DNA from: Pseudocoprococcus catus
GTDB lineage: Bacteria; Bacillota; Clostridia; Lachnospirales; Lachnospiraceae
Reading direction: 5' to 3'
NCBI RefSeq assembly: GCF_902381825.1
Contig: NZ_LR698973.1
Span: forward strand, 1,351,042 to 1,405,482
DNA length: 54,441 bases
Shown here: positions 1 through 54,441 of the stretch, one piece after another
How the letters are laid out: the number at the start of each line of letters is the position of its first letter
How positions within the stretch are numbered: the stretch's first letter is position 1
Program-made: the position numbers and the translations under genes
The notes under the pieces: generated by a model
The model's database searches: none
Told to the model about the DNA's origin: nothing
The model's input: the letters and a program-made list of their open reading frames with translations, nothing else

Positions 1-30
1 CAAAAAATTAATATACAGAACAGAAACTTG

Positions 31-59
31 TTGACAGAACTTGAAAATTATGTTAATAT
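31..59 (+). promoter_or_regulatory. sigma-A promoter for rpoBC
   Basis: TTGACA at 31-36 and TAATAT at 54-59 are separated by exactly 17 bases, in an AT-rich stretch about 90 bases before the rpoB start. The match to the housekeeping consensus is nearly perfect. Confidence 0.8.
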
Positions 60-150
60 ATATTACTGCATTATTATGGTATATTAGGCGCATTAGCCTG
101 ATAAGCAGATAGAACTTGTTGATTTATCATTCAGGGAGTGAAAAACGTCA

Positions 151-3100
151 ATGAATAAAAGCAGAATTAAACCGGTTAAATCAGGTAGAAACATCCGTAT
201 GAGCTATTCCCGTCAGAAGGAAGTTCTTGAGATGCCGAATCTCATTGAAGTTCAGAAAAATTCCTACGATTGGTTCCTGAAGAAGGGCCTGAAGGAAGTT
301 TTTGAAGACATTTCTCCAATCACAGACTACAGTGGTCATCTTAGTCTTGAGTTCACAGATTTCAGTTTATGTGAAGAGGAAGCAAAGTATTCCATCGAGG
401 AATGTAAAGAGCGTGATGCAACATATGCGGCACCTTTAAAGGTGAAAGTTCGTTTAATTAATAAAGAAACAGATAGTTTCAGCGAGCATGAGATCTTCAT
501 GGGAGATCTGCCGCTGATGACAGCAACAGGTACATTCGTTATCAATGGTGCTGAGCGAGTTATCGTCAGCCAGCTGGTACGTTCCCCTGGTATTTACTAT
601 GGTGTGGGTCATGATAAGCTTGGTAAGGAGCTTTACTCCGCAACTGTTATCCCGAACCGTGGTGCATGGCTGGAATATGAGACAGATTCCAACGATATTT
701 ACTATGTACGTGTGGACAGAACACGTAAGGTACCTGTTACAGTGCTGATCCGTGCACTGGGTGTTGGTACGAACCAGGAGATCATCGATCTCTTCGGTGA
801 GGAACCAAAGATCATGGCAACACTGTCCAGCAACAAAGATGTATCAGACAGTTACCAGAGCGGTCTGCTTGAATTATACAAGAAGATCCGTCCGGGTGAA
901 CCTCTGGCTGTAGAAAGTGCTGAGAGTCTGATCAATGCGATGTTCTTCGATCCTAGAAGATATGATCTGGCTAAGGTTGGCCGTTATAAGTTCAACAAGA
1001 AGCTGGCATTGAAGAACCGTATCACAGGTTTTGCACTGGCTGAAGATGTTGTAGATGAGACAACAGGCGAGATTATTGCAGAAGCAGACACAATGGTAAC
1101 AGAAGATCTGGCTCAGAAGATCCAGAATGCAGGTGTTGCTGCTGTGTATGTTCAGACAGAAGAACGTGTTGAGAAGGTCCTCTCCAACATGATGGTAGAG
1201 CTTACTAGTTTCGTGGATGTTGATCCAGAAACACTGGGCATTACTGAGAAGTATGTTTATTATCCGGTTCTTCGTCAGATCCTTGATGAGAACGAAGACA
1301 TTGAAGATATTAAGGATGCAATTAAGAAGAACGCAGCAGATCTTGTTCCTATGCATATCACAAAGGAAGATATCTTTGCTTCTATCAACTACAACATGCA
1401 TCTTGAATATGGTGTGGGCAATGCAGATGATATTGACCATTTGGGCAACCGTCGTATCAGAGCTGTCGGCGAGCTGCTTCAGAACCAGTACAGAATCGGC
1501 CTTTCCAGAATGGAACGTGTGGTACGTGAACGTATGACGACACAGGATCTGGAAGGTGTTTCTGCACAGTCTCTGATCAATATCAAGCCTGTAACTGCAG
1601 CAGTGAAGGAATTCTTCGGAAGCTCCCAGCTGTCACAGTTCATGGATCAGAATAACCCACTTTCCGAGTTAACACATAAGAGACGTCTTTCTGCCCTTGG
1701 TCCTGGCGGTCTTTCACGAGACAGAGCCGGTTTCGAAGTTCGAGACGTACATTATACACATTACGGCAGAATGTGTCCTGTCGAGACGCCTGAAGGTCCT
1801 AACATCGGTCTGATCAACTCCCTTGCAAGTTTCGCAAGAATCAATCAGTACGGGTTCATCGAGGCACCTTACAGAATCCTTGACAAGACAGATCCTAAGA
1901 ATCCGCGTGTTACAGATGAGGTTGCTTATCTGACAGCCGATGAAGAAGATAAGTTCAGAGTTGCACAGGCCAATGAGCCAATCGATGAGAACGGTTACTT
2001 CGTGAACAAGACAGTTTCCGGTCGTTATCGTGAAGAGACAACATCTTTCCAGCGTTCACAGGTGGATCTGATGGATGTATCTCCTAGAATGGTATTCTCT
2101 GTTGCGACATCTATGATTCCTTTCCTGCAGAACGATGATGCGAACCGTGCCCTGATGGGTTCCAACATGCAGCGTCAGGCCGTTCCTTTGATGCTGACTG
2201 ACTCACCGGTAGTCGGCACAGGTATGGAAGCCAAAGCAGCCGTAGACTCAGGTGTCTGCGTTGTTGCAAAACGCGGCGGTGTTGTAGAGCGCTCCGCATC
2301 TAATGAAGTCATTATCAAGGCTGATGACGGTACAAGAGACACTTACAAGCTGCTTAAGTTCTCCGGATCCAACCAGGGTGCATGCTACAACCAGCGTCCG
2401 ATTGTATTCAGAGGCGACAGAGTAGAAAAAGGCGATGTTCTGGCCGATGGTCCTTCTACATCACAGGGTGAATTAGCCCTTGGTAAGAACCCACTGATCG
2501 GTTTCATGACATGGGAAGGCTACAACTTCGAGGATGCCGTTCTGTTAAGTGAACGCCTTGTACAGGAAGATGTTTATACATCTATCCATATTTCCGAATA
2601 CGAAGCAGAAGCCAGAGATACAAAGCTCGGACCTGAAGAGATCACACGTGATGTACCGGGTGTCGGCGATGATGCGCTGAAGAACCTGGATGAAAGAGGT
2701 ATCATCCGTGTTGGTGCTGAGGTTCGTGCCGGAGATATCCTTGTTGGTAAGGTTACACCAAAGGGTGAAACAGAGCTGACAGCAGAAGAAAGACTGCTCC
2801 GTGCCATCTTTGGTGAGAAAGCACGTGAAGTCAGAGATACATCCCTGAAGGTACCGCATGGTGAATATGGTATCATTCTGGATGCAAAGGTATTTACAAG
2901 AGAAAACGGTGATGAACTGTCACCTGGTGTTAATCAGTGTGTACGTGTTTATATTGCACAGAAGAGAAAGATTTCCGTTGGTGATAAGATGGCCGGCCGA
3001 CATGGTAATAAGGGTGTCGTTTCCCGTATTCTGCCTGTTGAAGATATGCCATTCCTTCCAAACGGTCGTCCGCTTGATATCGTGCTGAACCCTCTGGGCG

Positions 3101-4008
3101 TGCCTTCACGTATGAATATCGGACAGGTCCTGGAAATCCATCTTGGTCTTGCTGCAAGAGCACTTGGATTCAAGATTGAGACACCTGTATTCAATGGTGC
3201 CGATGAAAATGACATCATGGATACACTGGAACTGGCCAATGATTATGTCAATACATCCTGGGAAGAATTCTCCGCGAAGTGGAAAGATACCCTGGATGAA
3301 AAAGTATACAATTATCTTGATGAGAACAAGGCTTACAGAGAAGAGTGGAAGGGTGTTCCGATCAGCCGTACAGGTAAGGTTCAGTTAAGAGACGGCCGTA
3401 CAGGTGAAGAATTCGACAGCCCGGTTACAATCGGTTTCATGCATTATCTGAAACTGCATCATCTGGTTGATGATAAGATCCATGCACGTTCCACAGGTCC
3501 TTATGCCCTTGTTACACAGCAGCCTCTTGGTGGTAAAGCTCAGTTCGGCGGACAGCGTTTCGGTGAAATGGAGGTTTGGGCACTGGAAGCATACGGTGCA
3601 GCATATACACTTCAGGAAATCCTGACATTCAAGTCCGATGATGTGACAGGTCGTGTGAAAGCATACGAAGCCATCATCAAGGGCGAGAATATTTCCGAGC
3701 CGGGTATTCCTGAATCCTTCAAGGTATTGCTCAAAGAGCTGCAGTCACTGGCACTGGATGTCAGAGTCCTTCGTGATGACCAGACAGAAGTTGAACTTGG
3801 TGAAACGGTTGATTACGGTGATGACGATTTCAACAGCATCATGCAGGGCGATGGCGGTTTCAGATTTGATACAGAAGAATCCCTTGGCGATTATGTCCAC
3901 AAACAGCAGACTGTCAACAGTGATGGTGAGTTTGTAGATGTTGAAGATGAGGGCAGTGCCGATGACGATACAGAAGAGTTTTATGGAGAAGATTCTGACA
4001 ACGAATAG
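151..4008 (+). CDS. rpoB: RNA polymerase beta subunit
   Basis: Beta subunit of the core RNA polymerase; with beta-prime it forms the catalytic cleft. The 1285-residue length and the opening ([20 protein letters not shown]) are typical of Clostridia. The rifampicin pocket lies near residues 489-520 and carries the usual sensitive-type residues ([26 protein letters not shown]). [12 protein letters not shown] near residue 944 and [20 protein letters not shown] near 1128 are the conserved catalytic and beta-prime contact regions. The C-terminus is a long acidic tail. The ATG is preceded by CAGGGAG at a good distance. rpoC follows 17 bases after the stop, so the two are co-transcribed. Confidence 0.99.
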
Positions 4009-4025
4009 AGAAGGGAGTGCCATTC

Positions 4026-7000
4026 ATGCCAGAAACAGTTAGTAATGAAGCTTATCAGCCAATGACTTTCGACGCCATTAAGATTGGTCTGGCTTCCCCT
4101 GAGAAGATCAGACAGTGGTCCCATGGCGAAGTCAAGAAGCCTGAAACGATTAACTATAGAACATTAAAGCCTGAGAAGGATGGTCTGTACTGCGAAAAGA
4201 TTTTCGGACCTAGCAAGGACTGGGAATGCCATTGCGGTAAGTACAAGAAGATCCGTTACAAAGGCGTAGTCTGCGATCGATGCGGCGTTGAAGTTACAAA
4301 ATCCAGCGTTCGTCGTGAACGTATGGGCCACATTGAGCTTGCAGCTCCGGTTTCTCATATCTGGTATTTCAAGGGTATCCCTAGCCGTATGGGTCTGATC
4401 CTGGATATGACACCGAGAAACCTTGAGAAGGTTCTGTACTTTGCATCCTATGTTGTGCTGGATAAAGGCAGCACAACACTGGAGAACAAGCAGGTATTAT
4501 CTGAGAAGGAATACCAGGAAGAGTGCAAGAACTTCGGTGAAGACAGTTTCCGTGTAGGTATGGGTGCAGAAGCGATTATGGAGCTTCTGCAGGCCATTGA
4601 CCTTGAGACAGAGGCTGTTCAGCTCAAGAAAGACCTGAAGACATCTTCAGGCCAGAAACGTGCAAGAATCATCAAACGTCTGGAAGTTGTTGAAGCTTTC
4701 AGAAGCTCAGGCAACAAGCCTGAATGGATGATCATGACCGTTATTCCGGTTATTCCTCCGGATATCCGTCCAATGGTACAGTTAGACGGCGGACGTTTTG
4801 CAACATCCGATTTAAATGATCTGTACAGACGAATCATTAACAGAAATAACAGACTGAAACGTCTTCTTGAACTGGGCGCACCTGACATTATCGTCAGAAA
4901 TGAAAAGCGTATGCTTCAGGAAGCGGTTGATGCCCTGATCGATAACGGTCGTCGTGGTCGTCCTGTTACAGGTCCTGGCAACAGAGCGCTGAAATCTCTT
5001 TCAGATATGTTAAAAGGTAAACAGGGCCGTTTCCGTCAGAACCTTCTTGGTAAACGTGTTGACTACTCAGGTCGTTCCGTTATCGTCGTTGGTCCTGAAC
5101 TGAAACTGTATCAGTGCGGTCTGCCGAAGGAAATGGCTATCGAGCTGTTCAAGCCTTTCGTCATGAAAGAACTCGTATCCAGAGGCATTGCACACAACAT
5201 TAAGTCTGCCAAGAAGATGGTAGAACGTCTTCAGACAGAAGTTTGGGATGTACTGGAAGATGTTATCAAAGAACATCCGGTTATGCTGAACCGTGCACCT
5301 ACACTGCATCGTCTTGGTATCCAGGCCTTCGAACCTGTACTGGTAGAAGGTAAGGCAATCAAGCTGCATCCGCTGGCTTGTACAGCTTTCAACGCCGATT
5401 TCGATGGTGACCAGATGGCTGTCCATGTACCGCTGTTTGTAGAAGCTCAGGCAGAATGCCGTTTCATCCTGCTTTCTCCAAACAACTTGTTGAAACCTTC
5501 CGATGGTGCACCTGTAGCCGTCCCTTCACAGGATATGGTCCTTGGTATCTACTATCTGACACTTGAGAAGCCGGGGGATAAAGGTGAAGGTATGTTCTTC
5601 AAGGATGTCAATGAAGCACTCCTTGCTTATGAGAACCACATCATCACACTTCAGGCTCCGATTAAGGTCAGAAGAACAGGTATCGTGGGTGGAGAAGAGG
5701 TAACAAGAGTTGTTTCCTCCACACTGGGCCGTTTCATCTTCAATGAAGGTATTCCTCAGGACCTTGGCTATGTAGACAGAGAGAACCGTGATAATGACCT
5801 TGTACCGGAGATCAACTTCCTGGTAGCGAAGAAACAGCTGAAGCAGATCATTGACAAGTGTATTCATACACATGGTGCAACAAAGACTGCGGAAGTTCTG
5901 GACTACATCAAAGCAACAGGTTATAAATATTCAACAATCAGTGCCATCACTGTATCTATTTCAGATATGACAGTGCCTGAAGCTAAGAAAGAGCTTCTTG
6001 CAAGTGCTGAAGCAACAATTTCCAAGATTACAGCACAGTACCGTCGTGGTCTTGTTACAGACGAAGAACGTTACAAAGCTGTTATCGAGACATGGAAACA
6101 GACAGATGACCAGCTGACAAAGGCTCTGTTGGATGGTCTTGACAAATACAACAACATTTACATGATGGCCGATTCAGGTGCCCGTGGTTCCAACCAGCAG
6201 ATCAAACAGCTGGCCGGCATGCGTGGTCTGATGGCTGATACATCAGGCCGTATCATCGAGTTGCCGATCAAATCCAACTTCCGTGAAGGTCTTGATGTAC
6301 TGGAGTACTTCATTTCTGCCCATGGTGCCAGAAAGGGTATGTCCGATACAGCCCTCCGTACAGCCGATTCAGGATACCTGACACGTCGTCTTGTTGATGT
6401 ATCCCAGGATCTGATCATTCGTGAAATCGACTGTAGCGAAGATTCAGAGAACATTCCGGGTATGTGGATCGATGCATTCATGGATGGCCGTGAAGTTATC
6501 GAAAGTCTGGAAGAACGTATGACTGGTCGTTACGCTGCTGCCGATATCGTAGATCCTGCAACAGGTGAAGTCCTTGTAAAAGCAGATCACATGATCACAC
6601 CAAAGCGTGCAGCTATGGTTGCAGAAGCAGGCGTGACAAAGGTGAAGATTCGTACAGCACTTTCCTGTCGTTCACATCTTGGTATCTGTGCGAAGTGTTA
6701 CGGTGCCAACATGGCAACAGGTCAGGTTGTTCAGGTGGGTGAAGCTGTCGGTATTATCGCCGCTCAGTCCATCGGTGAACCTGGTACACAGCTGACAATG
6801 CGTACTTTCCATACCGGTGGTGTTGCCGGTGATGATATCACACAGGGTCTTCCTCGTGTCGAAGAACTTTTCGAGGCAAGAAAACCAAAGGGTCTTGCCA
6901 TCATCGCAGAGTTCGGCGGTACAGTTTCTATCCGCGATACGAAGAAGAAACGTGAAATCGTTATTACAAACGACGAGACAGGTGATTCCAAAGCATACCT

Positions 7001-7751
7001 CATCCCTTACGGTTCCCGTATCAAGGTTCAGGAGGGACAGGTACTTGAAGCCGGTGATGAACTGACAGAAGGTAGCGTCAACCCACATGATATTCTGAGA
7101 ATCAAAGGCGTGCGTGCGGTTCAGGATTACATGATCCAGGAAGTACAGCGTGTATACCGTCTGCAGGGTGTTGAAATCAACGATAAGCACGTTGAGGTTA
7201 TCGTTCGTCAGATGCTGAAGAAGATTCGTATCGAGAACAGCGGAGATACAGAATTCCTGCCTGGTACACTGGTTGACGTCCTTGACTTCGAGGAAATCAA
7301 CGAGAACCTCAAGGAACTGGGTGAGAGACCGGCTGAAGGTGTCCAGGTTATGCTTGGTATCACAAAGGCTTCTCTTGCTACAAACTCCTTCCTGTCAGCT
7401 GCTTCCTTCCAGGAGACAACAAAAGTCCTGACAGAAGCTGCTATTAAGGGTAAGGTTGACCCACTGATCGGTCTGAAAGAAAATGTTCTTCTCGGCAAGC
7501 TGATTCCTGCCGGTACAGGTATGAAGCGTTATCGTACCATCAAACTGGATTCAGAAATCGACGAGAATGAAGAACTGACACTGGCCGATGATGACGAAGC
7601 ATATCTTGATCTCAGCGACGGCATCTCAGGTGAAGAAGCAGATGAAGATATGGCTGAAACAGAAGAAACAGCTGTTGAAACTGCACCTGAAGAAGCAGAA
7701 GATGATGCATTCGACGGTGAATCTGAAGACGATACAACAGATGAAAACTAA
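4026..7751 (+). CDS. rpoC: RNA polymerase beta-prime subunit
   Basis: Beta-prime subunit, holding the active-site metal. The N-terminal zinc-binding cysteines are near residues 67-87 (CHCGK...CDRCG), the magnesium motif [12 protein letters not shown] near 455, the second zinc site ([11 protein letters not shown]) near 880, and the conserved [21 protein letters not shown] just after 900. The last 60 residues are strongly acidic, like the RpoB tail. I start at ATG 4026 (1241 residues): an in-frame GTG at 4017 lies inside the AAGGGAG ribosome site of this ATG and is unlikely to be used. Second gene of the rpoBC operon, closed by a strong terminator at 7798. Confidence 0.99.
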
Positions 7752-7797
7752 TCGTTATGAAGGTTTTGAACTTTCATTAACATAATACAAGTCTAAG

Positions 7798-7847
7798 AAG
7801 CAGTATGGTTGCTGATCACATCGTATCAAAGGCCATACTGCTTTTTT
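7798..7847 (+). terminator. rho-independent terminator of rpoBC
   Basis: An 11-bp perfect stem (AAGCAGTATGG / CCATACTGCTT) with a 24-base loop is followed by a run of T. It closes the rpoBC operon before the YitT gene. Confidence 0.9.
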
Positions 7848-7919
7848 ACTATCTGCTTTCATAAAACAGGCCTTTGCGGGATGACGACAGGCCTGAATCA
7901 TGGATACGGAGGCGTAAAG

Positions 7920-8789
7920 GTGAATAAAAAACTGAATGTGAAAGGTTTTTGGACGGATCTGGCCTATGATCTGGTTGGTTCCGTATTGTATGCAGCCGGT
8001 ATTGTCTGCTTTGTTAATCCGGCGAATATGGCTCCGGGCGGGATGTCCGGTGTGGCCATTTTGTTAAATTATCTTTGGGGACTGCCAATCGGTACCATGA
8101 CCATTGTGCTGAACATCCCTCTGCTGATTTTGTCCTATATTTTCCTTGGCAAATCTCTGACATGGAAAACAGTGAAATCACTGGTGATCAGCAGTTTAAT
8201 GGTGGATTTGGTCATGGCCAGATATGCACCGATTTATGCAGGTGACCGAATGATTGGCGGCGTTTTTGGCGGTGTACTGATGGGTGCCGGTCTGGCGATT
8301 ATTTTCCTGCGGGGTTCCACAACCGGCGGTACGGATATTATTTCTTTCCTTGTGAAGAAGTGGTATCCTCATGTGCCTATCGGCCGAATGATCATGGTGG
8401 TGGACTGCATTATCATTGGTGTATCTGTCCTTGTATTCGGCAATCTGGAATCTGCCCTGTACGGTCTGATTTCCCTGTATTGCTGTTCTATGGTCATTGA
8501 CAGTATTATTTATGGTCTGGACAAAGGCAGTATGGTGATGGTAGTTTCAGAGAAGAATGATGAAATCGCGGCACAGATCATGGATGAACTGGAACGCGGC
8601 GTCACCTTGCTGAAAGGACAGGGAGCCTATACCGGTACGGACAGGGATGTGCTGATGTGTGCAGTACGCAAGCAGCAGTTTGCCAGAGTCCGGGCGATCA
8701 TTTACGAAAAAGACCCAAATGCTTTTGTGATTGTCAGTGAAACCAGTGAAGTTTTGGGCGAGGGATTCAAACAAGTGTCCGGCTCATAA
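7920..8789 (+). CDS. YitT-family membrane protein (DUF161/DUF2179)
   Basis: Predicted inner-membrane protein of the YitT family, whose transported substrate is unknown. Five or so hydrophobic helices fill about residues 15-200; the family's small-residue and glycine motifs are visible (NPANMAPGGMSGVAIL near 35-50, RGSTTGGTDI near 135). The last 85 residues form the soluble DUF2179 domain (GVTLLKGQGAYTGTDRDVLMC). The longest open frame begins at 7809, within the rpoC terminator, and its first 37 codons are not membrane-like. GTG 7920 has GGAGG seven bases upstream and gives 289 residues, the normal family length. Apparently monocistronic. Confidence 0.85.
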   Translation: MNKKLNVKGFWTDLAYDLVGSVLYAAGIVCFVNPANMAPGGMSGVAILLNYLWGLPIGTMTIVLNIPLLILSYIFLGKSLTWKTVKSLVISSLMVDLVMARYAPIYAGDRMIGGVFGGVLMGAGLAIIFLRGSTTGGTDIISFLVKKWYPHVPIGRMIMVVDCIIIGVSVLVFGNLESALYGLISLYCCSMVIDSIIYGLDKGSMVMVVSEKNDEIAAQIMDELERGVTLLKGQGAYTGTDRDVLMCAVRKQQFARVRAIIYEKDPNAFVIVSETSEVLGEGFKQVSGS

Positions 8790-8811
8790 AGACAAATGTT
8801 TATTTGTCTTT
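8788..8811 (+). terminator. AT-rich hairpin after the YitT gene
   Basis: A 10-bp perfect stem (AAAGACAAAT / ATTTGTCTTT) with a 4-base loop overlaps the stop codon. There is no T run after it, so it is a weak terminator candidate or an mRNA 3-prime stabilising hairpin. Confidence 0.4.
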
Positions 8812-8849
8812 AACACGATGACAAAGTGAAGAGATATGACTGGAAACTG

Positions 8850-8878
8850 TTGACAAATGAAAGTCATAATAATAAAAT
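8850..8878 (+). promoter_or_regulatory. sigma-A promoter for livJ
   Basis: TTGACA at 8850-8855 and TAAAAT at 8873-8878 are 17 bases apart, about 34 bases before the livJ start. Confidence 0.8.
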
Positions 8879-8911
8879 TGAACGTAAAGCATGAGAGAAG
8901 GAGGATTTAAA

Positions 8912-10096
8912 ATGAAAAAGTTAGTTAGTTTCATGTTAGTTGCTGCTATGGTAGCGGCAACATTAACTGGCTGCGGCAGTTCAGATAATGCAAAGTCAAC
9001 TGAGGCAGCTGGCGAATCAAGTGCCGCTGCAGGTACAACATTTAAGATTGGTGGTATCGGCCCTGTGACAGGCGGTGCTGCTCTGTACGGTCTGGCAGTA
9101 CAGCGTGGTGCACAGATCGCTGTTGACGAGATCAACGCAGCAGGCGGTATCAATGGTACTCAGATCGAGTTTAATTTCCAGGATGATGAAGCAGATGCTG
9201 AGAAGTCAGTTAACGCTTACAACTCCCTGAAAGACTGGGGTATGCAGATGCTGATGGGTACAGTTACAAGTACACCATGTGTTTCTGTAGCTGCTAAGAC
9301 AGCAGAAGACAATATGTTCCAGTTAACACCATCCGGTTCATCCGTAGAATGTGTACAGAGCGACAACGCATTCCGTGTATGTTTCTCTGACCCAGACCAG
9401 GGTAAGAAATCCGCACAGTACATCGGCGAACACAAACTGGCTACAAAGGTAGCAGTTATCTATGATAGCTCTGATACTTATTCAACAGGTATCTATGAAT
9501 CTTTTAAGAGCGAAGCAGCTAATCAGGGTATCGAAGTTGTAGCAGAAGGTGCATTCACTGCTGATAACAAGACAGACTTCTCTGTTCCTCTTCAGCAGGC
9601 ACAGGCAGCTGGTGCAGAACTTGTTTTCCTGCCAATCTACTATACAGAAGCTTCTCTGATCATTACACAGGCTAACAAGATGGGCTATGCACCACAGTTC
9701 TTTGGTTGTGACGGTCTTGATGGTCTGATCGGTGTTGAAAACTTCGACCAGTCTCTGGCAGAAGGCGTTATGCTTCTGACACCATTTGCAGCAGATGCTC
9801 AGGATGATCTGACACAGAAATTCGTTTCTGCATACAAGGACAAATACGGCGAAACACCTATCCAGTTCGCAGCAGATGCATATGATGCCATCTATGCAAT
9901 CAAGCTTGCAGCTGAGAAAGAGAATGTGACACCTGATATGAGTGTTTCTGATATCTGCGAAGCTATGAAGAAGGGCATGACAGAGATCTCTCTTGAAGGT
10001 CTGACAGGTACAATCACATGGACAGCATCCGGTGAACCTGATAAGGAACCTAAGGCTGTTAAGATTGAAAACGGTGCTTACACAGCCATGGAATAA
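8912..10096 (+). CDS. livJ: branched-chain amino-acid-type ABC binding lipoprotein
   Basis: Extracellular solute-binding lipoprotein of the LivJ/LivK type (periplasmic-binding fold type I), which would deliver leucine, isoleucine, valine or a related amino acid to LivHMGF. A lipoprotein signal (MKKLVSFMLVAAMVAATLTGC, lipid Cys about 21) is followed by a short Ser/Ala linker. The mature protein shows the family's opening strand and ligand loop (IGGIGPVTGGAALYG, VDEINAAGGINGTQIE). ATG 8912 has AGGAGG just upstream; an in-frame ATG at 8891 would spoil the signal peptide. It has its own promoter and terminator, and the permease and ATPase genes follow from a second promoter. That arrangement allows excess binding protein. 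The exact ligand cannot be read from sequence. Confidence 0.9.
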   Translation: MKKLVSFMLVAAMVAATLTGCGSSDNAKSTEAAGESSAAAGTTFKIGGIGPVTGGAALYGLAVQRGAQIAVDEINAAGGINGTQIEFNFQDDEADAEKSVNAYNSLKDWGMQMLMGTVTSTPCVSVAAKTAEDNMFQLTPSGSSVECVQSDNAFRVCFSDPDQGKKSAQYIGEHKLATKVAVIYDSSDTYSTGIYESFKSEAANQGIEVVAEGAFTADNKTDFSVPLQQAQAAGAELVFLPIYYTEASLIITQANKMGYAPQFFGCDGLDGLIGVENFDQSLAEGVMLLTPFAADAQDDLTQKFVSAYKDKYGETPIQFAADAYDAIYAIKLAAEKENVTPDMSVSDICEAMKKGMTEISLEGLTGTITWTASGEPDKEPKAVKIENGAYTAME

Positions 10097-10147
10097 TCGG
10101 TGTGTCTGACGCGATTGTACAATCGATTTAGATTTTACTAAAAGATA

Positions 10148-10216
10148 AAGGGGACAGGATTTTCCTGAGCGGGAATTGAAGTGGATTCCTGAAGGAAGAT
10201 CTGTCCTCTTTTTTTA
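10148..10216 (+). terminator. terminator after livJ
   Basis: GGGGACAG at 10150-10157 pairs with CTGTCCTC at 10201-10208, followed by eight T. The loop is long (43 bases) and can itself fold (ATTCC repeats). Likely separates livJ mRNA from the downstream genes. Confidence 0.75.
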
Positions 10217-10366
10217 TCAGGTACATGGAGAATTACCAGACAGGCCGGACGGTCGGACTGGATACCGAACTGCGTTGGCAAGACATCATAGCATAGCTAT
10301 AACTTCTGATTAGAGCTGATATCAGCAATCGTTATAACCTGCATTTATGAGGCGGAAGTCAAAAGG

Positions 10367-10395
10367 TTGAATTCAGATTTTTCATGTGCTATACT
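10367..10395 (+). promoter_or_regulatory. promoter for livHMGF
   Basis: TTGAAT at 10367-10372 and TATACT at 10390-10395 have a 17-base spacer and lie 43 bases before livH. Confidence 0.7.
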
Positions 10396-10437
10396 TTTTG
10401 ATAAGTATCTAAAAAAGTACAACAGAGAGGTGTTATT

Positions 10438-11313
10438 ATGCAATTTATTTCTTATTTGATTAATGGCATCAGTCTGGGAAGTGTTTATGCGATTATTGCT
10501 CTGGGGTATACAATGGTATACGGCATTGCTAAGATGCTGAATTTTGCCCACGGTGATATCATCATGGTCGGCAGCTATGTGGTTTACATTGCTGTCAGCT
10601 CTCTTGGACTGAATCCGATTCTTTCGGTGGTTATATCAGCCATTGCCTGCCTTGTTCTGGGTGTTGTTATTGAGAAGGTGGCCTACAAGCCTCTGCGACA
10701 TGCATCCAAATTGGCCGTATTGATTACTGCCATCGGTGTCAGCTATTTTCTTCAGAACGTAGCACTGCTGATATTTGGTGCCAATACGAAGTCCTTTACA
10801 TCCGTTGTACCGGCTGTTTCTGTGAAGCTGGGCGGTATTACAATCACAGCTGAGACAATTGTTACCATTTTAGCCTGTGTGATTATCATGATCTGTCTGA
10901 CTTTATTTATCAATAAGACAAAGGCCGGACATGCCATGCAGGCTGTATCTGAAGATCAGGATGCGGCACAGCTCATGGGTATCAATGTCAATGCGACAAT
11001 TTCTCTGACATTTGCTATTGGTTCAGCACTGGCTGCCGTTGCCGGTGTGCTCCTTTGTTCCGCATATCCGTCCTTGACACCTTATACAGGTGCCATGCCG
11101 GGTATCAAAGCCTTCGTTGCCGCTGTATTCGGCGGTATCGGCTCTATTCCGGGTGCGTTGATCGGCGGTATCCTTCTTGGTGTGATCGAGATCCTTTCCA
11201 AAGCCTATATTTCTTCACAGCTGTCAGATGCCATTGTATTCGGTGTCCTGATCGTTGTTCTGGTTGTGAAGCCGACAGGTATCCTTGGTAAGGTAATACA
11301 GGAGAAGGTGTAG
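10438..11313 (+). CDS. livH: branched-chain amino-acid ABC permease LivH
   Basis: Integral membrane permease of the LivH family, 291 residues with about eight hydrophobic segments. The opening (LINGISLGSVYAIIALGYTMVYGIAKMLNFAHGDIIMVGSY contains the LivH hallmark 'NFAHGD') is diagnostic. The C-terminal part has the glycine-rich EAA-like loop (IKAFVAAVFGGIGSIPGALIGG) that contacts the ATPase. The ATG has GAGAGG upstream. livM starts immediately after its stop codon, so the two are translationally linked. Confidence 0.95.
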   Translation: MQFISYLINGISLGSVYAIIALGYTMVYGIAKMLNFAHGDIIMVGSYVVYIAVSSLGLNPILSVVISAIACLVLGVVIEKVAYKPLRHASKLAVLITAIGVSYFLQNVALLIFGANTKSFTSVVPAVSVKLGGITITAETIVTILACVIIMICLTLFINKTKAGHAMQAVSEDQDAAQLMGINVNATISLTFAIGSALAAVAGVLLCSAYPSLTPYTGAMPGIKAFVAAVFGGIGSIPGALIGGILLGVIEILSKAYISSQLSDAIVFGVLIVVLVVKPTGILGKVIQEKV

Positions 11314-12390
11314 GTGACAGTGATGAAGAAGAAATTGAACAAAACAACAAAGAGCAATCTGATTACATATGCAATGGTGGTCATTGTCTATATTATTGTA
11401 CAGCTGCTTGTTTCAGGCGGAGCCGTTTCCAGTCTGATGAAAGGCCTGCTTGTGCCATTGTGTGTTTATTCCATTCTGGCTGTTTCACTGAACTTAACAG
11501 TCGGTATTCTCGGTGAGCTGAGCCTTGGTCATGCAGGTTTCATGTGTATAGGTGCTTTTACAAGTGCGACATTCTCAAAGCTTACCAATGGTGTGATCCA
11601 GCCTGCAGGGTTCAGATTTTTCCTGGCAATTCTTGTGGGTGCGGTATTTGCAGGTATCTTTGGTCTTTTGATCGGTATTCCTGTTCTGAGACTGAAAGGC
11701 GATTACCTGGCCATCGTTACACTGGCTTTTGGGGAAATTATCAAGAATATTGTCAATGTTATTTATCTTGGCCGTGACAGTCATGGTATTCACTTTTCTA
11801 TCAAAGATGCTGCCTCCCTTGGAATGGATGCGGACGGTGAGATGATCATCAAAGGCCCTCAGGGTATCACGGGTACACCGACGGATTCCACATTTACCAT
11901 CGGTATTGTCCTGATTCTTGTGACATTATTCATCGTTTTGAATCTGGTTCATTCCAGATCCGGACGTGCGATTATGGCGATTCGTGATAACCGTATTGCA
12001 GCAGAATCTGTTGGTATTAATATCACAAAGTATAAGTTGATGGCATTTTCCATCTCAGCTGCACTGGCAGGCGTGGCAGGTGTGCTTTATGCCCACAATC
12101 TGTCCACGCTGACAGCTCTGCCGAAGAACTTTGGCTACAACATGTCTATCATGATTCTTGTATTTGTTGTTCTCGGTGGTATCGGCAATATCCGTGGTTC
12201 CATTATCGCCGCAGTTCTGCTGACAATGCTGCCTGAACTTTTACGAGGTCTGAACGACTTCCGTATGCTGATTTACGCTATTGTACTGATTGCGACAATG
12301 ATTATTACGAACAATGAGAAGATCATGAATACAATCCGTCGTTTCCTGCCGAAGAAGCAGGCACAGCCGGTAAAGGAGGAGACGAAATAA
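11314..12390 (+). CDS. livM: branched-chain amino-acid ABC permease LivM
   Basis: Second permease of the Liv system. LivM hallmarks are present: LNLTVGILGELSLGHAGFMCIGA near 50-70, GIPVLRLKGDYLAIVTLAFGEI near 125-145, and the C-terminal loop FVVLGGIGNIRGSIIAA. The start is ambiguous. GTG 11314 follows the livH stop codon directly and sits about five bases from GGAGAAGG; GTG 11320 and ATG 11323 are also in frame and differ by only a few residues. I give the longest form (358 residues). livG overlaps its stop by one base. Confidence 0.94.
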   Translation: MTVMKKKLNKTTKSNLITYAMVVIVYIIVQLLVSGGAVSSLMKGLLVPLCVYSILAVSLNLTVGILGELSLGHAGFMCIGAFTSATFSKLTNGVIQPAGFRFFLAILVGAVFAGIFGLLIGIPVLRLKGDYLAIVTLAFGEIIKNIVNVIYLGRDSHGIHFSIKDAASLGMDADGEMIIKGPQGITGTPTDSTFTIGIVLILVTLFIVLNLVHSRSGRAIMAIRDNRIAAESVGINITKYKLMAFSISAALAGVAGVLYAHNLSTLTALPKNFGYNMSIMILVFVVLGGIGNIRGSIIAAVLLTMLPELLRGLNDFRMLIYAIVLIATMIITNNEKIMNTIRRFLPKKQAQPVKEETK

Positions 12391-13148
12391 TGGCAATGCT
12401 TGAAGTGAAGAACTTAGGAATATCCTTTGGCGGTCTGCGTGCGGTAGATGGTCTGGATATGACAATCGAAAAGGGTGAGCTGTATGGATTGATCGGACCG
12501 AATGGCGCCGGCAAGACCACCGCTTTCAATATGCTGACAGGTGTCTACAAACCGACAGACGGCGTGATCAAGCTGGATGGTGAAGACATCACAGGCAAGA
12601 GTACCATTGAGATCAATAAGGCAGGTATCGCCCGTACATTCCAGAATATCCGTCTTTTCTCGGAATTATTTGTTCTGGACAATGTCAAAGTCGGCCTGCA
12701 CAATCATTACAGATATTCTACAATCGCAGGTATCTTAAGACTGCCTGCTTACCGTAAGGCAGAGAAGGAAATGGATGAGAAAGCCATGGAGCTTCTGAAG
12801 GTGTTTAATCTTCAGGATGAATGGGATTACAAGGCATCCAATTTGCCGTATGGTAAACAGCGTAAGCTGGAGATTGCCCGTGCCCTTGCAACGGAACCGA
12901 AGCTTCTGCTTCTGGATGAACCGGCAGCCGGCATGAACCCGAATGAAACAGGAGAACTGATGGATACCATCCAGTTCGTATGCAAGAACTTTGATATGAC
13001 AGTTCTTCTGATTGAACATGATATGAAGCTTGTATCCGGTATTTGCCAGAAGCTGACAGTATTGAACTTCGGTCAGGTACTGGCTCAGGGCAAGACAAGT
13101 GATGTTTTAAATGACCCGAAGGTTATCAAGGCCTATCTGGGAGAATAA
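12390..13148 (+). CDS. livG: branched-chain amino-acid ABC ATPase LivG
   Basis: Cytoplasmic ATPase, 252 residues. Walker A is GPNGAGKT near 37-44, the LivG-typical NKAGIARTFQNIRLF follows, and Walker B is LLLLDEPAAGMNPNE near 173. The signature region (LPYGKQRKLEIARAL) is degenerate relative to LSGGQ, which is normal for LivG. The ATG at 12390 overlaps the livM stop codon (TAATG) and has AAGGAGGA nine bases upstream, a classic translational coupling. Confidence 0.96.
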   Translation: MAMLEVKNLGISFGGLRAVDGLDMTIEKGELYGLIGPNGAGKTTAFNMLTGVYKPTDGVIKLDGEDITGKSTIEINKAGIARTFQNIRLFSELFVLDNVKVGLHNHYRYSTIAGILRLPAYRKAEKEMDEKAMELLKVFNLQDEWDYKASNLPYGKQRKLEIARALATEPKLLLLDEPAAGMNPNETGELMDTIQFVCKNFDMTVLLIEHDMKLVSGICQKLTVLNFGQVLAQGKTSDVLNDPKVIKAYLGE

Positions 13149-13161
13149 GGAGAGTAGTATC

Positions 13162-13872
13162 ATGTCAATGTTAAAAGTCACAGATTTACAGGTATATTAC
13201 GGTGTGATCCAGGCGTTGAAAGGCATCTCCTTTGAAGTTAATGAAGGAGAAGTTATCGCGTTGATCGGTGCCAATGGCGCCGGCAAGACAACCATCCTGC
13301 ATACCGTTACCGGCCTGATCAATCAGAAAGCCGGCAAGATAGAATTTGAAGGCAAGGATATTTCCCATACACCGGCCTATAAGATTGTAGCAGAGGGCAT
13401 GGCTCATGTGCCGGAAGGCAGAAGGGTCTTTGCAGAGCTCTCTGTTTATGATAATCTAATGATGGGAGCCTATACACGCAAAGATAAGAAAGAAATCGCA
13501 GAGACACTGGAAATGGTTTACAAGCGTTTCCCACGTCTTGAGGAACGTAAGAAACAGATGGCCGGTACATTGAGCGGCGGTGAGCAGCAGATGCTGGCTA
13601 TGGGCCGAGCGCTGATGTCCAAGCCGAAGATCATCCTGATGGATGAGCCTTCCATGGGTCTTTCTCCGATTTTCGTTAATGAGATTTTCGAAATCATCAA
13701 GGCTGTCAGTGCCAGCGGTACGACAGTTCTTCTGGTAGAACAGAATGCCAAGAAAGCACTGTCCATTGCTGACAGAGCTTACGTCCTTGAGACAGGCAAG
13801 ATTATCCTTGAAGGCGATGCAAAGGTATTGATGAATGATGAGAGAGTCAAGAAAGCTTATTTAGGCGAATAG
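13162..13872 (+). CDS. livF: branched-chain amino-acid ABC ATPase LivF
   Basis: Second ATPase of the Liv transporter, 236 residues, with Walker A GANGAGKT, signature LSGGEQQMLAMGRAL, Walker B IILMDEPSMGLSP and the LivF-typical HVPEGRRVFAELSVYDNLMMG. ATG 13162 has AAGGAGAG seven bases upstream; the open frame runs back to 13111 within livG but those codons are not family-like. Last transporter gene of the operon; a kinase-like gene follows 24 bases later. Confidence 0.95.
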   Translation: MSMLKVTDLQVYYGVIQALKGISFEVNEGEVIALIGANGAGKTTILHTVTGLINQKAGKIEFEGKDISHTPAYKIVAEGMAHVPEGRRVFAELSVYDNLMMGAYTRKDKKEIAETLEMVYKRFPRLEERKKQMAGTLSGGEQQMLAMGRALMSKPKIILMDEPSMGLSPIFVNEIFEIIKAVSASGTTVLLVEQNAKKALSIADRAYVLETGKIILEGDAKVLMNDERVKKAYLGE

Positions 13873-13896
13873 AGGCATCTCTGAAGGAGGGGTTTT

Positions 13897-14526
13897 ATGG
13901 GCAGCAACAGAATCATTACAATTGCAAGACAGTACGGCAGCGGCGGTAAGACCGTTGGTCAGATGCTGGCCAAAGATCTGGGCATCGACTGTTACGACCG
14001 TGAGATTTTGCGTATGGCTTCTGATGACAGTGGTCTGAATCTGCAGATGTTCGGCAATCCGGATGAACGCCGCAGAAACACATTTCTGACCCGGGCCATC
14101 AAGAAAGTCTACAAAGGTGAAGTGATTCCGCCGGATAGTGATGATTTTGCATCATCTGACAATCTTTTCAACTATCAGGCAAAGATTCTGAAAGAACTTG
14201 CAGAACAGGAATCTTATGTTGTCATCGGGCGATGTGCGGATTTCATTCTGAGAGACAATCCGAATGTTGTCAGCGTCTTCATCCATGCACCATTTGATTA
14301 TTGCGTAGAGCGTGGTCTTGAGAAACAGAGTATGACAAGGGCGCAGATGGAGAAATACATCCAGAAGACAGACAAGCAGAAGGGCGATTACTACATGTAT
14401 CACACAGGCCAGCACTGGTCCGATGCACGTAACTACGACCTCTGTCTGGACAGCAGCAAGCTGGGCTTCGCGGGATGCGTAGAGGCGATCAAGGCTTATA
14501 TGGCGGTTCGCTTTAAAGAGCAATAA
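13897..14526 (+). CDS. cytidylate-kinase-like P-loop protein
   Basis: A 209-residue soluble protein of the cytidylate kinase-like family that is widespread in Clostridia. The N-terminal nucleotide loop is ITIARQYGSGGKTVGQMLAKDLG (GSGGKT near 14-19). The lid and base regions include VVIGRCADFILRDNPNVVSVFIHAP near 105-128. The substrate is not known, and it lacks close resemblance to housekeeping Cmk. A strong AAGGAGG site precedes the ATG. It lies 24 bases after livF and before a strong terminator, so it is probably the last gene of the liv operon. Confidence 0.75.
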   Translation: MGSNRIITIARQYGSGGKTVGQMLAKDLGIDCYDREILRMASDDSGLNLQMFGNPDERRRNTFLTRAIKKVYKGEVIPPDSDDFASSDNLFNYQAKILKELAEQESYVVIGRCADFILRDNPNVVSVFIHAPFDYCVERGLEKQSMTRAQMEKYIQKTDKQKGDYYMYHTGQHWSDARNYDLCLDSSKLGFAGCVEAIKAYMAVRFKEQ

Positions 14527-14560
14527 TAAAAAACGGGCTGCGAAGCCTATTTAGTACTAG

Positions 14561-14618
14561 AAAAGCAACACTATGAACGATTTATTTATGAATTCGTTCA
14601 TAGTGTTGCTTTTTTCTT
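14561..14618 (+). terminator. terminator with a 20-bp perfect stem
   Basis: Arms 14561-14580 and 14594-14613 are perfectly complementary over 20 bases, with a 13-base loop and six T at the end. It ends the liv-kinase transcript. The stem is unusually long for a terminator. Confidence 0.9.
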
Positions 14619-14628
14619 ATGATTCTGA

Positions 14629-14721
14629 AAAGCAGATTGGTATCCGGATGGCTTATTGCATGATTATGTATGGAATAAAATTAAAGTGGAAGTAGATGAT
14701 GACGAAGATGATGAATACTAA
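14629..14721 (+). pseudogene. possible C-terminal gene remnant
   Basis: After a TGA at 14626 a 30-codon open segment runs to a TAA at 14719-14721 and translates to a protein-like C-terminus with WYPDGLLHDYVWNKIK followed by an acidic tail (VEVDDDEDDEY). It has no start codon and no ribosome site, and the terminator hairpin lies just upstream. It looks like the tail of a decayed gene. I do not recognise the parent family. Confidence 0.35.
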
Positions 14722-14824
14722 AAAGAGTTTATGTATACTATGGTTGCTACTGGCATATTACCTATGATATTATAATTAATAAGAATATTAATTTATTGAT
14801 TGACGAGCGGAAAGAAGGCATAAA

Positions 14825-16846
14825 ATGACAACAGAGCAGCAGTACATCGCATCATTAGATATAGAAGCATCCTATAATTTAGCCAAGAAGATGGAGGCCT
14901 ACCGCACGAATCCTGTTCTCGGCTACCGACCGGCGGGTTCAAAGGCAGAGTTTGAGACCGGGGAGATGCTGAAGTCTTATATGGAAGATTTGGGACTATC
15001 CAATGTCCGCAAGGATGAGATTAAAGTGGACGGTTGGGAGTTTGAGAAGGCGGTTTTAGCCTATGCAGATGCAGCAGGCGAGAGACAGGAAGTTCAGCTG
15101 GGTGCTTATCAGACGGATTTTGTGACAAAAGGCGCAGAAACATTTCAGGTTGTTTACGTGGGTAAAGGCGGCGAGAAAGATTATGCCGATAAGGATGTGA
15201 CAGGAAAGATTGTGCTGGCGGAGATCAACCAGAGAGATGAATGGTGGATTAATTTTCCGGTGTATCAGGCCCATGAGAAAGGGGCAAAAGCGCTGATCGC
15301 TGTTCAGATCGGCGGATATGGACAGGTAGACGAGAAGGCTTTGAATGCCCAGGATATAGCGGGACCTCCGGAGGCAGCAGCTTTTTCTATGTCCTTTGAA
15401 GATTCTGAGAAATTGAAGGCATGCCTGGATGAAAAAGGTGAGATTACCGTCACTCTGGATGCCAGCAGCCGGGTCATGCGGGATGTTTCTACTTATAATA
15501 TTCTCGGGGAGATTCCGGGCAGACGATCGGATCGAATGATTCTTCTGTCGGCTCATTACGATTCTTATTTCAGCGGTTTTCAGGATGACAACACGGCGGT
15601 GGCCATGATGCTTGGCATTGCCCGGGCTTTCATTAAAATGGGCTATCAGCCGGAGAATACATGGGTATTCTGCGCCATGGCTGCGGAAGAATGGGGCATT
15701 GCTGATTCCAAGTACGACTGGTCAACCGGCGCTTATGCGGAGGTGTTTAATGTACATCCGGAATGGGCGGGCAAAGTGATCGGTGATTTCAATTTTGAAT
15801 TGCCGGCACTTTCCAACGGCAATCTGGACGGCATTCGCTGTACATATGAATACAAAGATTTTTTTCAAGATACATTAAAGGCACTGCCGGCACTTTCACC
15901 GGCCTATCCGGAAGGGGTTCTTGTGTCAGCACCGATTGAGACATGGTCGGATGACTTTTCCGTGGCTATCAGCGGTATTCCGTCCATGGTCAATGAATTC
16001 AGCGCAGGTTCGTTTATGACCACGCACTATCATTCGCAGTATGACAGCGATGAATATTATAATGAAGCGGCCTACCGATTCCATCATGAGCTGTATGGCC
16101 TGCTTTTGATGCATCTGGACAGACAGTCTGTGGCACCGCTGAATTTTGCGGAGGTTTTTGAGCAGGCATCTGCCAGTCTGGATGTGCTGATGTGCCAGAA
16201 ATCCGGCAGCAGGGTTACTGCCCTTCTGAACCTTCTGGGACAGACAGAAGAGGTGGCAGAAGAAGTTTATGACCGTATTTATGATATCAATGAGGCTGGA
16301 GTGGATTCTGAACAATGCCGTGAGGCTGAGAAGATTCTGCTGAAAGTATTCAAGATGGCTCAGGACAAATATGTTCGTCTTACATGGGAGGATGCGGTTG
16401 TGTTTCCACAGGAGGCGGCTCAGAATAATCTGCGGTATCTGAAGAAGGCCATTCGCGCTTTAAAGCGTAAGACGCCGGATGCGGAGGCTGCGTTTGAAGC
16501 TTTATATGAGATTGATAATAATGCCTATGCTTTCCAGTTTTCAAAACAGGTCTATGAGCGATTTACAGATTACGTTCTTGACCAGAATTCAGACCGTCTT
16601 CAGTGGGGACGGGGACGTATTGTGCATCATGAGAATCTCTATGATTTGGTGGCACAATTGATGAATAAGTATCATCAGGGAGCGATGGATTTTGCAAATG
16701 AAATTGCAGAGCTGGAAAGGGTTGTGGAACGGCAGAAAGACTATCTCAGGGATGATATCGAATACATGATGCAGTCCACAGAGAAAATGTTGCTTTTGCT
16801 TCAGTCAGCCAATGAACGGCTGAAAAATATACAGGAGAAAAATTAA
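14825..16846 (+). CDS. M28-family zinc metallopeptidase
   Basis: Predicted aminopeptidase or carboxypeptidase of family M28, 673 residues, no signal peptide, so cytoplasmic. A protease-associated-like segment (about 100-215) interrupts the N-terminal part. The co-catalytic zinc ligands are visible in order: His in LLSAHYDSY (about 243), Asp in FQDDNTA (about 254), catalytic Glu-Glu in MAAEEWG (about 288-289), Asp in IGDFNFE (about 320) and His in TTHYHSQYDSDEYY (about 400). The last 240 residues are helical and unassigned. AGAAGG precedes the ATG. The GNAT gene starts six bases after the stop, so they share a transcript. Confidence 0.8.
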   Translation: MTTEQQYIASLDIEASYNLAKKMEAYRTNPVLGYRPAGSKAEFETGEMLKSYMEDLGLSNVRKDEIKVDGWEFEKAVLAYADAAGERQEVQLGAYQTDFVTKGAETFQVVYVGKGGEKDYADKDVTGKIVLAEINQRDEWWINFPVYQAHEKGAKALIAVQIGGYGQVDEKALNAQDIAGPPEAAAFSMSFEDSEKLKACLDEKGEITVTLDASSRVMRDVSTYNILGEIPGRRSDRMILLSAHYDSYFSGFQDDNTAVAMMLGIARAFIKMGYQPENTWVFCAMAAEEWGIADSKYDWSTGAYAEVFNVHPEWAGKVIGDFNFELPALSNGNLDGIRCTYEYKDFFQDTLKALPALSPAYPEGVLVSAPIETWSDDFSVAISGIPSMVNEFSAGSFMTTHYHSQYDSDEYYNEAAYRFHHELYGLLLMHLDRQSVAPLNFAEVFEQASASLDVLMCQKSGSRVTALLNLLGQTEEVAEEVYDRIYDINEAGVDSEQCREAEKILLKVFKMAQDKYVRLTWEDAVVFPQEAAQNNLRYLKKAIRALKRKTPDAEAAFEALYEIDNNAYAFQFSKQVYERFTDYVLDQNSDRLQWGRGRIVHHENLYDLVAQLMNKYHQGAMDFANEIAELERVVERQKDYLRDDIEYMMQSTEKMLLLLQSANERLKNIQEKN

Positions 16847-16851
16847 TTATT

Positions 16852-17502
16852 ATGGAAAGTGAAAGACTATATCAGGTGCAGAAAGAGGATCTGCCGAAAC
16901 TGGAGGATTTGCTGACACAGTGTTTTAGGGAGGACCCCCTTTATCACAGCCTGATACCGAATAAGGATATCAGGGAAAAGCTGATGCCGGAGCTTTTTAA
17001 ATGTGATCTGACGGAGTTTTATGAATGCAGTGATATTTATGCAGACAGCCCGGAATGCAACAGTCTGTTGGTGGTTTCCGATGAAATGGAACCCTATGAA
17101 CATTTATTTAAAGCGTATTTTACAGAAATTGCTGCAGCATTAAAGACAGATGGTTATCTTCTGAAAGAAGATGCTTCCATGCATACATTCTGGAATTTCA
17201 TCCTGGGGAGGGATTACCTGAATTCTGCATGGACAGACCAACTGCATCAGAAACATCGCCTTCATGTAATTTATCTGGCGGTGCGACCGAATATGCAGCA
17301 TCATGGATTAGCGGATGTGCTGATGAATGAGGTGATTCGATATGCCGATGAACATCGGATGATGGTGTCTTTGGAGACGCACAATCCGGTGAATGTGGAA
17401 TTTTATCAGCGTTTTGATTTCAAGGTTTTTGGTATTGTACAGAAACACTTTGATCTGAAGCAGTACTGTCTGATCCGTGAAATCAGGAAAAAAGGGGAAT
17501 AA
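16852..17502 (+). CDS. GNAT-family N-acetyltransferase
   Basis: A 216-residue GNAT acetyltransferase that would transfer an acetyl group from acetyl-CoA to an unknown amine. The acetyl-CoA loop is LAVRPNMQHHGLADVLMNEV near 140-160, with the beta-4 strand LHVIYLAV just before it and the C-terminal NPVNVEFYQRFDFKVFG motif typical of the fold. It lies six bases after the M28 peptidase and 18 bases before glpK. No specificity can be deduced. Confidence 0.8.
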   Translation: MESERLYQVQKEDLPKLEDLLTQCFREDPLYHSLIPNKDIREKLMPELFKCDLTEFYECSDIYADSPECNSLLVVSDEMEPYEHLFKAYFTEIAAALKTDGYLLKEDASMHTFWNFILGRDYLNSAWTDQLHQKHRLHVIYLAVRPNMQHHGLADVLMNEVIRYADEHRMMVSLETHNPVNVEFYQRFDFKVFGIVQKHFDLKQYCLIREIRKKGE

Positions 17503-19014
<1,512 letters not shown>

Positions 19015-19016
19015 AA

Positions 19017-19061
19017 AAAGGGATATAAAGCAAACGTTTTGCTTTATATCCCTTTGATTTT
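19017..19061 (+). terminator. terminator after glpK with LacI-like loop
   Basis: Arms 19017-19034 and 19038-19055 are perfectly complementary over 18 bases with a 3-base loop. The tip of the hairpin is GCAAACGTTTTGC (19030-19042), which resembles a LacI-family operator; see the matching palindrome at 19904. Confidence 0.8.
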
Positions 19062-19111
19062 TGCAGGGTGAGTGTTATGCTTACATTATGTTAATGGAGG
19101 TGTAATGAAAT

Positions 19112-19900
19112 ATGATAGTGGTGTTTTTTGTGGTCAGCCTGCTGGCATCCATCGTGGGCTCCATCTGTGGTATCGGCGGCGGTGTGATCATCAAGCCGGT
19201 ACTGGACGCTATGAATGTGATGAGCGTATCATGCATCAGTTTTCTGTCCGGGTGTACGGTGCTGACCATGTCGGTGGTATCGGTATACAAGAACATGCGT
19301 GCCGGTAAGAAACTGAATTTTCGGATTGCGACCTTATTGGCCGTTGGTGCAGCTGTTGGCGGTGTGGCCGGCAAGATGATGTTTCAGACAGTGAAGGCAT
19401 CCGTGGGCAATGAGAATTTTGTAGGCATGGTGCAGGCAATCGTGCTGATCGGTGTGACAGGTATAACGTTTGTGTATACAATTTTTAAGAAGAAAATACA
19501 TACACTGACACTGAATAATGCTGCTGTGTGTGTGATTGTGGGACTGGTGCTTGGCATTATGTCAAGTTTCCTTGGTATTGGCGGCGGCCCTATCAACCTG
19601 ATGGTTCTGGGATTTCTTTTTTCGATGTCCACCAAAGAGTCAGCACTGGCTTCCCTGTACATTATTGTCTTTTCACAGGTTACCAGTCTGGTTCAGACCG
19701 TCGTTACGGGAACGATTCCGCCGGTGCAGCTGTCTTATCTTGCAGTGATGGTCATCGGTGGTCTTCTGGGCGGTACGATCGGCAGCAGGATCAACAAGAA
19801 GATCGAGGATGAGAAAGTTGACAAATTGTTTATGGCATTGATGTTTATCATCATCTGCATCAATATTTACAATACTTATAAATTCGCAGTTGCTCTTTAA
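19112..19900 (+). CDS. TauE/SafE-family permease (first copy)
   Basis: Membrane permease of the TSUP (TauE/SafE) family, 262 residues with about eight helices in two repeats. Each repeat begins with the family's glycine-rich half-helix motif: SIVGSICGIGGGVIIKPVL near 13-31 and GIMSSFLGIGGGPINLMVL near 150-168. Family members export sulfite, sulfoacetate, other organosulfonates or move other small anions. ATG 19112 has GGAGG 11 bases upstream, slightly far; a closer ATG at 19105 is in another frame and its product is not protein-like. It is flanked by hairpins and palindromes at both ends and precedes the PFK-like gene. The substrate is inferred only from context. Confidence 0.85.
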   Translation: MIVVFFVVSLLASIVGSICGIGGGVIIKPVLDAMNVMSVSCISFLSGCTVLTMSVVSVYKNMRAGKKLNFRIATLLAVGAAVGGVAGKMMFQTVKASVGNENFVGMVQAIVLIGVTGITFVYTIFKKKIHTLTLNNAAVCVIVGLVLGIMSSFLGIGGGPINLMVLGFLFSMSTKESALASLYIIVFSQVTSLVQTVVTGTIPPVQLSYLAVMVIGGLLGGTIGSRINKKIEDEKVDKLFMALMFIIICINIYNTYKFAVAL

Positions 19901-19903
19901 AAA

Positions 19904-19915
19904 GCAAACGTTTGC
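19904..19915. promoter_or_regulatory. LacI-family-type operator palindrome
   Basis: GCAAACGTTTGC is a perfect 12-bp palindrome with the central CG typical of LacI/PurR-family operators; the flanks (AA...GT) extend the resemblance. It starts four bases after the first TauE/SafE gene and 305 bases before the PFK-like gene. A near copy is at 19030-19042. The LacI regulator at 28158 is the obvious candidate to bind it. Confidence 0.55.
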
Positions 19916-19926
19916 GTCAAAGCTTT

Positions 19927-19968
19927 AGCAGACTAAAATGGTTTTTGGCCTTTTTAGTCTGCTTTTTC
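19927..19968 (+). terminator. terminator after the first TauE/SafE gene
   Basis: AGCAGACTAAAA (19927-19938) pairs perfectly with TTTTAGTCTGCT (19952-19963), followed by TTTTC. Confidence 0.85.
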
Positions 19969-20220
19969 GTCACAAAAAGTCGGAAGAAATTTCCAATTTT
20001 GTGTTAAAATTGAATATATCAAAATTGTATCGTTGAAAATACACAAAAAAATTTTTGTAAAATGTGCAAAAAGTAGGATAACGTTTGGATAAAATAGGCC
20101 TTATTTTAAACAAAAACTGTGTTAGGATAAGTATATCAAAAGAAACAAAGCATTGACAAAAAATGTAAAACATTTGTGCACATTATATAATTGTGTACAA
20201 AATGATAGGAGTGCAGATAA

Positions 20221-21387
20221 ATGGCAGATAATCTTTTAGTTGTACATGGAGGCGGACCGACCGCAGTAATCAATGCATCTTTGTATGGCGTTATCCGTGA
20301 AGCTAAAAAGAATCCATCAATTGGAAAGGTTCTGGGAGCAATTGGCGGAACAGGCGCAATCTTTACAGAACAGTTTCTTGATCTGACAGCATTTTCAGAT
20401 GAGAAGCTGAAACTTCTGCTTCACACACCGGCTTCGGCCATCGGATCATCCAGATATCCGCTGTATGAAGAAGATTATGCGAAGATGCCTGAGATTTTCA
20501 AGAAACACCATATCGGTTATGTTCTTTTAAATGGCGGGAATGGTACGATGGATGCATGTGAACATATTTATGAAGTTTGTCGGGATCACGGCATCGGTGT
20601 TGCAGGTATTCCGAAAACGGTGGATAATGATATTGCGATGACAGATCATGTACCGGGCTATGGCAGTGCCGCCAGATATCTGGCAGCAACGACACAGGAA
20701 GTCGGAGAGGATGTTAAGTCACTTCCAATCCATGTCAGTGTCATTGAGGCCATGGGAAGAAATGCCGGATGGATCACTGCAGCATCAGCCCTTGCAAGAC
20801 GTAAGAAAGGTGATGCACCGCATCTGATCTATGTGCCGGAAAGACCATTCCATGAAGATGAATTTCTGGAAGATGTAGAAAGACTTTACAAGGAAAAAGG
20901 CGGCGTTGTTGTTGTTGCCAGTGAAGGTTTGACGAACGTCAATGGTGAATCCATTGTTCCTCCGATTTTCAAGAGCGACAGAGCTGTATATTATGGCGAT
21001 GTCAGTGCTTATCTGGCTGAGTTGGTCATTAAGAAACTGGGTATCAAAGCCAGAAGTGAGAAACCGGGTATCTGTGGAAGAGCATCTATTGCCCTCCAGT
21101 CACCGGTGGACAGAGCAGAAGCAATTCTGGTAGGTGAGCTGGCTGTCAAAGCTGTGACTAGCGGCAATGGTGGACATATGATCGGCTTTAAACGTCAGCC
21201 TGGGGATATTTATCAGGTTGAACCGGTACTTGTACCGCTGAAGGATGTCATGCTTTATGAGAGAAAGCTTCCTGAAGCTTATATCAACGAGAGAGGCAAT
21301 GACATCACGGATGAATTTGTGAAATGGTGCGAACCGCTGATCGGTGGCCCGCTTCCTGAATTCCTGAATTTCAGAGATTATATCTAA
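20221..21387 (+). CDS. 6-phosphofructokinase-like kinase, mixed ATP/PPi signature
   Basis: PfkA-superfamily kinase, 388 residues, expected to phosphorylate a ketohexose-type substrate at C1. The donor loop GGNGT (105-109) has Gly108 at the position that is Gly in ATP enzymes and Asp in pyrophosphate enzymes. The catalytic loop PKTVDND (131-137) has Lys132, the pyrophosphate-type residue, with the catalytic Asp pair. MGRNAGW (178-184) is conserved. The usual sugar-phosphate loop (HxQRGG) reads GICGR (283-287), keeping Arg but not His, as in several group III enzymes. The donor (ATP, PPi or other) is open. A short spacer leads to a TIM-like gene, so it is probably the first gene of an operon. 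Start ATG 20221 has AGGAG upstream. Confidence 0.8.
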   Translation: MADNLLVVHGGGPTAVINASLYGVIREAKKNPSIGKVLGAIGGTGAIFTEQFLDLTAFSDEKLKLLLHTPASAIGSSRYPLYEEDYAKMPEIFKKHHIGYVLLNGGNGTMDACEHIYEVCRDHGIGVAGIPKTVDNDIAMTDHVPGYGSAARYLAATTQEVGEDVKSLPIHVSVIEAMGRNAGWITAASALARRKKGDAPHLIYVPERPFHEDEFLEDVERLYKEKGGVVVVASEGLTNVNGESIVPPIFKSDRAVYYGDVSAYLAELVIKKLGIKARSEKPGICGRASIALQSPVDRAEAILVGELAVKAVTSGNGGHMIGFKRQPGDIYQVEPVLVPLKDVMLYERKLPEAYINERGNDITDEFVKWCEPLIGGPLPEFLNFRDYI

Positions 21388-21450
21388 AAGTTTCTTATCC
21401 ATATACTGGGAAAAGAATAGATGATACAATATAGGGAGGAAATTGTAACA

Positions 21451-22287
21451 ATGAAACATATTTATCTGAATCTGAAGAGATTTGATATTCCAACAGAGAC
21501 AGGCGGCGTCAACCGTATCGCTTCGCCGGCGGAATGGGGACCATATATTGTCTCCCACACACAGGATCAGCTGGCGGCCTACAATCCAAAGGATGTAGAG
21601 TTTGCCATGTTTTTCCCGGAAGCTCATCTGATTGGTGCTGTTTCAGCAAGAAAAGCAGACAGTGCATTGAAGATCGGACCACAGAGTGTTCTGGGACAGG
21701 ATACAGCCGTTGGCGGCAACTTCGGTGCCTTTACTTCAAATCGTACAGGTAATGCCATGAAAGCCATCGGATGTGATGCTGTACTGATCGGTCACTGTGA
21801 AGAGCGCCGTGATAAGCTGAGTATCATTGCTGAAGGCAAGGGTACAGATGCAGCAGCTGTCAACCGGATCCTGAACAAAGAGATTAAGGCAGCTATTGCA
21901 GCTGGTTTGGATGTACTTTACTGTATCGGGGAGAATGCCGATGAACAACCAAGATGGCAGGAAGTTCTGAAGGAACAGTTGACAGTAGGTCTTGAAGGCG
22001 TAGACAAGAGTAAAGTCACCATTGCTTATGAGCCTGTATGGGCCATTGGACCTGGCAAGATTCCGCCGGATGCAGATTATATCCGGAAGATTGCTTCTTA
22101 TGTCAAGGAAGTGACAGATGGCATGGATGTTGTCTATGGCGGCGGCTTAAAGACAGACAATGCGAAGATGCTTGCATCCGTCAAAGAGATTGACGGCGGT
22201 TTGATCGCGTTAACAAGATTTTCAGGAGAGATTGGTTTTTATCCGGATGAATATCTGGAGATCATTAAGACTTATCTCGGATATTAA
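21451..22287 (+). CDS. triose-phosphate-isomerase-like protein with altered phosphate loops
   Basis: TIM-barrel isomerase of the TpiA superfamily, 278 residues. The catalytic set is complete: Asn7 and Lys9 (LNLKRF in place of GNWKM), His115 and Glu117 (IGHCEERR) and Glu194 with loop 6 (YEPVWAIGPGK, 193-203). The phosphate pocket is not: loop 7 reads YGGGL (229-233) rather than YGGSV, and loop 8 GGASL is replaced by a longer LTRFSGEIGFYPDEY (254-268). This suggests an aldose-ketose substrate whose terminal group is not an ordinary phosphate. ATG 21451 has AGGGAGGA ten bases upstream; the frame runs open to 21421 without signal. It may still act on triose phosphates weakly; it is unlikely to be the housekeeping Tpi. 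Confidence 0.75.
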   Translation: MKHIYLNLKRFDIPTETGGVNRIASPAEWGPYIVSHTQDQLAAYNPKDVEFAMFFPEAHLIGAVSARKADSALKIGPQSVLGQDTAVGGNFGAFTSNRTGNAMKAIGCDAVLIGHCEERRDKLSIIAEGKGTDAAAVNRILNKEIKAAIAAGLDVLYCIGENADEQPRWQEVLKEQLTVGLEGVDKSKVTIAYEPVWAIGPGKIPPDADYIRKIASYVKEVTDGMDVVYGGGLKTDNAKMLASVKEIDGGLIALTRFSGEIGFYPDEYLEIIKTYLGY

Positions 22288-22338
22288 TTCACAGTACATA
22301 TCGTTTACAGACAGAATTTAAAATGGAGGTTTTTTAGA

Positions 22339-23130
22339 ATGGGCAAGAAGAGCAAAGGCGCTGATTTTGTCGGAAAGATTCCAAAGGGTGTCTGGCTGCT
22401 GATTTCATTAGTAGTAGCATTGATATTATGGACAGTTTTATCAATCATCCCAAGTACATCCAGATGTTTTCCGAATGCGATTAAAGTTATTGGTTCCATC
22501 CAGACGATGGTTTCAAGAGGTTTACTGTTCAAGGATATCGGAAGCAGTTTGATTTCCGTATTACTTGGTTTCCTGATCGGTTTCGTTACAGCCGTTCCGG
22601 TTGCGTTCCTGATGGCATGGTACAGACCTGTAAGATTCATCATTGAGCCATGGATCCAGTTCATCAGAAACATTCCACCACTGGCTTACGTACCACTGGT
22701 TGTTATCGGTGTTGGTGTCGGTCGTACACCTCAGGTCATCGTTATCTGGCTGGCTACATTCCTTACAATGACAGTCACAATTTTCCAGGGTGTTATCAAC
22801 GTGGATGAGACATTGATCAAAGCTGCAAGAGTACTTGGTGCAAAGGATTCAGACCTTTTCGTTAAGGTTATTTTCCCAGCAACAACACCATTTATTATCA
22901 CAGCTATCCGTCTTGGTATTTCAACAGCCCTGACAACACTGATCGCTGCCGAATCAACAGGTGCAGTTGCCGGTCTTGGTATGCGTATCAAAGCATTATC
23001 TAACTCTTATGAAACAACACCAATGCTTCTCTACATTATCATCATCGGTATCATCGGTATGCTGGCAGAGAAGATTCTTAAATATTTTGAAAGGAAGTTA
23101 ACAGGATGGCAGGAAAAGAGGGAAATATAA
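22339..23130 (+). CDS. ABC permease, TauC/SsuC type
   Basis: Membrane permease of the nitrate/sulfonate/taurine ABC group, 263 residues with about six helices. The binding-protein-dependent transport signature lies near 150-170 (EAA-like loop DETLIKAARVLGAKDSDLFVKVIFPATTPFI contains ARVLGAKD). Other family landmarks are FIRNIPPLAYVPLVVIGVGVGRTPQ near 115-135 and ALTTLIAAESTGAVAGLGMRI near 195-215. Its end overlaps the ATPase gene by 25 bases, so the two are translationally coupled. Partners are the ATPase at 23106 and the lipoprotein at 24048. The family moves sulfonates, nitrate, pyrimidines and other small molecules; the cargo is not readable directly. Confidence 0.88.
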   Translation: MGKKSKGADFVGKIPKGVWLLISLVVALILWTVLSIIPSTSRCFPNAIKVIGSIQTMVSRGLLFKDIGSSLISVLLGFLIGFVTAVPVAFLMAWYRPVRFIIEPWIQFIRNIPPLAYVPLVVIGVGVGRTPQVIVIWLATFLTMTVTIFQGVINVDETLIKAARVLGAKDSDLFVKVIFPATTPFIITAIRLGISTALTTLIAAESTGAVAGLGMRIKALSNSYETTPMLLYIIIIGIIGMLAEKILKYFERKLTGWQEKREI

Positions 23131-23897
23131 AAGTCAGTATTCGTAATGTCGTAAAGAAATACGACACACGAAATGGTGAAATGATCGCTTTAAATGGTGC
23201 CAATCTTGACATCATGGAGAATGAGTTTATCTGTGTTATCGGACCTTCCGGCTGCGGTAAGTCCACACTTTTGAATATTATCGCAGGTCTTCTGGAACCG
23301 ACATCCGGTGAAGTTATCGTAGATGGACACAAAGTTGAAGGTACAGGCGTGGATCGAGGCGTTGTCTTCCAGCAGTATGCACTGTTCCCTTGGCTGACAG
23401 TTAAGAAAAATGTTCAGTTTGGTCTGAAACTTCAGGGCAAGTCCCAGACAGAAATGGATGCCATCGCTGAGAAGTATATCAAGATGGTAGGTCTTGAGAA
23501 GTTTATAGATTCTTATCCGAAGGAATTATCCGGTGGTATGAAACAGCGTGTGGCCATTGCAAGAGCTTATGCCGTTAATCCTTCTGTTCTTCTTATGGAT
23601 GAGCCTTTTGGTGCTCTGGATGCCCAGACAAGAACACAGCTTCAGACAGAGTTGTTAAAGACATGGCAGGAAGAGAACAAGACATGTTTCTTTGTTACCC
23701 ATGATATTGAAGAAGCCATCGTACTGGCATCAAGAGTTGTCATCATGAGTGCACGTCCTGGACGTATCAAAGAGATCATCGATATTGATATTCCTCATCC
23801 GAGAGATCAGGCCACAAAGATGAGTCCGAGATTCGTTGAATTGAAGAATTACATTTGGAGTCAGGTATATCAGGAATATCTGGAAGTTCAGAAATAA
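23106..23897 (+). CDS. ABC ATPase, TauB/SsuB type
   Basis: Cytoplasmic ATPase, 263 residues, of the SsuB/TauB group. Walker A is GPSGCGKST near 46-54, signature LSGGMKQRVAIARAY near 144-158, Walker B VLLMDEPFGALD near 163-174 and the H-loop is FVTHDIEEA near 196-204. The start ATG 23106 lies inside the end of the permease gene with AAAGGAAG upstream. It energises the permease at 22339. Confidence 0.92.
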   Translation: MAGKEGNIKVSIRNVVKKYDTRNGEMIALNGANLDIMENEFICVIGPSGCGKSTLLNIIAGLLEPTSGEVIVDGHKVEGTGVDRGVVFQQYALFPWLTVKKNVQFGLKLQGKSQTEMDAIAEKYIKMVGLEKFIDSYPKELSGGMKQRVAIARAYAVNPSVLLMDEPFGALDAQTRTQLQTELLKTWQEENKTCFFVTHDIEEAIVLASRVVIMSARPGRIKEIIDIDIPHPRDQATKMSPRFVELKNYIWSQVYQEYLEVQK

Positions 23898-23985
23898 TAA
23901 GTGAATTATTATCTTACAGACCGCACAGAAGCGTCATCTTCAGGAAATGACTGCTCTGCGCGGAATGTGGGATTATAATGATACA

Positions 23986-24026
23986 GGTGAACGGCGTAAT
24001 GAACCGGTCACCGACACACTTTTTTT
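23986..24026 (+). terminator. hairpin with T run before the binding-protein gene
   Basis: GGTGAACGG (23986-23994) pairs with CCGGTCACC (24004-24012) with one mismatch, then a GACACAC gap and seven T (24020-24026). A second, larger imperfect hairpin precedes it (about 23922-23963). Probably a partial terminator or processing site between ATPase and binding-protein genes. Confidence 0.45.
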
Positions 24027-24047
24027 AGGAAAAGGAGAGATTGGGAA

Positions 24048-25142
24048 ATGAAAAAAAGAATCATGGCAGTTGTTGTAACAGCAGCAATGGTAATGGGTGC
24101 TTTAGCAGGATGCGGAAGCTCATCTGCAAAAGAAACACAGGCACCTGCATCAACAGAGGCAGCATCAGAAACTGCTGCAGCATCTGAAACAACAGGGGAA
24201 ACAGCAGCATCAGATGCAGCTTCAGGTGATCTGACACATGTGAACGTTGCTTACATGGCAAACTACGCATCACTGTGGCAGGTAGCAACAGCAATCAACA
24301 AAGGATACTTCAAGGATGAAGGTCTTGATGTTCAGCTTTACATGTTCCAGGACGGTCCTACAGAAATCGCTTCTATGGAATCCGGTTCAATTGATGTCGC
24401 TTACATCGGACCTGGCGCACACAAACTGTGTATCAAAGGTCAGGCAGATATCTTCTGCTTCTCACAGCTCGGCAACGCAGACTGTGTAATGGGTCTTAAA
24501 TCTCATGGTGTAAACTCCCTTGAAGATCTGAAGGGTAAGAAAGTTGCTTATGCATCCGGTACATCTTCAGAAACAATCTTAAAGAGAGCTCTTAATTCCG
24601 TTGGCCTGACAATGGATGATATTGAAGCATATGATATGGAAGTCAGCAACATGGTAAGTGCAATCGTTTCCGGTTCTATCGACGCTTGTGCTCCTTGGTC
24701 TCCAAGCTCAACAACAATTGCAAACGAACTTGGCGATGATGTTCAGACATTCTGTACAAATACAACATTCTCTGATATCGCAGCTGACTGTGCAAGCTGG
24801 ATCTGCATGCCAAGCTACGCAGAAACAAACAAAGACGTTCTTGTGAAATTTACAAAGGCTCTTTACAAAGCAATGGATTTCGCTTCAAACCCAGACAACT
24901 ATGATGAAGTTGCAGGTTATGTTGCTCAGGAATGCGGTACAGACAAAGAAAGCGCACTTGCTCAGACAGGCGACGGTGCTTGGCTTGACAGCGCAACACT
25001 TCTTAAATATGTAGGCGATGGTACAATCAAAGGTTACTATGAAGTACAGCAGAAGAACTTCATCGACAATGGTGATGTTGAATCTGAAGTGCCTGTAGAA
25101 GACTATGTATTATTCGACGTTATGGAAGAAGCAGGTAAGTAA
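24048..25142 (+). CDS. NMT1/TauA-type ABC binding lipoprotein
   Basis: Extracellular solute-binding lipoprotein for the permease and ATPase just upstream, 364 residues, periplasmic-binding fold type II. The signal peptide ends in LAGC (lipid Cys22), followed by a 40-residue Ala/Ser/Thr/Glu linker. The mature part opens with VNVAYMANYASLWQVATAINKGYF (68-88), then GLDVQLYMF and SGSIDVAYIG, the NMT1-like arrangement. The middle domain (about 139-243) includes LKGKKVAYASGTSSETILKRAL. AAGGAGAG precedes the ATG. A paralogue lacking almost exactly that middle domain lies at 39615. Substrate unknown; sulfonates and related anions are common for the family. Confidence 0.88.
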   Translation: MKKRIMAVVVTAAMVMGALAGCGSSSAKETQAPASTEAASETAAASETTGETAASDAASGDLTHVNVAYMANYASLWQVATAINKGYFKDEGLDVQLYMFQDGPTEIASMESGSIDVAYIGPGAHKLCIKGQADIFCFSQLGNADCVMGLKSHGVNSLEDLKGKKVAYASGTSSETILKRALNSVGLTMDDIEAYDMEVSNMVSAIVSGSIDACAPWSPSSTTIANELGDDVQTFCTNTTFSDIAADCASWICMPSYAETNKDVLVKFTKALYKAMDFASNPDNYDEVAGYVAQECGTDKESALAQTGDGAWLDSATLLKYVGDGTIKGYYEVQQKNFIDNGDVESEVPVEDYVLFDVMEEAGK

Positions 25143-25173
25143 TCTGAATTTTTAATTCTTTACTGCAGGGCAG

Positions 25174-25206
25174 TATCTGCCATCTTTAACAGTAAAATGG
25201 CAGATA
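25174..25206 (+). terminator. hairpin after the binding-protein gene
   Basis: TATCTGCCAT (25174-25183) pairs perfectly with ATGGCAGATA (25197-25206). AAA follows instead of T, so this may be an mRNA-stabilising or processing hairpin rather than a terminator. Confidence 0.45.
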
Positions 25207-25211
25207 AAAGC

Positions 25212-25248
25212 AGGTGCCTTGTGGCTCATTACCATGAGGCACCTTTTG
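25212..25248 (+). terminator. terminator before the LarA-like gene
   Basis: AGGTGCCT (25212-25219) pairs with AGGCACCT (25237-25244), with an inner TGG/CCA pairing, followed by TTTTG. It ends the importer transcript. Confidence 0.7.
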
Positions 25249-25365
25249 TATGCCGAAAAATGTCAAATTTCGGTGTACCGGGTGGCGGCCTATCCGCCGG
25301 GTTTCCAATTTCCTGGAAACAGACGACTTATAACTCAGATAATATTATAATCGGGAGGAAATAAC

Positions 25366-26841
25366 ATGAAACTTGATTTTGAATATGGATTAGGCACAAT
25401 GCAGGCAGAACTGCCGGATAATACAGATGTATTTATTTCTGGTGAAACAGTGAAGGATCCTGCATGTATTCCGGAGGACCAGTTAGAGGCTGCATATCTT
25501 GAGAGCCTGGCACATCCGATCGGCATGCCGACATTAACAGAGCTTGCACACAAAGGTACAACAGTTACGATCATTGTTCCGGACCGTGTTAAAGGCGGCG
25601 AGCAGCCAACAAGCCATAGAAAATTAAGCATTAAATATATTTTAAAAGAACTTTATGCAGCAGGCGTAGAAAAGAAAGATATCCTGTTTATCATTTCCAA
25701 TGGCCTTCATCCGAGAAGTAAAGCATCCGATGCCAAGGCAATTTTCGGTGATGAACTGTTCAATGAATTCTGGCATTCAGGTCAGATCATCAGCCACGAC
25801 AGCGAAGATCAGGAGCATATGATCTATCTTGGTACAACAAAGCGCGGTGATCCTGTTTATATGAACAAATATGTTTATGATTCAGATCTGCCGATCCTCA
25901 TCGGTCACGTACAGGGCAACCCTTACGGCGGTTATTCAGGCGGTTACAAGCACAGTGCAACAGGTATCACAAACTGGAGATGTATCGCCAGCCATCATGT
26001 GCCGTCTGTTATGCACAGAGACGACTTTACACCTGTTAACGGCGGCAGCTTAATGAGACATAAATTCGATGAGATCAGTATGCATATGGAAGAGAAGATG
26101 GGCCATCCGTTCTTCTGCTGTGATGCCGTTTTGGATACTTATTCAAGACAGATTGCGATTTATTCCGGTTACGCTAAGGAAATGATGCCGATCAGCTGGA
26201 AACTGGCAGATAAGAGAACTTATGTCCACTGGGCAGAGAAGAAATACGATGTACTGGTATTTGGTATGCCTCAGAAATTCCACTATGGCGACGGCATGGG
26301 CACAAACCCGATCATGATGATGCAGGCTTTAAGTGCACAGGTACTTCGTTTCAAGAGAATCATGAGCGATAATTGCGTCATCATCTGTTCATCTGCATGC
26401 AACGGCTATTTCCATGATGAATTATGGCCATATCTGAGAGAACAGTATGAGCTGTTCCAGCATGATCATATGAATACACTGCCGGATATCGATCGTTACG
26501 GTGAATATTTTGCAACAAATGAAGAATATATCCGCAAATATCGTTTCTGCAATGCGTTCCATCCATTCCATGGTTTCTCCATGATGTCCTGCGGTCATAT
26601 TGCTGAAATGAATACAAGTGCCATTTACATTGTCGGTGCTCAGGAACCTGGCTATGCAAGAGGCATGGGCTTAAAGACAAGAGCGACATTTGAAGAAGCC
26701 CTTGAAGATGCCAAGAAGAAATTTGTTGGTCAGAATCCAAACATTCTGGCGCTGCCTCTGACATACAAGAGAGCAGCTGTTCATTTGTGCATGAAGAATC
26801 CTGAAGAGGACTGCATGGATGAATATGGGCATCGTCACTAA
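25366..26841 (+). CDS. LarA-family nickel-pincer hydroxyacid racemase/epimerase
   Basis: LarA homologue (DUF2088), 491 residues. The family inverts a hydroxyl-bearing carbon of 2-hydroxyacids by hydride transfer on a nickel-pincer nucleotide; different branches act on lactate, malate, hydroxyglutarate, phenyllactate or gluconate. Visible motifs: first catalytic His in ISNGLHPRS (about 117); the cofactor lysine and second His region GHVQGNPYGGYSGGYKHSATG (about 187-207, Lys in GGYKHS); nickel-binding His in ASHHVPSVMH (about 215). The C-terminal half holds FGMPQKFHYGDGMGTNP. No larB, larC or larE genes are nearby, so the cofactor would be made elsewhere. GGGAGG precedes the ATG. The Pgi-like gene starts 20 bases downstream. 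Substrate unknown. Confidence 0.8.
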   Translation: MKLDFEYGLGTMQAELPDNTDVFISGETVKDPACIPEDQLEAAYLESLAHPIGMPTLTELAHKGTTVTIIVPDRVKGGEQPTSHRKLSIKYILKELYAAGVEKKDILFIISNGLHPRSKASDAKAIFGDELFNEFWHSGQIISHDSEDQEHMIYLGTTKRGDPVYMNKYVYDSDLPILIGHVQGNPYGGYSGGYKHSATGITNWRCIASHHVPSVMHRDDFTPVNGGSLMRHKFDEISMHMEEKMGHPFFCCDAVLDTYSRQIAIYSGYAKEMMPISWKLADKRTYVHWAEKKYDVLVFGMPQKFHYGDGMGTNPIMMMQALSAQVLRFKRIMSDNCVIICSSACNGYFHDELWPYLREQYELFQHDHMNTLPDIDRYGEYFATNEEYIRKYRFCNAFHPFHGFSMMSCGHIAEMNTSAIYIVGAQEPGYARGMGLKTRATFEEALEDAKKKFVGQNPNILALPLTYKRAAVHLCMKNPEEDCMDEYGHRH

Positions 26842-26861
26842 TACGGAGGCGTTTGAACAAT

Positions 26862-28124
26862 ATGATCCAATTTCAGATGTTTGATCATCAGCCGGAACGC
26901 TGTGAAAAATATCATCAGATGCTGAAGGACAATCTGCCGGTGCTTGAGGGCATCGGCAGTGAAGCCGATTTTGAAAAATACGGAGATTCTCTCGGATGGT
27001 TTGATATCGATACATGGGCCAATGAGGCAGAATTAAGTGCCATTGAAGAACTGGCAGCAAGGGTGCGCCGGGATGCAGATGTTTTTGTTCTCATTGGTGT
27101 GGGCGGTTCCAACAATGCAGCCCGCTCAGTGATTGAAGCTTTTCCGGAATGTGATGGGCCGGAGATCGTCTATGCCGGCAATTCATTGTCACCATGGGCT
27201 TTTGAACAGGTCATGAAAAAGATTAGCGGCAAGTCCGTTTATATTGACTGTATCGCCAAGAACTTTCAGACACTGGAGCCGGGATCGGCATTCAGAGTAC
27301 TGAGAGAATATCTTTATGAAACGTATGGGGATAAGGCCAATGAGCGTATCATTGCAACAGGCTCCCGCAATAGTCTGTTGGAAACTATCTGCAAAGAGCA
27401 CGGATACAGCTTTGTAGAATTTCCGCAGACAGTGGGCGGCAGATATACAGCGGTAACGGCCGTGGGACTTTTGCCTATGGCCGTGGCCGGCATTGATATC
27501 CGTGCCCTTGTTAAGGGGGCAGCCGATATGGCAGCTGAGTTAAAAGGCTGCAGAGACATCACACAGTCTGCTTATCGCTATGCGGTGGCAAGAAATCTCT
27601 ATTATAACGAAGGATACAGAATGGAAATGCTGGCATCCTTTGAACCACAGCTTCACTGGTTCTATAAATGGTGGATCCAGCTATTTGCGGAGAGTGAAGG
27701 CAAAGAAGATCAGGGACTTTATCCGATCAGTGGTGAATACTCAGAGGAACTGCACTCTGTCGGACAGTTTCTTCAGGATGGCAGCCCTGTGATCATTGAG
27801 ACATTTTTACATGTGAAAGATCCGCAGGCGTCCATGATCGTCCATCCGGATGGTCGTGTGAAGGATGATTTTGATTATTTGAATGGCAAAGACTTCAGAG
27901 AGATCAATGAAGCTGCTTATGGAGCCACACTTCGTGCCCACAGTGAAAAGATGCCATGTATGGTGCTTGAGGTTGAGAAATTAACACCGTACAGTTTCGG
28001 AGAGATCTTTTATTTCTTTATGTATACATGCTATGTATCAGCGGGAATTCTGGGCGTGAATCCCTTTGACCAGGAAGGTGTGGAAGCCTACAAACAGCGT
28101 ATGTTCAAAGCCCTTGGCAAGTAG
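26862..28124 (+). CDS. glucose-6-phosphate-isomerase-like protein with altered phosphate loop
   Basis: Sugar isomerase of the Pgi superfamily, 420 residues (housekeeping bacterial Pgi is usually about 450). Catalytic landmarks are intact: GVGGSNNAAR (79-88), VGGRYTAVTAVGLLP (191-205), Glu277 in FAESEGKE, His298 in EELHSVGQ, and the C-terminal Lys in GVEAYKQRMF. The phosphate-holding loop, normally SKSGTTTEP or SKTFTTQET, reads AKNFQTLEP (132-140), so most phosphate-binding Ser/Thr are gone. The substrate is probably an aldose with another group at C6. ATG 26862 has GGAGG 12 bases upstream; an in-frame TTG at 26853 is too close to that site. Last gene before the convergent LacI gene. Confidence 0.78.
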   Translation: MIQFQMFDHQPERCEKYHQMLKDNLPVLEGIGSEADFEKYGDSLGWFDIDTWANEAELSAIEELAARVRRDADVFVLIGVGGSNNAARSVIEAFPECDGPEIVYAGNSLSPWAFEQVMKKISGKSVYIDCIAKNFQTLEPGSAFRVLREYLYETYGDKANERIIATGSRNSLLETICKEHGYSFVEFPQTVGGRYTAVTAVGLLPMAVAGIDIRALVKGAADMAAELKGCRDITQSAYRYAVARNLYYNEGYRMEMLASFEPQLHWFYKWWIQLFAESEGKEDQGLYPISGEYSEELHSVGQFLQDGSPVIIETFLHVKDPQASMIVHPDGRVKDDFDYLNGKDFREINEAAYGATLRAHSEKMPCMVLEVEKLTPYSFGEIFYFFMYTCYVSAGILGVNPFDQEGVEAYKQRMFKALGK

Positions 28125-28139
28125 AGGTATTTGGGCGTT

Positions 28140-28172
28140 AAAAAGGACAGGCCTCTCTTAATGAGAAGCCTG
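28140..28172 (-). terminator. terminator of the LacI gene
   Basis: CAGGCCTCTC (28148-28157) and GAGAAGCCTG (28163-28172) form a 10-bp stem with one G-U pair on the minus strand. The T run lies at 28140-28146. The loop contains the LacI stop codon. Confidence 0.7.
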
Positions 28173-29225
28173 CTGACGTAAGGTTGAGAAAAGTCTGCGG
28201 TCACGGTTGAGGGGACAGCAGCTGTCACGTTTGGCAATATAATAAGGCAGAAAGGTTTTAAGCGGCATCCGGTGGCCGCCGCTTACACGGTCAAGGAGCA
28301 CCTTGAAAGCCATTTTGCCCAGTTCATCTGTCGGAATATGAACGGTAGTGAGCATCGGAGACATATATTGTGCGATATCGATATCATCGATACTGATAAC
28401 AGAAATATCTTCAGGTACACGGAAGTTCAGCTTTTTTAGAGCATGAAGAACACCGATGGCTGTACGGTCATTGGCACAGAGGATGGCGGAAAGGTCATCA
28501 CATGTTCTGGCCAGCATTTTCATGCCTTCGTAGCCGCCCTCGGATGTCTGATGGACATTGGCGGTGTTGCGCTGGGCAAATGGCAGATTAAGTTTGGACA
28601 GGGCTTCCTTGTAGCCGCTGAAGCGGGGCTCCTTATCCTGCTCACCGATATAGCCGATAACAGTATGACCCAGGGATTTCAGATAGGAAATCGCCGTATA
28701 GACAATTTCACTGCCGTCACAGACAACCTGATCGAACTGGAAATCCATTGGGATTAGGCCGGTGTAGACAACATTCTTGCTGAGATTGCTGACCAGAGAA
28801 GCAATCCGCTGGTCGTAACGGCCGAGAACAACAATACCGTCAGCGGGAAACTGGGTAAGCTGAGCAGCAGTTTCAGGTCGGCCAAGGTCCTGGGAAGTAA
28901 AAGAGTAGCGAATGAAATAGCGACTTTTGATGGCTTCCAGTTCCAAAGCCTTTACGATCTGTGAGAAGAAAGGATCTGACATATCCGTATGGGTTCTGGC
29001 ATAAACACAGGCAATGGACTTGGGATCCGGATCGCGATGCTCGGCAGACTGTCCGAGCTTCAGATTGCGGGCTGTTTTATTCGGTGAATAGCCGGTACGA
29101 CGGATAATCTCCCATATACGGGCCTGCACTTTGGGACTGGCTGCTTTTGTATTTTCCTGATTGATGACACGGGAGACTGTGGATACAGAAACTCCCGCTT
29201 CCTTTGCGATTTCTTTAAGCGTCAT
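28158..29225 (-). CDS. LacI-family transcription regulator
   Basis: DNA-binding regulator, 355 residues. The N-terminal helix-turn-helix and hinge helix are clear (MTLKEIAKEAGVSVSTVSRVINQ, then GYSPNKTARNLKLG near 50-63). The rest is a periplasmic-binding-like effector domain (VSIDDIDIAQYMSPMLTTVHIPTDELGKMA near 285-315). It is divergent from the NagB-like gene and convergent with the Pgi-like gene, in the middle of the unusual sugar cluster, so it is the likely local regulator. Its ligand is presumably a cluster metabolite. LacI-type palindromes occur at 19030 and 19904; an 8-bp inverted repeat lies in its own upstream region. Confidence 0.92.
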   Translation of the reverse strand: MTLKEIAKEAGVSVSTVSRVINQENTKAASPKVQARIWEIIRRTGYSPNKTARNLKLGQSAEHRDPDPKSIACVYARTHTDMSDPFFSQIVKALELEAIKSRYFIRYSFTSQDLGRPETAAQLTQFPADGIVVLGRYDQRIASLVSNLSKNVVYTGLIPMDFQFDQVVCDGSEIVYTAISYLKSLGHTVIGYIGEQDKEPRFSGYKEALSKLNLPFAQRNTANVHQTSEGGYEGMKMLARTCDDLSAILCANDRTAIGVLHALKKLNFRVPEDISVISIDDIDIAQYMSPMLTTVHIPTDELGKMAFKVLLDRVSGGHRMPLKTFLPYYIAKRDSCCPLNRDRRLFSTLRQQASH

Positions 29226-29247
29226 AGATGAACCTCACTGATAGATA

Positions 29248-29275
29248 AGATGACCGGTTAACGAAAGGGTCATCT
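29248..29275. promoter_or_regulatory. inverted repeat between LacI and NagB-like genes
   Basis: AGATGACC (29248-29255) and GGTCATCT (29268-29275) are perfect arms 12 bases apart. The position, just upstream of the NagB-like promoter and 23 bases from the LacI start, suits an operator controlling both directions. Confidence 0.45.
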
Positions 29276-29283
29276 GTTATTCC

Positions 29284-29312
29284 GTTGACAAAGTGTCTAT
29301 ATAGTAGTATAG
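29284..29312 (+). promoter_or_regulatory. sigma-A promoter for the NagB-like operon
   Basis: TTGACA at 29284-29289 and TATAGT at 29307-29312 have a 17-base spacer, 40 bases before the NagB-like start. Confidence 0.75.
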
Positions 29313-29352
29313 TACAAAATGTTTTTTTTACAATAAAAGGTGGTAGCATAAC

Positions 29353-30177
29353 ATGAAACATGAATATTACCAGTATAATGCAGAGGAGCTCCTGTCCAAA
29401 GGACCAAAGTTCCCTCTGATTATTATGAAAGACAATGCAGAAGTTTTTAAATCCATGGCAGATGAGATGGCAGATACGATCGTTGAGCATAATGCAAAAG
29501 GCGAGAAGACTGTATTTATCTGTCCTGTAGGCCCTGTAGGACAGTATCCTTATTTTGTTGACAGAGTCAACAGCGAGAAAATCAGCCTGAAAAATGTCTG
29601 GTTCATCAATATGGATGAATATCTGGATGATAACAAAGAATGGGTGAGCATCGATCATCCGTTAAGTTTCAGAGGCTTTATGAAACGTACTGTTTATGAC
29701 AAAATCAATCCTGAACTGGTGATGCCGGAAGCACAGAGAATCTTCCCTGATCCAAAGAATCCGGGTCACATTCCGGAAGTGATCGGGCAGCTTGGCGGTG
29801 TGGATATCTGCTTCGGCGGTATCGGTATCAATGGCCATGTTGCTTTCAATGAAGCAGACGGAAGTCTCAGCAATGAAGAATTTCTGGCACAGCAGACACG
29901 TGTCTTAAAGATTACGCCTGAGACAAGAACAGCCAATGCGATTGGTGATTTTAACGGTGCCCTTGAGGATATGCCGCATTACTGCATCACAATCGGTATC
30001 AATGAAATTTCCCATGCACGTAAGATCCGTCTGGGCTGCTTCAGAAACTGGCATCGTGCCGTTGTAAGACGTGCTGTTTATGGTGAACAGACATCTGAAT
30101 TCCCAGTCAGCTTATTACAGAATCATTCGGATATTAATCTGAAGATTACTGAATTTGTAGCAAGCCTTACAGATTAA
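29353..30177 (+). CDS. glucosamine-6-phosphate deaminase-like protein, altered phosphate site
   Basis: NagB/6-phosphogluconolactonase-fold enzyme, 274 residues, expected to isomerise and deaminate a 2-amino sugar. Catalytic residues are present: Asp88-Glu89-Tyr90 (NMDEY), Asn160-Gly161-His162 and Glu167 (GINGHVAFNEA), Arg192 (TRTANA). Two phosphate-binding elements differ: the N-terminal loop ATGGTP reads PVGPVG (58-63), and the G-S-x-K-A segment reads GCFRNWHRA (228-236), losing the usual Lys. GGTGGT precedes the ATG weakly. NagA-like and aldolase genes follow in the same direction. It is more divergent than a housekeeping NagB; a non-deaminating isomerase is a possible alternative. Confidence 0.75.
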   Translation: MKHEYYQYNAEELLSKGPKFPLIIMKDNAEVFKSMADEMADTIVEHNAKGEKTVFICPVGPVGQYPYFVDRVNSEKISLKNVWFINMDEYLDDNKEWVSIDHPLSFRGFMKRTVYDKINPELVMPEAQRIFPDPKNPGHIPEVIGQLGGVDICFGGIGINGHVAFNEADGSLSNEEFLAQQTRVLKITPETRTANAIGDFNGALEDMPHYCITIGINEISHARKIRLGCFRNWHRAVVRRAVYGEQTSEFPVSLLQNHSDINLKITEFVASLTD

Positions 30178-30266
30178 TATGTTTATCATAGGCGGGGCGT
30201 TCAGCAAATGGAAGTATGATTCCCTGCATTTACAGCAGTGTTAAAACAGACAGAGGCGATAACAAA

Positions 30267-31433
30267 ATGAAAACATTAATTAAAAATGGACAGGTTTATA
30301 TGAACCGCCATTTTGAGAAGAAAGATTTATTGTTGGATGACAGAAAGATTGCTGTGATCGGAGATTTTCTTGAGCCGGAAGATGCGGATACAGCAGTATA
30401 TGATGCGGAAGGCTGTTATGTCACACCGGGATTTATCGATGTGCATACACATGGTGGTTTTGGTGTGGATGTCAATGCAGCCACACAGGAAGATTACGAG
30501 AAAATCGGCCATTTCTTTGCAAAGGAAGGCACCACATCCTGGCATTGCTCTATCTTGACGGATACTGAAGAGCAGACAGACTGGTGCATTAAAGAAGCTG
30601 TGAAGCATTATGAAACCAATACAGCAGCAGGACAGCCGCACGGCAATTGTGCGGATCTGATGGGAATCCATTTGGAGGGACCGTTCCTGGCATCGGAGTA
30701 CAAAGGGGCGATGCCTGAATATCTGCTTCGTACAGCGGATATGCCGCTTTTAAAGCACTATCAGGAGACAGCAGGCGGTTTTATTCATTACATAACTGTA
30801 TCACCGGAAGTTGCAGGTATTCCGGAGCATGTCAAAGATATCACTGAGATGGGCATCAAAGTGGCTATCGGTCATTCCGGTGCGGATTATGCCACATCCT
30901 GGAAATGTATCGATGCCGGTGCAGCAGCCGCAACCCATACATTTAATGCGATGCGCCTGTTCCATCAGCATGAGCCGGCCATCATGGGTGCGGTTCTTGA
31001 ATCGGATGTATACTGCGAAGCTATTTGCGATGGCCGACATCTTCATCCGGGTTCTGTCCGTTTCCTTTTGAAAATGAAGGGGTATGACAGAGTCATTGCC
31101 ATCACAGACTCCATTATGGCCGCAGGACTGCCGGACGGCAACTACAAACTGGGAGTCAACGATGTCATTGTTGAAGAAGGTGATGCAAAACTCAAAGATG
31201 GTACAAGAGCCGGCAGTACCCTGACAACGGGACAGGCATTCAGAAATCTGATGAAATTCACCGGCGAAAGCCCTGAGAAGATTCTTCCATTGCTGACAGA
31301 GAACCCGGCCACCATGTTGGGGCTGCAGAACAGAATTGGCTTCATCGGCGAAGGCAGAGATGCCGATGTGCTGATTATGGACAGCGAATTCCAGATAAAA
31401 GAAACATTTGTCAAAGGACGTCGAATTATTTAG
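30267..31433 (+). CDS. N-acetylglucosamine-6-phosphate deacetylase-like protein
   Basis: Amidohydrolase of the NagA family, 388 residues. Metal and catalytic residues: His60 and His62 (DVHTHGG), Glu137 (HLEGPF), His203 (IGHSGADY), His224 (ATHTFNAM), His258 (DGRHLHP) and catalytic Asp281 (AITDS). In NagA the motif GREPG supplies an Arg from the neighbouring subunit that holds the substrate phosphate; here the segment reads HQHEPA (233-238) and His235 replaces it. The expected reaction is deacetylation of an N-acetyl amino sugar with a changed C6 group. I start at ATG 30267 with AGAGG ten bases upstream; the frame extends to 30216 without homology. Confidence 0.8.
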   Translation: MKTLIKNGQVYMNRHFEKKDLLLDDRKIAVIGDFLEPEDADTAVYDAEGCYVTPGFIDVHTHGGFGVDVNAATQEDYEKIGHFFAKEGTTSWHCSILTDTEEQTDWCIKEAVKHYETNTAAGQPHGNCADLMGIHLEGPFLASEYKGAMPEYLLRTADMPLLKHYQETAGGFIHYITVSPEVAGIPEHVKDITEMGIKVAIGHSGADYATSWKCIDAGAAAATHTFNAMRLFHQHEPAIMGAVLESDVYCEAICDGRHLHPGSVRFLLKMKGYDRVIAITDSIMAAGLPDGNYKLGVNDVIVEEGDAKLKDGTRAGSTLTTGQAFRNLMKFTGESPEKILPLLTENPATMLGLQNRIGFIGEGRDADVLIMDSEFQIKETFVKGRRII

Positions 31434-31455
31434 AAAATAGAGAGGAGTTTTAAAA

Positions 31456-32607
31456 ATGCCATTAATTCCATTAAGACCTTTACTTGAAACTGTTGATAAA
31501 TATCACTATGCGCAGGGTGCTTTCAATGTCAACGCTGTTGCTCAGGCAAAAGCGGCCATTGAAGTGCATGAAATGTTCCGTTCTGCAGCAATCCTGCAGG
31601 GTGCAGATCTGGCCAACGGATTCATGGGCGGCCGTACAGATTTCCAGAATGCAACTCTGGAAGACAAGAAGATCGGTGCCAAAAATATTGCCAATGCCGT
31701 CAAGAAATATGCTGAGGATTCACCTATTCCTGTTGTTCTGCATCTGGATCACGGCAAGAACTTTGATTCCTGTAAAGCAGCCATCGAAGGCGGTTATACA
31801 TCTGTTATGATCGATGGTTCTTCACTGCCGTTTGATGAAAATGTAGAGCTGACAAGAGAAGTTGTTAAATATGCCCATGAAAGAGGCGTTTCTGTTGAAG
31901 GTGAGCTGGGTGTATTAGCCGGTGTGGAAGATCACGTATTTTCTGCAACATCAACTTACACAAACCCATTAAAAGCTGTTGAATTCTTTAAGAAGACAGG
32001 CGTAGATGCGCTGGCTATCTCTTATGGTACAATGCACGGTGCGTCTAAAGGTAAAAATGTTAAACTGAGAAAAGAAATCGTTATTGCCATCAAAGAGTGC
32101 CTGATGCATGAAGGTATCTTTGGCGTTTTAGTTTCTCATGGTTCTTCAACTGTTCCAAAATACATTGTTGATGAGATTAATGCCCTGGGCGGCAATATTC
32201 AGAATGCCCATGGTATTTCTGTAGATGAACTGAAAGCAGCTATTCCTTGCGGTATCGGCAAGATCAATGTTGATACAGATATCCGTCTGGCTGTTACAAG
32301 AAACATGAAAGAATTCTTCCATAACTATCCGGAGAAACGCAACAGCCCATCCATCGGCGGTGTCTATAAACTGCTTGAAGAGAAGAAAGATCAGTTTGAT
32401 CCTCGTGCATTCCTGCCTCCGATCATGGATACCGTTATGTACGGCAATGTTCCTGATGAAGATGTTGCTGCTCTGGTTGCTGTCATCGAAAAAGGTGTTA
32501 AAGAAGCTATTGGTACGCTGATTGTACAGTTTGGTTCATTCGGTAAGGCACCGCTTGTTGAGCAGGCAAGTCTTGATGAAATGGCTGAACGCTACAAGAA
32601 GATGTAA
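31456..32607 (+). CDS. class II (zinc) ketose-bisphosphate aldolase
   Basis: Zinc-dependent aldolase of the class II fructose-bisphosphate family, 383 residues, longer than the usual 285-320. Metal and catalytic motifs: LHLDHGKN (catalytic Asp, zinc His), EGELGVLAG (Glu), SYGTMHGASKGK (zinc His), VSHGSSTVP (zinc His, phosphate loop) and NVDTDIRLA (dihydroxyacetone phosphate loop). Arg in DIRLA and in FDPRAF correspond to residues that hold the C6 phosphate in related enzymes, so a charged C6 group is still likely. An insert (KRNSPSIGGVYKLLEEKK) and a 55-residue C-terminal extension set it apart. GAGAGGAG precedes the ATG. It could serve the cluster substrate or fructose 1,6-bisphosphate. Confidence 0.85.
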   Translation: MPLIPLRPLLETVDKYHYAQGAFNVNAVAQAKAAIEVHEMFRSAAILQGADLANGFMGGRTDFQNATLEDKKIGAKNIANAVKKYAEDSPIPVVLHLDHGKNFDSCKAAIEGGYTSVMIDGSSLPFDENVELTREVVKYAHERGVSVEGELGVLAGVEDHVFSATSTYTNPLKAVEFFKKTGVDALAISYGTMHGASKGKNVKLRKEIVIAIKECLMHEGIFGVLVSHGSSTVPKYIVDEINALGGNIQNAHGISVDELKAAIPCGIGKINVDTDIRLAVTRNMKEFFHNYPEKRNSPSIGGVYKLLEEKKDQFDPRAFLPPIMDTVMYGNVPDEDVAALVAVIEKGVKEAIGTLIVQFGSFGKAPLVEQASLDEMAERYKKM

Positions 32608-32665
32608 TTGCATCAATCATATATAATTGCGTCAATAATAGAAGGTAAAGAAGGAATTGTACAAC

Positions 32666-33385
32666 ATGGTCTGGCTGATTGTTGCGACACTTGCTGCTAG
32701 TTTTATTAAGGGTGTCTGTGGATTTGCCAATACCCTTGTATTTACCACGATATTGAGTTTTTCGTTCAATAACATTCAAATTACGCCGATGGATCTGATT
32801 ATCGGCTACCCGGCCAATGTGATCATTGCATGGAAAGAGCGCAGGCAAATTAACTGGCGAATCAGCCTGCCGGTGGCAGCTCTGATCATTTTCGGCAACA
32901 TTCCCGGTATTTTTATGCTGAAGAATGTGGACACGCGAACCATCAAAGTGATTTTCGGTTTTTTCATTATCGCCATGGGCATTGAGATGCTGATGCGGGA
33001 GAGAGCCGGAAAGAAGCAGAAACAGTCAAAAATCATACTTGGACTGATTGGTGTGCTTTCAGGTCTGTGCTGCGGACTTTATGGTGTCGGTGCACTGCTG
33101 GCGGCGTATATGGATCGTGTGACTGAGGACAGCCATGCATTCAAAGGCAATCTTTGCTTTGTATTCTGGATTGAATGTACATTCAGACTGATTGTCTATC
33201 CATGCATCGGCATATTGAACTGGCAGATCTTTCGTCAGGCGGTATGTATGATTCCGTTTATGGTGCTGGCGCTGGTTTTTGGCATGAAGTGCTGCGGACA
33301 TTTGAACGAAACGGTCATCAAGAGACTGGTCATTATCGTGCTGATATTGTCAGGAATTGCACTTGTTATCCAAAACCTTTGTTAA
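32666..33385 (+). CDS. TauE/SafE-family permease (second copy)
   Basis: TSUP-family membrane protein, 239 residues with about seven or eight helices. Glycine-rich repeat motifs are less strict than in the first copy: AASFIKGVCGFANTLVFT near 10-27 and GVLSGLCCGLYGVGALLAAY near 133-152. The shape suggests a different subfamily from the copy at 19112. I start at ATG 32666, 11 bases after AAGAAGG; the TTG at 32657 is only two bases from that site. It follows the aldolase by 58 bases and ends in a strong terminator, so it is the last gene of the NagB-like operon. Substrate unknown; sulfonate or sulfite export is a family role. Confidence 0.8.
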   Translation: MVWLIVATLAASFIKGVCGFANTLVFTTILSFSFNNIQITPMDLIIGYPANVIIAWKERRQINWRISLPVAALIIFGNIPGIFMLKNVDTRTIKVIFGFFIIAMGIEMLMRERAGKKQKQSKIILGLIGVLSGLCCGLYGVGALLAAYMDRVTEDSHAFKGNLCFVFWIECTFRLIVYPCIGILNWQIFRQAVCMIPFMVLALVFGMKCCGHLNETVIKRLVIIVLILSGIALVIQNLC

Positions 33386-33417
33386 AACATCTTATGCCCA
33401 ATCACTTTTCATTATAT

Positions 33418-33465
33418 AAGAGGTGTCGATTGTGACTGATTCGGTCACAATCGACACCTCTTTTG
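33418..33465 (+). terminator. terminator with 19-bp perfect stem
   Basis: Arms 33418-33436 and 33444-33462 are perfectly complementary with a 7-base loop, followed by TTG after TTTT. It separates the unusual sugar cluster from the fructose PTS operon. Confidence 0.9.
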
Positions 33466-33506
33466 TGCATGTTCAACCAAAATCGGTCATAAATTTTGTG
33501 AAGTAG

Positions 33507-33526
33507 TTTGATTGAATTTGACTGAA
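33507..33526. promoter_or_regulatory. tandem decamers in the fruK promoter
   Basis: TTTGATTGAA (33507-33516) is followed directly by TTTGACTGAA (33517-33526). The pair covers the -35 box and spacer of the fruK promoter. Tandem 10-bp direct repeats are a common operator form for DeoR-family regulators, and a DeoR gene lies at 38701. Confidence 0.5.
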
Positions 33527-33540
33527 TCTGGCGTTATAAT
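33512..33540 (+). promoter_or_regulatory. promoter for fruK-fruA
   Basis: TTGAAT at 33512-33517 and TATAAT at 33535-33540, 17-base spacer, 31 bases before fruK. Confidence 0.7.
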
Positions 33541-33571
33541 ATGAACATAATAAAGAGCAGGAGGTAACAAG

Positions 33572-34486
33572 ATGATTTATACAGTGACTTTTAATCCATC
33601 ACTGGATTATATCGTTGCAGTAGACGATTTTCAGCTGGGACTTACCAATCGAACAAGTTCAGAATTAATCCTTCCTGGAGGAAAAGGCATTAATGTTTCA
33701 ACATTATTAATGAATCTTGGTATAGAAAGCACAGCACTTGGTTTTATGGCCGGTTTCACAGGTGATGAGATTGTCCGTGAGCTGCAGGAAATGGGTGTGA
33801 AATCTGATTTCATTCGTATTGATGAAGGTATTTCAAGAATTAATCTGAAGTTGAAATCCATTGATGGCACAGAGATCAACGGCAGTGGACCGGCAATCAG
33901 TGCTGACAAAGTTGAACAGCTGATGGTTCAGCTGGATGCACTTGGTGAAGGCGATGTTCTTTTCCTGGCAGGCAGTATCCCATCATCTATGCCGGATGAT
34001 ATGTATCGCCGTATTATGGCAAGACTGGAAGGTAAAGGCGTGATGATCGTTGTGGATGCAACAAAAGATTTATTGCTGAATGTTTTGGAGTACCATCCAT
34101 TTTTGATCAAACCGAATAATCATGAGTTGGGTGATATTTTCGGTGTAGAGTTAAAGACAAGAGAAGAAGTTGTTCCTTACGGCAAAAAGCTTCAGGAAAT
34201 GGGGGCACGCAATGTGCTGATCTCCATGGCCGGCGAAGGTGCCGTTCTGATCGCAGAAGACGGACAGGTATTTGATAAGCCTGCCCCGAAGGGCCAGCTG
34301 GTGAACGCAGTAGGCGCGGGCGATTCTATGGTCGCAGGTTTTATGGCCGGATGGATGGACAAACAGGATTATGAGCATGCCTTCTGTATGGGTATTGCAT
34401 CAGGAAGTGCCAGTGCATTTTCTGAATATCTGGCTACAAAGAGCGAAATTGAAGCAATTTATAAACAAGTAAGAGTGGAGGATTAA
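33572..34486 (+). CDS. fruK: 1-phosphofructokinase
   Basis: PfkB/ribokinase-fold kinase that converts fructose 1-phosphate to fructose 1,6-bisphosphate; 304 residues. Family motifs: MIYTVTFNPSLDYIVAV at the start, LPGGKGINVSTLLMNLG near 33-50, the FruK-typical LGFMAGFTGDEI, and the C-terminal catalytic and ATP region NAVGAGDSMVAGFMAGW near 252-268. AGGAGG precedes the ATG. The fruA start codon lies only five bases after its stop, so the pair is a tight operon. Unlike the enzymes upstream, its motifs are fully standard. Confidence 0.93.
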   Translation: MIYTVTFNPSLDYIVAVDDFQLGLTNRTSSELILPGGKGINVSTLLMNLGIESTALGFMAGFTGDEIVRELQEMGVKSDFIRIDEGISRINLKLKSIDGTEINGSGPAISADKVEQLMVQLDALGEGDVLFLAGSIPSSMPDDMYRRIMARLEGKGVMIVVDATKDLLLNVLEYHPFLIKPNNHELGDIFGVELKTREEVVPYGKKLQEMGARNVLISMAGEGAVLIAEDGQVFDKPAPKGQLVNAVGAGDSMVAGFMAGWMDKQDYEHAFCMGIASGSASAFSEYLATKSEIEAIYKQVRVED

Positions 34487-34491
34487 AAACC

Positions 34492-36399
34492 ATGAGAATT
34501 ACAGACTTATTGGATAAGCAGAGTATTTCCCTTAATGGTGCGCCGAAAGATAAGAAAGAGGCGCTTGATCAGGTCGTAGATCTGATGGCAAAAAGCGGCA
34601 AGATCAACGATGTTGAAGCTTACAGACAGAGAGTTTATGCAAGAGAAGAAGAGAGTACAACCGGTATCGGGGAAGGTATTGCCATTCCTCATGGTAAATG
34701 CGATGCTGTTATAAAACCGGGGCTGGCAGCTATGGTTGTCAAAGACGGTGTGGATTTTGATTCCCTGGATGGTGAACCGGTGCATCTGATCTTTCTTATT
34801 GCAGCTCCGAACACAGAAGACAATATCCATCTGGACGTATTGAGTAAATTATCAGTTCTTTTGATGGATGAGCAGTTTACAGCAGATCTGCTGAATGCCA
34901 AATCCGTGGATGAATTTCTTGAAATCGTGGATAAGGCTGATGACGAGAAGAGCGATATTGATGAACGTCTGGCAGATACCGGTGAAGCTGAAGGTGCGCA
35001 GGCAAAACTTCTGGCAGTAACAGCCTGCCCGACAGGTATTGCGCATACGTATATGGCAGCAGAAGGCCTTGAGAAGGCTGCAAAGGCAAAGAATTGTTTC
35101 ATCAAGATTGAGACAAGAGGTTCTGGCGGTGCAAAGAACGTGATCACCGATCAGGAAATTGCTGAAGCAGACTGTATTATCGTTACAGCGGATACTCAGG
35201 TACCGTTGGATCGTTTTGACGGTAAGAAAGTCATTATCCGACAGGTGTCCGATGGTATCAGCAAGGCGGATGAACTGGTAGATCTGGCGCTGTCAGGCAA
35301 TGTACCTGTTTACCATGCAGCTGAAGGTGCTAAGACAGAGGTTAAATCTTCCGGCGGCGGCATCGGCCATCAGATTTATGCACAGCTGATGAATGGTGTT
35401 TCACATATGCTGCCATTTGTTATCGGCGGCGGTATTCTGATTGCAATTGCATTTCTGATCGATGGTCTTTCAATTGATATCAATTCACTGCCGGCGGATC
35501 AGAGAGCCAACTTCGGTACCATTACACCAATCGCAGCGATGTTCAAACAGATCGGCGGTGTTGCATTTGGCTTTATGCTTCCGGTACTGGCAGGATTTAT
35601 CGCCATGGCCATCGGTGACAGACCGGCACTGGCCCTTGGTTTTGTGGGCGGTATGATGGCTGCAAGCGGCAAATCCGGTTTCCTGGGAGCTTTGGTTGCA
35701 GGTTTTGTTGCCGGTTATCTGATACTTGCACTGAGAAAAGCATGTGACAAACTGCCGACAGCACTTGAGAAGATTGCACCGGTTCTGATTTATCCAGTGG
35801 TGGGTATTCTGGTAATGGGACTCTTTATGATGTTCATTGTAGAGCCGATCATGGGTGGTATCAATACAGGTCTTAACAATGCCTTGACAGGTATGGGAAG
35901 TTCAAGTAAAGTGGTATTAGGATTAGTTCTCGGCGGCATGATGGCCATCGATATGGGCGGCCCATTCAATAAGGCGGCTTATGTGTTCGGTACAGCAGCT
36001 ATTGCGGCGGGCAATTATGATATCATGGCAGCGGTTATGATCGGCGGTATGACACCACCTTGTGCCATTGCCCTTGCAACGCTCCTGTTTAAGGATAAAT
36101 TCACAAAAGAAGAAAGAGAATCCGGTCCGACAAACTTTATCATGGGTCTGGCCTTTATTACAGAAGGTGCCATTCCTTATGCAGCAGCTGATCCGCTGCA
36201 TGTCCTGCCATCTTGTATCGTAGGTTCAGCCATTGCAGGCGGAATTTCCATGTTCTTCGGCTGTACACTGATGGCACCTCACGGCGGTATCTTCGTATTC
36301 CCGGTTGTGGGCAATGCATTGATGTATCTGGTTGCGCTGGTTGTAGGTACGGCAGTTTCTACAGTATTACTTGGTTTGTTAAAGAAAAAGGTTGCTTAA
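34492..36399 (+). CDS. fruA: fructose PTS enzyme IIABC
   Basis: Fused fructose-specific PTS transporter, 635 residues: EIIA (1-150, phospho-His67 in IAIPHGK), EIIB (about 172-270, phospho-Cys179 in VTACPTGIAHTYMAAE) and EIIC (about 300-630, about nine helices, GGMMAIDMGGPFNKAAYVFG). It takes up fructose and releases fructose 1-phosphate for FruK. It has no fused HPr domain; HPr and EI are encoded separately just downstream. GTGGAGG precedes the ATG. Confidence 0.96.
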   Translation: MRITDLLDKQSISLNGAPKDKKEALDQVVDLMAKSGKINDVEAYRQRVYAREEESTTGIGEGIAIPHGKCDAVIKPGLAAMVVKDGVDFDSLDGEPVHLIFLIAAPNTEDNIHLDVLSKLSVLLMDEQFTADLLNAKSVDEFLEIVDKADDEKSDIDERLADTGEAEGAQAKLLAVTACPTGIAHTYMAAEGLEKAAKAKNCFIKIETRGSGGAKNVITDQEIAEADCIIVTADTQVPLDRFDGKKVIIRQVSDGISKADELVDLALSGNVPVYHAAEGAKTEVKSSGGGIGHQIYAQLMNGVSHMLPFVIGGGILIAIAFLIDGLSIDINSLPADQRANFGTITPIAAMFKQIGGVAFGFMLPVLAGFIAMAIGDRPALALGFVGGMMAASGKSGFLGALVAGFVAGYLILALRKACDKLPTALEKIAPVLIYPVVGILVMGLFMMFIVEPIMGGINTGLNNALTGMGSSSKVVLGLVLGGMMAIDMGGPFNKAAYVFGTAAIAAGNYDIMAAVMIGGMTPPCAIALATLLFKDKFTKEERESGPTNFIMGLAFITEGAIPYAAADPLHVLPSCIVGSAIAGGISMFFGCTLMAPHGGIFVFPVVGNALMYLVALVVGTAVSTVLLGLLKKKVA

Positions 36400-36435
36400 G
36401 TTAAAGATTGAAATAATCGAAATAATAAAAGATGA

Positions 36436-36464
36436 TTGTCAATAAAGTCAACGAATAGTATGAA
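36436..36464 (+). promoter_or_regulatory. possible promoter for ptsH
   Basis: TTGTCA at 36436-36441 and TATGAA at 36459-36464 with a 17-base spacer, 17 bases before ptsH. A moderate match. Confidence 0.4.
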
Positions 36465-36481
36465 TTGAGGAGGAATTTATC

Positions 36482-36739
36482 ATGAAGGAATTTAAGTATG
36501 TGATCACAGACAAAGAAGGTATCCACGCTCGTCCAGCCGGTGAACTGATCAAAGTTGTTAAAGGATTCAACAGCACGATCAAGATTGCTAAAGACGGCAA
36601 AGAAGCAGACTGCAAGAGAATGTTCGCTGTTATGGGTCTTGGCGTTAAGAATGGTCAGGAAGTTGTCTTTACATTTGATGGTGAAGATGAAGATGCTGCA
36701 TGTGAAGCAGTCAGCAAATTCATGAAAGAAAATCTGTAA
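36482..36739 (+). CDS. ptsH: HPr phosphocarrier lacking Ser46
   Basis: Small PTS phosphocarrier, 85 residues, which passes phosphate from EI to EIIA. His15 with its motif (GIHARPAG, 13-20) is intact. The second site is not: Ser46, which in Firmicutes is phosphorylated by HPr kinase to drive CcpA-dependent repression, is Arg46 (CKRMFAVMGLGV, 44-55). This HPr should work in transport but not in the usual repression switch. AGGAGGA precedes the ATG. It lies between fruA and ptsI and may be dedicated to fructose, like FPr or NPr in other bacteria. Confidence 0.92.
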   Translation: MKEFKYVITDKEGIHARPAGELIKVVKGFNSTIKIAKDGKEADCKRMFAVMGLGVKNGQEVVFTFDGEDEDAACEAVSKFMKENL

Positions 36740-36812
36740 TTTATAATTATTGGTAACGACGGCGTTACAAGGAGTTAAACGTGTTCCCGTATCAGCGGGG
36801 CGAATTGAAGAG

Positions 36813-36860
36813 ACTGTTGCATGATGGGTGCCTTGTAATGGGTTATGCAGCAGTTTTTTC
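36813..36860 (+). terminator. terminator between ptsH and ptsI
   Basis: ACTGTTGCAT (36813-36822) pairs with ATGCAGCAGT (36845-36854) with one G-U pair, followed by five T. It lies 20 bases before ptsI and would reduce read-through, keeping HPr above EI. Confidence 0.65.
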
Positions 36861-36880
36861 TTTAACGGAGGAGAATCAGG

Positions 36881-38533
36881 ATGCAGATATATAAAGGTAA
36901 AAGTGTTTTTGGCGGTATTGCCATTGGTAAGATCAGTGTTTACAAAAAAGATGAACAGCTTGTTAAGCGTGTCAAAATTGAAGATGCAGATGCAGAAATG
37001 GAGAGATACACAGCTGCCCGTAATACTGCGGCTGCACAGCTTCAGAAGTTGTATGATAAAGCGTTAAAAGAAGTAGGCGAGGCTAATGCCGCTATTTTTG
37101 AAGTGCATCAGATGATGCTTGAAGATGAAGATTACAATGAATCTGTTGAGAACATTATCCGTTCCCAGATGGTGAATGCGGAATATGCGGTTGCCTCCAC
37201 AGCAGATAATTTTGCCCAGATGTTTGAGGCCATGGACGATGATTATATGCGCGGCCGTGCGGCAGATGTCAGAGATATTTCAGAACGTGTGATCACTGTT
37301 CTGGCAGGCGGTGCAGGCGGCGGCCTTGATTCTGATGAACCTGTTATCATTGCAGCAGACGATCTGGCACCATCAGAAACCGTTCAGCTGGATAAGGATA
37401 AGGTTTTATCCTTCGTTACAGCCCACGGTTCAGAAAATTCCCATACGGCTATTCTTGCACGTACCATGGGTATTCCGGCATTGATAGGTACCGGTATTGA
37501 TCTGGATGAGTCCGTTGACGGCAAGCTTGGCATTGTAGATGGCACCAATGGTGTTGTTTATGTTGATCCGGATGCTGAACTGCTGGAAGAAATGAAGAAG
37601 AAACAGCAGGAAGAGCAGGAGAAAAAACGTCTGCTCCAGACATTAAAGGGCAAAGAAAATATTACACTTGACGGCCAGAAAGTGATGCTGTATGCTAATG
37701 TAGGTAATATCAAGGATCTCGGTATTGCGCTGCAGAATGATGCAGGCGGTATCGGACTCTTTAGAAGTGAATTTATCTATCTGGGACAGGATCATTATCC
37801 GACAGAAGAGGAACAGTTCCAGATTTATAAGACTGTGGCAGAGACCATGGCCGGAAGAAGAGTTATCATCCGTACATTGGATATCGGTGCTGACAAGCAG
37901 TGCGATTACTTTGAACTGGACAAAGAGGACAATCCTGCAATGGGGCTCCGTGCCATCCGTATCTGTCTGACACGTCCGGAGATTTTCAAGACACAGTTGC
38001 GTGCGCTTTTCAGAGCCAGTGTTTACGGCAATATCAACATCATGTATCCGATGATCATCAGCGTTGATGAGGTCCGTCAGATCAAAGCCATTGTTGAAGA
38101 AGTGAAGGCCGAACTGAAAGAACAGGGAATTGAATACGGCAATCCGGCACAGGGTATCATGATCGAGACACCGGCCTCTGTGATGATGAGCCGGGAATTG
38201 GCAGAAGAAGTAGATTTCTTCAGTATCGGTACCAATGACCTGACACAGTATACACTGGCCATCGACCGTCAGAATTCAAAACTTGACAAGTTTTTTGATT
38301 CCCACCATCCGGCAGTCCTTCGTATGATTCAGATGACCGTTGAGAATGCTCACAAGGCAGGTATCTGGTGCGGTATCTGCGGTGAATTGGGTGCGGATCA
38401 GACTTTGACAAAGGATTTCCTGGCGATGGGTGTCGATGAGCTTTCTGTATCTCCGGGAAGTATTCTTCCACTTCGTAGGATTATCCTTGAGACCGATGTC
38501 GAAGCGTATAAGAAGACAAAGCAGGAAAAATAA
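36881..38533 (+). CDS. ptsI: PTS enzyme I
   Basis: Phosphoenolpyruvate-protein phosphotransferase, 550 residues, which starts the PTS relay by phosphorylating HPr at His15. The swivelling domain carries the phospho-His in HGSENSHTAILARTMGIPAL (about 185-205). The PEP barrel shows GGIGLFRSEFIYL near 287-300, MIETPASVMMSRELA, SIGTNDLTQYTLA near 450, and the reactive Cys in CGICGELGAD near 490-500. The coiled linker (LLEEMKKKQQEEQEKKRLLQ is within it) is charged and helical, as usual. GGAGGAG precedes the ATG. Third component of the local fructose PTS set. Confidence 0.96.
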   Translation: MQIYKGKSVFGGIAIGKISVYKKDEQLVKRVKIEDADAEMERYTAARNTAAAQLQKLYDKALKEVGEANAAIFEVHQMMLEDEDYNESVENIIRSQMVNAEYAVASTADNFAQMFEAMDDDYMRGRAADVRDISERVITVLAGGAGGGLDSDEPVIIAADDLAPSETVQLDKDKVLSFVTAHGSENSHTAILARTMGIPALIGTGIDLDESVDGKLGIVDGTNGVVYVDPDAELLEEMKKKQQEEQEKKRLLQTLKGKENITLDGQKVMLYANVGNIKDLGIALQNDAGGIGLFRSEFIYLGQDHYPTEEEQFQIYKTVAETMAGRRVIIRTLDIGADKQCDYFELDKEDNPAMGLRAIRICLTRPEIFKTQLRALFRASVYGNINIMYPMIISVDEVRQIKAIVEEVKAELKEQGIEYGNPAQGIMIETPASVMMSRELAEEVDFFSIGTNDLTQYTLAIDRQNSKLDKFFDSHHPAVLRMIQMTVENAHKAGIWCGICGELGADQTLTKDFLAMGVDELSVSPGSILPLRRIILETDVEAYKKTKQEK

Positions 38534-38700
38534 TACAGGATTAAATCAACATAAACAGATGAAGGATGTTTCCCATTTGCAAATGAAGATTAAAATAGGC
38601 AACAGATTAATTCAGACTGCGTCACCATCAGGTGGCGCTGTCTTTGCAGAGTAGAAGAAGTAACTGCGAGGGTACAACGCAGCTGCAAGAAGAGGAAATT

Positions 38701-39441
38701 ATGTTGACAGAGCAACGATATGAAACAATTTTACGAATGTTGGATGAAAGAGGAAGTGTGACGGTCACAGAACTGAAAGACCTGCTGGATGCTTCGGAAT
38801 CTACGGTGCGCCGTGATATCACAGCTCTTGGCAAAGCCGGCCGTTTGATCAAGGTTTTTGGCGGGGCCGTTGCGATGGAGCATATTATGACAGGCAGCGA
38901 ACCGACGGTGGCTCAGAAGGTAGAAGTGAATAAGGAAGAAAAGTGTCGGATCGCGTCTTATGCAGCCAGACTGATCGAACCGGAAGACTTTATTTTCCTG
39001 GATGCCGGTACCACAACGGGATACATGCTGGATTATCTGGAGGAGAAAAACGCTACATTTGTCACCAATGCGGTGGTGCATGCCCAGAAGCTGGCCGAGA
39101 TGGGGATGAAAGTGCTGTTGGTAGGCGGTGAGCTGAAGAGTTCCACAGAAGCGATTGTCGGGGCCCAGGCGACGGAGATGATCCGTCGGTATCATTTCAC
39201 GAAGGGATTTTTCGGTACCAACGGTGTGACGAAGAAAACGGGATTTACCACACCGGAAGCCAGTGAAGCGGTTGTCAAAGAAATCGCTATGGCTCATTGC
39301 CGCGACCGATATGTTCTTGCGGATCATGACAAATTCGGCAAAGTCAGTTCCGTAACCTTTGGAGCTTTTCAATCGGCAATTATCCTGACGGACCGCAAAG
39401 TTCCGGGAATTGAGGACGCCGGGAATGTGATTGTGGTATAA
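38701..39441 (+). CDS. DeoR-family regulator
   Basis: Transcription regulator, 246 residues, with an N-terminal DeoR helix-turn-helix (LTEQRYETILRMLDERGSV, VTELKDLLDASESTVRRDI) and a C-terminal sugar-phosphate-sensing domain (DAGTTTGYML near 100, GFFGTNGVTKKTGFTTPEA near 175-195, VLADHDKFG). It resembles FruR-type repressors that sense fructose 1-phosphate. ATG 38701 has GAAGAGG upstream; the open frame to 38632 is not family-like. It follows ptsI by 167 bases, and the tandem decamers at 33507 are its likely operator. Confidence 0.88.
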   Translation: MLTEQRYETILRMLDERGSVTVTELKDLLDASESTVRRDITALGKAGRLIKVFGGAVAMEHIMTGSEPTVAQKVEVNKEEKCRIASYAARLIEPEDFIFLDAGTTTGYMLDYLEEKNATFVTNAVVHAQKLAEMGMKVLLVGGELKSSTEAIVGAQATEMIRRYHFTKGFFGTNGVTKKTGFTTPEASEAVVKEIAMAHCRDRYVLADHDKFGKVSSVTFGAFQSAIILTDRKVPGIEDAGNVIVV

Positions 39442-39494
39442 AGAGAATGAAATATTGCTGGCACGGAGTATCAGCAAAATAAATTATGAAAAAT

Positions 39495-39541
39495 AAAAAT
39501 CCACTTTTGTAGAAAAATCTATGAAAGTGGATTTATTTTTC
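39495..39541 (+). terminator. terminator after the DeoR gene
   Basis: AAATCCACTTT (39497-39507) pairs with AAAGTGGATTT (39524-39534), followed by ATTTTTC. Confidence 0.8.
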
Positions 39542-39614
39542 AAAAGTGAAAAAAGATCGATGTTCTATGATATAATAAATCCATTGGATCAATTTTAAGG
39601 AGGACAATTTCTGA

Positions 39615-40367
39615 ATGAAAAAAAGAATTTTGGCGGTTATGATGACAGCGGCTATGGTGCTGGGAGCGCTTACAGGCTGTGGTCAGTCTTCTAAGGATGA
39701 TAAGACAGAATCAGCCACAGCAGCAGAAACAGAAACTATCAGCTATGATGTACTGACCCAGGTGCGTGTAGGGTACATGCCGAATTATGAATCTCTCTGG
39801 GAAGTGGCCACAGCGATTAATAAAGGTTATTTTGAAGAGCAGGGACTGGATATCAAGTTATCTTCTTTTCAGGTTGACGAGGCGGGAATAGGGTTAATGG
39901 CATCAGGGTCTGTTGATGTGGCTTATATCGGAGCGGATGTGCATAAGCGGTGTATTGAAGGCGCGGCGCAGATTTTCTGCAGTAGCTTGAAGGTTTCCGG
40001 TGAGACTGCCGATTGCCAGGGCTGGGGATGCCTGCCGGGTTATGCGGAGGCCAACAAGGATATCCTTGTGAGATTTACAAAGGCACTTTATAAGGCTATG
40101 GATTATGGCTCACAGGAAGCCAACTATGATGAAGTGGCCGGTTATGTTGCGGATATCTGCGGTGCAGATAAAGCAACTGAATTGGAACAGGCAAAAGAAG
40201 GCAACTGGATTGACAGCAAGACACTTCTTCAGTATCTGGGAGACGGTACATTGAAGAAATACTATGAAAGCCAGCAGAAGAATTTCATCGATGCTGGTGA
40301 TGTGGACAAGAAAGTACCGATTGAAGATTATGTACTGTTTGATGTGATGGAAGAAGCCGGCAAATAG
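39615..40367 (+). CDS. orphan binding-protein paralogue with internal deletion
   Basis: A 250-residue lipoprotein, clearly related to the 364-residue binding protein at 24048 along both ends: MKKRILAVMMTAAMVLGALTGC signal, NYESLWEVATAINKGYF, SGSVDVAYIG and the whole C-terminus to IEDYVLFDVMEEAGK. Between the shared anchors IFC (residues 120-122) and ADC (132-134) it has only nine residues, whereas the full-length protein has 108, so 99 residues (the middle domain of the bilobed fold) are missing in frame. AAGGAGG precedes the start, and a TATAAT lies at 39571. No permease or ATPase is adjacent. It may be a decaying duplicate or a reduced binder; the frame and ribosome site are intact. Confidence 0.8.
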   Translation: MKKRILAVMMTAAMVLGALTGCGQSSKDDKTESATAAETETISYDVLTQVRVGYMPNYESLWEVATAINKGYFEEQGLDIKLSSFQVDEAGIGLMASGSVDVAYIGADVHKRCIEGAAQIFCSSLKVSGETADCQGWGCLPGYAEANKDILVRFTKALYKAMDYGSQEANYDEVAGYVADICGADKATELEQAKEGNWIDSKTLLQYLGDGTLKKYYESQQKNFIDAGDVDKKVPIEDYVLFDVMEEAGK

Positions 40368-40492
40368 TGTTTTATAACTTTATAAATGAGTGAAGAAAGA
40401 GATGAACAAATCGGAAATGGATGCGTTTGTCTCTTTTTTTGTGGAAATTAAATGTGTAAAATTGAATACATAATACAAAATACTAATATTTG

Positions 40493-40513
40493 AATTGAAT
40501 ACTGTATACAATT
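40493..40513. promoter_or_regulatory. near-perfect palindromic operator at the ldh promoter
   Basis: The 21 bases AATTGAATACTGTATACAATT are symmetric at nine of ten positions about a central T. They cover the -35 box and half the spacer. A half copy ATTGAATAC occurs at 40462-40470. It is not a Rex site. Confidence 0.6.
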
Positions 40514-40523
40514 ATGGTATAAT
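40495..40523 (+). promoter_or_regulatory. promoter for ldh
   Basis: TTGAAT at 40495-40500 and TATAAT at 40518-40523 with a 17-base spacer, 48 bases before ldh. Confidence 0.75.
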
Positions 40524-40571
40524 CAAATTACAAAAGAGATAAAACATTATTTGACATAAGGAGGTACCGTT

Positions 40572-41525
40572 ATGGGTAGAGAGATTAATCAGAGAAAAGC
40601 AGCGATTATTGGTTGTGGTTTTGTTGGTTCAGCAACAGCATTTACATTAATGCAGAGTCAGCTTTTTTCAGAACTTGTTTTGGTAGATGTAGATTTTGAT
40701 AAGGCAGACGGAGAAGCAAAAGATATTGCTCATGGTATTCCTTTTGCGGGTCAGATGAAAATACATGCAGGGGTCTATGAAGATTTGAGTGATGCGGCTA
40801 TTATTATTGTGACTGCCGGAGCCGGTCAGAAGCCGGGAGAGACAAGATTGGATTTGGTGCATAAGAATGTGGCGATTTATGAAAGTATTATTCCGAGAAT
40901 TGCAGAACAGAATAAGGATGCGATATTACTGATTGTTTCCAATCCGGTAGATATTCTGACTTATACAGCTTTGAAACTCAGCGGCTATCCTGAGAATCGT
41001 GTACTTGGTTCAGGAACGGTTCTGGATACAGCACGATTAAAATATGCTCTTGGTGAGCATTTGAGTGTAGACAGCCGGAGTGTCCATTCTTTCATTATCG
41101 GTGAACATGGTGACAGTGAGATTGCCGTATGGAGCAGTGCCAATGTGGCAGGTGTGCCGTTAGACCAGTTCTGCGAGATGAGAGGCCACTATAATCATGA
41201 GACAGCTATGAAGGAAATTGCAGAATCTGTTAAAAACAGCGCTTACGAAATTATTGCCAAGAAGCATGCCACTTATTATGGCATTGCAATGTCTGTAAAA
41301 CGTATCTGCGAGTGCATTATGCGCAATGAAAAGTCTGTTATGCCGGTATCTTCAATGATGCATGGTGAGTATGGCATTGAGGGAATGTGTCTGAGCATGC
41401 CGGCTGTTGTCGGCAGTGAGGGTGTAGAGACTCATGTGCCGATTACTATGAACGAAGAGGAAACAAAGAAACTGCAGGAATCAGCAGCAACATTGAAAGA
41501 GATTATTGAGGATATTAAACTGTAA
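40572..41525 (+). CDS. ldh: L-lactate dehydrogenase
   Basis: NAD-dependent L-lactate dehydrogenase, 317 residues, reducing pyruvate to L-lactate. The Rossmann start is AAIIGCGFVGSATAFTL. The specificity loop GAGQKPGETRLDL carries the Gln that selects lactate over malate and the mobile Arg. GTVLDTARL holds the carboxylate-binding Arg, and GEHGDSE the catalytic His. AAGGAGG precedes the ATG. A single gene with its own operator-covered promoter and terminator. The residues are standard, so no special substrate is suggested despite the LarA-like gene elsewhere in the window. Confidence 0.92.
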   Translation: MGREINQRKAAIIGCGFVGSATAFTLMQSQLFSELVLVDVDFDKADGEAKDIAHGIPFAGQMKIHAGVYEDLSDAAIIIVTAGAGQKPGETRLDLVHKNVAIYESIIPRIAEQNKDAILLIVSNPVDILTYTALKLSGYPENRVLGSGTVLDTARLKYALGEHLSVDSRSVHSFIIGEHGDSEIAVWSSANVAGVPLDQFCEMRGHYNHETAMKEIAESVKNSAYEIIAKKHATYYGIAMSVKRICECIMRNEKSVMPVSSMMHGEYGIEGMCLSMPAVVGSEGVETHVPITMNEEETKKLQESAATLKEIIEDIKL

Positions 41526-41560
41526 AAATCTTAGATGGCATAAGGAATAATGAGTAAATG

Positions 41561-41602
41561 AGCCGGGAGAACACAATTTTGTGAAGCTCCCGGCTTTTCT
41601 AT
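41561..41602 (+). terminator. terminator after ldh
   Basis: AGCCGGGAG (41561-41569) pairs with CTCCCGGCT (41587-41595), with extra CACAA/TTGTG pairing in the loop, then TTTCTATT. It may also serve the convergent thi operon. Confidence 0.8.
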
Positions 41603-41670
41603 TAATGATAATATACGCATATGCGTAAAGTAAAACAAGATAATATGGAAAGATAATGCAAACCAGAAAT

Positions 41671-42771
41671 TTACTGTGGAATATCCGTTACCAGTGCGTC
41701 GATATTAGCAGCTTTTGTGATGATGCCCATCTTCAGCAGCCAGTCAGCTGTATTCTGCCAGCTTTCTTTGTTGATAGTCAGGAAGTCAGCGCTGTTGTCA
41801 GCCATCAGAGGAAGAAGGATTTCCATACTTTTTTCTTCAACTTCTGAATCCAGAGGATAGTTGGCTTTGTCCTGGTTGTTCAGAAGAATCTGCAGGCAGC
41901 CCTGTGGATCGTCAAGGACATCCTGGAAGCCTTTTCTGGAAGCGCGGATGAAGCGGGCCAGTTTGTCACTTTCGTTTTTGACCTGATTTTCACCGGTGAC
42001 AAGGACAAGCTCTTCATAATCCGGACAGCCTTCTTTTGTAATATCGAAATAAGTCACGTCGTAGCCCTCTTTCTGAAGAGCTGGATATTCGTGGTTAATG
42101 TAGGTACCGATGACAGCGTCTACATTGCCGCTGATCAGGGATGTATTGAGGTCGAAGCCCACATCCTGCATTGTCACATCGTCATAGGAGAGTCCATTGT
42201 GTTCCATCATCGCTTTGACAAAATATTCATTGTCGACAGTGCCCGGATAGCCGATGATTTTGCCTTTCAGGTCTTTGGCACAGGTAATGTTGCTGGATTT
42301 CATAGACATGACGATGTTCAGCGGATGCTGCACAATTGTACCGAGGATCTTGACAGGAACATCCTGATTTGTTGCAGTAGAGATGATGTTTGGCTGGTAG
42401 TAGAGACCGGCATCCGCCTGTCCGGCCGCTGTCATCGTGATGGCATCATTTGTATTGGCCGGGAACTGTACATGTACATTCAGTCCTTCTTCTGCATAGT
42501 AGCCCTTCTCGATGGCAGTATAGATAAAGGAATGAACAGCATTCGGATACCAGTCAAGGACAATGCTGAAATCTTCAAGGTCACCGTTGGATGCTGTGCT
42601 TTCAGCAGCCTCTGAAGATGCTGTGTCAGCCTGTGTTTCAGCAGTACTTTCTGAAGCATTTGAAGCAGCCTCAGTGGTAGATGTGCTTGCGGAAGAATTG
42701 CCGCAGGCAGCCATGGAAAGCGCCATAGCAGCAGTCAGTAAAATTGCAGATAATTTTTTCATCTTTTTCAT
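41671..42771 (-). CDS. thiY: ThiY-like pyrimidine-binding lipoprotein
   Basis: Solute-binding lipoprotein of the NMT1/THI5 group, 366 residues, predicted to bind a thiamine pyrimidine precursor such as N-formyl-4-amino-5-aminomethyl-2-methylpyrimidine. The signal ends in MAAC, then a Ser/Thr/Ala/Glu linker. The ThiY hallmark FSIVLDWYPNAVHSFIYTAIEKGYY begins near residue 68 (DWxPNxxH is typical). Further motifs are AGQADAGLYY and LKGKIIGYPGTVDNEYFVKA. Last gene of the tenA operon, 60 bases after the M20 hydrolase. AAAGGGG precedes the ATG. Placement behind a TPP riboswitch supports the role. Confidence 0.85.
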   Translation of the reverse strand: MKKMKKLSAILLTAAMALSMAACGNSSASTSTTEAASNASESTAETQADTASSEAAESTASNGDLEDFSIVLDWYPNAVHSFIYTAIEKGYYAEEGLNVHVQFPANTNDAITMTAAGQADAGLYYQPNIISTATNQDVPVKILGTIVQHPLNIVMSMKSSNITCAKDLKGKIIGYPGTVDNEYFVKAMMEHNGLSYDDVTMQDVGFDLNTSLISGNVDAVIGTYINHEYPALQKEGYDVTYFDITKEGCPDYEELVLVTGENQVKNESDKLARFIRASRKGFQDVLDDPQGCLQILLNNQDKANYPLDSEVEEKSMEILLPLMADNSADFLTINKESWQNTADWLLKMGIITKAANIDALVTDIPQ

Positions 42772-42830
42772 ATAGTATAACCCCTTTGTTTTATTAGTGA
42801 TCGCTTAGAATTGACATCTAAGCCACTGAA

Positions 42831-44009
42831 TTATTGTTCTTCTTTCATAATACCCAGCATAGCCGCAAAAAGTGCGGTTTTCTCGGTGATTGTTGGAATA
42901 TAGACCTTTTCCTCGGTTGTGTGCATGCCGGATTCCACAGGACCGAATGCGTCAACGGCCGGCACACCGAAGGAATAGAACCAGTTGGCATCTGTTGCTG
43001 TCGGTTCGGCAATTTCTTCCATGGTAATACCAAGGAGCTGACCTGCTTTTTCAGCAATCTGGAAAGCTTTGTGGCCCATTTCGTTCTTCTCGAGGGCAGG
43101 GAACAGAATACGATGTGAAACAGTTGTTTCACATACAGGATCTTCGTTGGAAGCAGCCAGAGATTCGATATTGGCTTCGGCTTCGGCAAAGGAAGGACCG
43201 TTATCAGGAAGGCCTGCTACACAGAATTCCATATGGGCATCACCGGCAACGATACCATTCGGACGTCCGCCGGAGATTGGAGCTACATTATAGTAGATCT
43301 CCCTGTCATAGTCATTGAAGCTGTACAGCTTGAGAATCTTATGAGCCAGTTCCTTGACGGCACTGTGCCCTGCCATGTAAGCACCGCCTGCATGGGCTTC
43401 AACGCCTTTGATATCCAGAGCACCCAAGATAACCCCTTTACGCTGGCTGACAACACCGTAACCTTTGTCTGTTTTGGCTGCACTCTCGAAGATGTAAGCA
43501 CATTCTGTACCAGGTGCTTCTTTCTCGAAGACCTTGCGGCTGGTAATGGAACCGATTTCTTCATCGCAGCTGTAGAGCATAACGATTTCTTTGTTTGGCA
43601 GTAAGCCTAATTCGCTGGCGATCTTGACAGCATAGGCAGAAACGGCGAACCCGGCTTTGCAGTCACCGCTTCCCAGGCCGTGGAGCCAGTTGTCTTCATC
43701 GACATAAGGCGGGAATTTGGCAGCATAGCCAACAGGGAAGACGGTATCCATATGCGAATTCAGGATGATCTTGCCTTCCGGATGTTCCGGTTTGATGCGG
43801 GCGATCAGATGGGTGCCGCATCCTTCAAAGAACATTTCTTCCATTGTCACACCGGGGATGGTTTCAAGGACAGCCCGGGCCATATCAATGACCTGCCTAT
43901 TGCCTTCCACATAATTCGACTCACTGTCAACGGCGGTGAAGCGCATCAGCAAATCTACCTGCTCCTGCAGATAACCTTCTGCTAATTCTTTGATTTTGTT
44001 GATATCCAT
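42831..44009 (-). CDS. M20-family metallohydrolase in the thiamine salvage operon
   Basis: Zinc hydrolase of the ArgE/DapE/CPG2 group, 392 residues. Zinc and catalytic residues: His86 and Asp88 (SHMDTVFP), Asp116 (GSGDCKAG), Glu150-Glu151 (CDEEIGS), Glu175 (IFESAA) and a C-terminal His (SGMHTTEEKVY). Overall it looks like the carboxypeptidase G2 branch. In Bacillus the M20 enzyme YlmB deformylates formylaminopyrimidine before TenA acts; the same position here (between transporter genes, with tenA) suggests the same job, although the branch may differ. Start ATG at 44009 has AAAGGAG upstream; the frame runs to 44054 without signal. Confidence 0.8.
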   Translation of the reverse strand: MDINKIKELAEGYLQEQVDLLMRFTAVDSESNYVEGNRQVIDMARAVLETIPGVTMEEMFFEGCGTHLIARIKPEHPEGKIILNSHMDTVFPVGYAAKFPPYVDEDNWLHGLGSGDCKAGFAVSAYAVKIASELGLLPNKEIVMLYSCDEEIGSITSRKVFEKEAPGTECAYIFESAAKTDKGYGVVSQRKGVILGALDIKGVEAHAGGAYMAGHSAVKELAHKILKLYSFNDYDREIYYNVAPISGGRPNGIVAGDAHMEFCVAGLPDNGPSFAEAEANIESLAASNEDPVCETTVSHRILFPALEKNEMGHKAFQIAEKAGQLLGITMEEIAEPTATDANWFYSFGVPAVDAFGPVESGMHTTEEKVYIPTITEKTALFAAMLGIMKEEQ

Positions 44010-44063
44010 TTGTAAAACTCCTTTCATAGAGGGTGTTGTTCTAAAGGTGTTCAATCATTGTAT

Positions 44064-44807
44064 TTACAGTTCTTTTCGCCATGGGATCGCAATTCTTTCT
44101 ATAATACCGACAATCGCGACGATCAACATAGCTACTGCGGATAATAAGACAATCGGGGCGAAGACACCGGCACCATCCAACTGTGTCAGCATACGTTTAC
44201 TGAAATAACCAAGACCACTCTGGGCACCCAGCCATTCTCCGATGGCTGCACCGATGATACTGATCGGAATCGCCATTTTGATGGCTGAGAAGAAATAAGG
44301 CAGTGCATTCGGCAGTTTCAATTTCATGAAAATATCCATTTTGCTGGCATTGAAACTGAGCATCAATTCCTCCATTTCACGTTTCGTGGACTGGAAACCG
44401 TCATAAACCGTAATGGTGATCGGGAAAAAGGTCATCAGTACCGTTACCAGAACTTTGCTCCAGATGGAATAGCCGAACCAGAGAACAAACAACGGTGCAA
44501 TGGCTGTTGTCGGGATTGTCTGGGAGGCGATGACCAGCGGGTAAAGGGTACGGCGGACGCCTTCATGCATGTCCATGGCGATAGCCAGTGCAAGACCCAG
44601 GACGATGGAGATACCGAGACCGATGAAGGTAACGGACATAGTAGCCGGCAGGTGGACCATGAACAGCGGTTCACGCAGCTCCCATAACTTCTGGATAACC
44701 TGAATCGGTGTCGGAAGAATATAGGCGGCATTGATGCCAAGTGCCAATGCCTGCCAGCCGATTAAAAGAAGAAAAAAGAGAATCAGCGGCGGTAAATATT
44801 TTCTCAT
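44064..44807 (-). CDS. thiX: ThiX-like ABC permease
   Basis: Membrane permease of the TauC/ThiX group, 247 residues with about six helices. EAA-like loop SFNASKMDIFMKLKLPNALPYFFSAIKMAIPISIIG includes the signature near 150-185; FVLWFGYSIWSKVLVTVLMTFFPITI precedes it. Its start overlaps the ATPase stop by four bases (ATGA type), a clear translational coupling. Works with the ATPase at 44804 and the lipoprotein at 41671. Confidence 0.88.
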   Translation of the reverse strand: MRKYLPPLILFFLLLIGWQALALGINAAYILPTPIQVIQKLWELREPLFMVHLPATMSVTFIGLGISIVLGLALAIAMDMHEGVRRTLYPLVIASQTIPTTAIAPLFVLWFGYSIWSKVLVTVLMTFFPITITVYDGFQSTKREMEELMLSFNASKMDIFMKLKLPNALPYFFSAIKMAIPISIIGAAIGEWLGAQSGLGYFSKRMLTQLDGAGVFAPIVLLSAVAMLIVAIVGIIERIAIPWRKEL

Positions 44808-45556
44808 ATGATCACCTGCCTTCTCAACTGATCGATCAGATATTCTTTTAATTCGACAATCTCCGGTCGCCCCATATCATTGCGGTTTCTAGGATAATCC
44901 ATAGGAACCTTTAGAACTTCCAGCTCATGGATCGGTGTCTGTTTGACCAGATAAATTTTGCTGGACATAAAGATGGCTTCTTCTACGTCATGGGTGATGA
45001 ACATAATTGTTTTGTGGAAATGCTGCCATTGCTTCAGCAGCCATTCCTGCATGTTGATTCGGGTTAATGCATCCAGTGCGCTGAAGGGCTCATCTAAGAG
45101 CAGAAGATCAGCATCTGTTAAAAGTGTTCGGGCAAAAGAGATACGCTGACGCATACCGCCGGACAAATCCTTTGGATACTTGGCGGCATAATCAGAAAGT
45201 CCGACTTCCTTCAGAATATCAGAAACACGCTGTGTCTGTTCTGACTGAGGTACTTTGGCAATTTCCATGGGAAGGCATAGATTCTTCTCAATGGTGCGCC
45301 ATGGAAAGAGCAGGTCCTTCTGAGGCATATAGCCTGCAGCATGTTTCACGGAAGCAATATCCTGCCCGTTCAGAAGGATATTGCCGCTTTTTCTTTTCAA
45401 AAGGCCGTTGGTCAGCTTGAAGATCGTACTCTTTCCGCAGCCGCTGATACCGATAATGGAAATAAACTCCTCGGGCTCCACGGTAAAGGAAAGATCGTCA
45501 ATGATATTGAAATCTTCGCTGTCATATTGAAAGGTGACATGTTGAAATTCTAACAT
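44804..45556 (-). CDS. thiZ: ThiZ-like ABC ATPase
   Basis: ABC ATPase, 250 residues. Walker A is GISGCGKST near 36-44, signature LSGGMRQRISFARTL near 132-146, Walker B LLLLDEPFSALD near 151-162 and H-loop ITHDVEEA near 184. Second gene of the tenA operon, 36 bases after tenA. It energises the ThiX permease. Confidence 0.9.
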   Translation of the reverse strand: MLEFQHVTFQYDSEDFNIIDDLSFTVEPEEFISIIGISGCGKSTIFKLTNGLLKRKSGNILLNGQDIASVKHAAGYMPQKDLLFPWRTIEKNLCLPMEIAKVPQSEQTQRVSDILKEVGLSDYAAKYPKDLSGGMRQRISFARTLLTDADLLLLDEPFSALDALTRINMQEWLLKQWQHFHKTIMFITHDVEEAIFMSSKIYLVKQTPIHELEVLKVPMDYPRNRNDMGRPEIVELKEYLIDQLRRQVII

Positions 45557-45592
45557 TTTAGAATACTCCTTGGTAAAAGTTTTGCGTGCGGT

Positions 45593-46252
45593 CTAAAGCG
45601 TCATATTCCAGGCCATATCCCAGAAAAATGCTTCAAAGCGGCTGCATGTCTTGAAGATATCTTTGAGGTGGGCGATATCTGCATCAGAACAGTGTTCACC
45701 GAGACGATCAACGGTGTCCATGATACTCTGGTTGCAGGCCACATATTCTTCAGAAACATAGCCTTTGATCCAGTCACCGTAGAATGGATGGTCAGCGGCT
45801 CCCGGAATCTGATTCAGTGCGTCTCCGATCATCTGATAGCTCCATGAGCAGGAGAGAATGGAAACAAGCAGTTCCAGAATGCCCTCATTGTGTCCGACTT
45901 CCAGCATATAGTGGGTATAGGAAGTGTTCATGATAGAAGGCTTCACATTCGCTACTTCTTCCGGGGGAATGCCAAGGCGGGCCATATAGCCGCGATGGAT
46001 GTCCATCTCACCGTTTAATGTGTCGTTCACAAGCTGTGAGAAGAACTGCATCATCTCCGGTTCACGGGACTTGACAATACCCAGAGCATAAACTCTGGCA
46101 TAATCATAAAGATAGAGATAATCCTGAAGCATATAAAAACGAAAACGATCTATAGAGAGACTGCCGTCACCAATGCCGGAGACAAATGGGTGCTTCAGAT
46201 AGCCGTCCCAGATCTCTTTGACGTCTTCGTATAAGATTTCTGTTAATTTCAT
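45593..46252 (-). CDS. tenA: TenA aminopyrimidine aminohydrolase (thiaminase II)
   Basis: TenA-family helical enzyme, 219 residues, which hydrolyses 4-amino-5-aminomethyl-2-methylpyrimidine to the hydroxymethyl form for thiamine synthesis. Catalytic features of the Cys class are present: Asp in LQDYLYLYDYARV near 44, Cys in ILSCSWSYQMIG near 137, and the C-terminal Glu in SRFEAFFWDMAW near 205. First gene of the salvage operon. AAGGAGG sits eight bases before the ATG and touches a possible masking pairing with the leader element. Controlled by a TPP riboswitch at 46593-46672. Confidence 0.92.
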   Translation of the reverse strand: MKLTEILYEDVKEIWDGYLKHPFVSGIGDGSLSIDRFRFYMLQDYLYLYDYARVYALGIVKSREPEMMQFFSQLVNDTLNGEMDIHRGYMARLGIPPEEVANVKPSIMNTSYTHYMLEVGHNEGILELLVSILSCSWSYQMIGDALNQIPGAADHPFYGDWIKGYVSEEYVACNQSIMDTVDRLGEHCSDADIAHLKDIFKTCSRFEAFFWDMAWNMTL

Positions 46253-46272
46253 AAATTTCCTCCTTCAACGAA

Positions 46273-46416
46273 GGTGTCTCGAAGACCTGTTAATTTATGG
46301 CAGGCCGTTCTCACTGCCAACCTCTCGCAGCAGTACATAAGGCGTTAAAAGACAACGCCTAAGTACTGGCGGACGTTGAAGCACCTGCCCATAAATTGAC
46401 AGGTCTTCGAGACACC
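46273..46416 (-). repeat. inverted-repeat element in the tenA leader
   Basis: The ends are an inverted repeat of about 34 bases: GGTGTCTCGAAGACCTGT (46273-46290) matches its reverse complement at 46399-46416 perfectly, and pairing continues inward through TAATTTATGG and CAGG with one mismatch and one extra base. Inside is a second hairpin (CAGTAC at 46331, AGGCGTT at 46340 pairing with AACGCCT at 46354 and GTACTG at 46363). The element lies between the riboswitch terminator and tenA. It may be a small mobile repeat or a second leader structure. No other copy was seen in the window. Confidence 0.75.
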
Positions 46417-46456
46417 ATATAGTTTATTGAATGACGAATGATTGTGTTTAAATGTG

Positions 46457-46494
46457 AAAAAAGGAGCTCTGCTTAGAAATGAAGCAGAACTCCC
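46457..46494 (-). terminator. riboswitch-linked terminator before tenA
   Basis: On the minus strand GGAGTTCTGCTT pairs with AAGCAGAGCTCC (one G-U pair) with a 7-base loop, followed by six T. It is the likely off-switch of the TPP riboswitch upstream. Confidence 0.85.
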
Positions 46495-46592
46495 GATTAG
46501 GTACATGTTTATTCATTATTTATGACCGCTAATAAAAAGATAATTGAGGTGATCAATCGTCATAGTATATAGCCATAAATAGTTCATTTACA

Positions 46593-46672
46593 TTGCTTTC
46601 CTGCGTTGGGATTATCCACATCAAGTTCAAAGGGTCGGCACAGGCCTCTCAGCAATTAAGCACCCCTAGCAA
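46593..46672 (-). promoter_or_regulatory. TPP riboswitch (THI element)
   Basis: On the minus strand the conserved parts appear in order: closing stem TTGCT (46672-46668), GGGGTGC, the pyrimidine-sensing CTGAGA (46652-46647), the ACTTGAT / TGGATAAT / CCAACGCAGG block (about 46627-46600) and the matching AGCAA (46597-46593). Binding of thiamine pyrophosphate should favour the terminator at 46457-46494 and shut off the tenA operon. Confidence 0.93.
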
Positions 46673-46682
46673 ATTCAGTTTT

Positions 46683-46711
46683 ATTATACAGTATTTGTAT
46701 ACAAAAGTAAA
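46683..46711 (-). promoter_or_regulatory. promoter of the tenA operon
   Basis: On the minus strand TTTACT (46711-46706) and TATAAT (46688-46683) have a 17-base spacer, ending 11 bases before the riboswitch. The spacer contains the perfect palindrome TTTGTATACAAA (46694-46705). Confidence 0.65.
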
Positions 46712-46852
46712 TAAAAAAATGAATTGATGAAGAAAGTTATTGTCTGTTTGCGAATTTTGTTTTATACTTTGCGTTATGAGAAGGTTAAGGGAAAATAGAT
46801 CAAAGCAATATAACATCAAGCAAGGCTTGAACATTAGAGAGGAATTGACAGA

Positions 46853-47764
46853 ATGAATCTTGATTACTACAAAACCTTTTATTATGTGGCTTTGAGTAAA
46901 AATTTTACGAAAGCTGCAGAGCTTCTTGGCAATAATCAGCCTAACGTAACCCGCTCGATGAATAATCTGGAGGCGGAGCTTGGATGCCGGCTGTTTGCGA
47001 GAAGCAACAGAGGGGTATCGTTGACACCGATTGGAGAACAACTCTTTCAGTATGTGTCAGCAGCCATGAATAATCTGGAACAGGGAGAAGAGGAGATTAA
47101 GAAGACACTGAATATTGAGAATGGGCTTGTGACTATCGGAAGTAGTGAGACGGCTTTAAGGTTAATGCTTTTGGAGCGATTAGGCAGTTTTCATGAGGAA
47201 CATCCGAAAATCCATTTTCGAATTTCCAGTTATTCTACACCGCAGACTATACAGGCACTAAAAGAGGGCAAAATTGATTTTGCCGTGATTTCTACACCGG
47301 TGGATATAAAGAAACCGCTTCATAAAACACCACTGGTGACTTTTCAGGATGTTTTAATCGGCGGCTCGAAGTACAGAGAGCTGGCATCGAAGACGCGCAG
47401 TCTCAATGAATTGATGAGCTATCCCTTTGTCTCACTTCCACCGGAGACTGGGACAAGAATGTTTTATACACAGTATTTTATGAATCAGCATTTATCTTTT
47501 CATCCGGAGATTGAGGTGGCAGCCACAGACCAGATTCGTCTGATGGTTCGCTATAATTTGGGTATCGGTTTTTGTCCGGATGACCTGGCAGCAGATTACA
47601 TTGCAAGGGGAGAGGTGTGCCAGATCCATCTTCAGGAAGAAATCCCCAAACGCCAGATTTGTCTGGTGACGGATGAATCAAAGGTATTAAGCTCTGCAGC
47701 CCAAAAGCTGAGAGATGCACTGGCAGCGGATGCCAGCTACAGGCCTTTTTTCTGTGATTGCTGA
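46853..47764 (+). CDS. LysR-family regulator
   Basis: LysR-type transcription regulator, 303 residues. The N-terminal winged helix-turn-helix is typical (YYKTFYYVALSKNFTKAAEL then QPNVTRSMNNLEAELGCRLF, SNRGVSLTPIGEQLF). The C-terminal effector domain begins near residue 90 (GLVTIGSSETALRLMLLERLGSFHEEHP). It is divergent from the tenA operon, and LysR regulators often act on the adjacent divergent gene, but the riboswitch already controls that operon, so its target is uncertain. GAGAGGA precedes the ATG. Confidence 0.88.
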   Translation: MNLDYYKTFYYVALSKNFTKAAELLGNNQPNVTRSMNNLEAELGCRLFARSNRGVSLTPIGEQLFQYVSAAMNNLEQGEEEIKKTLNIENGLVTIGSSETALRLMLLERLGSFHEEHPKIHFRISSYSTPQTIQALKEGKIDFAVISTPVDIKKPLHKTPLVTFQDVLIGGSKYRELASKTRSLNELMSYPFVSLPPETGTRMFYTQYFMNQHLSFHPEIEVAATDQIRLMVRYNLGIGFCPDDLAADYIARGEVCQIHLQEEIPKRQICLVTDESKVLSSAAQKLRDALAADASYRPFFCDC

Positions 47765-47812
47765 TGCGAAAGAACGTGTATCATACAAAGAAAGTGTATA
47801 TAGCTATTGAAG

Positions 47813-47862
47813 AGACAGTCGCCGGTTAAATACGGATTTTGCCGGCTGACTGTCTTGATGTT
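47813..47862. terminator. hairpin at the end of the atp operon
   Basis: GACAGTC and GCCGG (47813-47825) pair with CCGGC and GACTGTC (about 47842-47855) with one bulge, across the atpC stop codon. T runs are short on both strands, so it is a modest bidirectional terminator between the convergent lysR and atp operon. Confidence 0.5.
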
Positions 47863-48251
47863 TTCAAACGAGCCATGGCTCTGGCCAGTGAAGCGCTGGA
47901 ATGGTAGTATTCCTGAATACTCTGTTTCTGACGCAGCCGTTCCAGAGCCCTTTCTTTAGCTTCTTCGGCACGGCGAACATCGATTTCTTCCGGGTTTTCT
48001 GCACTTTCTGTCAGCAGAATGACACGGTTGTTGGCAATCTGGACAAAACCGCGGCCAACATAACCGATATGCCAGGTACCGTCTTCCGTTTTATAACGCA
48101 TTTCTCCGTCTGTGACGGCAATAACCATGGCTTCATGGTGGGCCAGAACCTCTTTCTCGCCGTCAAAAGCAGGGACGATCAGGGAGAGGCAGGGACCTTC
48201 ATAGAAGACCCTGTCTGCTGCGATGATTCGCAGATTATACATATCACTCAT
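47826..48251 (-). CDS. atpC: ATP synthase F1 epsilon subunit
   Basis: Epsilon subunit of F1, 141 residues. The N-terminal beta barrel (LRIIAADRVFYEGPCLSLIVPAFDGE, then VLAHHEAMVIAVTDG) and the C-terminal helical hairpin (IDVRRAEEAKERALERL) are both present. Last gene of the operon, 17 bases after atpD. The shape is ordinary; the helical part can regulate ATP hydrolysis in the family. Confidence 0.93.
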   Translation of the reverse strand: MSDMYNLRIIAADRVFYEGPCLSLIVPAFDGEKEVLAHHEAMVIAVTDGEMRYKTEDGTWHIGYVGRGFVQIANNRVILLTESAENPEEIDVRRAEEAKERALERLRQKQSIQEYYHSSASLARAMARLKTSRQSAGKIRI

Positions 48252-48268
48252 TGAAAACGCCTGCCTTT

Positions 48269-49684
<1,416 letters not shown>

Positions 49685-50581
49685 TTAATTTTTTCCTTTT
49701 TTCTGAGCCTTGGCACCGGCAATGACCTCAGTAATCTCCTGAGTAATAGCGGCCTGTCGGGCTCTGTTATAAAGTGTTTCAAGCTCCTGAAGAATAGCGG
49801 ATGCGTTATCAGCGGCAGCCTGCATCGCCATCAGACGGGCATTCTGCTCGCTGGCATAAGCTTCTACAAGGGCACTGTAAATATAACCGACGATATAATC
49901 CGGTACGATCTGTCCCATGACGGCTTCCGGTGACGGTTTCATGGCTATGTGTTCCATCGGAAGATCGACGGGGATATCTTTGATTATGAAATCCGGACGT
50001 TCAAGAGGAAGAAGACGCATGAACTGTGCTTCCTCTGTCATGGCATTTTTCATGCTTGTGTAGATCAGATAGATTTCATCTACCTTTTTCGTACGATAAG
50101 CATTGATCAGTGCCTCAGAAATATTTCTGGCACGGCTTAATGTCGGATTCTGAATGGTATAGTGGAACTGGTGGGCAATCGGTATTTTCTTCTGCTGGAA
50201 ATAATGTCTGCCGATTTCACCAATGACATATAATTTTGCGTTTTTATCGTTTTGAATATGTTCTTCAGCCAGCTTGAGGATATTGTGGTTGTAGGCACCG
50301 GCCATACCTTTATCCGCAGTGACGACCACATATGCGCGGCGAATGGTATTCTCATCTATGACAGCATTCGGATCACGGAAGTATTCTGAATGCATTTCAG
50401 GAAGATGACGAAGGATTCGGCTCATGGTGGACTGAAGGGTATAGAAATACGGTTCTGTATTTGCTAACGCTTTTTTTGCTCTTCTCAGTTTCGACGAGGA
50501 AATCATATACATGGCATTGGTGATTTTCATCGTGTCCTGTATACTTCTCATTCTGTCTCTGATTTCTCTGGCATTTGCCAT
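49685..50581 (-). CDS. atpG: ATP synthase F1 gamma subunit
   Basis: Rotor shaft subunit, 298 residues. N-terminal coiled helix ([31 protein letters not shown]) and C-terminal helix ([44 protein letters not shown]-type, here [11 protein letters not shown]) are conserved; the middle is variable as usual. AGGAGG precedes the ATG. Confidence 0.95.
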   Translation of the reverse strand: [298 protein letters not shown]

Positions 50582-50604
50582 ATCAGATACGCCTCCTTCC
50601 TGTC

Positions 50605-52107
50605 TTACTGCTGTTTGAAGGCTTCAGCGGCTTCATCAATCTGCTTTTTCAGTTCATCTGTCAGCTGACCGCCTGTCTGAATGGCTTCACATATATCTGC
50701 ATGCTGCAGAGCAAACCATGCCAGAAGATCATTCTGGAATTTCTTGACAGATTTGAGTTCCACATCATCAAAGTAACCTTTGTTAGCCAGATGAAGGGTA
50801 ATAACCTGCTGGTTCAGCTGAAGCGGTTTGCCGAGGGGCTGCTTCAAAAGCTCAAGAAGGGCATGGCCGTGTTTTAACTGTTGCTTTGTAATATCATCCA
50901 GATCAGATGCGAACTGGGTGAAAACTTCCATCTCACGATACTGCGCCAGATCGATACGGATACTGCCGGAAGCTTTCTTCATAGCGCTTGTCTGAGCAGC
51001 ACCGCCGACACGGGATACAGACAGACCAACGCTGACGGCCGGACGCATACCTGAGAAAAACAGATGGCTTTCAAGGAAAATCTGACCATCTGTAATGGAA
51101 ATAACATTGGTTGGGATATAAGCGGATAAGTCACCGGCCTGTGTCTCGATAATAGGGAGGGCTGTTAATGATCCGCCGCCAAGTTTTTCACTGAGTCTGC
51201 TGGCACGTTCCAGAAGACGGGAATGCAGATAGAACACATCACCGGGATAAGCTTCACGTCCGGGAGAACGTTCCAGCAAAAGGGAGATGGCTCTGTATGC
51301 AACGGCATGTTTGCTCAGATCATCATAGACGATCAGGGCATCCTGACCTTTGTACATAAAGTATTCTGCCAGTGCTGTACCTGCGTATGGTGCGATGTAC
51401 TGAAGAGAAGAGGAGTCGCTGGCCATGGAAGCCAGGACGATGGTATATTCCATGGCACCATGTTTTTCCAGGTTGTTGACAACTCTTGCAACGGTAGAAG
51501 CTTTCTGACCGATGGCAACGTACACACAAACAACGCCTTTGCCTTTCTGGTTGATAATTGTATCTTCTGCGATAGAAGTTTTACCTGTCTGACGGTCACC
51601 GATGATCAATTCACGCTGACCACGGCCGATTGGGAACATGGAGTCAATGGAAAGGATACCTGTTTCCAATGGTGTATCAACAGGCTGACGATCAATGATC
51701 GCCGGTGCCGGTTCCTCGATGGCACGATATTCAGTGGAAGCAATATCACCTTTGCCGTCGATAGGTTCACCCAGGGCGTTGACAACTCTTCCTTTAAAGG
51801 CATCACCGACGGGAATGCCGGCTCTTTTACCTGTACGGATGACCTTGCAGCCTTCACGAATGGATTCGTCGTGGCCAAAAAGGATACAACCGATTTCATT
51901 TTGACGGATATTCTGTACCATACCTTTGACGCCGCCGTCGAAGACAACGATTTCGCCGTACATCGCATGGTCGATACCGTAAACTGTGGCAATACCATCG
52001 CCCACCCAGATGACTTCACCGGTTTCTTTGGCTTCATTGTCCCAGTCGTAATTTTCTATTTCATTTTTTATAATCGATATAATATCGTCTGCACTAATGA
52101 CACTCAC
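50605..52107 (-). CDS. atpA: ATP synthase F1 alpha subunit
   Basis: Non-catalytic nucleotide-binding subunit, 500 residues. P-loop GDRQTGKTS near 169-177; the arginine-finger region is VSRVGGAAQTSAMKK near 361-375. N-terminal IKNEIENYDWDNEAKETGEVIWVGDGIATVYG is typical of Clostridia. AGAGGTG precedes the ATG. Confidence 0.97.
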   Translation of the reverse strand: MSVISADDIISIIKNEIENYDWDNEAKETGEVIWVGDGIATVYGIDHAMYGEIVVFDGGVKGMVQNIRQNEIGCILFGHDESIREGCKVIRTGKRAGIPVGDAFKGRVVNALGEPIDGKGDIASTEYRAIEEPAPAIIDRQPVDTPLETGILSIDSMFPIGRGQRELIIGDRQTGKTSIAEDTIINQKGKGVVCVYVAIGQKASTVARVVNNLEKHGAMEYTIVLASMASDSSSLQYIAPYAGTALAEYFMYKGQDALIVYDDLSKHAVAYRAISLLLERSPGREAYPGDVFYLHSRLLERASRLSEKLGGGSLTALPIIETQAGDLSAYIPTNVISITDGQIFLESHLFFSGMRPAVSVGLSVSRVGGAAQTSAMKKASGSIRIDLAQYREMEVFTQFASDLDDITKQQLKHGHALLELLKQPLGKPLQLNQQVITLHLANKGYFDDVELKSVKKFQNDLLAWFALQHADICEAIQTGGQLTDELKKQIDEAAEAFKQQ

Positions 52108-52128
52108 ATTATCACCTCTTTCAGAGTT

Positions 52129-52647
52129 TTAAATCTGTCCAACGGCATCCTTCAGCTGACGGATACGTGCTGCAAATGTCCAATCGTATTCTTCATTGCC
52201 GATACGGATGCGCACACCGCCCAGGAGAGAAGGATTTATGCTGATCTGATAAATCAGTTCTTTGCCGGGATACTTCCGTGAGAGGAAAGCTTTGATTTCA
52301 TTTTCTTTTTCAGGGGATGGTGTTTCGGCAAAAACACATTCGACCTGTACACGGTTATGGGCAGTATCCCAGATTTTCTGCCATTCAGCATAGATGTCTG
52401 CCAGTTCTTCAATTCCGCCATCATTGCACATGACCTTGTAAAAGTTGATCAGATGGCGGGGAAGACCGGAGCCGTCAAAGACGCGTTCAATCAGATGATG
52501 CTTTTTCTCAGATGTCACAAGGGGACTCCGAAGAACGTTCAAAAGTGCAGGGACTTTTTCTGTGATCTCACGGGCAGTCTGAAGTTCTTCAGACGTAATA
52601 CCCAGTTCATACAGAACAATTGCATTATTTACCGCTCTTTGCGTCAT
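52129..52647 (-). CDS. atpH: ATP synthase delta subunit
   Basis: Peripheral-stalk subunit, 172 residues from ATG 52647 (TQRAVNNAIVLYELGI). The C-terminal LLGGVRIRIGNEEYDWTFAARIRQLKDAV is the family signature. It overlaps the end of atpF by 23 bases. The ATG is preceded by AGGTGATC, an extended match to the 16S 3-prime end; an in-frame GTG at 52656 lies inside that site and is less likely. Confidence 0.92.
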   Translation of the reverse strand: MTQRAVNNAIVLYELGITSEELQTAREITEKVPALLNVLRSPLVTSEKKHHLIERVFDGSGLPRHLINFYKVMCNDGGIEELADIYAEWQKIWDTAHNRVQVECVFAETPSPEKENEIKAFLSRKYPGKELIYQISINPSLLGGVRIRIGNEEYDWTFAARIRQLKDAVGQI

Positions 52648-53077
52648 ACTGATCACCTGTCATAATAATTTTCTTTGCAGCCAGCATGGCAATATCCATG
52701 ATCTGTGACTGCAGTTCTTTCTTGGCATTTGCCTGTTCTTTTTCAATATCTTCACGGGCCTGTGTGAGCATTTTGACTCTTTCAGCCTCTGTATCAGCAA
52801 TCGCCTTGCTGTGTTCTTTTTCGGAACGTGCACGGGCAGCTGCGATAATATCGGCGGCCTGTTCTTTAGCAGTGTCAAGCTGCTGCTCATAGTCGGCTTT
52901 CATTCTGTTGGCTTCATCCTGCGTTTTCTGTGCAGCATCAAACTGCTGCCTGATCATTTCGTTTCGCTGCTCGATCACACCCATGACCGGCTTAATCAGA
53001 AAATGCCGAAGTGCAACAAAAAGGACAAGGACATTGACGACGGTCCAGAAGATTGTCCAGGGTTCCAAACTTAACAT
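52625..53077 (-). CDS. atpF: ATP synthase Fo b subunit
   Basis: Peripheral-stalk b subunit, 150 residues, slightly shorter than the usual 160-170. One N-terminal membrane helix (TIFWTVVNVLVLFVALRHFLIKPV, about 8-31) leads into a long charged coiled coil (to about 135) that dimerises and reaches F1. The last 23 bases overlap atpH. Confidence 0.93.
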   Translation of the reverse strand: MLSLEPWTIFWTVVNVLVLFVALRHFLIKPVMGVIEQRNEMIRQQFDAAQKTQDEANRMKADYEQQLDTAKEQAADIIAAARARSEKEHSKAIADTEAERVKMLTQAREDIEKEQANAKKELQSQIMDIAMLAAKKIIMTGDQYDAKSGK

Positions 53078-53134
53078 AGCTGCACCTGCCTCTCATTCTT
53101 ACTGTTCCATAAGTTCTATTGAATATCGCAATGA

Positions 53135-53365
53135 TTATTTCAGGAAAAGAATGATCAACAGGGCAATAACGAAACCGTAAATAGCAGTTGCTTCGGCAAG
53201 GGCACAACCAAGAAGTAAAGATTTACTGATTTTGCTTTCTGCTTCAGGCTGTCTTGCGATAGCGTCTACTGCGGAAGAAGTTGCTTTACCGATACCAACA
53301 CCGGCACCAATACCTGTTAATACTGCAATACCTGCACCAATTGCTACGAATAATGTTGCTGACAT
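53135..53365 (-). CDS. atpE: ATP synthase Fo c subunit
   Basis: Ring-forming proteolipid, 76 residues, two helices joined by the polar loop ARQPEAESK. The ion-binding Glu is in [12 protein letters not shown]. Sodium-type rings carry a Gln in helix 1 (GxGxGQG) and Ser or Thr after the Glu; here helix 1 reads GAGVGIG and the residue after Glu is Ala. I therefore predict proton coupling. GGAGCG precedes the ATG. Confidence 0.94.
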
Positions 53366-53410
53366 AATAACTCGCTCCTTTTCTTTTTAAAATTGACGGA
53401 TCATTGATGA

Positions 53411-54097
53411 TCAGTCGATAGCTTCTTTAATAAATAATGCGGTCAGGAATACAAAAACGTATGCCTGGATCAGCCCGTCGAATATATCGAAGTAGCAGCT
53501 GAATACCGCCGGCAGGATGGCCGGAACGACCATCTTCAGCAATTCCATAATGACAAACGAACCAAGAACGTTGCCGAATAATCGCATACATAATGAAAGC
53601 GGTCTGATGAAAATCTCAAGGATGTTGATCGGTAAAATGACAACCATCGGTTCTGCGAAGCTTTTCAGCCAGCCGCGGCCGCCTTTTGCCAAAACACCGG
53701 ACAGCTCGATCAAAATGATGCTGAGAATTGCCAGTGAAGCCGTTACATTGATATCCTTTGTCGGTGGTTTGAAACCGAGAATGCCGATGAGATTGGCAAT
53801 ACCGATATAAATTCCCACACTCATTAAATAAGGAATAAAACGTTTGCCTTTCTCGCCAAGGATATCTTCGAAGAAGCTATAAATACCACTGACAGCCGTT
53901 TCAAGAAGCAGCTGTCCTTTACCTGGGTTTGTGACCTTCAGGTTTCTGACCAAAATCGCACACAGGAGAATCACAACAGCCATGATTAACCATGTTACAA
54001 AAACTGATTCAGCCACCGGTATGCCGCCGAAAATCGGAATCGTAAAAGCTGTATCACAGTTTAATTCTTCCATGAGATTTTTTACCAGCTCATCCAT
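53411..54097 (-). CDS. atpB: ATP synthase Fo a subunit
   Basis: Stator channel subunit, 228 residues, about five membrane helices. The essential Arg is in RPLSLCMRLFGNVLGS (about 161-176). The C-terminal helix FDGLIQAYVFVFLTALFIKEAI is typical. First gene of the operon; no atpI (UncI) gene is seen before it. AAGGAAG precedes the ATG. Confidence 0.95.
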   Translation of the reverse strand: MDELVKNLMEELNCDTAFTIPIFGGIPVAESVFVTWLIMAVVILLCAILVRNLKVTNPGKGQLLLETAVSGIYSFFEDILGEKGKRFIPYLMSVGIYIGIANLIGILGFKPPTKDINVTASLAILSIILIELSGVLAKGGRGWLKSFAEPMVVILPINILEIFIRPLSLCMRLFGNVLGSFVIMELLKMVVPAILPAVFSCYFDIFDGLIQAYVFVFLTALFIKEAID

Positions 54098-54139
54098 ATT
54101 TATTCACTTCCTTTTCACTTCCCTCTCGGGCTGTTCACA

Positions 54140-54168
54140 ATTTTAGTCTCGTCAAAGGTAATTGTCAA
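54140..54168 (-). promoter_or_regulatory. sigma-A promoter of the atp operon
   Basis: On the minus strand TTGACA (54168-54163) and TAAAAT (54145-54140) are 17 bases apart, 43 bases before atpB. Confidence 0.85.
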
Positions 54169-54188
54169 ATGTCGAAAAAATAATGAAA

Positions 54189-54217
54189 ATTCACAAATTG
54201 AACACAGCTTTGTGAAT
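54189..54217. promoter_or_regulatory. inverted repeat upstream of the atp promoter
   Basis: ATTCACAAA (54189-54197) and TTTGTGAAT (54209-54217) are perfect arms 11 bases apart, 20 bases upstream of the -35 box. An activator or repressor site is possible. Confidence 0.4.
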
Positions 54218-54395
54218 ATTATGCCCTAAAAGTGTGTTTAAGTTGCATTTGAAACTGGTAAAATTTTATTAACGGTCTGTAGAATAGAATTAATTTTCTC
54301 CTATTTGACGTATGTTAGAATTGTGAAACTTTATGGAATATAATCATGATACATCTTTGATATATCAGAATTGTTTGAAGAATAGTAGACAAATA

Positions 54396-54429
54396 AGAAA
54401 AGTGTGTCGAAAACCGTACACACTTTTCT
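54396..54429 (-). terminator. terminator-like hairpin upstream of atpB
   Basis: AGAAAAGTGTGT (54396-54407) pairs perfectly with ACACACTTTTCT (54418-54429). The T-rich TTATTT follows on the minus strand, so it probably ends a gene lying beyond the window. Confidence 0.65.
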
Positions 54430-54441
54430 GTAAAAAAATAG

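Follow-up and report, generated by a model that had tools for sequence, protein, structure and literature searches.

A candidate route for sulfonated hexoses and amino sugars in Pseudocoprococcus catus, ending in a conserved TIM–LarA pair

Introduction

Which sugars are served by a second set of glycolytic and amino-sugar enzymes whose phosphate pockets are altered? The question is raised by a 54,441-nucleotide stretch of the Pseudocoprococcus catus contig NZ_LR698973.1 (positions 1,351,042 to 1,405,482, forward strand; hereafter the window), where NagA-, NagB-, Pgi-, PFK-, aldolase- and TIM-type genes lie together at 20221–32607. A first-pass annotation had listed these six enzyme types, and profile searches recover each of them in its place with scores far above chance; its list omitted the LarA gene at 25366 and the ABC and TauE genes, though TIM–LarA is the conserved heart of the system. 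Its central proposal, that C6 bears something other than phosphate and that the sugars pass through steps copied from amino-sugar catabolism and glycolysis, gains support from loop changes fixed across related loci. We think it probable, from homology and context, that the cluster serves to degrade C6-sulfonated hexoses, and also the N-acetyl-amino form of these sugars, by a sulfo-EMP2-like glycolysis with an undescribed amino-sugar entry and a TIM–LarA end.

The comparison covers 50 related loci, 30 selected by the TIM-like gene and 20 by LarA; the locus L043 is from the same species as the window, and the alignment rows include both. Housekeeping copies were examined in G001, the nearest genome compared.

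Altered phosphate pockets

The TIM-like protein (21451–22287, plus strand, as are all window genes below unless stated) matches triose-phosphate isomerase at 6e-24, its 85 bits lying far under the curated cut-off of 293. It keeps the fold and the catalytic N-x-K, His and Glu in the alignment; all 47 rows have YGGGL(K) in place of YGGS(V), and GGAS(L) has given way to ALTRF (43 rows), ALTKF (3) or ALTHF (1). Loop 8 carries Arg or Lys in 46 rows and His in one. The ordinary tpiA of G001 has YGGSV and GGASL. Residue letters here and below come from alignments, and the catalytic and phosphate-binding roles are those we assume from general knowledge of the families. TIM paralogues for other sugars, such as L-erythrulose-1-phosphate isomerase, use phosphates, whereas the window protein is without the GG phosphate loop.

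The Pgi-like protein (26862–28124; 1e-118), whose 397 bits fall below the glucose-6-phosphate isomerase cut-off of 443, keeps E, H, K and R and has the phosphate loop (I)AKNFxTLEP in all seven cluster-type rows, against SKSGTTTEP in the ordinary copy of G001. In the NagB-like protein (29353–30177; 3e-30; 105 bits against a cut-off of 237), PVGPVG (18/18 rows) aligns with PTGGTP of the solved NagB 5hj5; Asp72 is kept, and Asp141 of the Asp141-His143-Glu148 set is Asn (INGH) in all 18. The earlier statement that catalytic residues are retained is wrong for NagB because of this Asn; it stands for TIM and Pgi and mostly for NagA. The NagA-like protein (30267–31433, with an ATG at 30267; 6e-86, above the TIGR00221 cut-off) keeps HLEGPF in 20 of 20 rows and mostly keeps GHS, TH..N.M and TDS. 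Its phosphate site appears only partly changed, REP being HEP in the window and mostly HFP or HEP across the 20 rows, with the His of DGxH kept, so that the proposed loss of phosphate-holding residues in all four enzymes applies fully to TIM, Pgi and NagB and in part to NagA.

Central metabolism uses the same families in the same order (NagA, NagB, Pgi, PFK, FBA, TIM); in the cluster, by contrast, the phosphate loops are changed, and G001 carries ordinary tpiA and pgi separately, in a gap-pgk-tpi-gpmI locus and as a second pgi. The expectation of separate standard copies was thus borne out for these two genes and not for nagB: no standard nagB was found in G001, where TIGR00502 matched the cluster copy alone, below cut-off, and PF01182 gave zero matches, missing the cluster nagB as well, and so is no independent test.

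A conserved TIM–LarA pair with varied entries

The LarA-type protein (25366–26841), a nickel-family protein, belongs to a single-histidine (His to Asn) subfamily, with PDB 9q3j (1067 bits over 490 residues) and 9q2u (814 bits) as best matches. H115, N185, K195, H211, H306, Y307 and H402 are invariant in 51 rows, apart from the truncated or split genes of L038 and L059. N185 takes the place of the second catalytic His in 51 of 51, and the two histidines of a racemase are therefore not both present. LarA occurs in all 30 TIM-selected loci and adjoins TIM in 27. Among the 20 LarA-selected loci, TIM is adjacent in 16, and in four a 3-hydroxyisobutyrate-dehydrogenase-family gene lies within two genes instead.

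The upper parts vary. Across the 30 TIM-selected loci we find the kinase in 24, NagB in 17, NagA in 17 (16 at at least 35% identity), the aldolase in 16 and Pgi in 5. Weak matches to type I mannose-6-phosphate isomerase (PMI) lie just over the cut-off in L046 and L103 and below it in L075, and L102 has a gene with 31% similarity to that of L046; transketolase halves occur in L037 and L098. L036 carries nucleoside hydrolase, RpiB- and Rpe-type genes and would need a sulfonated nucleoside or pentose as substrate; we know of none. L076 encodes an SDR, an SMP-30 lactonase and two DHDPS-family proteins, a set that we take to be partly like the sulfo-ED route; the likeness stays partial because the L076 proteins scanned yielded no dehydratase. 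The gene set, the altered loops, the TIM–LarA pairing and the variety of upper routes are what the loci display: the pair is the conserved heart, NagA, NagB and Pgi are interchangeable entries, and several upper routes seem to end in TIM–LarA.

LarC does not track the module, which speaks against the reading given here. Of 48 genomes with the module, 34 have a LarC match, and so do 34 (33 over the cut-off) of 48 from the family that lack the TIM-like gene, the latter chosen by that absence irrespective of LarA; among better genomes the counts are 29/42 and 27/39. Thirteen of the 48 module genomes gave no match to LarC, and none above the cut-off to LarB or LarE, which makes the NPN cofactor, supplied by these three proteins, and any hydride chemistry uncertain there; LarA of these genomes keeps the cofactor residues, the L059 gene being split.

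A probable sulfo-EMP2-like route

Together with sugar isomerases outside the SqvD family (26862 and 29353), the window encodes a PF00365 kinase (20221–21387; NCBIfam PRK14072, 1e-119; motifs GGNGT and PKTVDND) and a PF01116 class II aldolase (31456–32607; 1e-73), in which the motifs examined are kept. In sulfo-EMP2, a PF00365 enzyme, SqiK, makes 6-deoxy-6-sulfofructose (SF) 1-phosphate, and a PF01116 enzyme, SqiA, splits it into DHAP and 3-sulfolactaldehyde (SLA) (PMC9594981). The first-pass view that no described pathway holds the full set must therefore be narrowed, since the kinase and aldolase families are those of the SqvD/SqiK/SqiA system of Gram-positive bacteria; the amino-sugar entry is undescribed. 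The cluster differs from sulfo-EMP2 in its isomerase, which there is the FucI-like SqvD and here Pgi-, PMI- or NagB-like, in the added NagA/NagB entry and in the fate of SLA, which seems to go to TIM–LarA and not to an SLA reductase or dehydrogenase. For usual SLA disposal, one dehydrogenase-family reference (L081) and one aldehyde-dehydrogenase reference (L077) were used; neither had a frame assigned to it in the 30 TIM-selected loci.

The sulfo group appears the best candidate for the C6 substituent because of a transaldolase homologue in L063 and of recurring SsuABC-type importers and TauE/SafE exporters. The L063 transaldolase, the only such homologue seen in the 50 loci, adjoins TIM–LarA and matches PDB 8bc3 'BmSF-TAL', which we read as sulfofructose transaldolase, with 302 bits; two entries named only transaldolase follow at 298 and 293, and the next at 149. 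Unlike sulfo-TAL, L063 has NagA/NagB and gave no match to the SLA reductase or dehydrogenase reference genes. L063 also encodes a DUF4838 protein; its 91% identical counterpart P0121 has a predicted structure that resembles GH115/GH84/GH20-type glycosidases.

The window carries an SsuC/TauC-type permease (22339–23130) and an SsuB/TauB-type ATPase (23106–23897), both profile matches, and an SsuA-family binding protein (24048–25142; NCBIfam TIGR01728, 2e-35, 122 bits, under its cut-off of 163.5). SsuC-like permeases occur in 14 of the 30 TIM-selected loci. Two TauE/SafE (TSUP) exporters flank the enzyme genes, at 19112–19900 (Pfam TauE, 2e-31), probably for sulfite or sulfonate, and at 32657–33385 (1e-30). 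TSUP homologues are found in 23 of 50 loci (14/30 TIM-selected, 9/20 LarA-selected); no frame was assigned to the second exporter at at least 30% identity in the 38 loci scored, the 20 kb cut of L043 stopping short of the gene. Chromate-transporter-family genes in L081 and, by similarity, L101, L107 and L108 hint at export of an inorganic anion. A LacI-family regulator (28158–29225, minus strand; profile match) lies between the Pgi- and NagB-like genes.

The sulfo group, the substrates and the order of steps are suggested by homology and gene context. The SsuABC-type importer would bring the sugar in; the NagA-like enzyme would deacetylate N-acetyl-6-deoxy-6-sulfoglucosamine, and the NagB-like enzyme would deaminate and isomerize the product to 6-deoxy-6-sulfofructose, which the Pgi-like enzyme would form from sulfoquinovose. 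The kinase, in a SqiK-like role, would add the C1 phosphate, and the aldolase, in a SqiA-like role, would yield DHAP for glycolysis and SLA. The TIM-like enzyme would isomerize SLA to an achiral ketone, 2-oxo-3-hydroxypropane-1-sulfonate. The Arg/Lys of its loop 8 would bind the sulfonate, a task that falls to backbone NH groups for the phosphate in TIM, and single-histidine LarA would consume the ketone. In known sulfoglycolysis, sulfolactaldehyde is oxidized or reduced; the TIM-like step is odd in that setting and here probably prepares the LarA substrate. The ketone occurs naturally as a metabolite (PMC11131964). The word sulfoquinovosamine was not found in the literature searched, and this, like the missing Asp141 of the NagB-like protein, weighs against the proposed route. 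L078, with kinase, aldolase, LarA and a dehydrogenase-family gene, misfits formation of the ketone by TIM alone, as TIM is absent there.

The LarA reaction

The LarA reaction is the least certain step. In our proposal the enzyme would cleave the C–S bond, releasing sulfite, and the carbon would end up in methylglyoxal or, through a hydride shift on one face, in D-lactate; we hold such desulfonation to be possible, well short of probable. Just as tentatively, single-histidine LarA would be a new anaerobic desulfonating enzyme, acting on the ketone from the TIM-like isomerase or from a dehydrogenase acting on DHPS, with the sulfite leaving through TauE/SafE. A 2025 structure paper on LarA_Bw and LarA_Sp left their function open, noted glycolysis-type neighbours and proposed a carbohydrate substrate, modelled as a phosphorylated aldose (PMC12611868). 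The window protein, a close homologue, shares the Asn and the active-site residues; in the accessible text of that paper we found no link of the subfamily to sulfonates or to changed phosphate pockets of its neighbours.

LarA may instead leave the C–S bond intact and racemize, epimerize or dismutate C3 sulfonates (SLA and the ketone giving sulfolactate and DHPS, for instance), with TauE exporting a C3 sulfonate as in known sulfoglycolysis; this has a considerable chance of being right, if less than an even one. Characterized LarA enzymes racemize or epimerize 2-hydroxy acids (PMC11770544, PMC7583248), and the authors of the single-histidine structures suggested a unidirectional racemase (PMC12611868). 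One catalytic His is absent, however, LarA_Sp showed no lactate racemization (PMC12611868), and such members may catalyse another hydride-mediated reaction (PMC7583248). Moreover, where an ABC importer, a dehydrogenase-family gene, LarA and TauE occur together (L096, L099), importing one C3 sulfonate to export another would gain little. As to the exporter, TSUP proteins export sulfonates too, in keeping with an intact C–S bond.

Other readings of the C6 group

The substrates might instead be C6 O-sulfate esters, such as N-acetylglucosamine 6-sulfate of mucin, giving glyceraldehyde 3-sulfate, from whose enediol the TIM-like enzyme would expel sulfate to leave methylglyoxal for conversion to lactate by LarA. 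NagB and NagA genes, each in 17 of the 30 TIM-selected loci of G001's family, would suit such sugars; sulfate is on chemical grounds a good leaving group, a sulfonate pocket may also accept it and the chromate-transporter-family proteins could export it. We nevertheless judge this unlikely: the L063 transaldolase is closest to a 6-deoxy-6-sulfofructose enzyme, the importers and exporters are of sulfonate and sulfite types, and an ester could more simply be dealt with by a sulfatase.

Phosphate binding could also have been lost with nothing in its place, the enzymes acting on free or 6-deoxy sugars, lactaldehyde or glyceraldehyde. Loop loss alone would permit such substrates, and the L036 nucleoside hydrolase could feed 5-deoxyribose; but the Arg or Lys kept in loop 8 of TIM (46 of 47 rows, His in one), the sulfur-type transporters and the sulfofructose-type transaldolase of L063 make this very improbable. 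That these are relaxed, redundant paralogues still using phosphates, as the failure to find another nagB in G001 might suggest, we hardly credit, given motifs fixed in 47/47, 7/7 and 18/18 rows and genes that travel with LarA and, in many loci, with sulfonate-type transporters.

Discussion

In anaerobic sulfoglycolysis as described in PMC12330013, PMC11659671 and PMC12890257, some of the sugar carbon is excreted in a C2 or C3 sulfonate, and its desulfonation falls to other bacteria. Were the tentative desulfonation by LarA true, it would differ from that of oxygenases, of glycyl-radical, PLP and TPP enzymes and of SuyAB. All six carbons of sulfonated sugars, a hitherto unreported N-acetyl amino form among them, could then be open to fermenting gut bacteria, which could themselves directly supply the sulfite from which other organisms form hydrogen sulfide. 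For Coprococcus-family bacteria of the gut, the amino-sugar entry and the TIM–LarA end would widen the range of sulfonated dietary and host sugars used in the gut, and the pathway, which may release sulfite directly, would assign a function to a LarA subfamily of solved structure.

Gene organization of the cluster

Gene calls and profile searches delimit a cluster from 19112 to 33385, in which a TauE/SafE exporter gene (from 19112) is followed by a PFK-family kinase (20221–21387), a TIM-like gene, an SsuCBA-type ABC system, a LarA-type gene, a Pgi-like gene, a LacI regulator on the opposite strand, NagB-like, NagA-like and class II aldolase genes in that order, and a second TauE/SafE exporter gene ending at 33385. 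Intergenic gaps are short between kinase and TIM (63 bases), LarA and Pgi (20) and NagA and aldolase (22); because other gaps measure 127 to 320 bases, more than one transcript is likely. The window derives from a Coprococcus catus-like bacterium: the Pgi-like gene is matched at 98% in C. catus VPIC661, and the nearest comparison genome, G001, carries the cluster as well. In the kinase, the motifs GGNGT and PKTVDND stand together, so its family name does not tell ATP from PPi as phosphate donor. The palindrome GCAAACGTTTGC at 19901–19918 lies immediately 3′ of the first TauE gene, ahead of the kinase; it and a similar sequence within a hairpin at 19017–19055 are possible LacI operators. Outside the cluster, a 250-amino-acid binding-protein-like frame at 39615–40367 resembles the SsuA-type protein at 24048, apparently in shortened form.

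A conserved TIM–LarA pair

The TIM-like gene was found in 30 of 397 genomes of the family of G001 (E up to 1e-30), and genes were counted in some 20 kb surrounding each genome's best match, or in less where the contig ended. All 30 of these loci contain LarA, as the immediate neighbour in 27; the locus of the window's own species (L043) is among the three where the two do not directly adjoin. Within the same 20 kb scope, the kinase occurs in 24 loci, NagB and NagA in 17 each, the aldolase in 16, Pgi in 5, and an SsuC-like permease and a TSUP (TauE/SafE-family) homologue in 14 each. Searches with LarA as query gave matches in 8 of 398 phylum genomes, 12 of 391 class genomes and 5 of 22 genomes from a different class, in sets that overlap. 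In 20 further, LarA-selected loci, TIM is adjacent in 16; L078, L081, L096 and L099 have no adjacent TIM and carry a 3-hydroxyisobutyrate dehydrogenase family gene at most two genes from LarA. TIM and LarA are the conserved heart of the cluster.

The upper routes vary while this end is common. One is kinase plus aldolase. L063 encodes a transaldolase of the sulfofructose type (302 bits to BmSF-TAL 8bc3 versus 149 to the next, ordinary one), L037 and L098 transketolase halves, L076 a set made up of an SDR, a lactonase and DHDPS-family proteins together with Tct transporters, and L039 a 2-oxoacid dehydrogenase complex. At L036 (10491–17238), TIM–LarA accompanies a nucleoside hydrolase, a BMP-type importer and RpiB- and Rpe-type genes, suggesting that the route starts from a modified nucleoside or pentose. 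The isomerase is of Pgi-like or NagB-like type; weak matches point to a third type, resembling type I mannose-6-phosphate isomerase, in L046 and L103 (slightly above the cut-off), L075 (below it) and L102 (assigned by similarity). This parallels the convergence of glucose-, mannose- and glucosamine-6-phosphate on fructose 6-phosphate. Of the 50 loci, 23 encode TauE/SafE-type exporters and four have chromate-transporter-family genes, with no TSUP match in three of these four.

Individual loci carry further genes. One genome (G955) has three LarA loci (L096, L097 and L098), each with a different upper module. After LarA in L035 (11166–14878) come genes for an FGGY-type kinase and a LUD-domain (LutC-like) protein, a possible lactate link seen once. 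Beside TIM–LarA in L076 (5484–9226) lie a DHDPS-family gene, a GcvH-like lipoyl protein, an arylsulfotransferase-like gene and a 285-amino-acid protein with a weak glutaredoxin match. DUF4838 proteins occur in L049, L059 and L063, all with NagB-type genes; for the L063 protein, a modelled homologue with 91% identity resembles glycosidases such as GH115, GH84 and GH20, and these proteins may release the amino-sulfosugar.

Altered phosphate pockets

The first-pass annotation held that TIM, Pgi, NagB and NagA all keep their catalytic residues and have their phosphate-holding residues replaced. Residue roles are those known for each family; the alignments from which the letters were read contain the window and its own species. 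The 47 TIM-like sequences retain N-x-K, His and Glu, but YGGG stands in place of YGGS, and the GGAS loop reads ALTRF (43), ALTKF (3) or ALTHF (1). Normal phosphate loops are present in the ordinary tpiA of G001. Seven Pgi-like sequences read (I)AKNFxTLEP, against SKSGTTTEP in the ordinary pgi of G001, and 18 NagB-like sequences read PVGPVG instead of PTGGTP. Loop replacement therefore stands for these three, but in NagA the change is smaller: the REP Arg is His in the window and the second phosphate-site His is kept. Catalytic conservation likewise holds for TIM but not for NagB, where the earlier reading overlooked an Asn at the Asp141 position in 18 of 18 sequences. Separate standard genes exist in G001 for tpi (in a gap-pgk-tpi-gpmI locus) and pgi (a second copy), but a profile search found no standard nagB; a different search, with PF01182, overlooked even the cluster copy.

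LarA and its cofactor

The window's LarA is closely homologous to two structures, 9q3j (1067 bits) and 9q2u (814 bits); from entry names and scores we take these to be LarA_Bw and LarA_Sp. Both are members of the single-histidine subfamily described by Gatreddi et al. 2025 (PMC12611868), who found no lactate racemisation, a 316.5 Da adduct and glycolysis-type gene neighbours, and left the substrate open. Active-site residues are conserved in our alignment down to 44% identity.

Two results count against an easy account of NPN, the LarA cofactor made by LarB, LarC and LarE. LarC is as common in genomes with the module (34 of 48) as in those of the family that lack the TIM-like gene (again 34 of 48, 33 of them over the cut-off), and for 13 of the 48 module genomes there is neither a LarC match nor a LarB or LarE above the cut-off (the LarB search covered 29 of the 48, among them all 13). 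The LarA of these 13 (genomes of L034, L041, L052, L055, L056, L058, L059, L061, L062, L100, L102, L107 and L108) keeps the cofactor residues, the L059 gene being split; these genomes may scavenge NPN or not need it.

Proposed route

Sulfosugars would enter through the ABC importer, the amino form being deacetylated and deaminated, and the plain form isomerised, to 6-deoxy-6-sulfofructose, which would be phosphorylated at C1 and split into DHAP and 3-sulfolactaldehyde (SLA). This kinase–aldolase part is like sulfo-EMP2, described with the same C1 phosphorylation and split (PMC9594981). In the 30 TIM-selected loci, no frame was assigned to the single dehydrogenase-family or the single aldehyde-dehydrogenase reference gene used. 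The TIM-type reaction would instead convert SLA to 2-oxo-3-hydroxypropane-1-sulfonate, a compound reported from diatoms and coccolithophores (PMC11131964). The same ketone would arise from the C3 sulfonate DHPS if a dehydrogenase oxidised its secondary alcohol, and this would account for loci in which a dehydrogenase gene replaces TIM; the known DHPS dehydrogenases of PMC11131964 oxidise the primary alcohol instead, and L078, with kinase and aldolase and no TIM, fits this reading less well. Since both reactions would yield the ketone, it is the candidate LarA substrate. We infer that LarA would remove sulfite from it, a redox-neutral reaction sensible for a fermenter; according to work cited in PMC12611868, sulfite binds in L. 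plantarum LarA and makes a C–S bond to its NPN cofactor, and so fits such a site.

Among open-licence papers, we found none in which sulfolactaldehyde metabolism is linked to LarA or to an enzyme of TIM type, the one match being a review whose passage describes ordinary sulfo-EMP, and none naming sulfoquinovosamine. We regard the cluster as a new form of sulfoglycolysis, at whose end a new desulfonation chemistry may stand.
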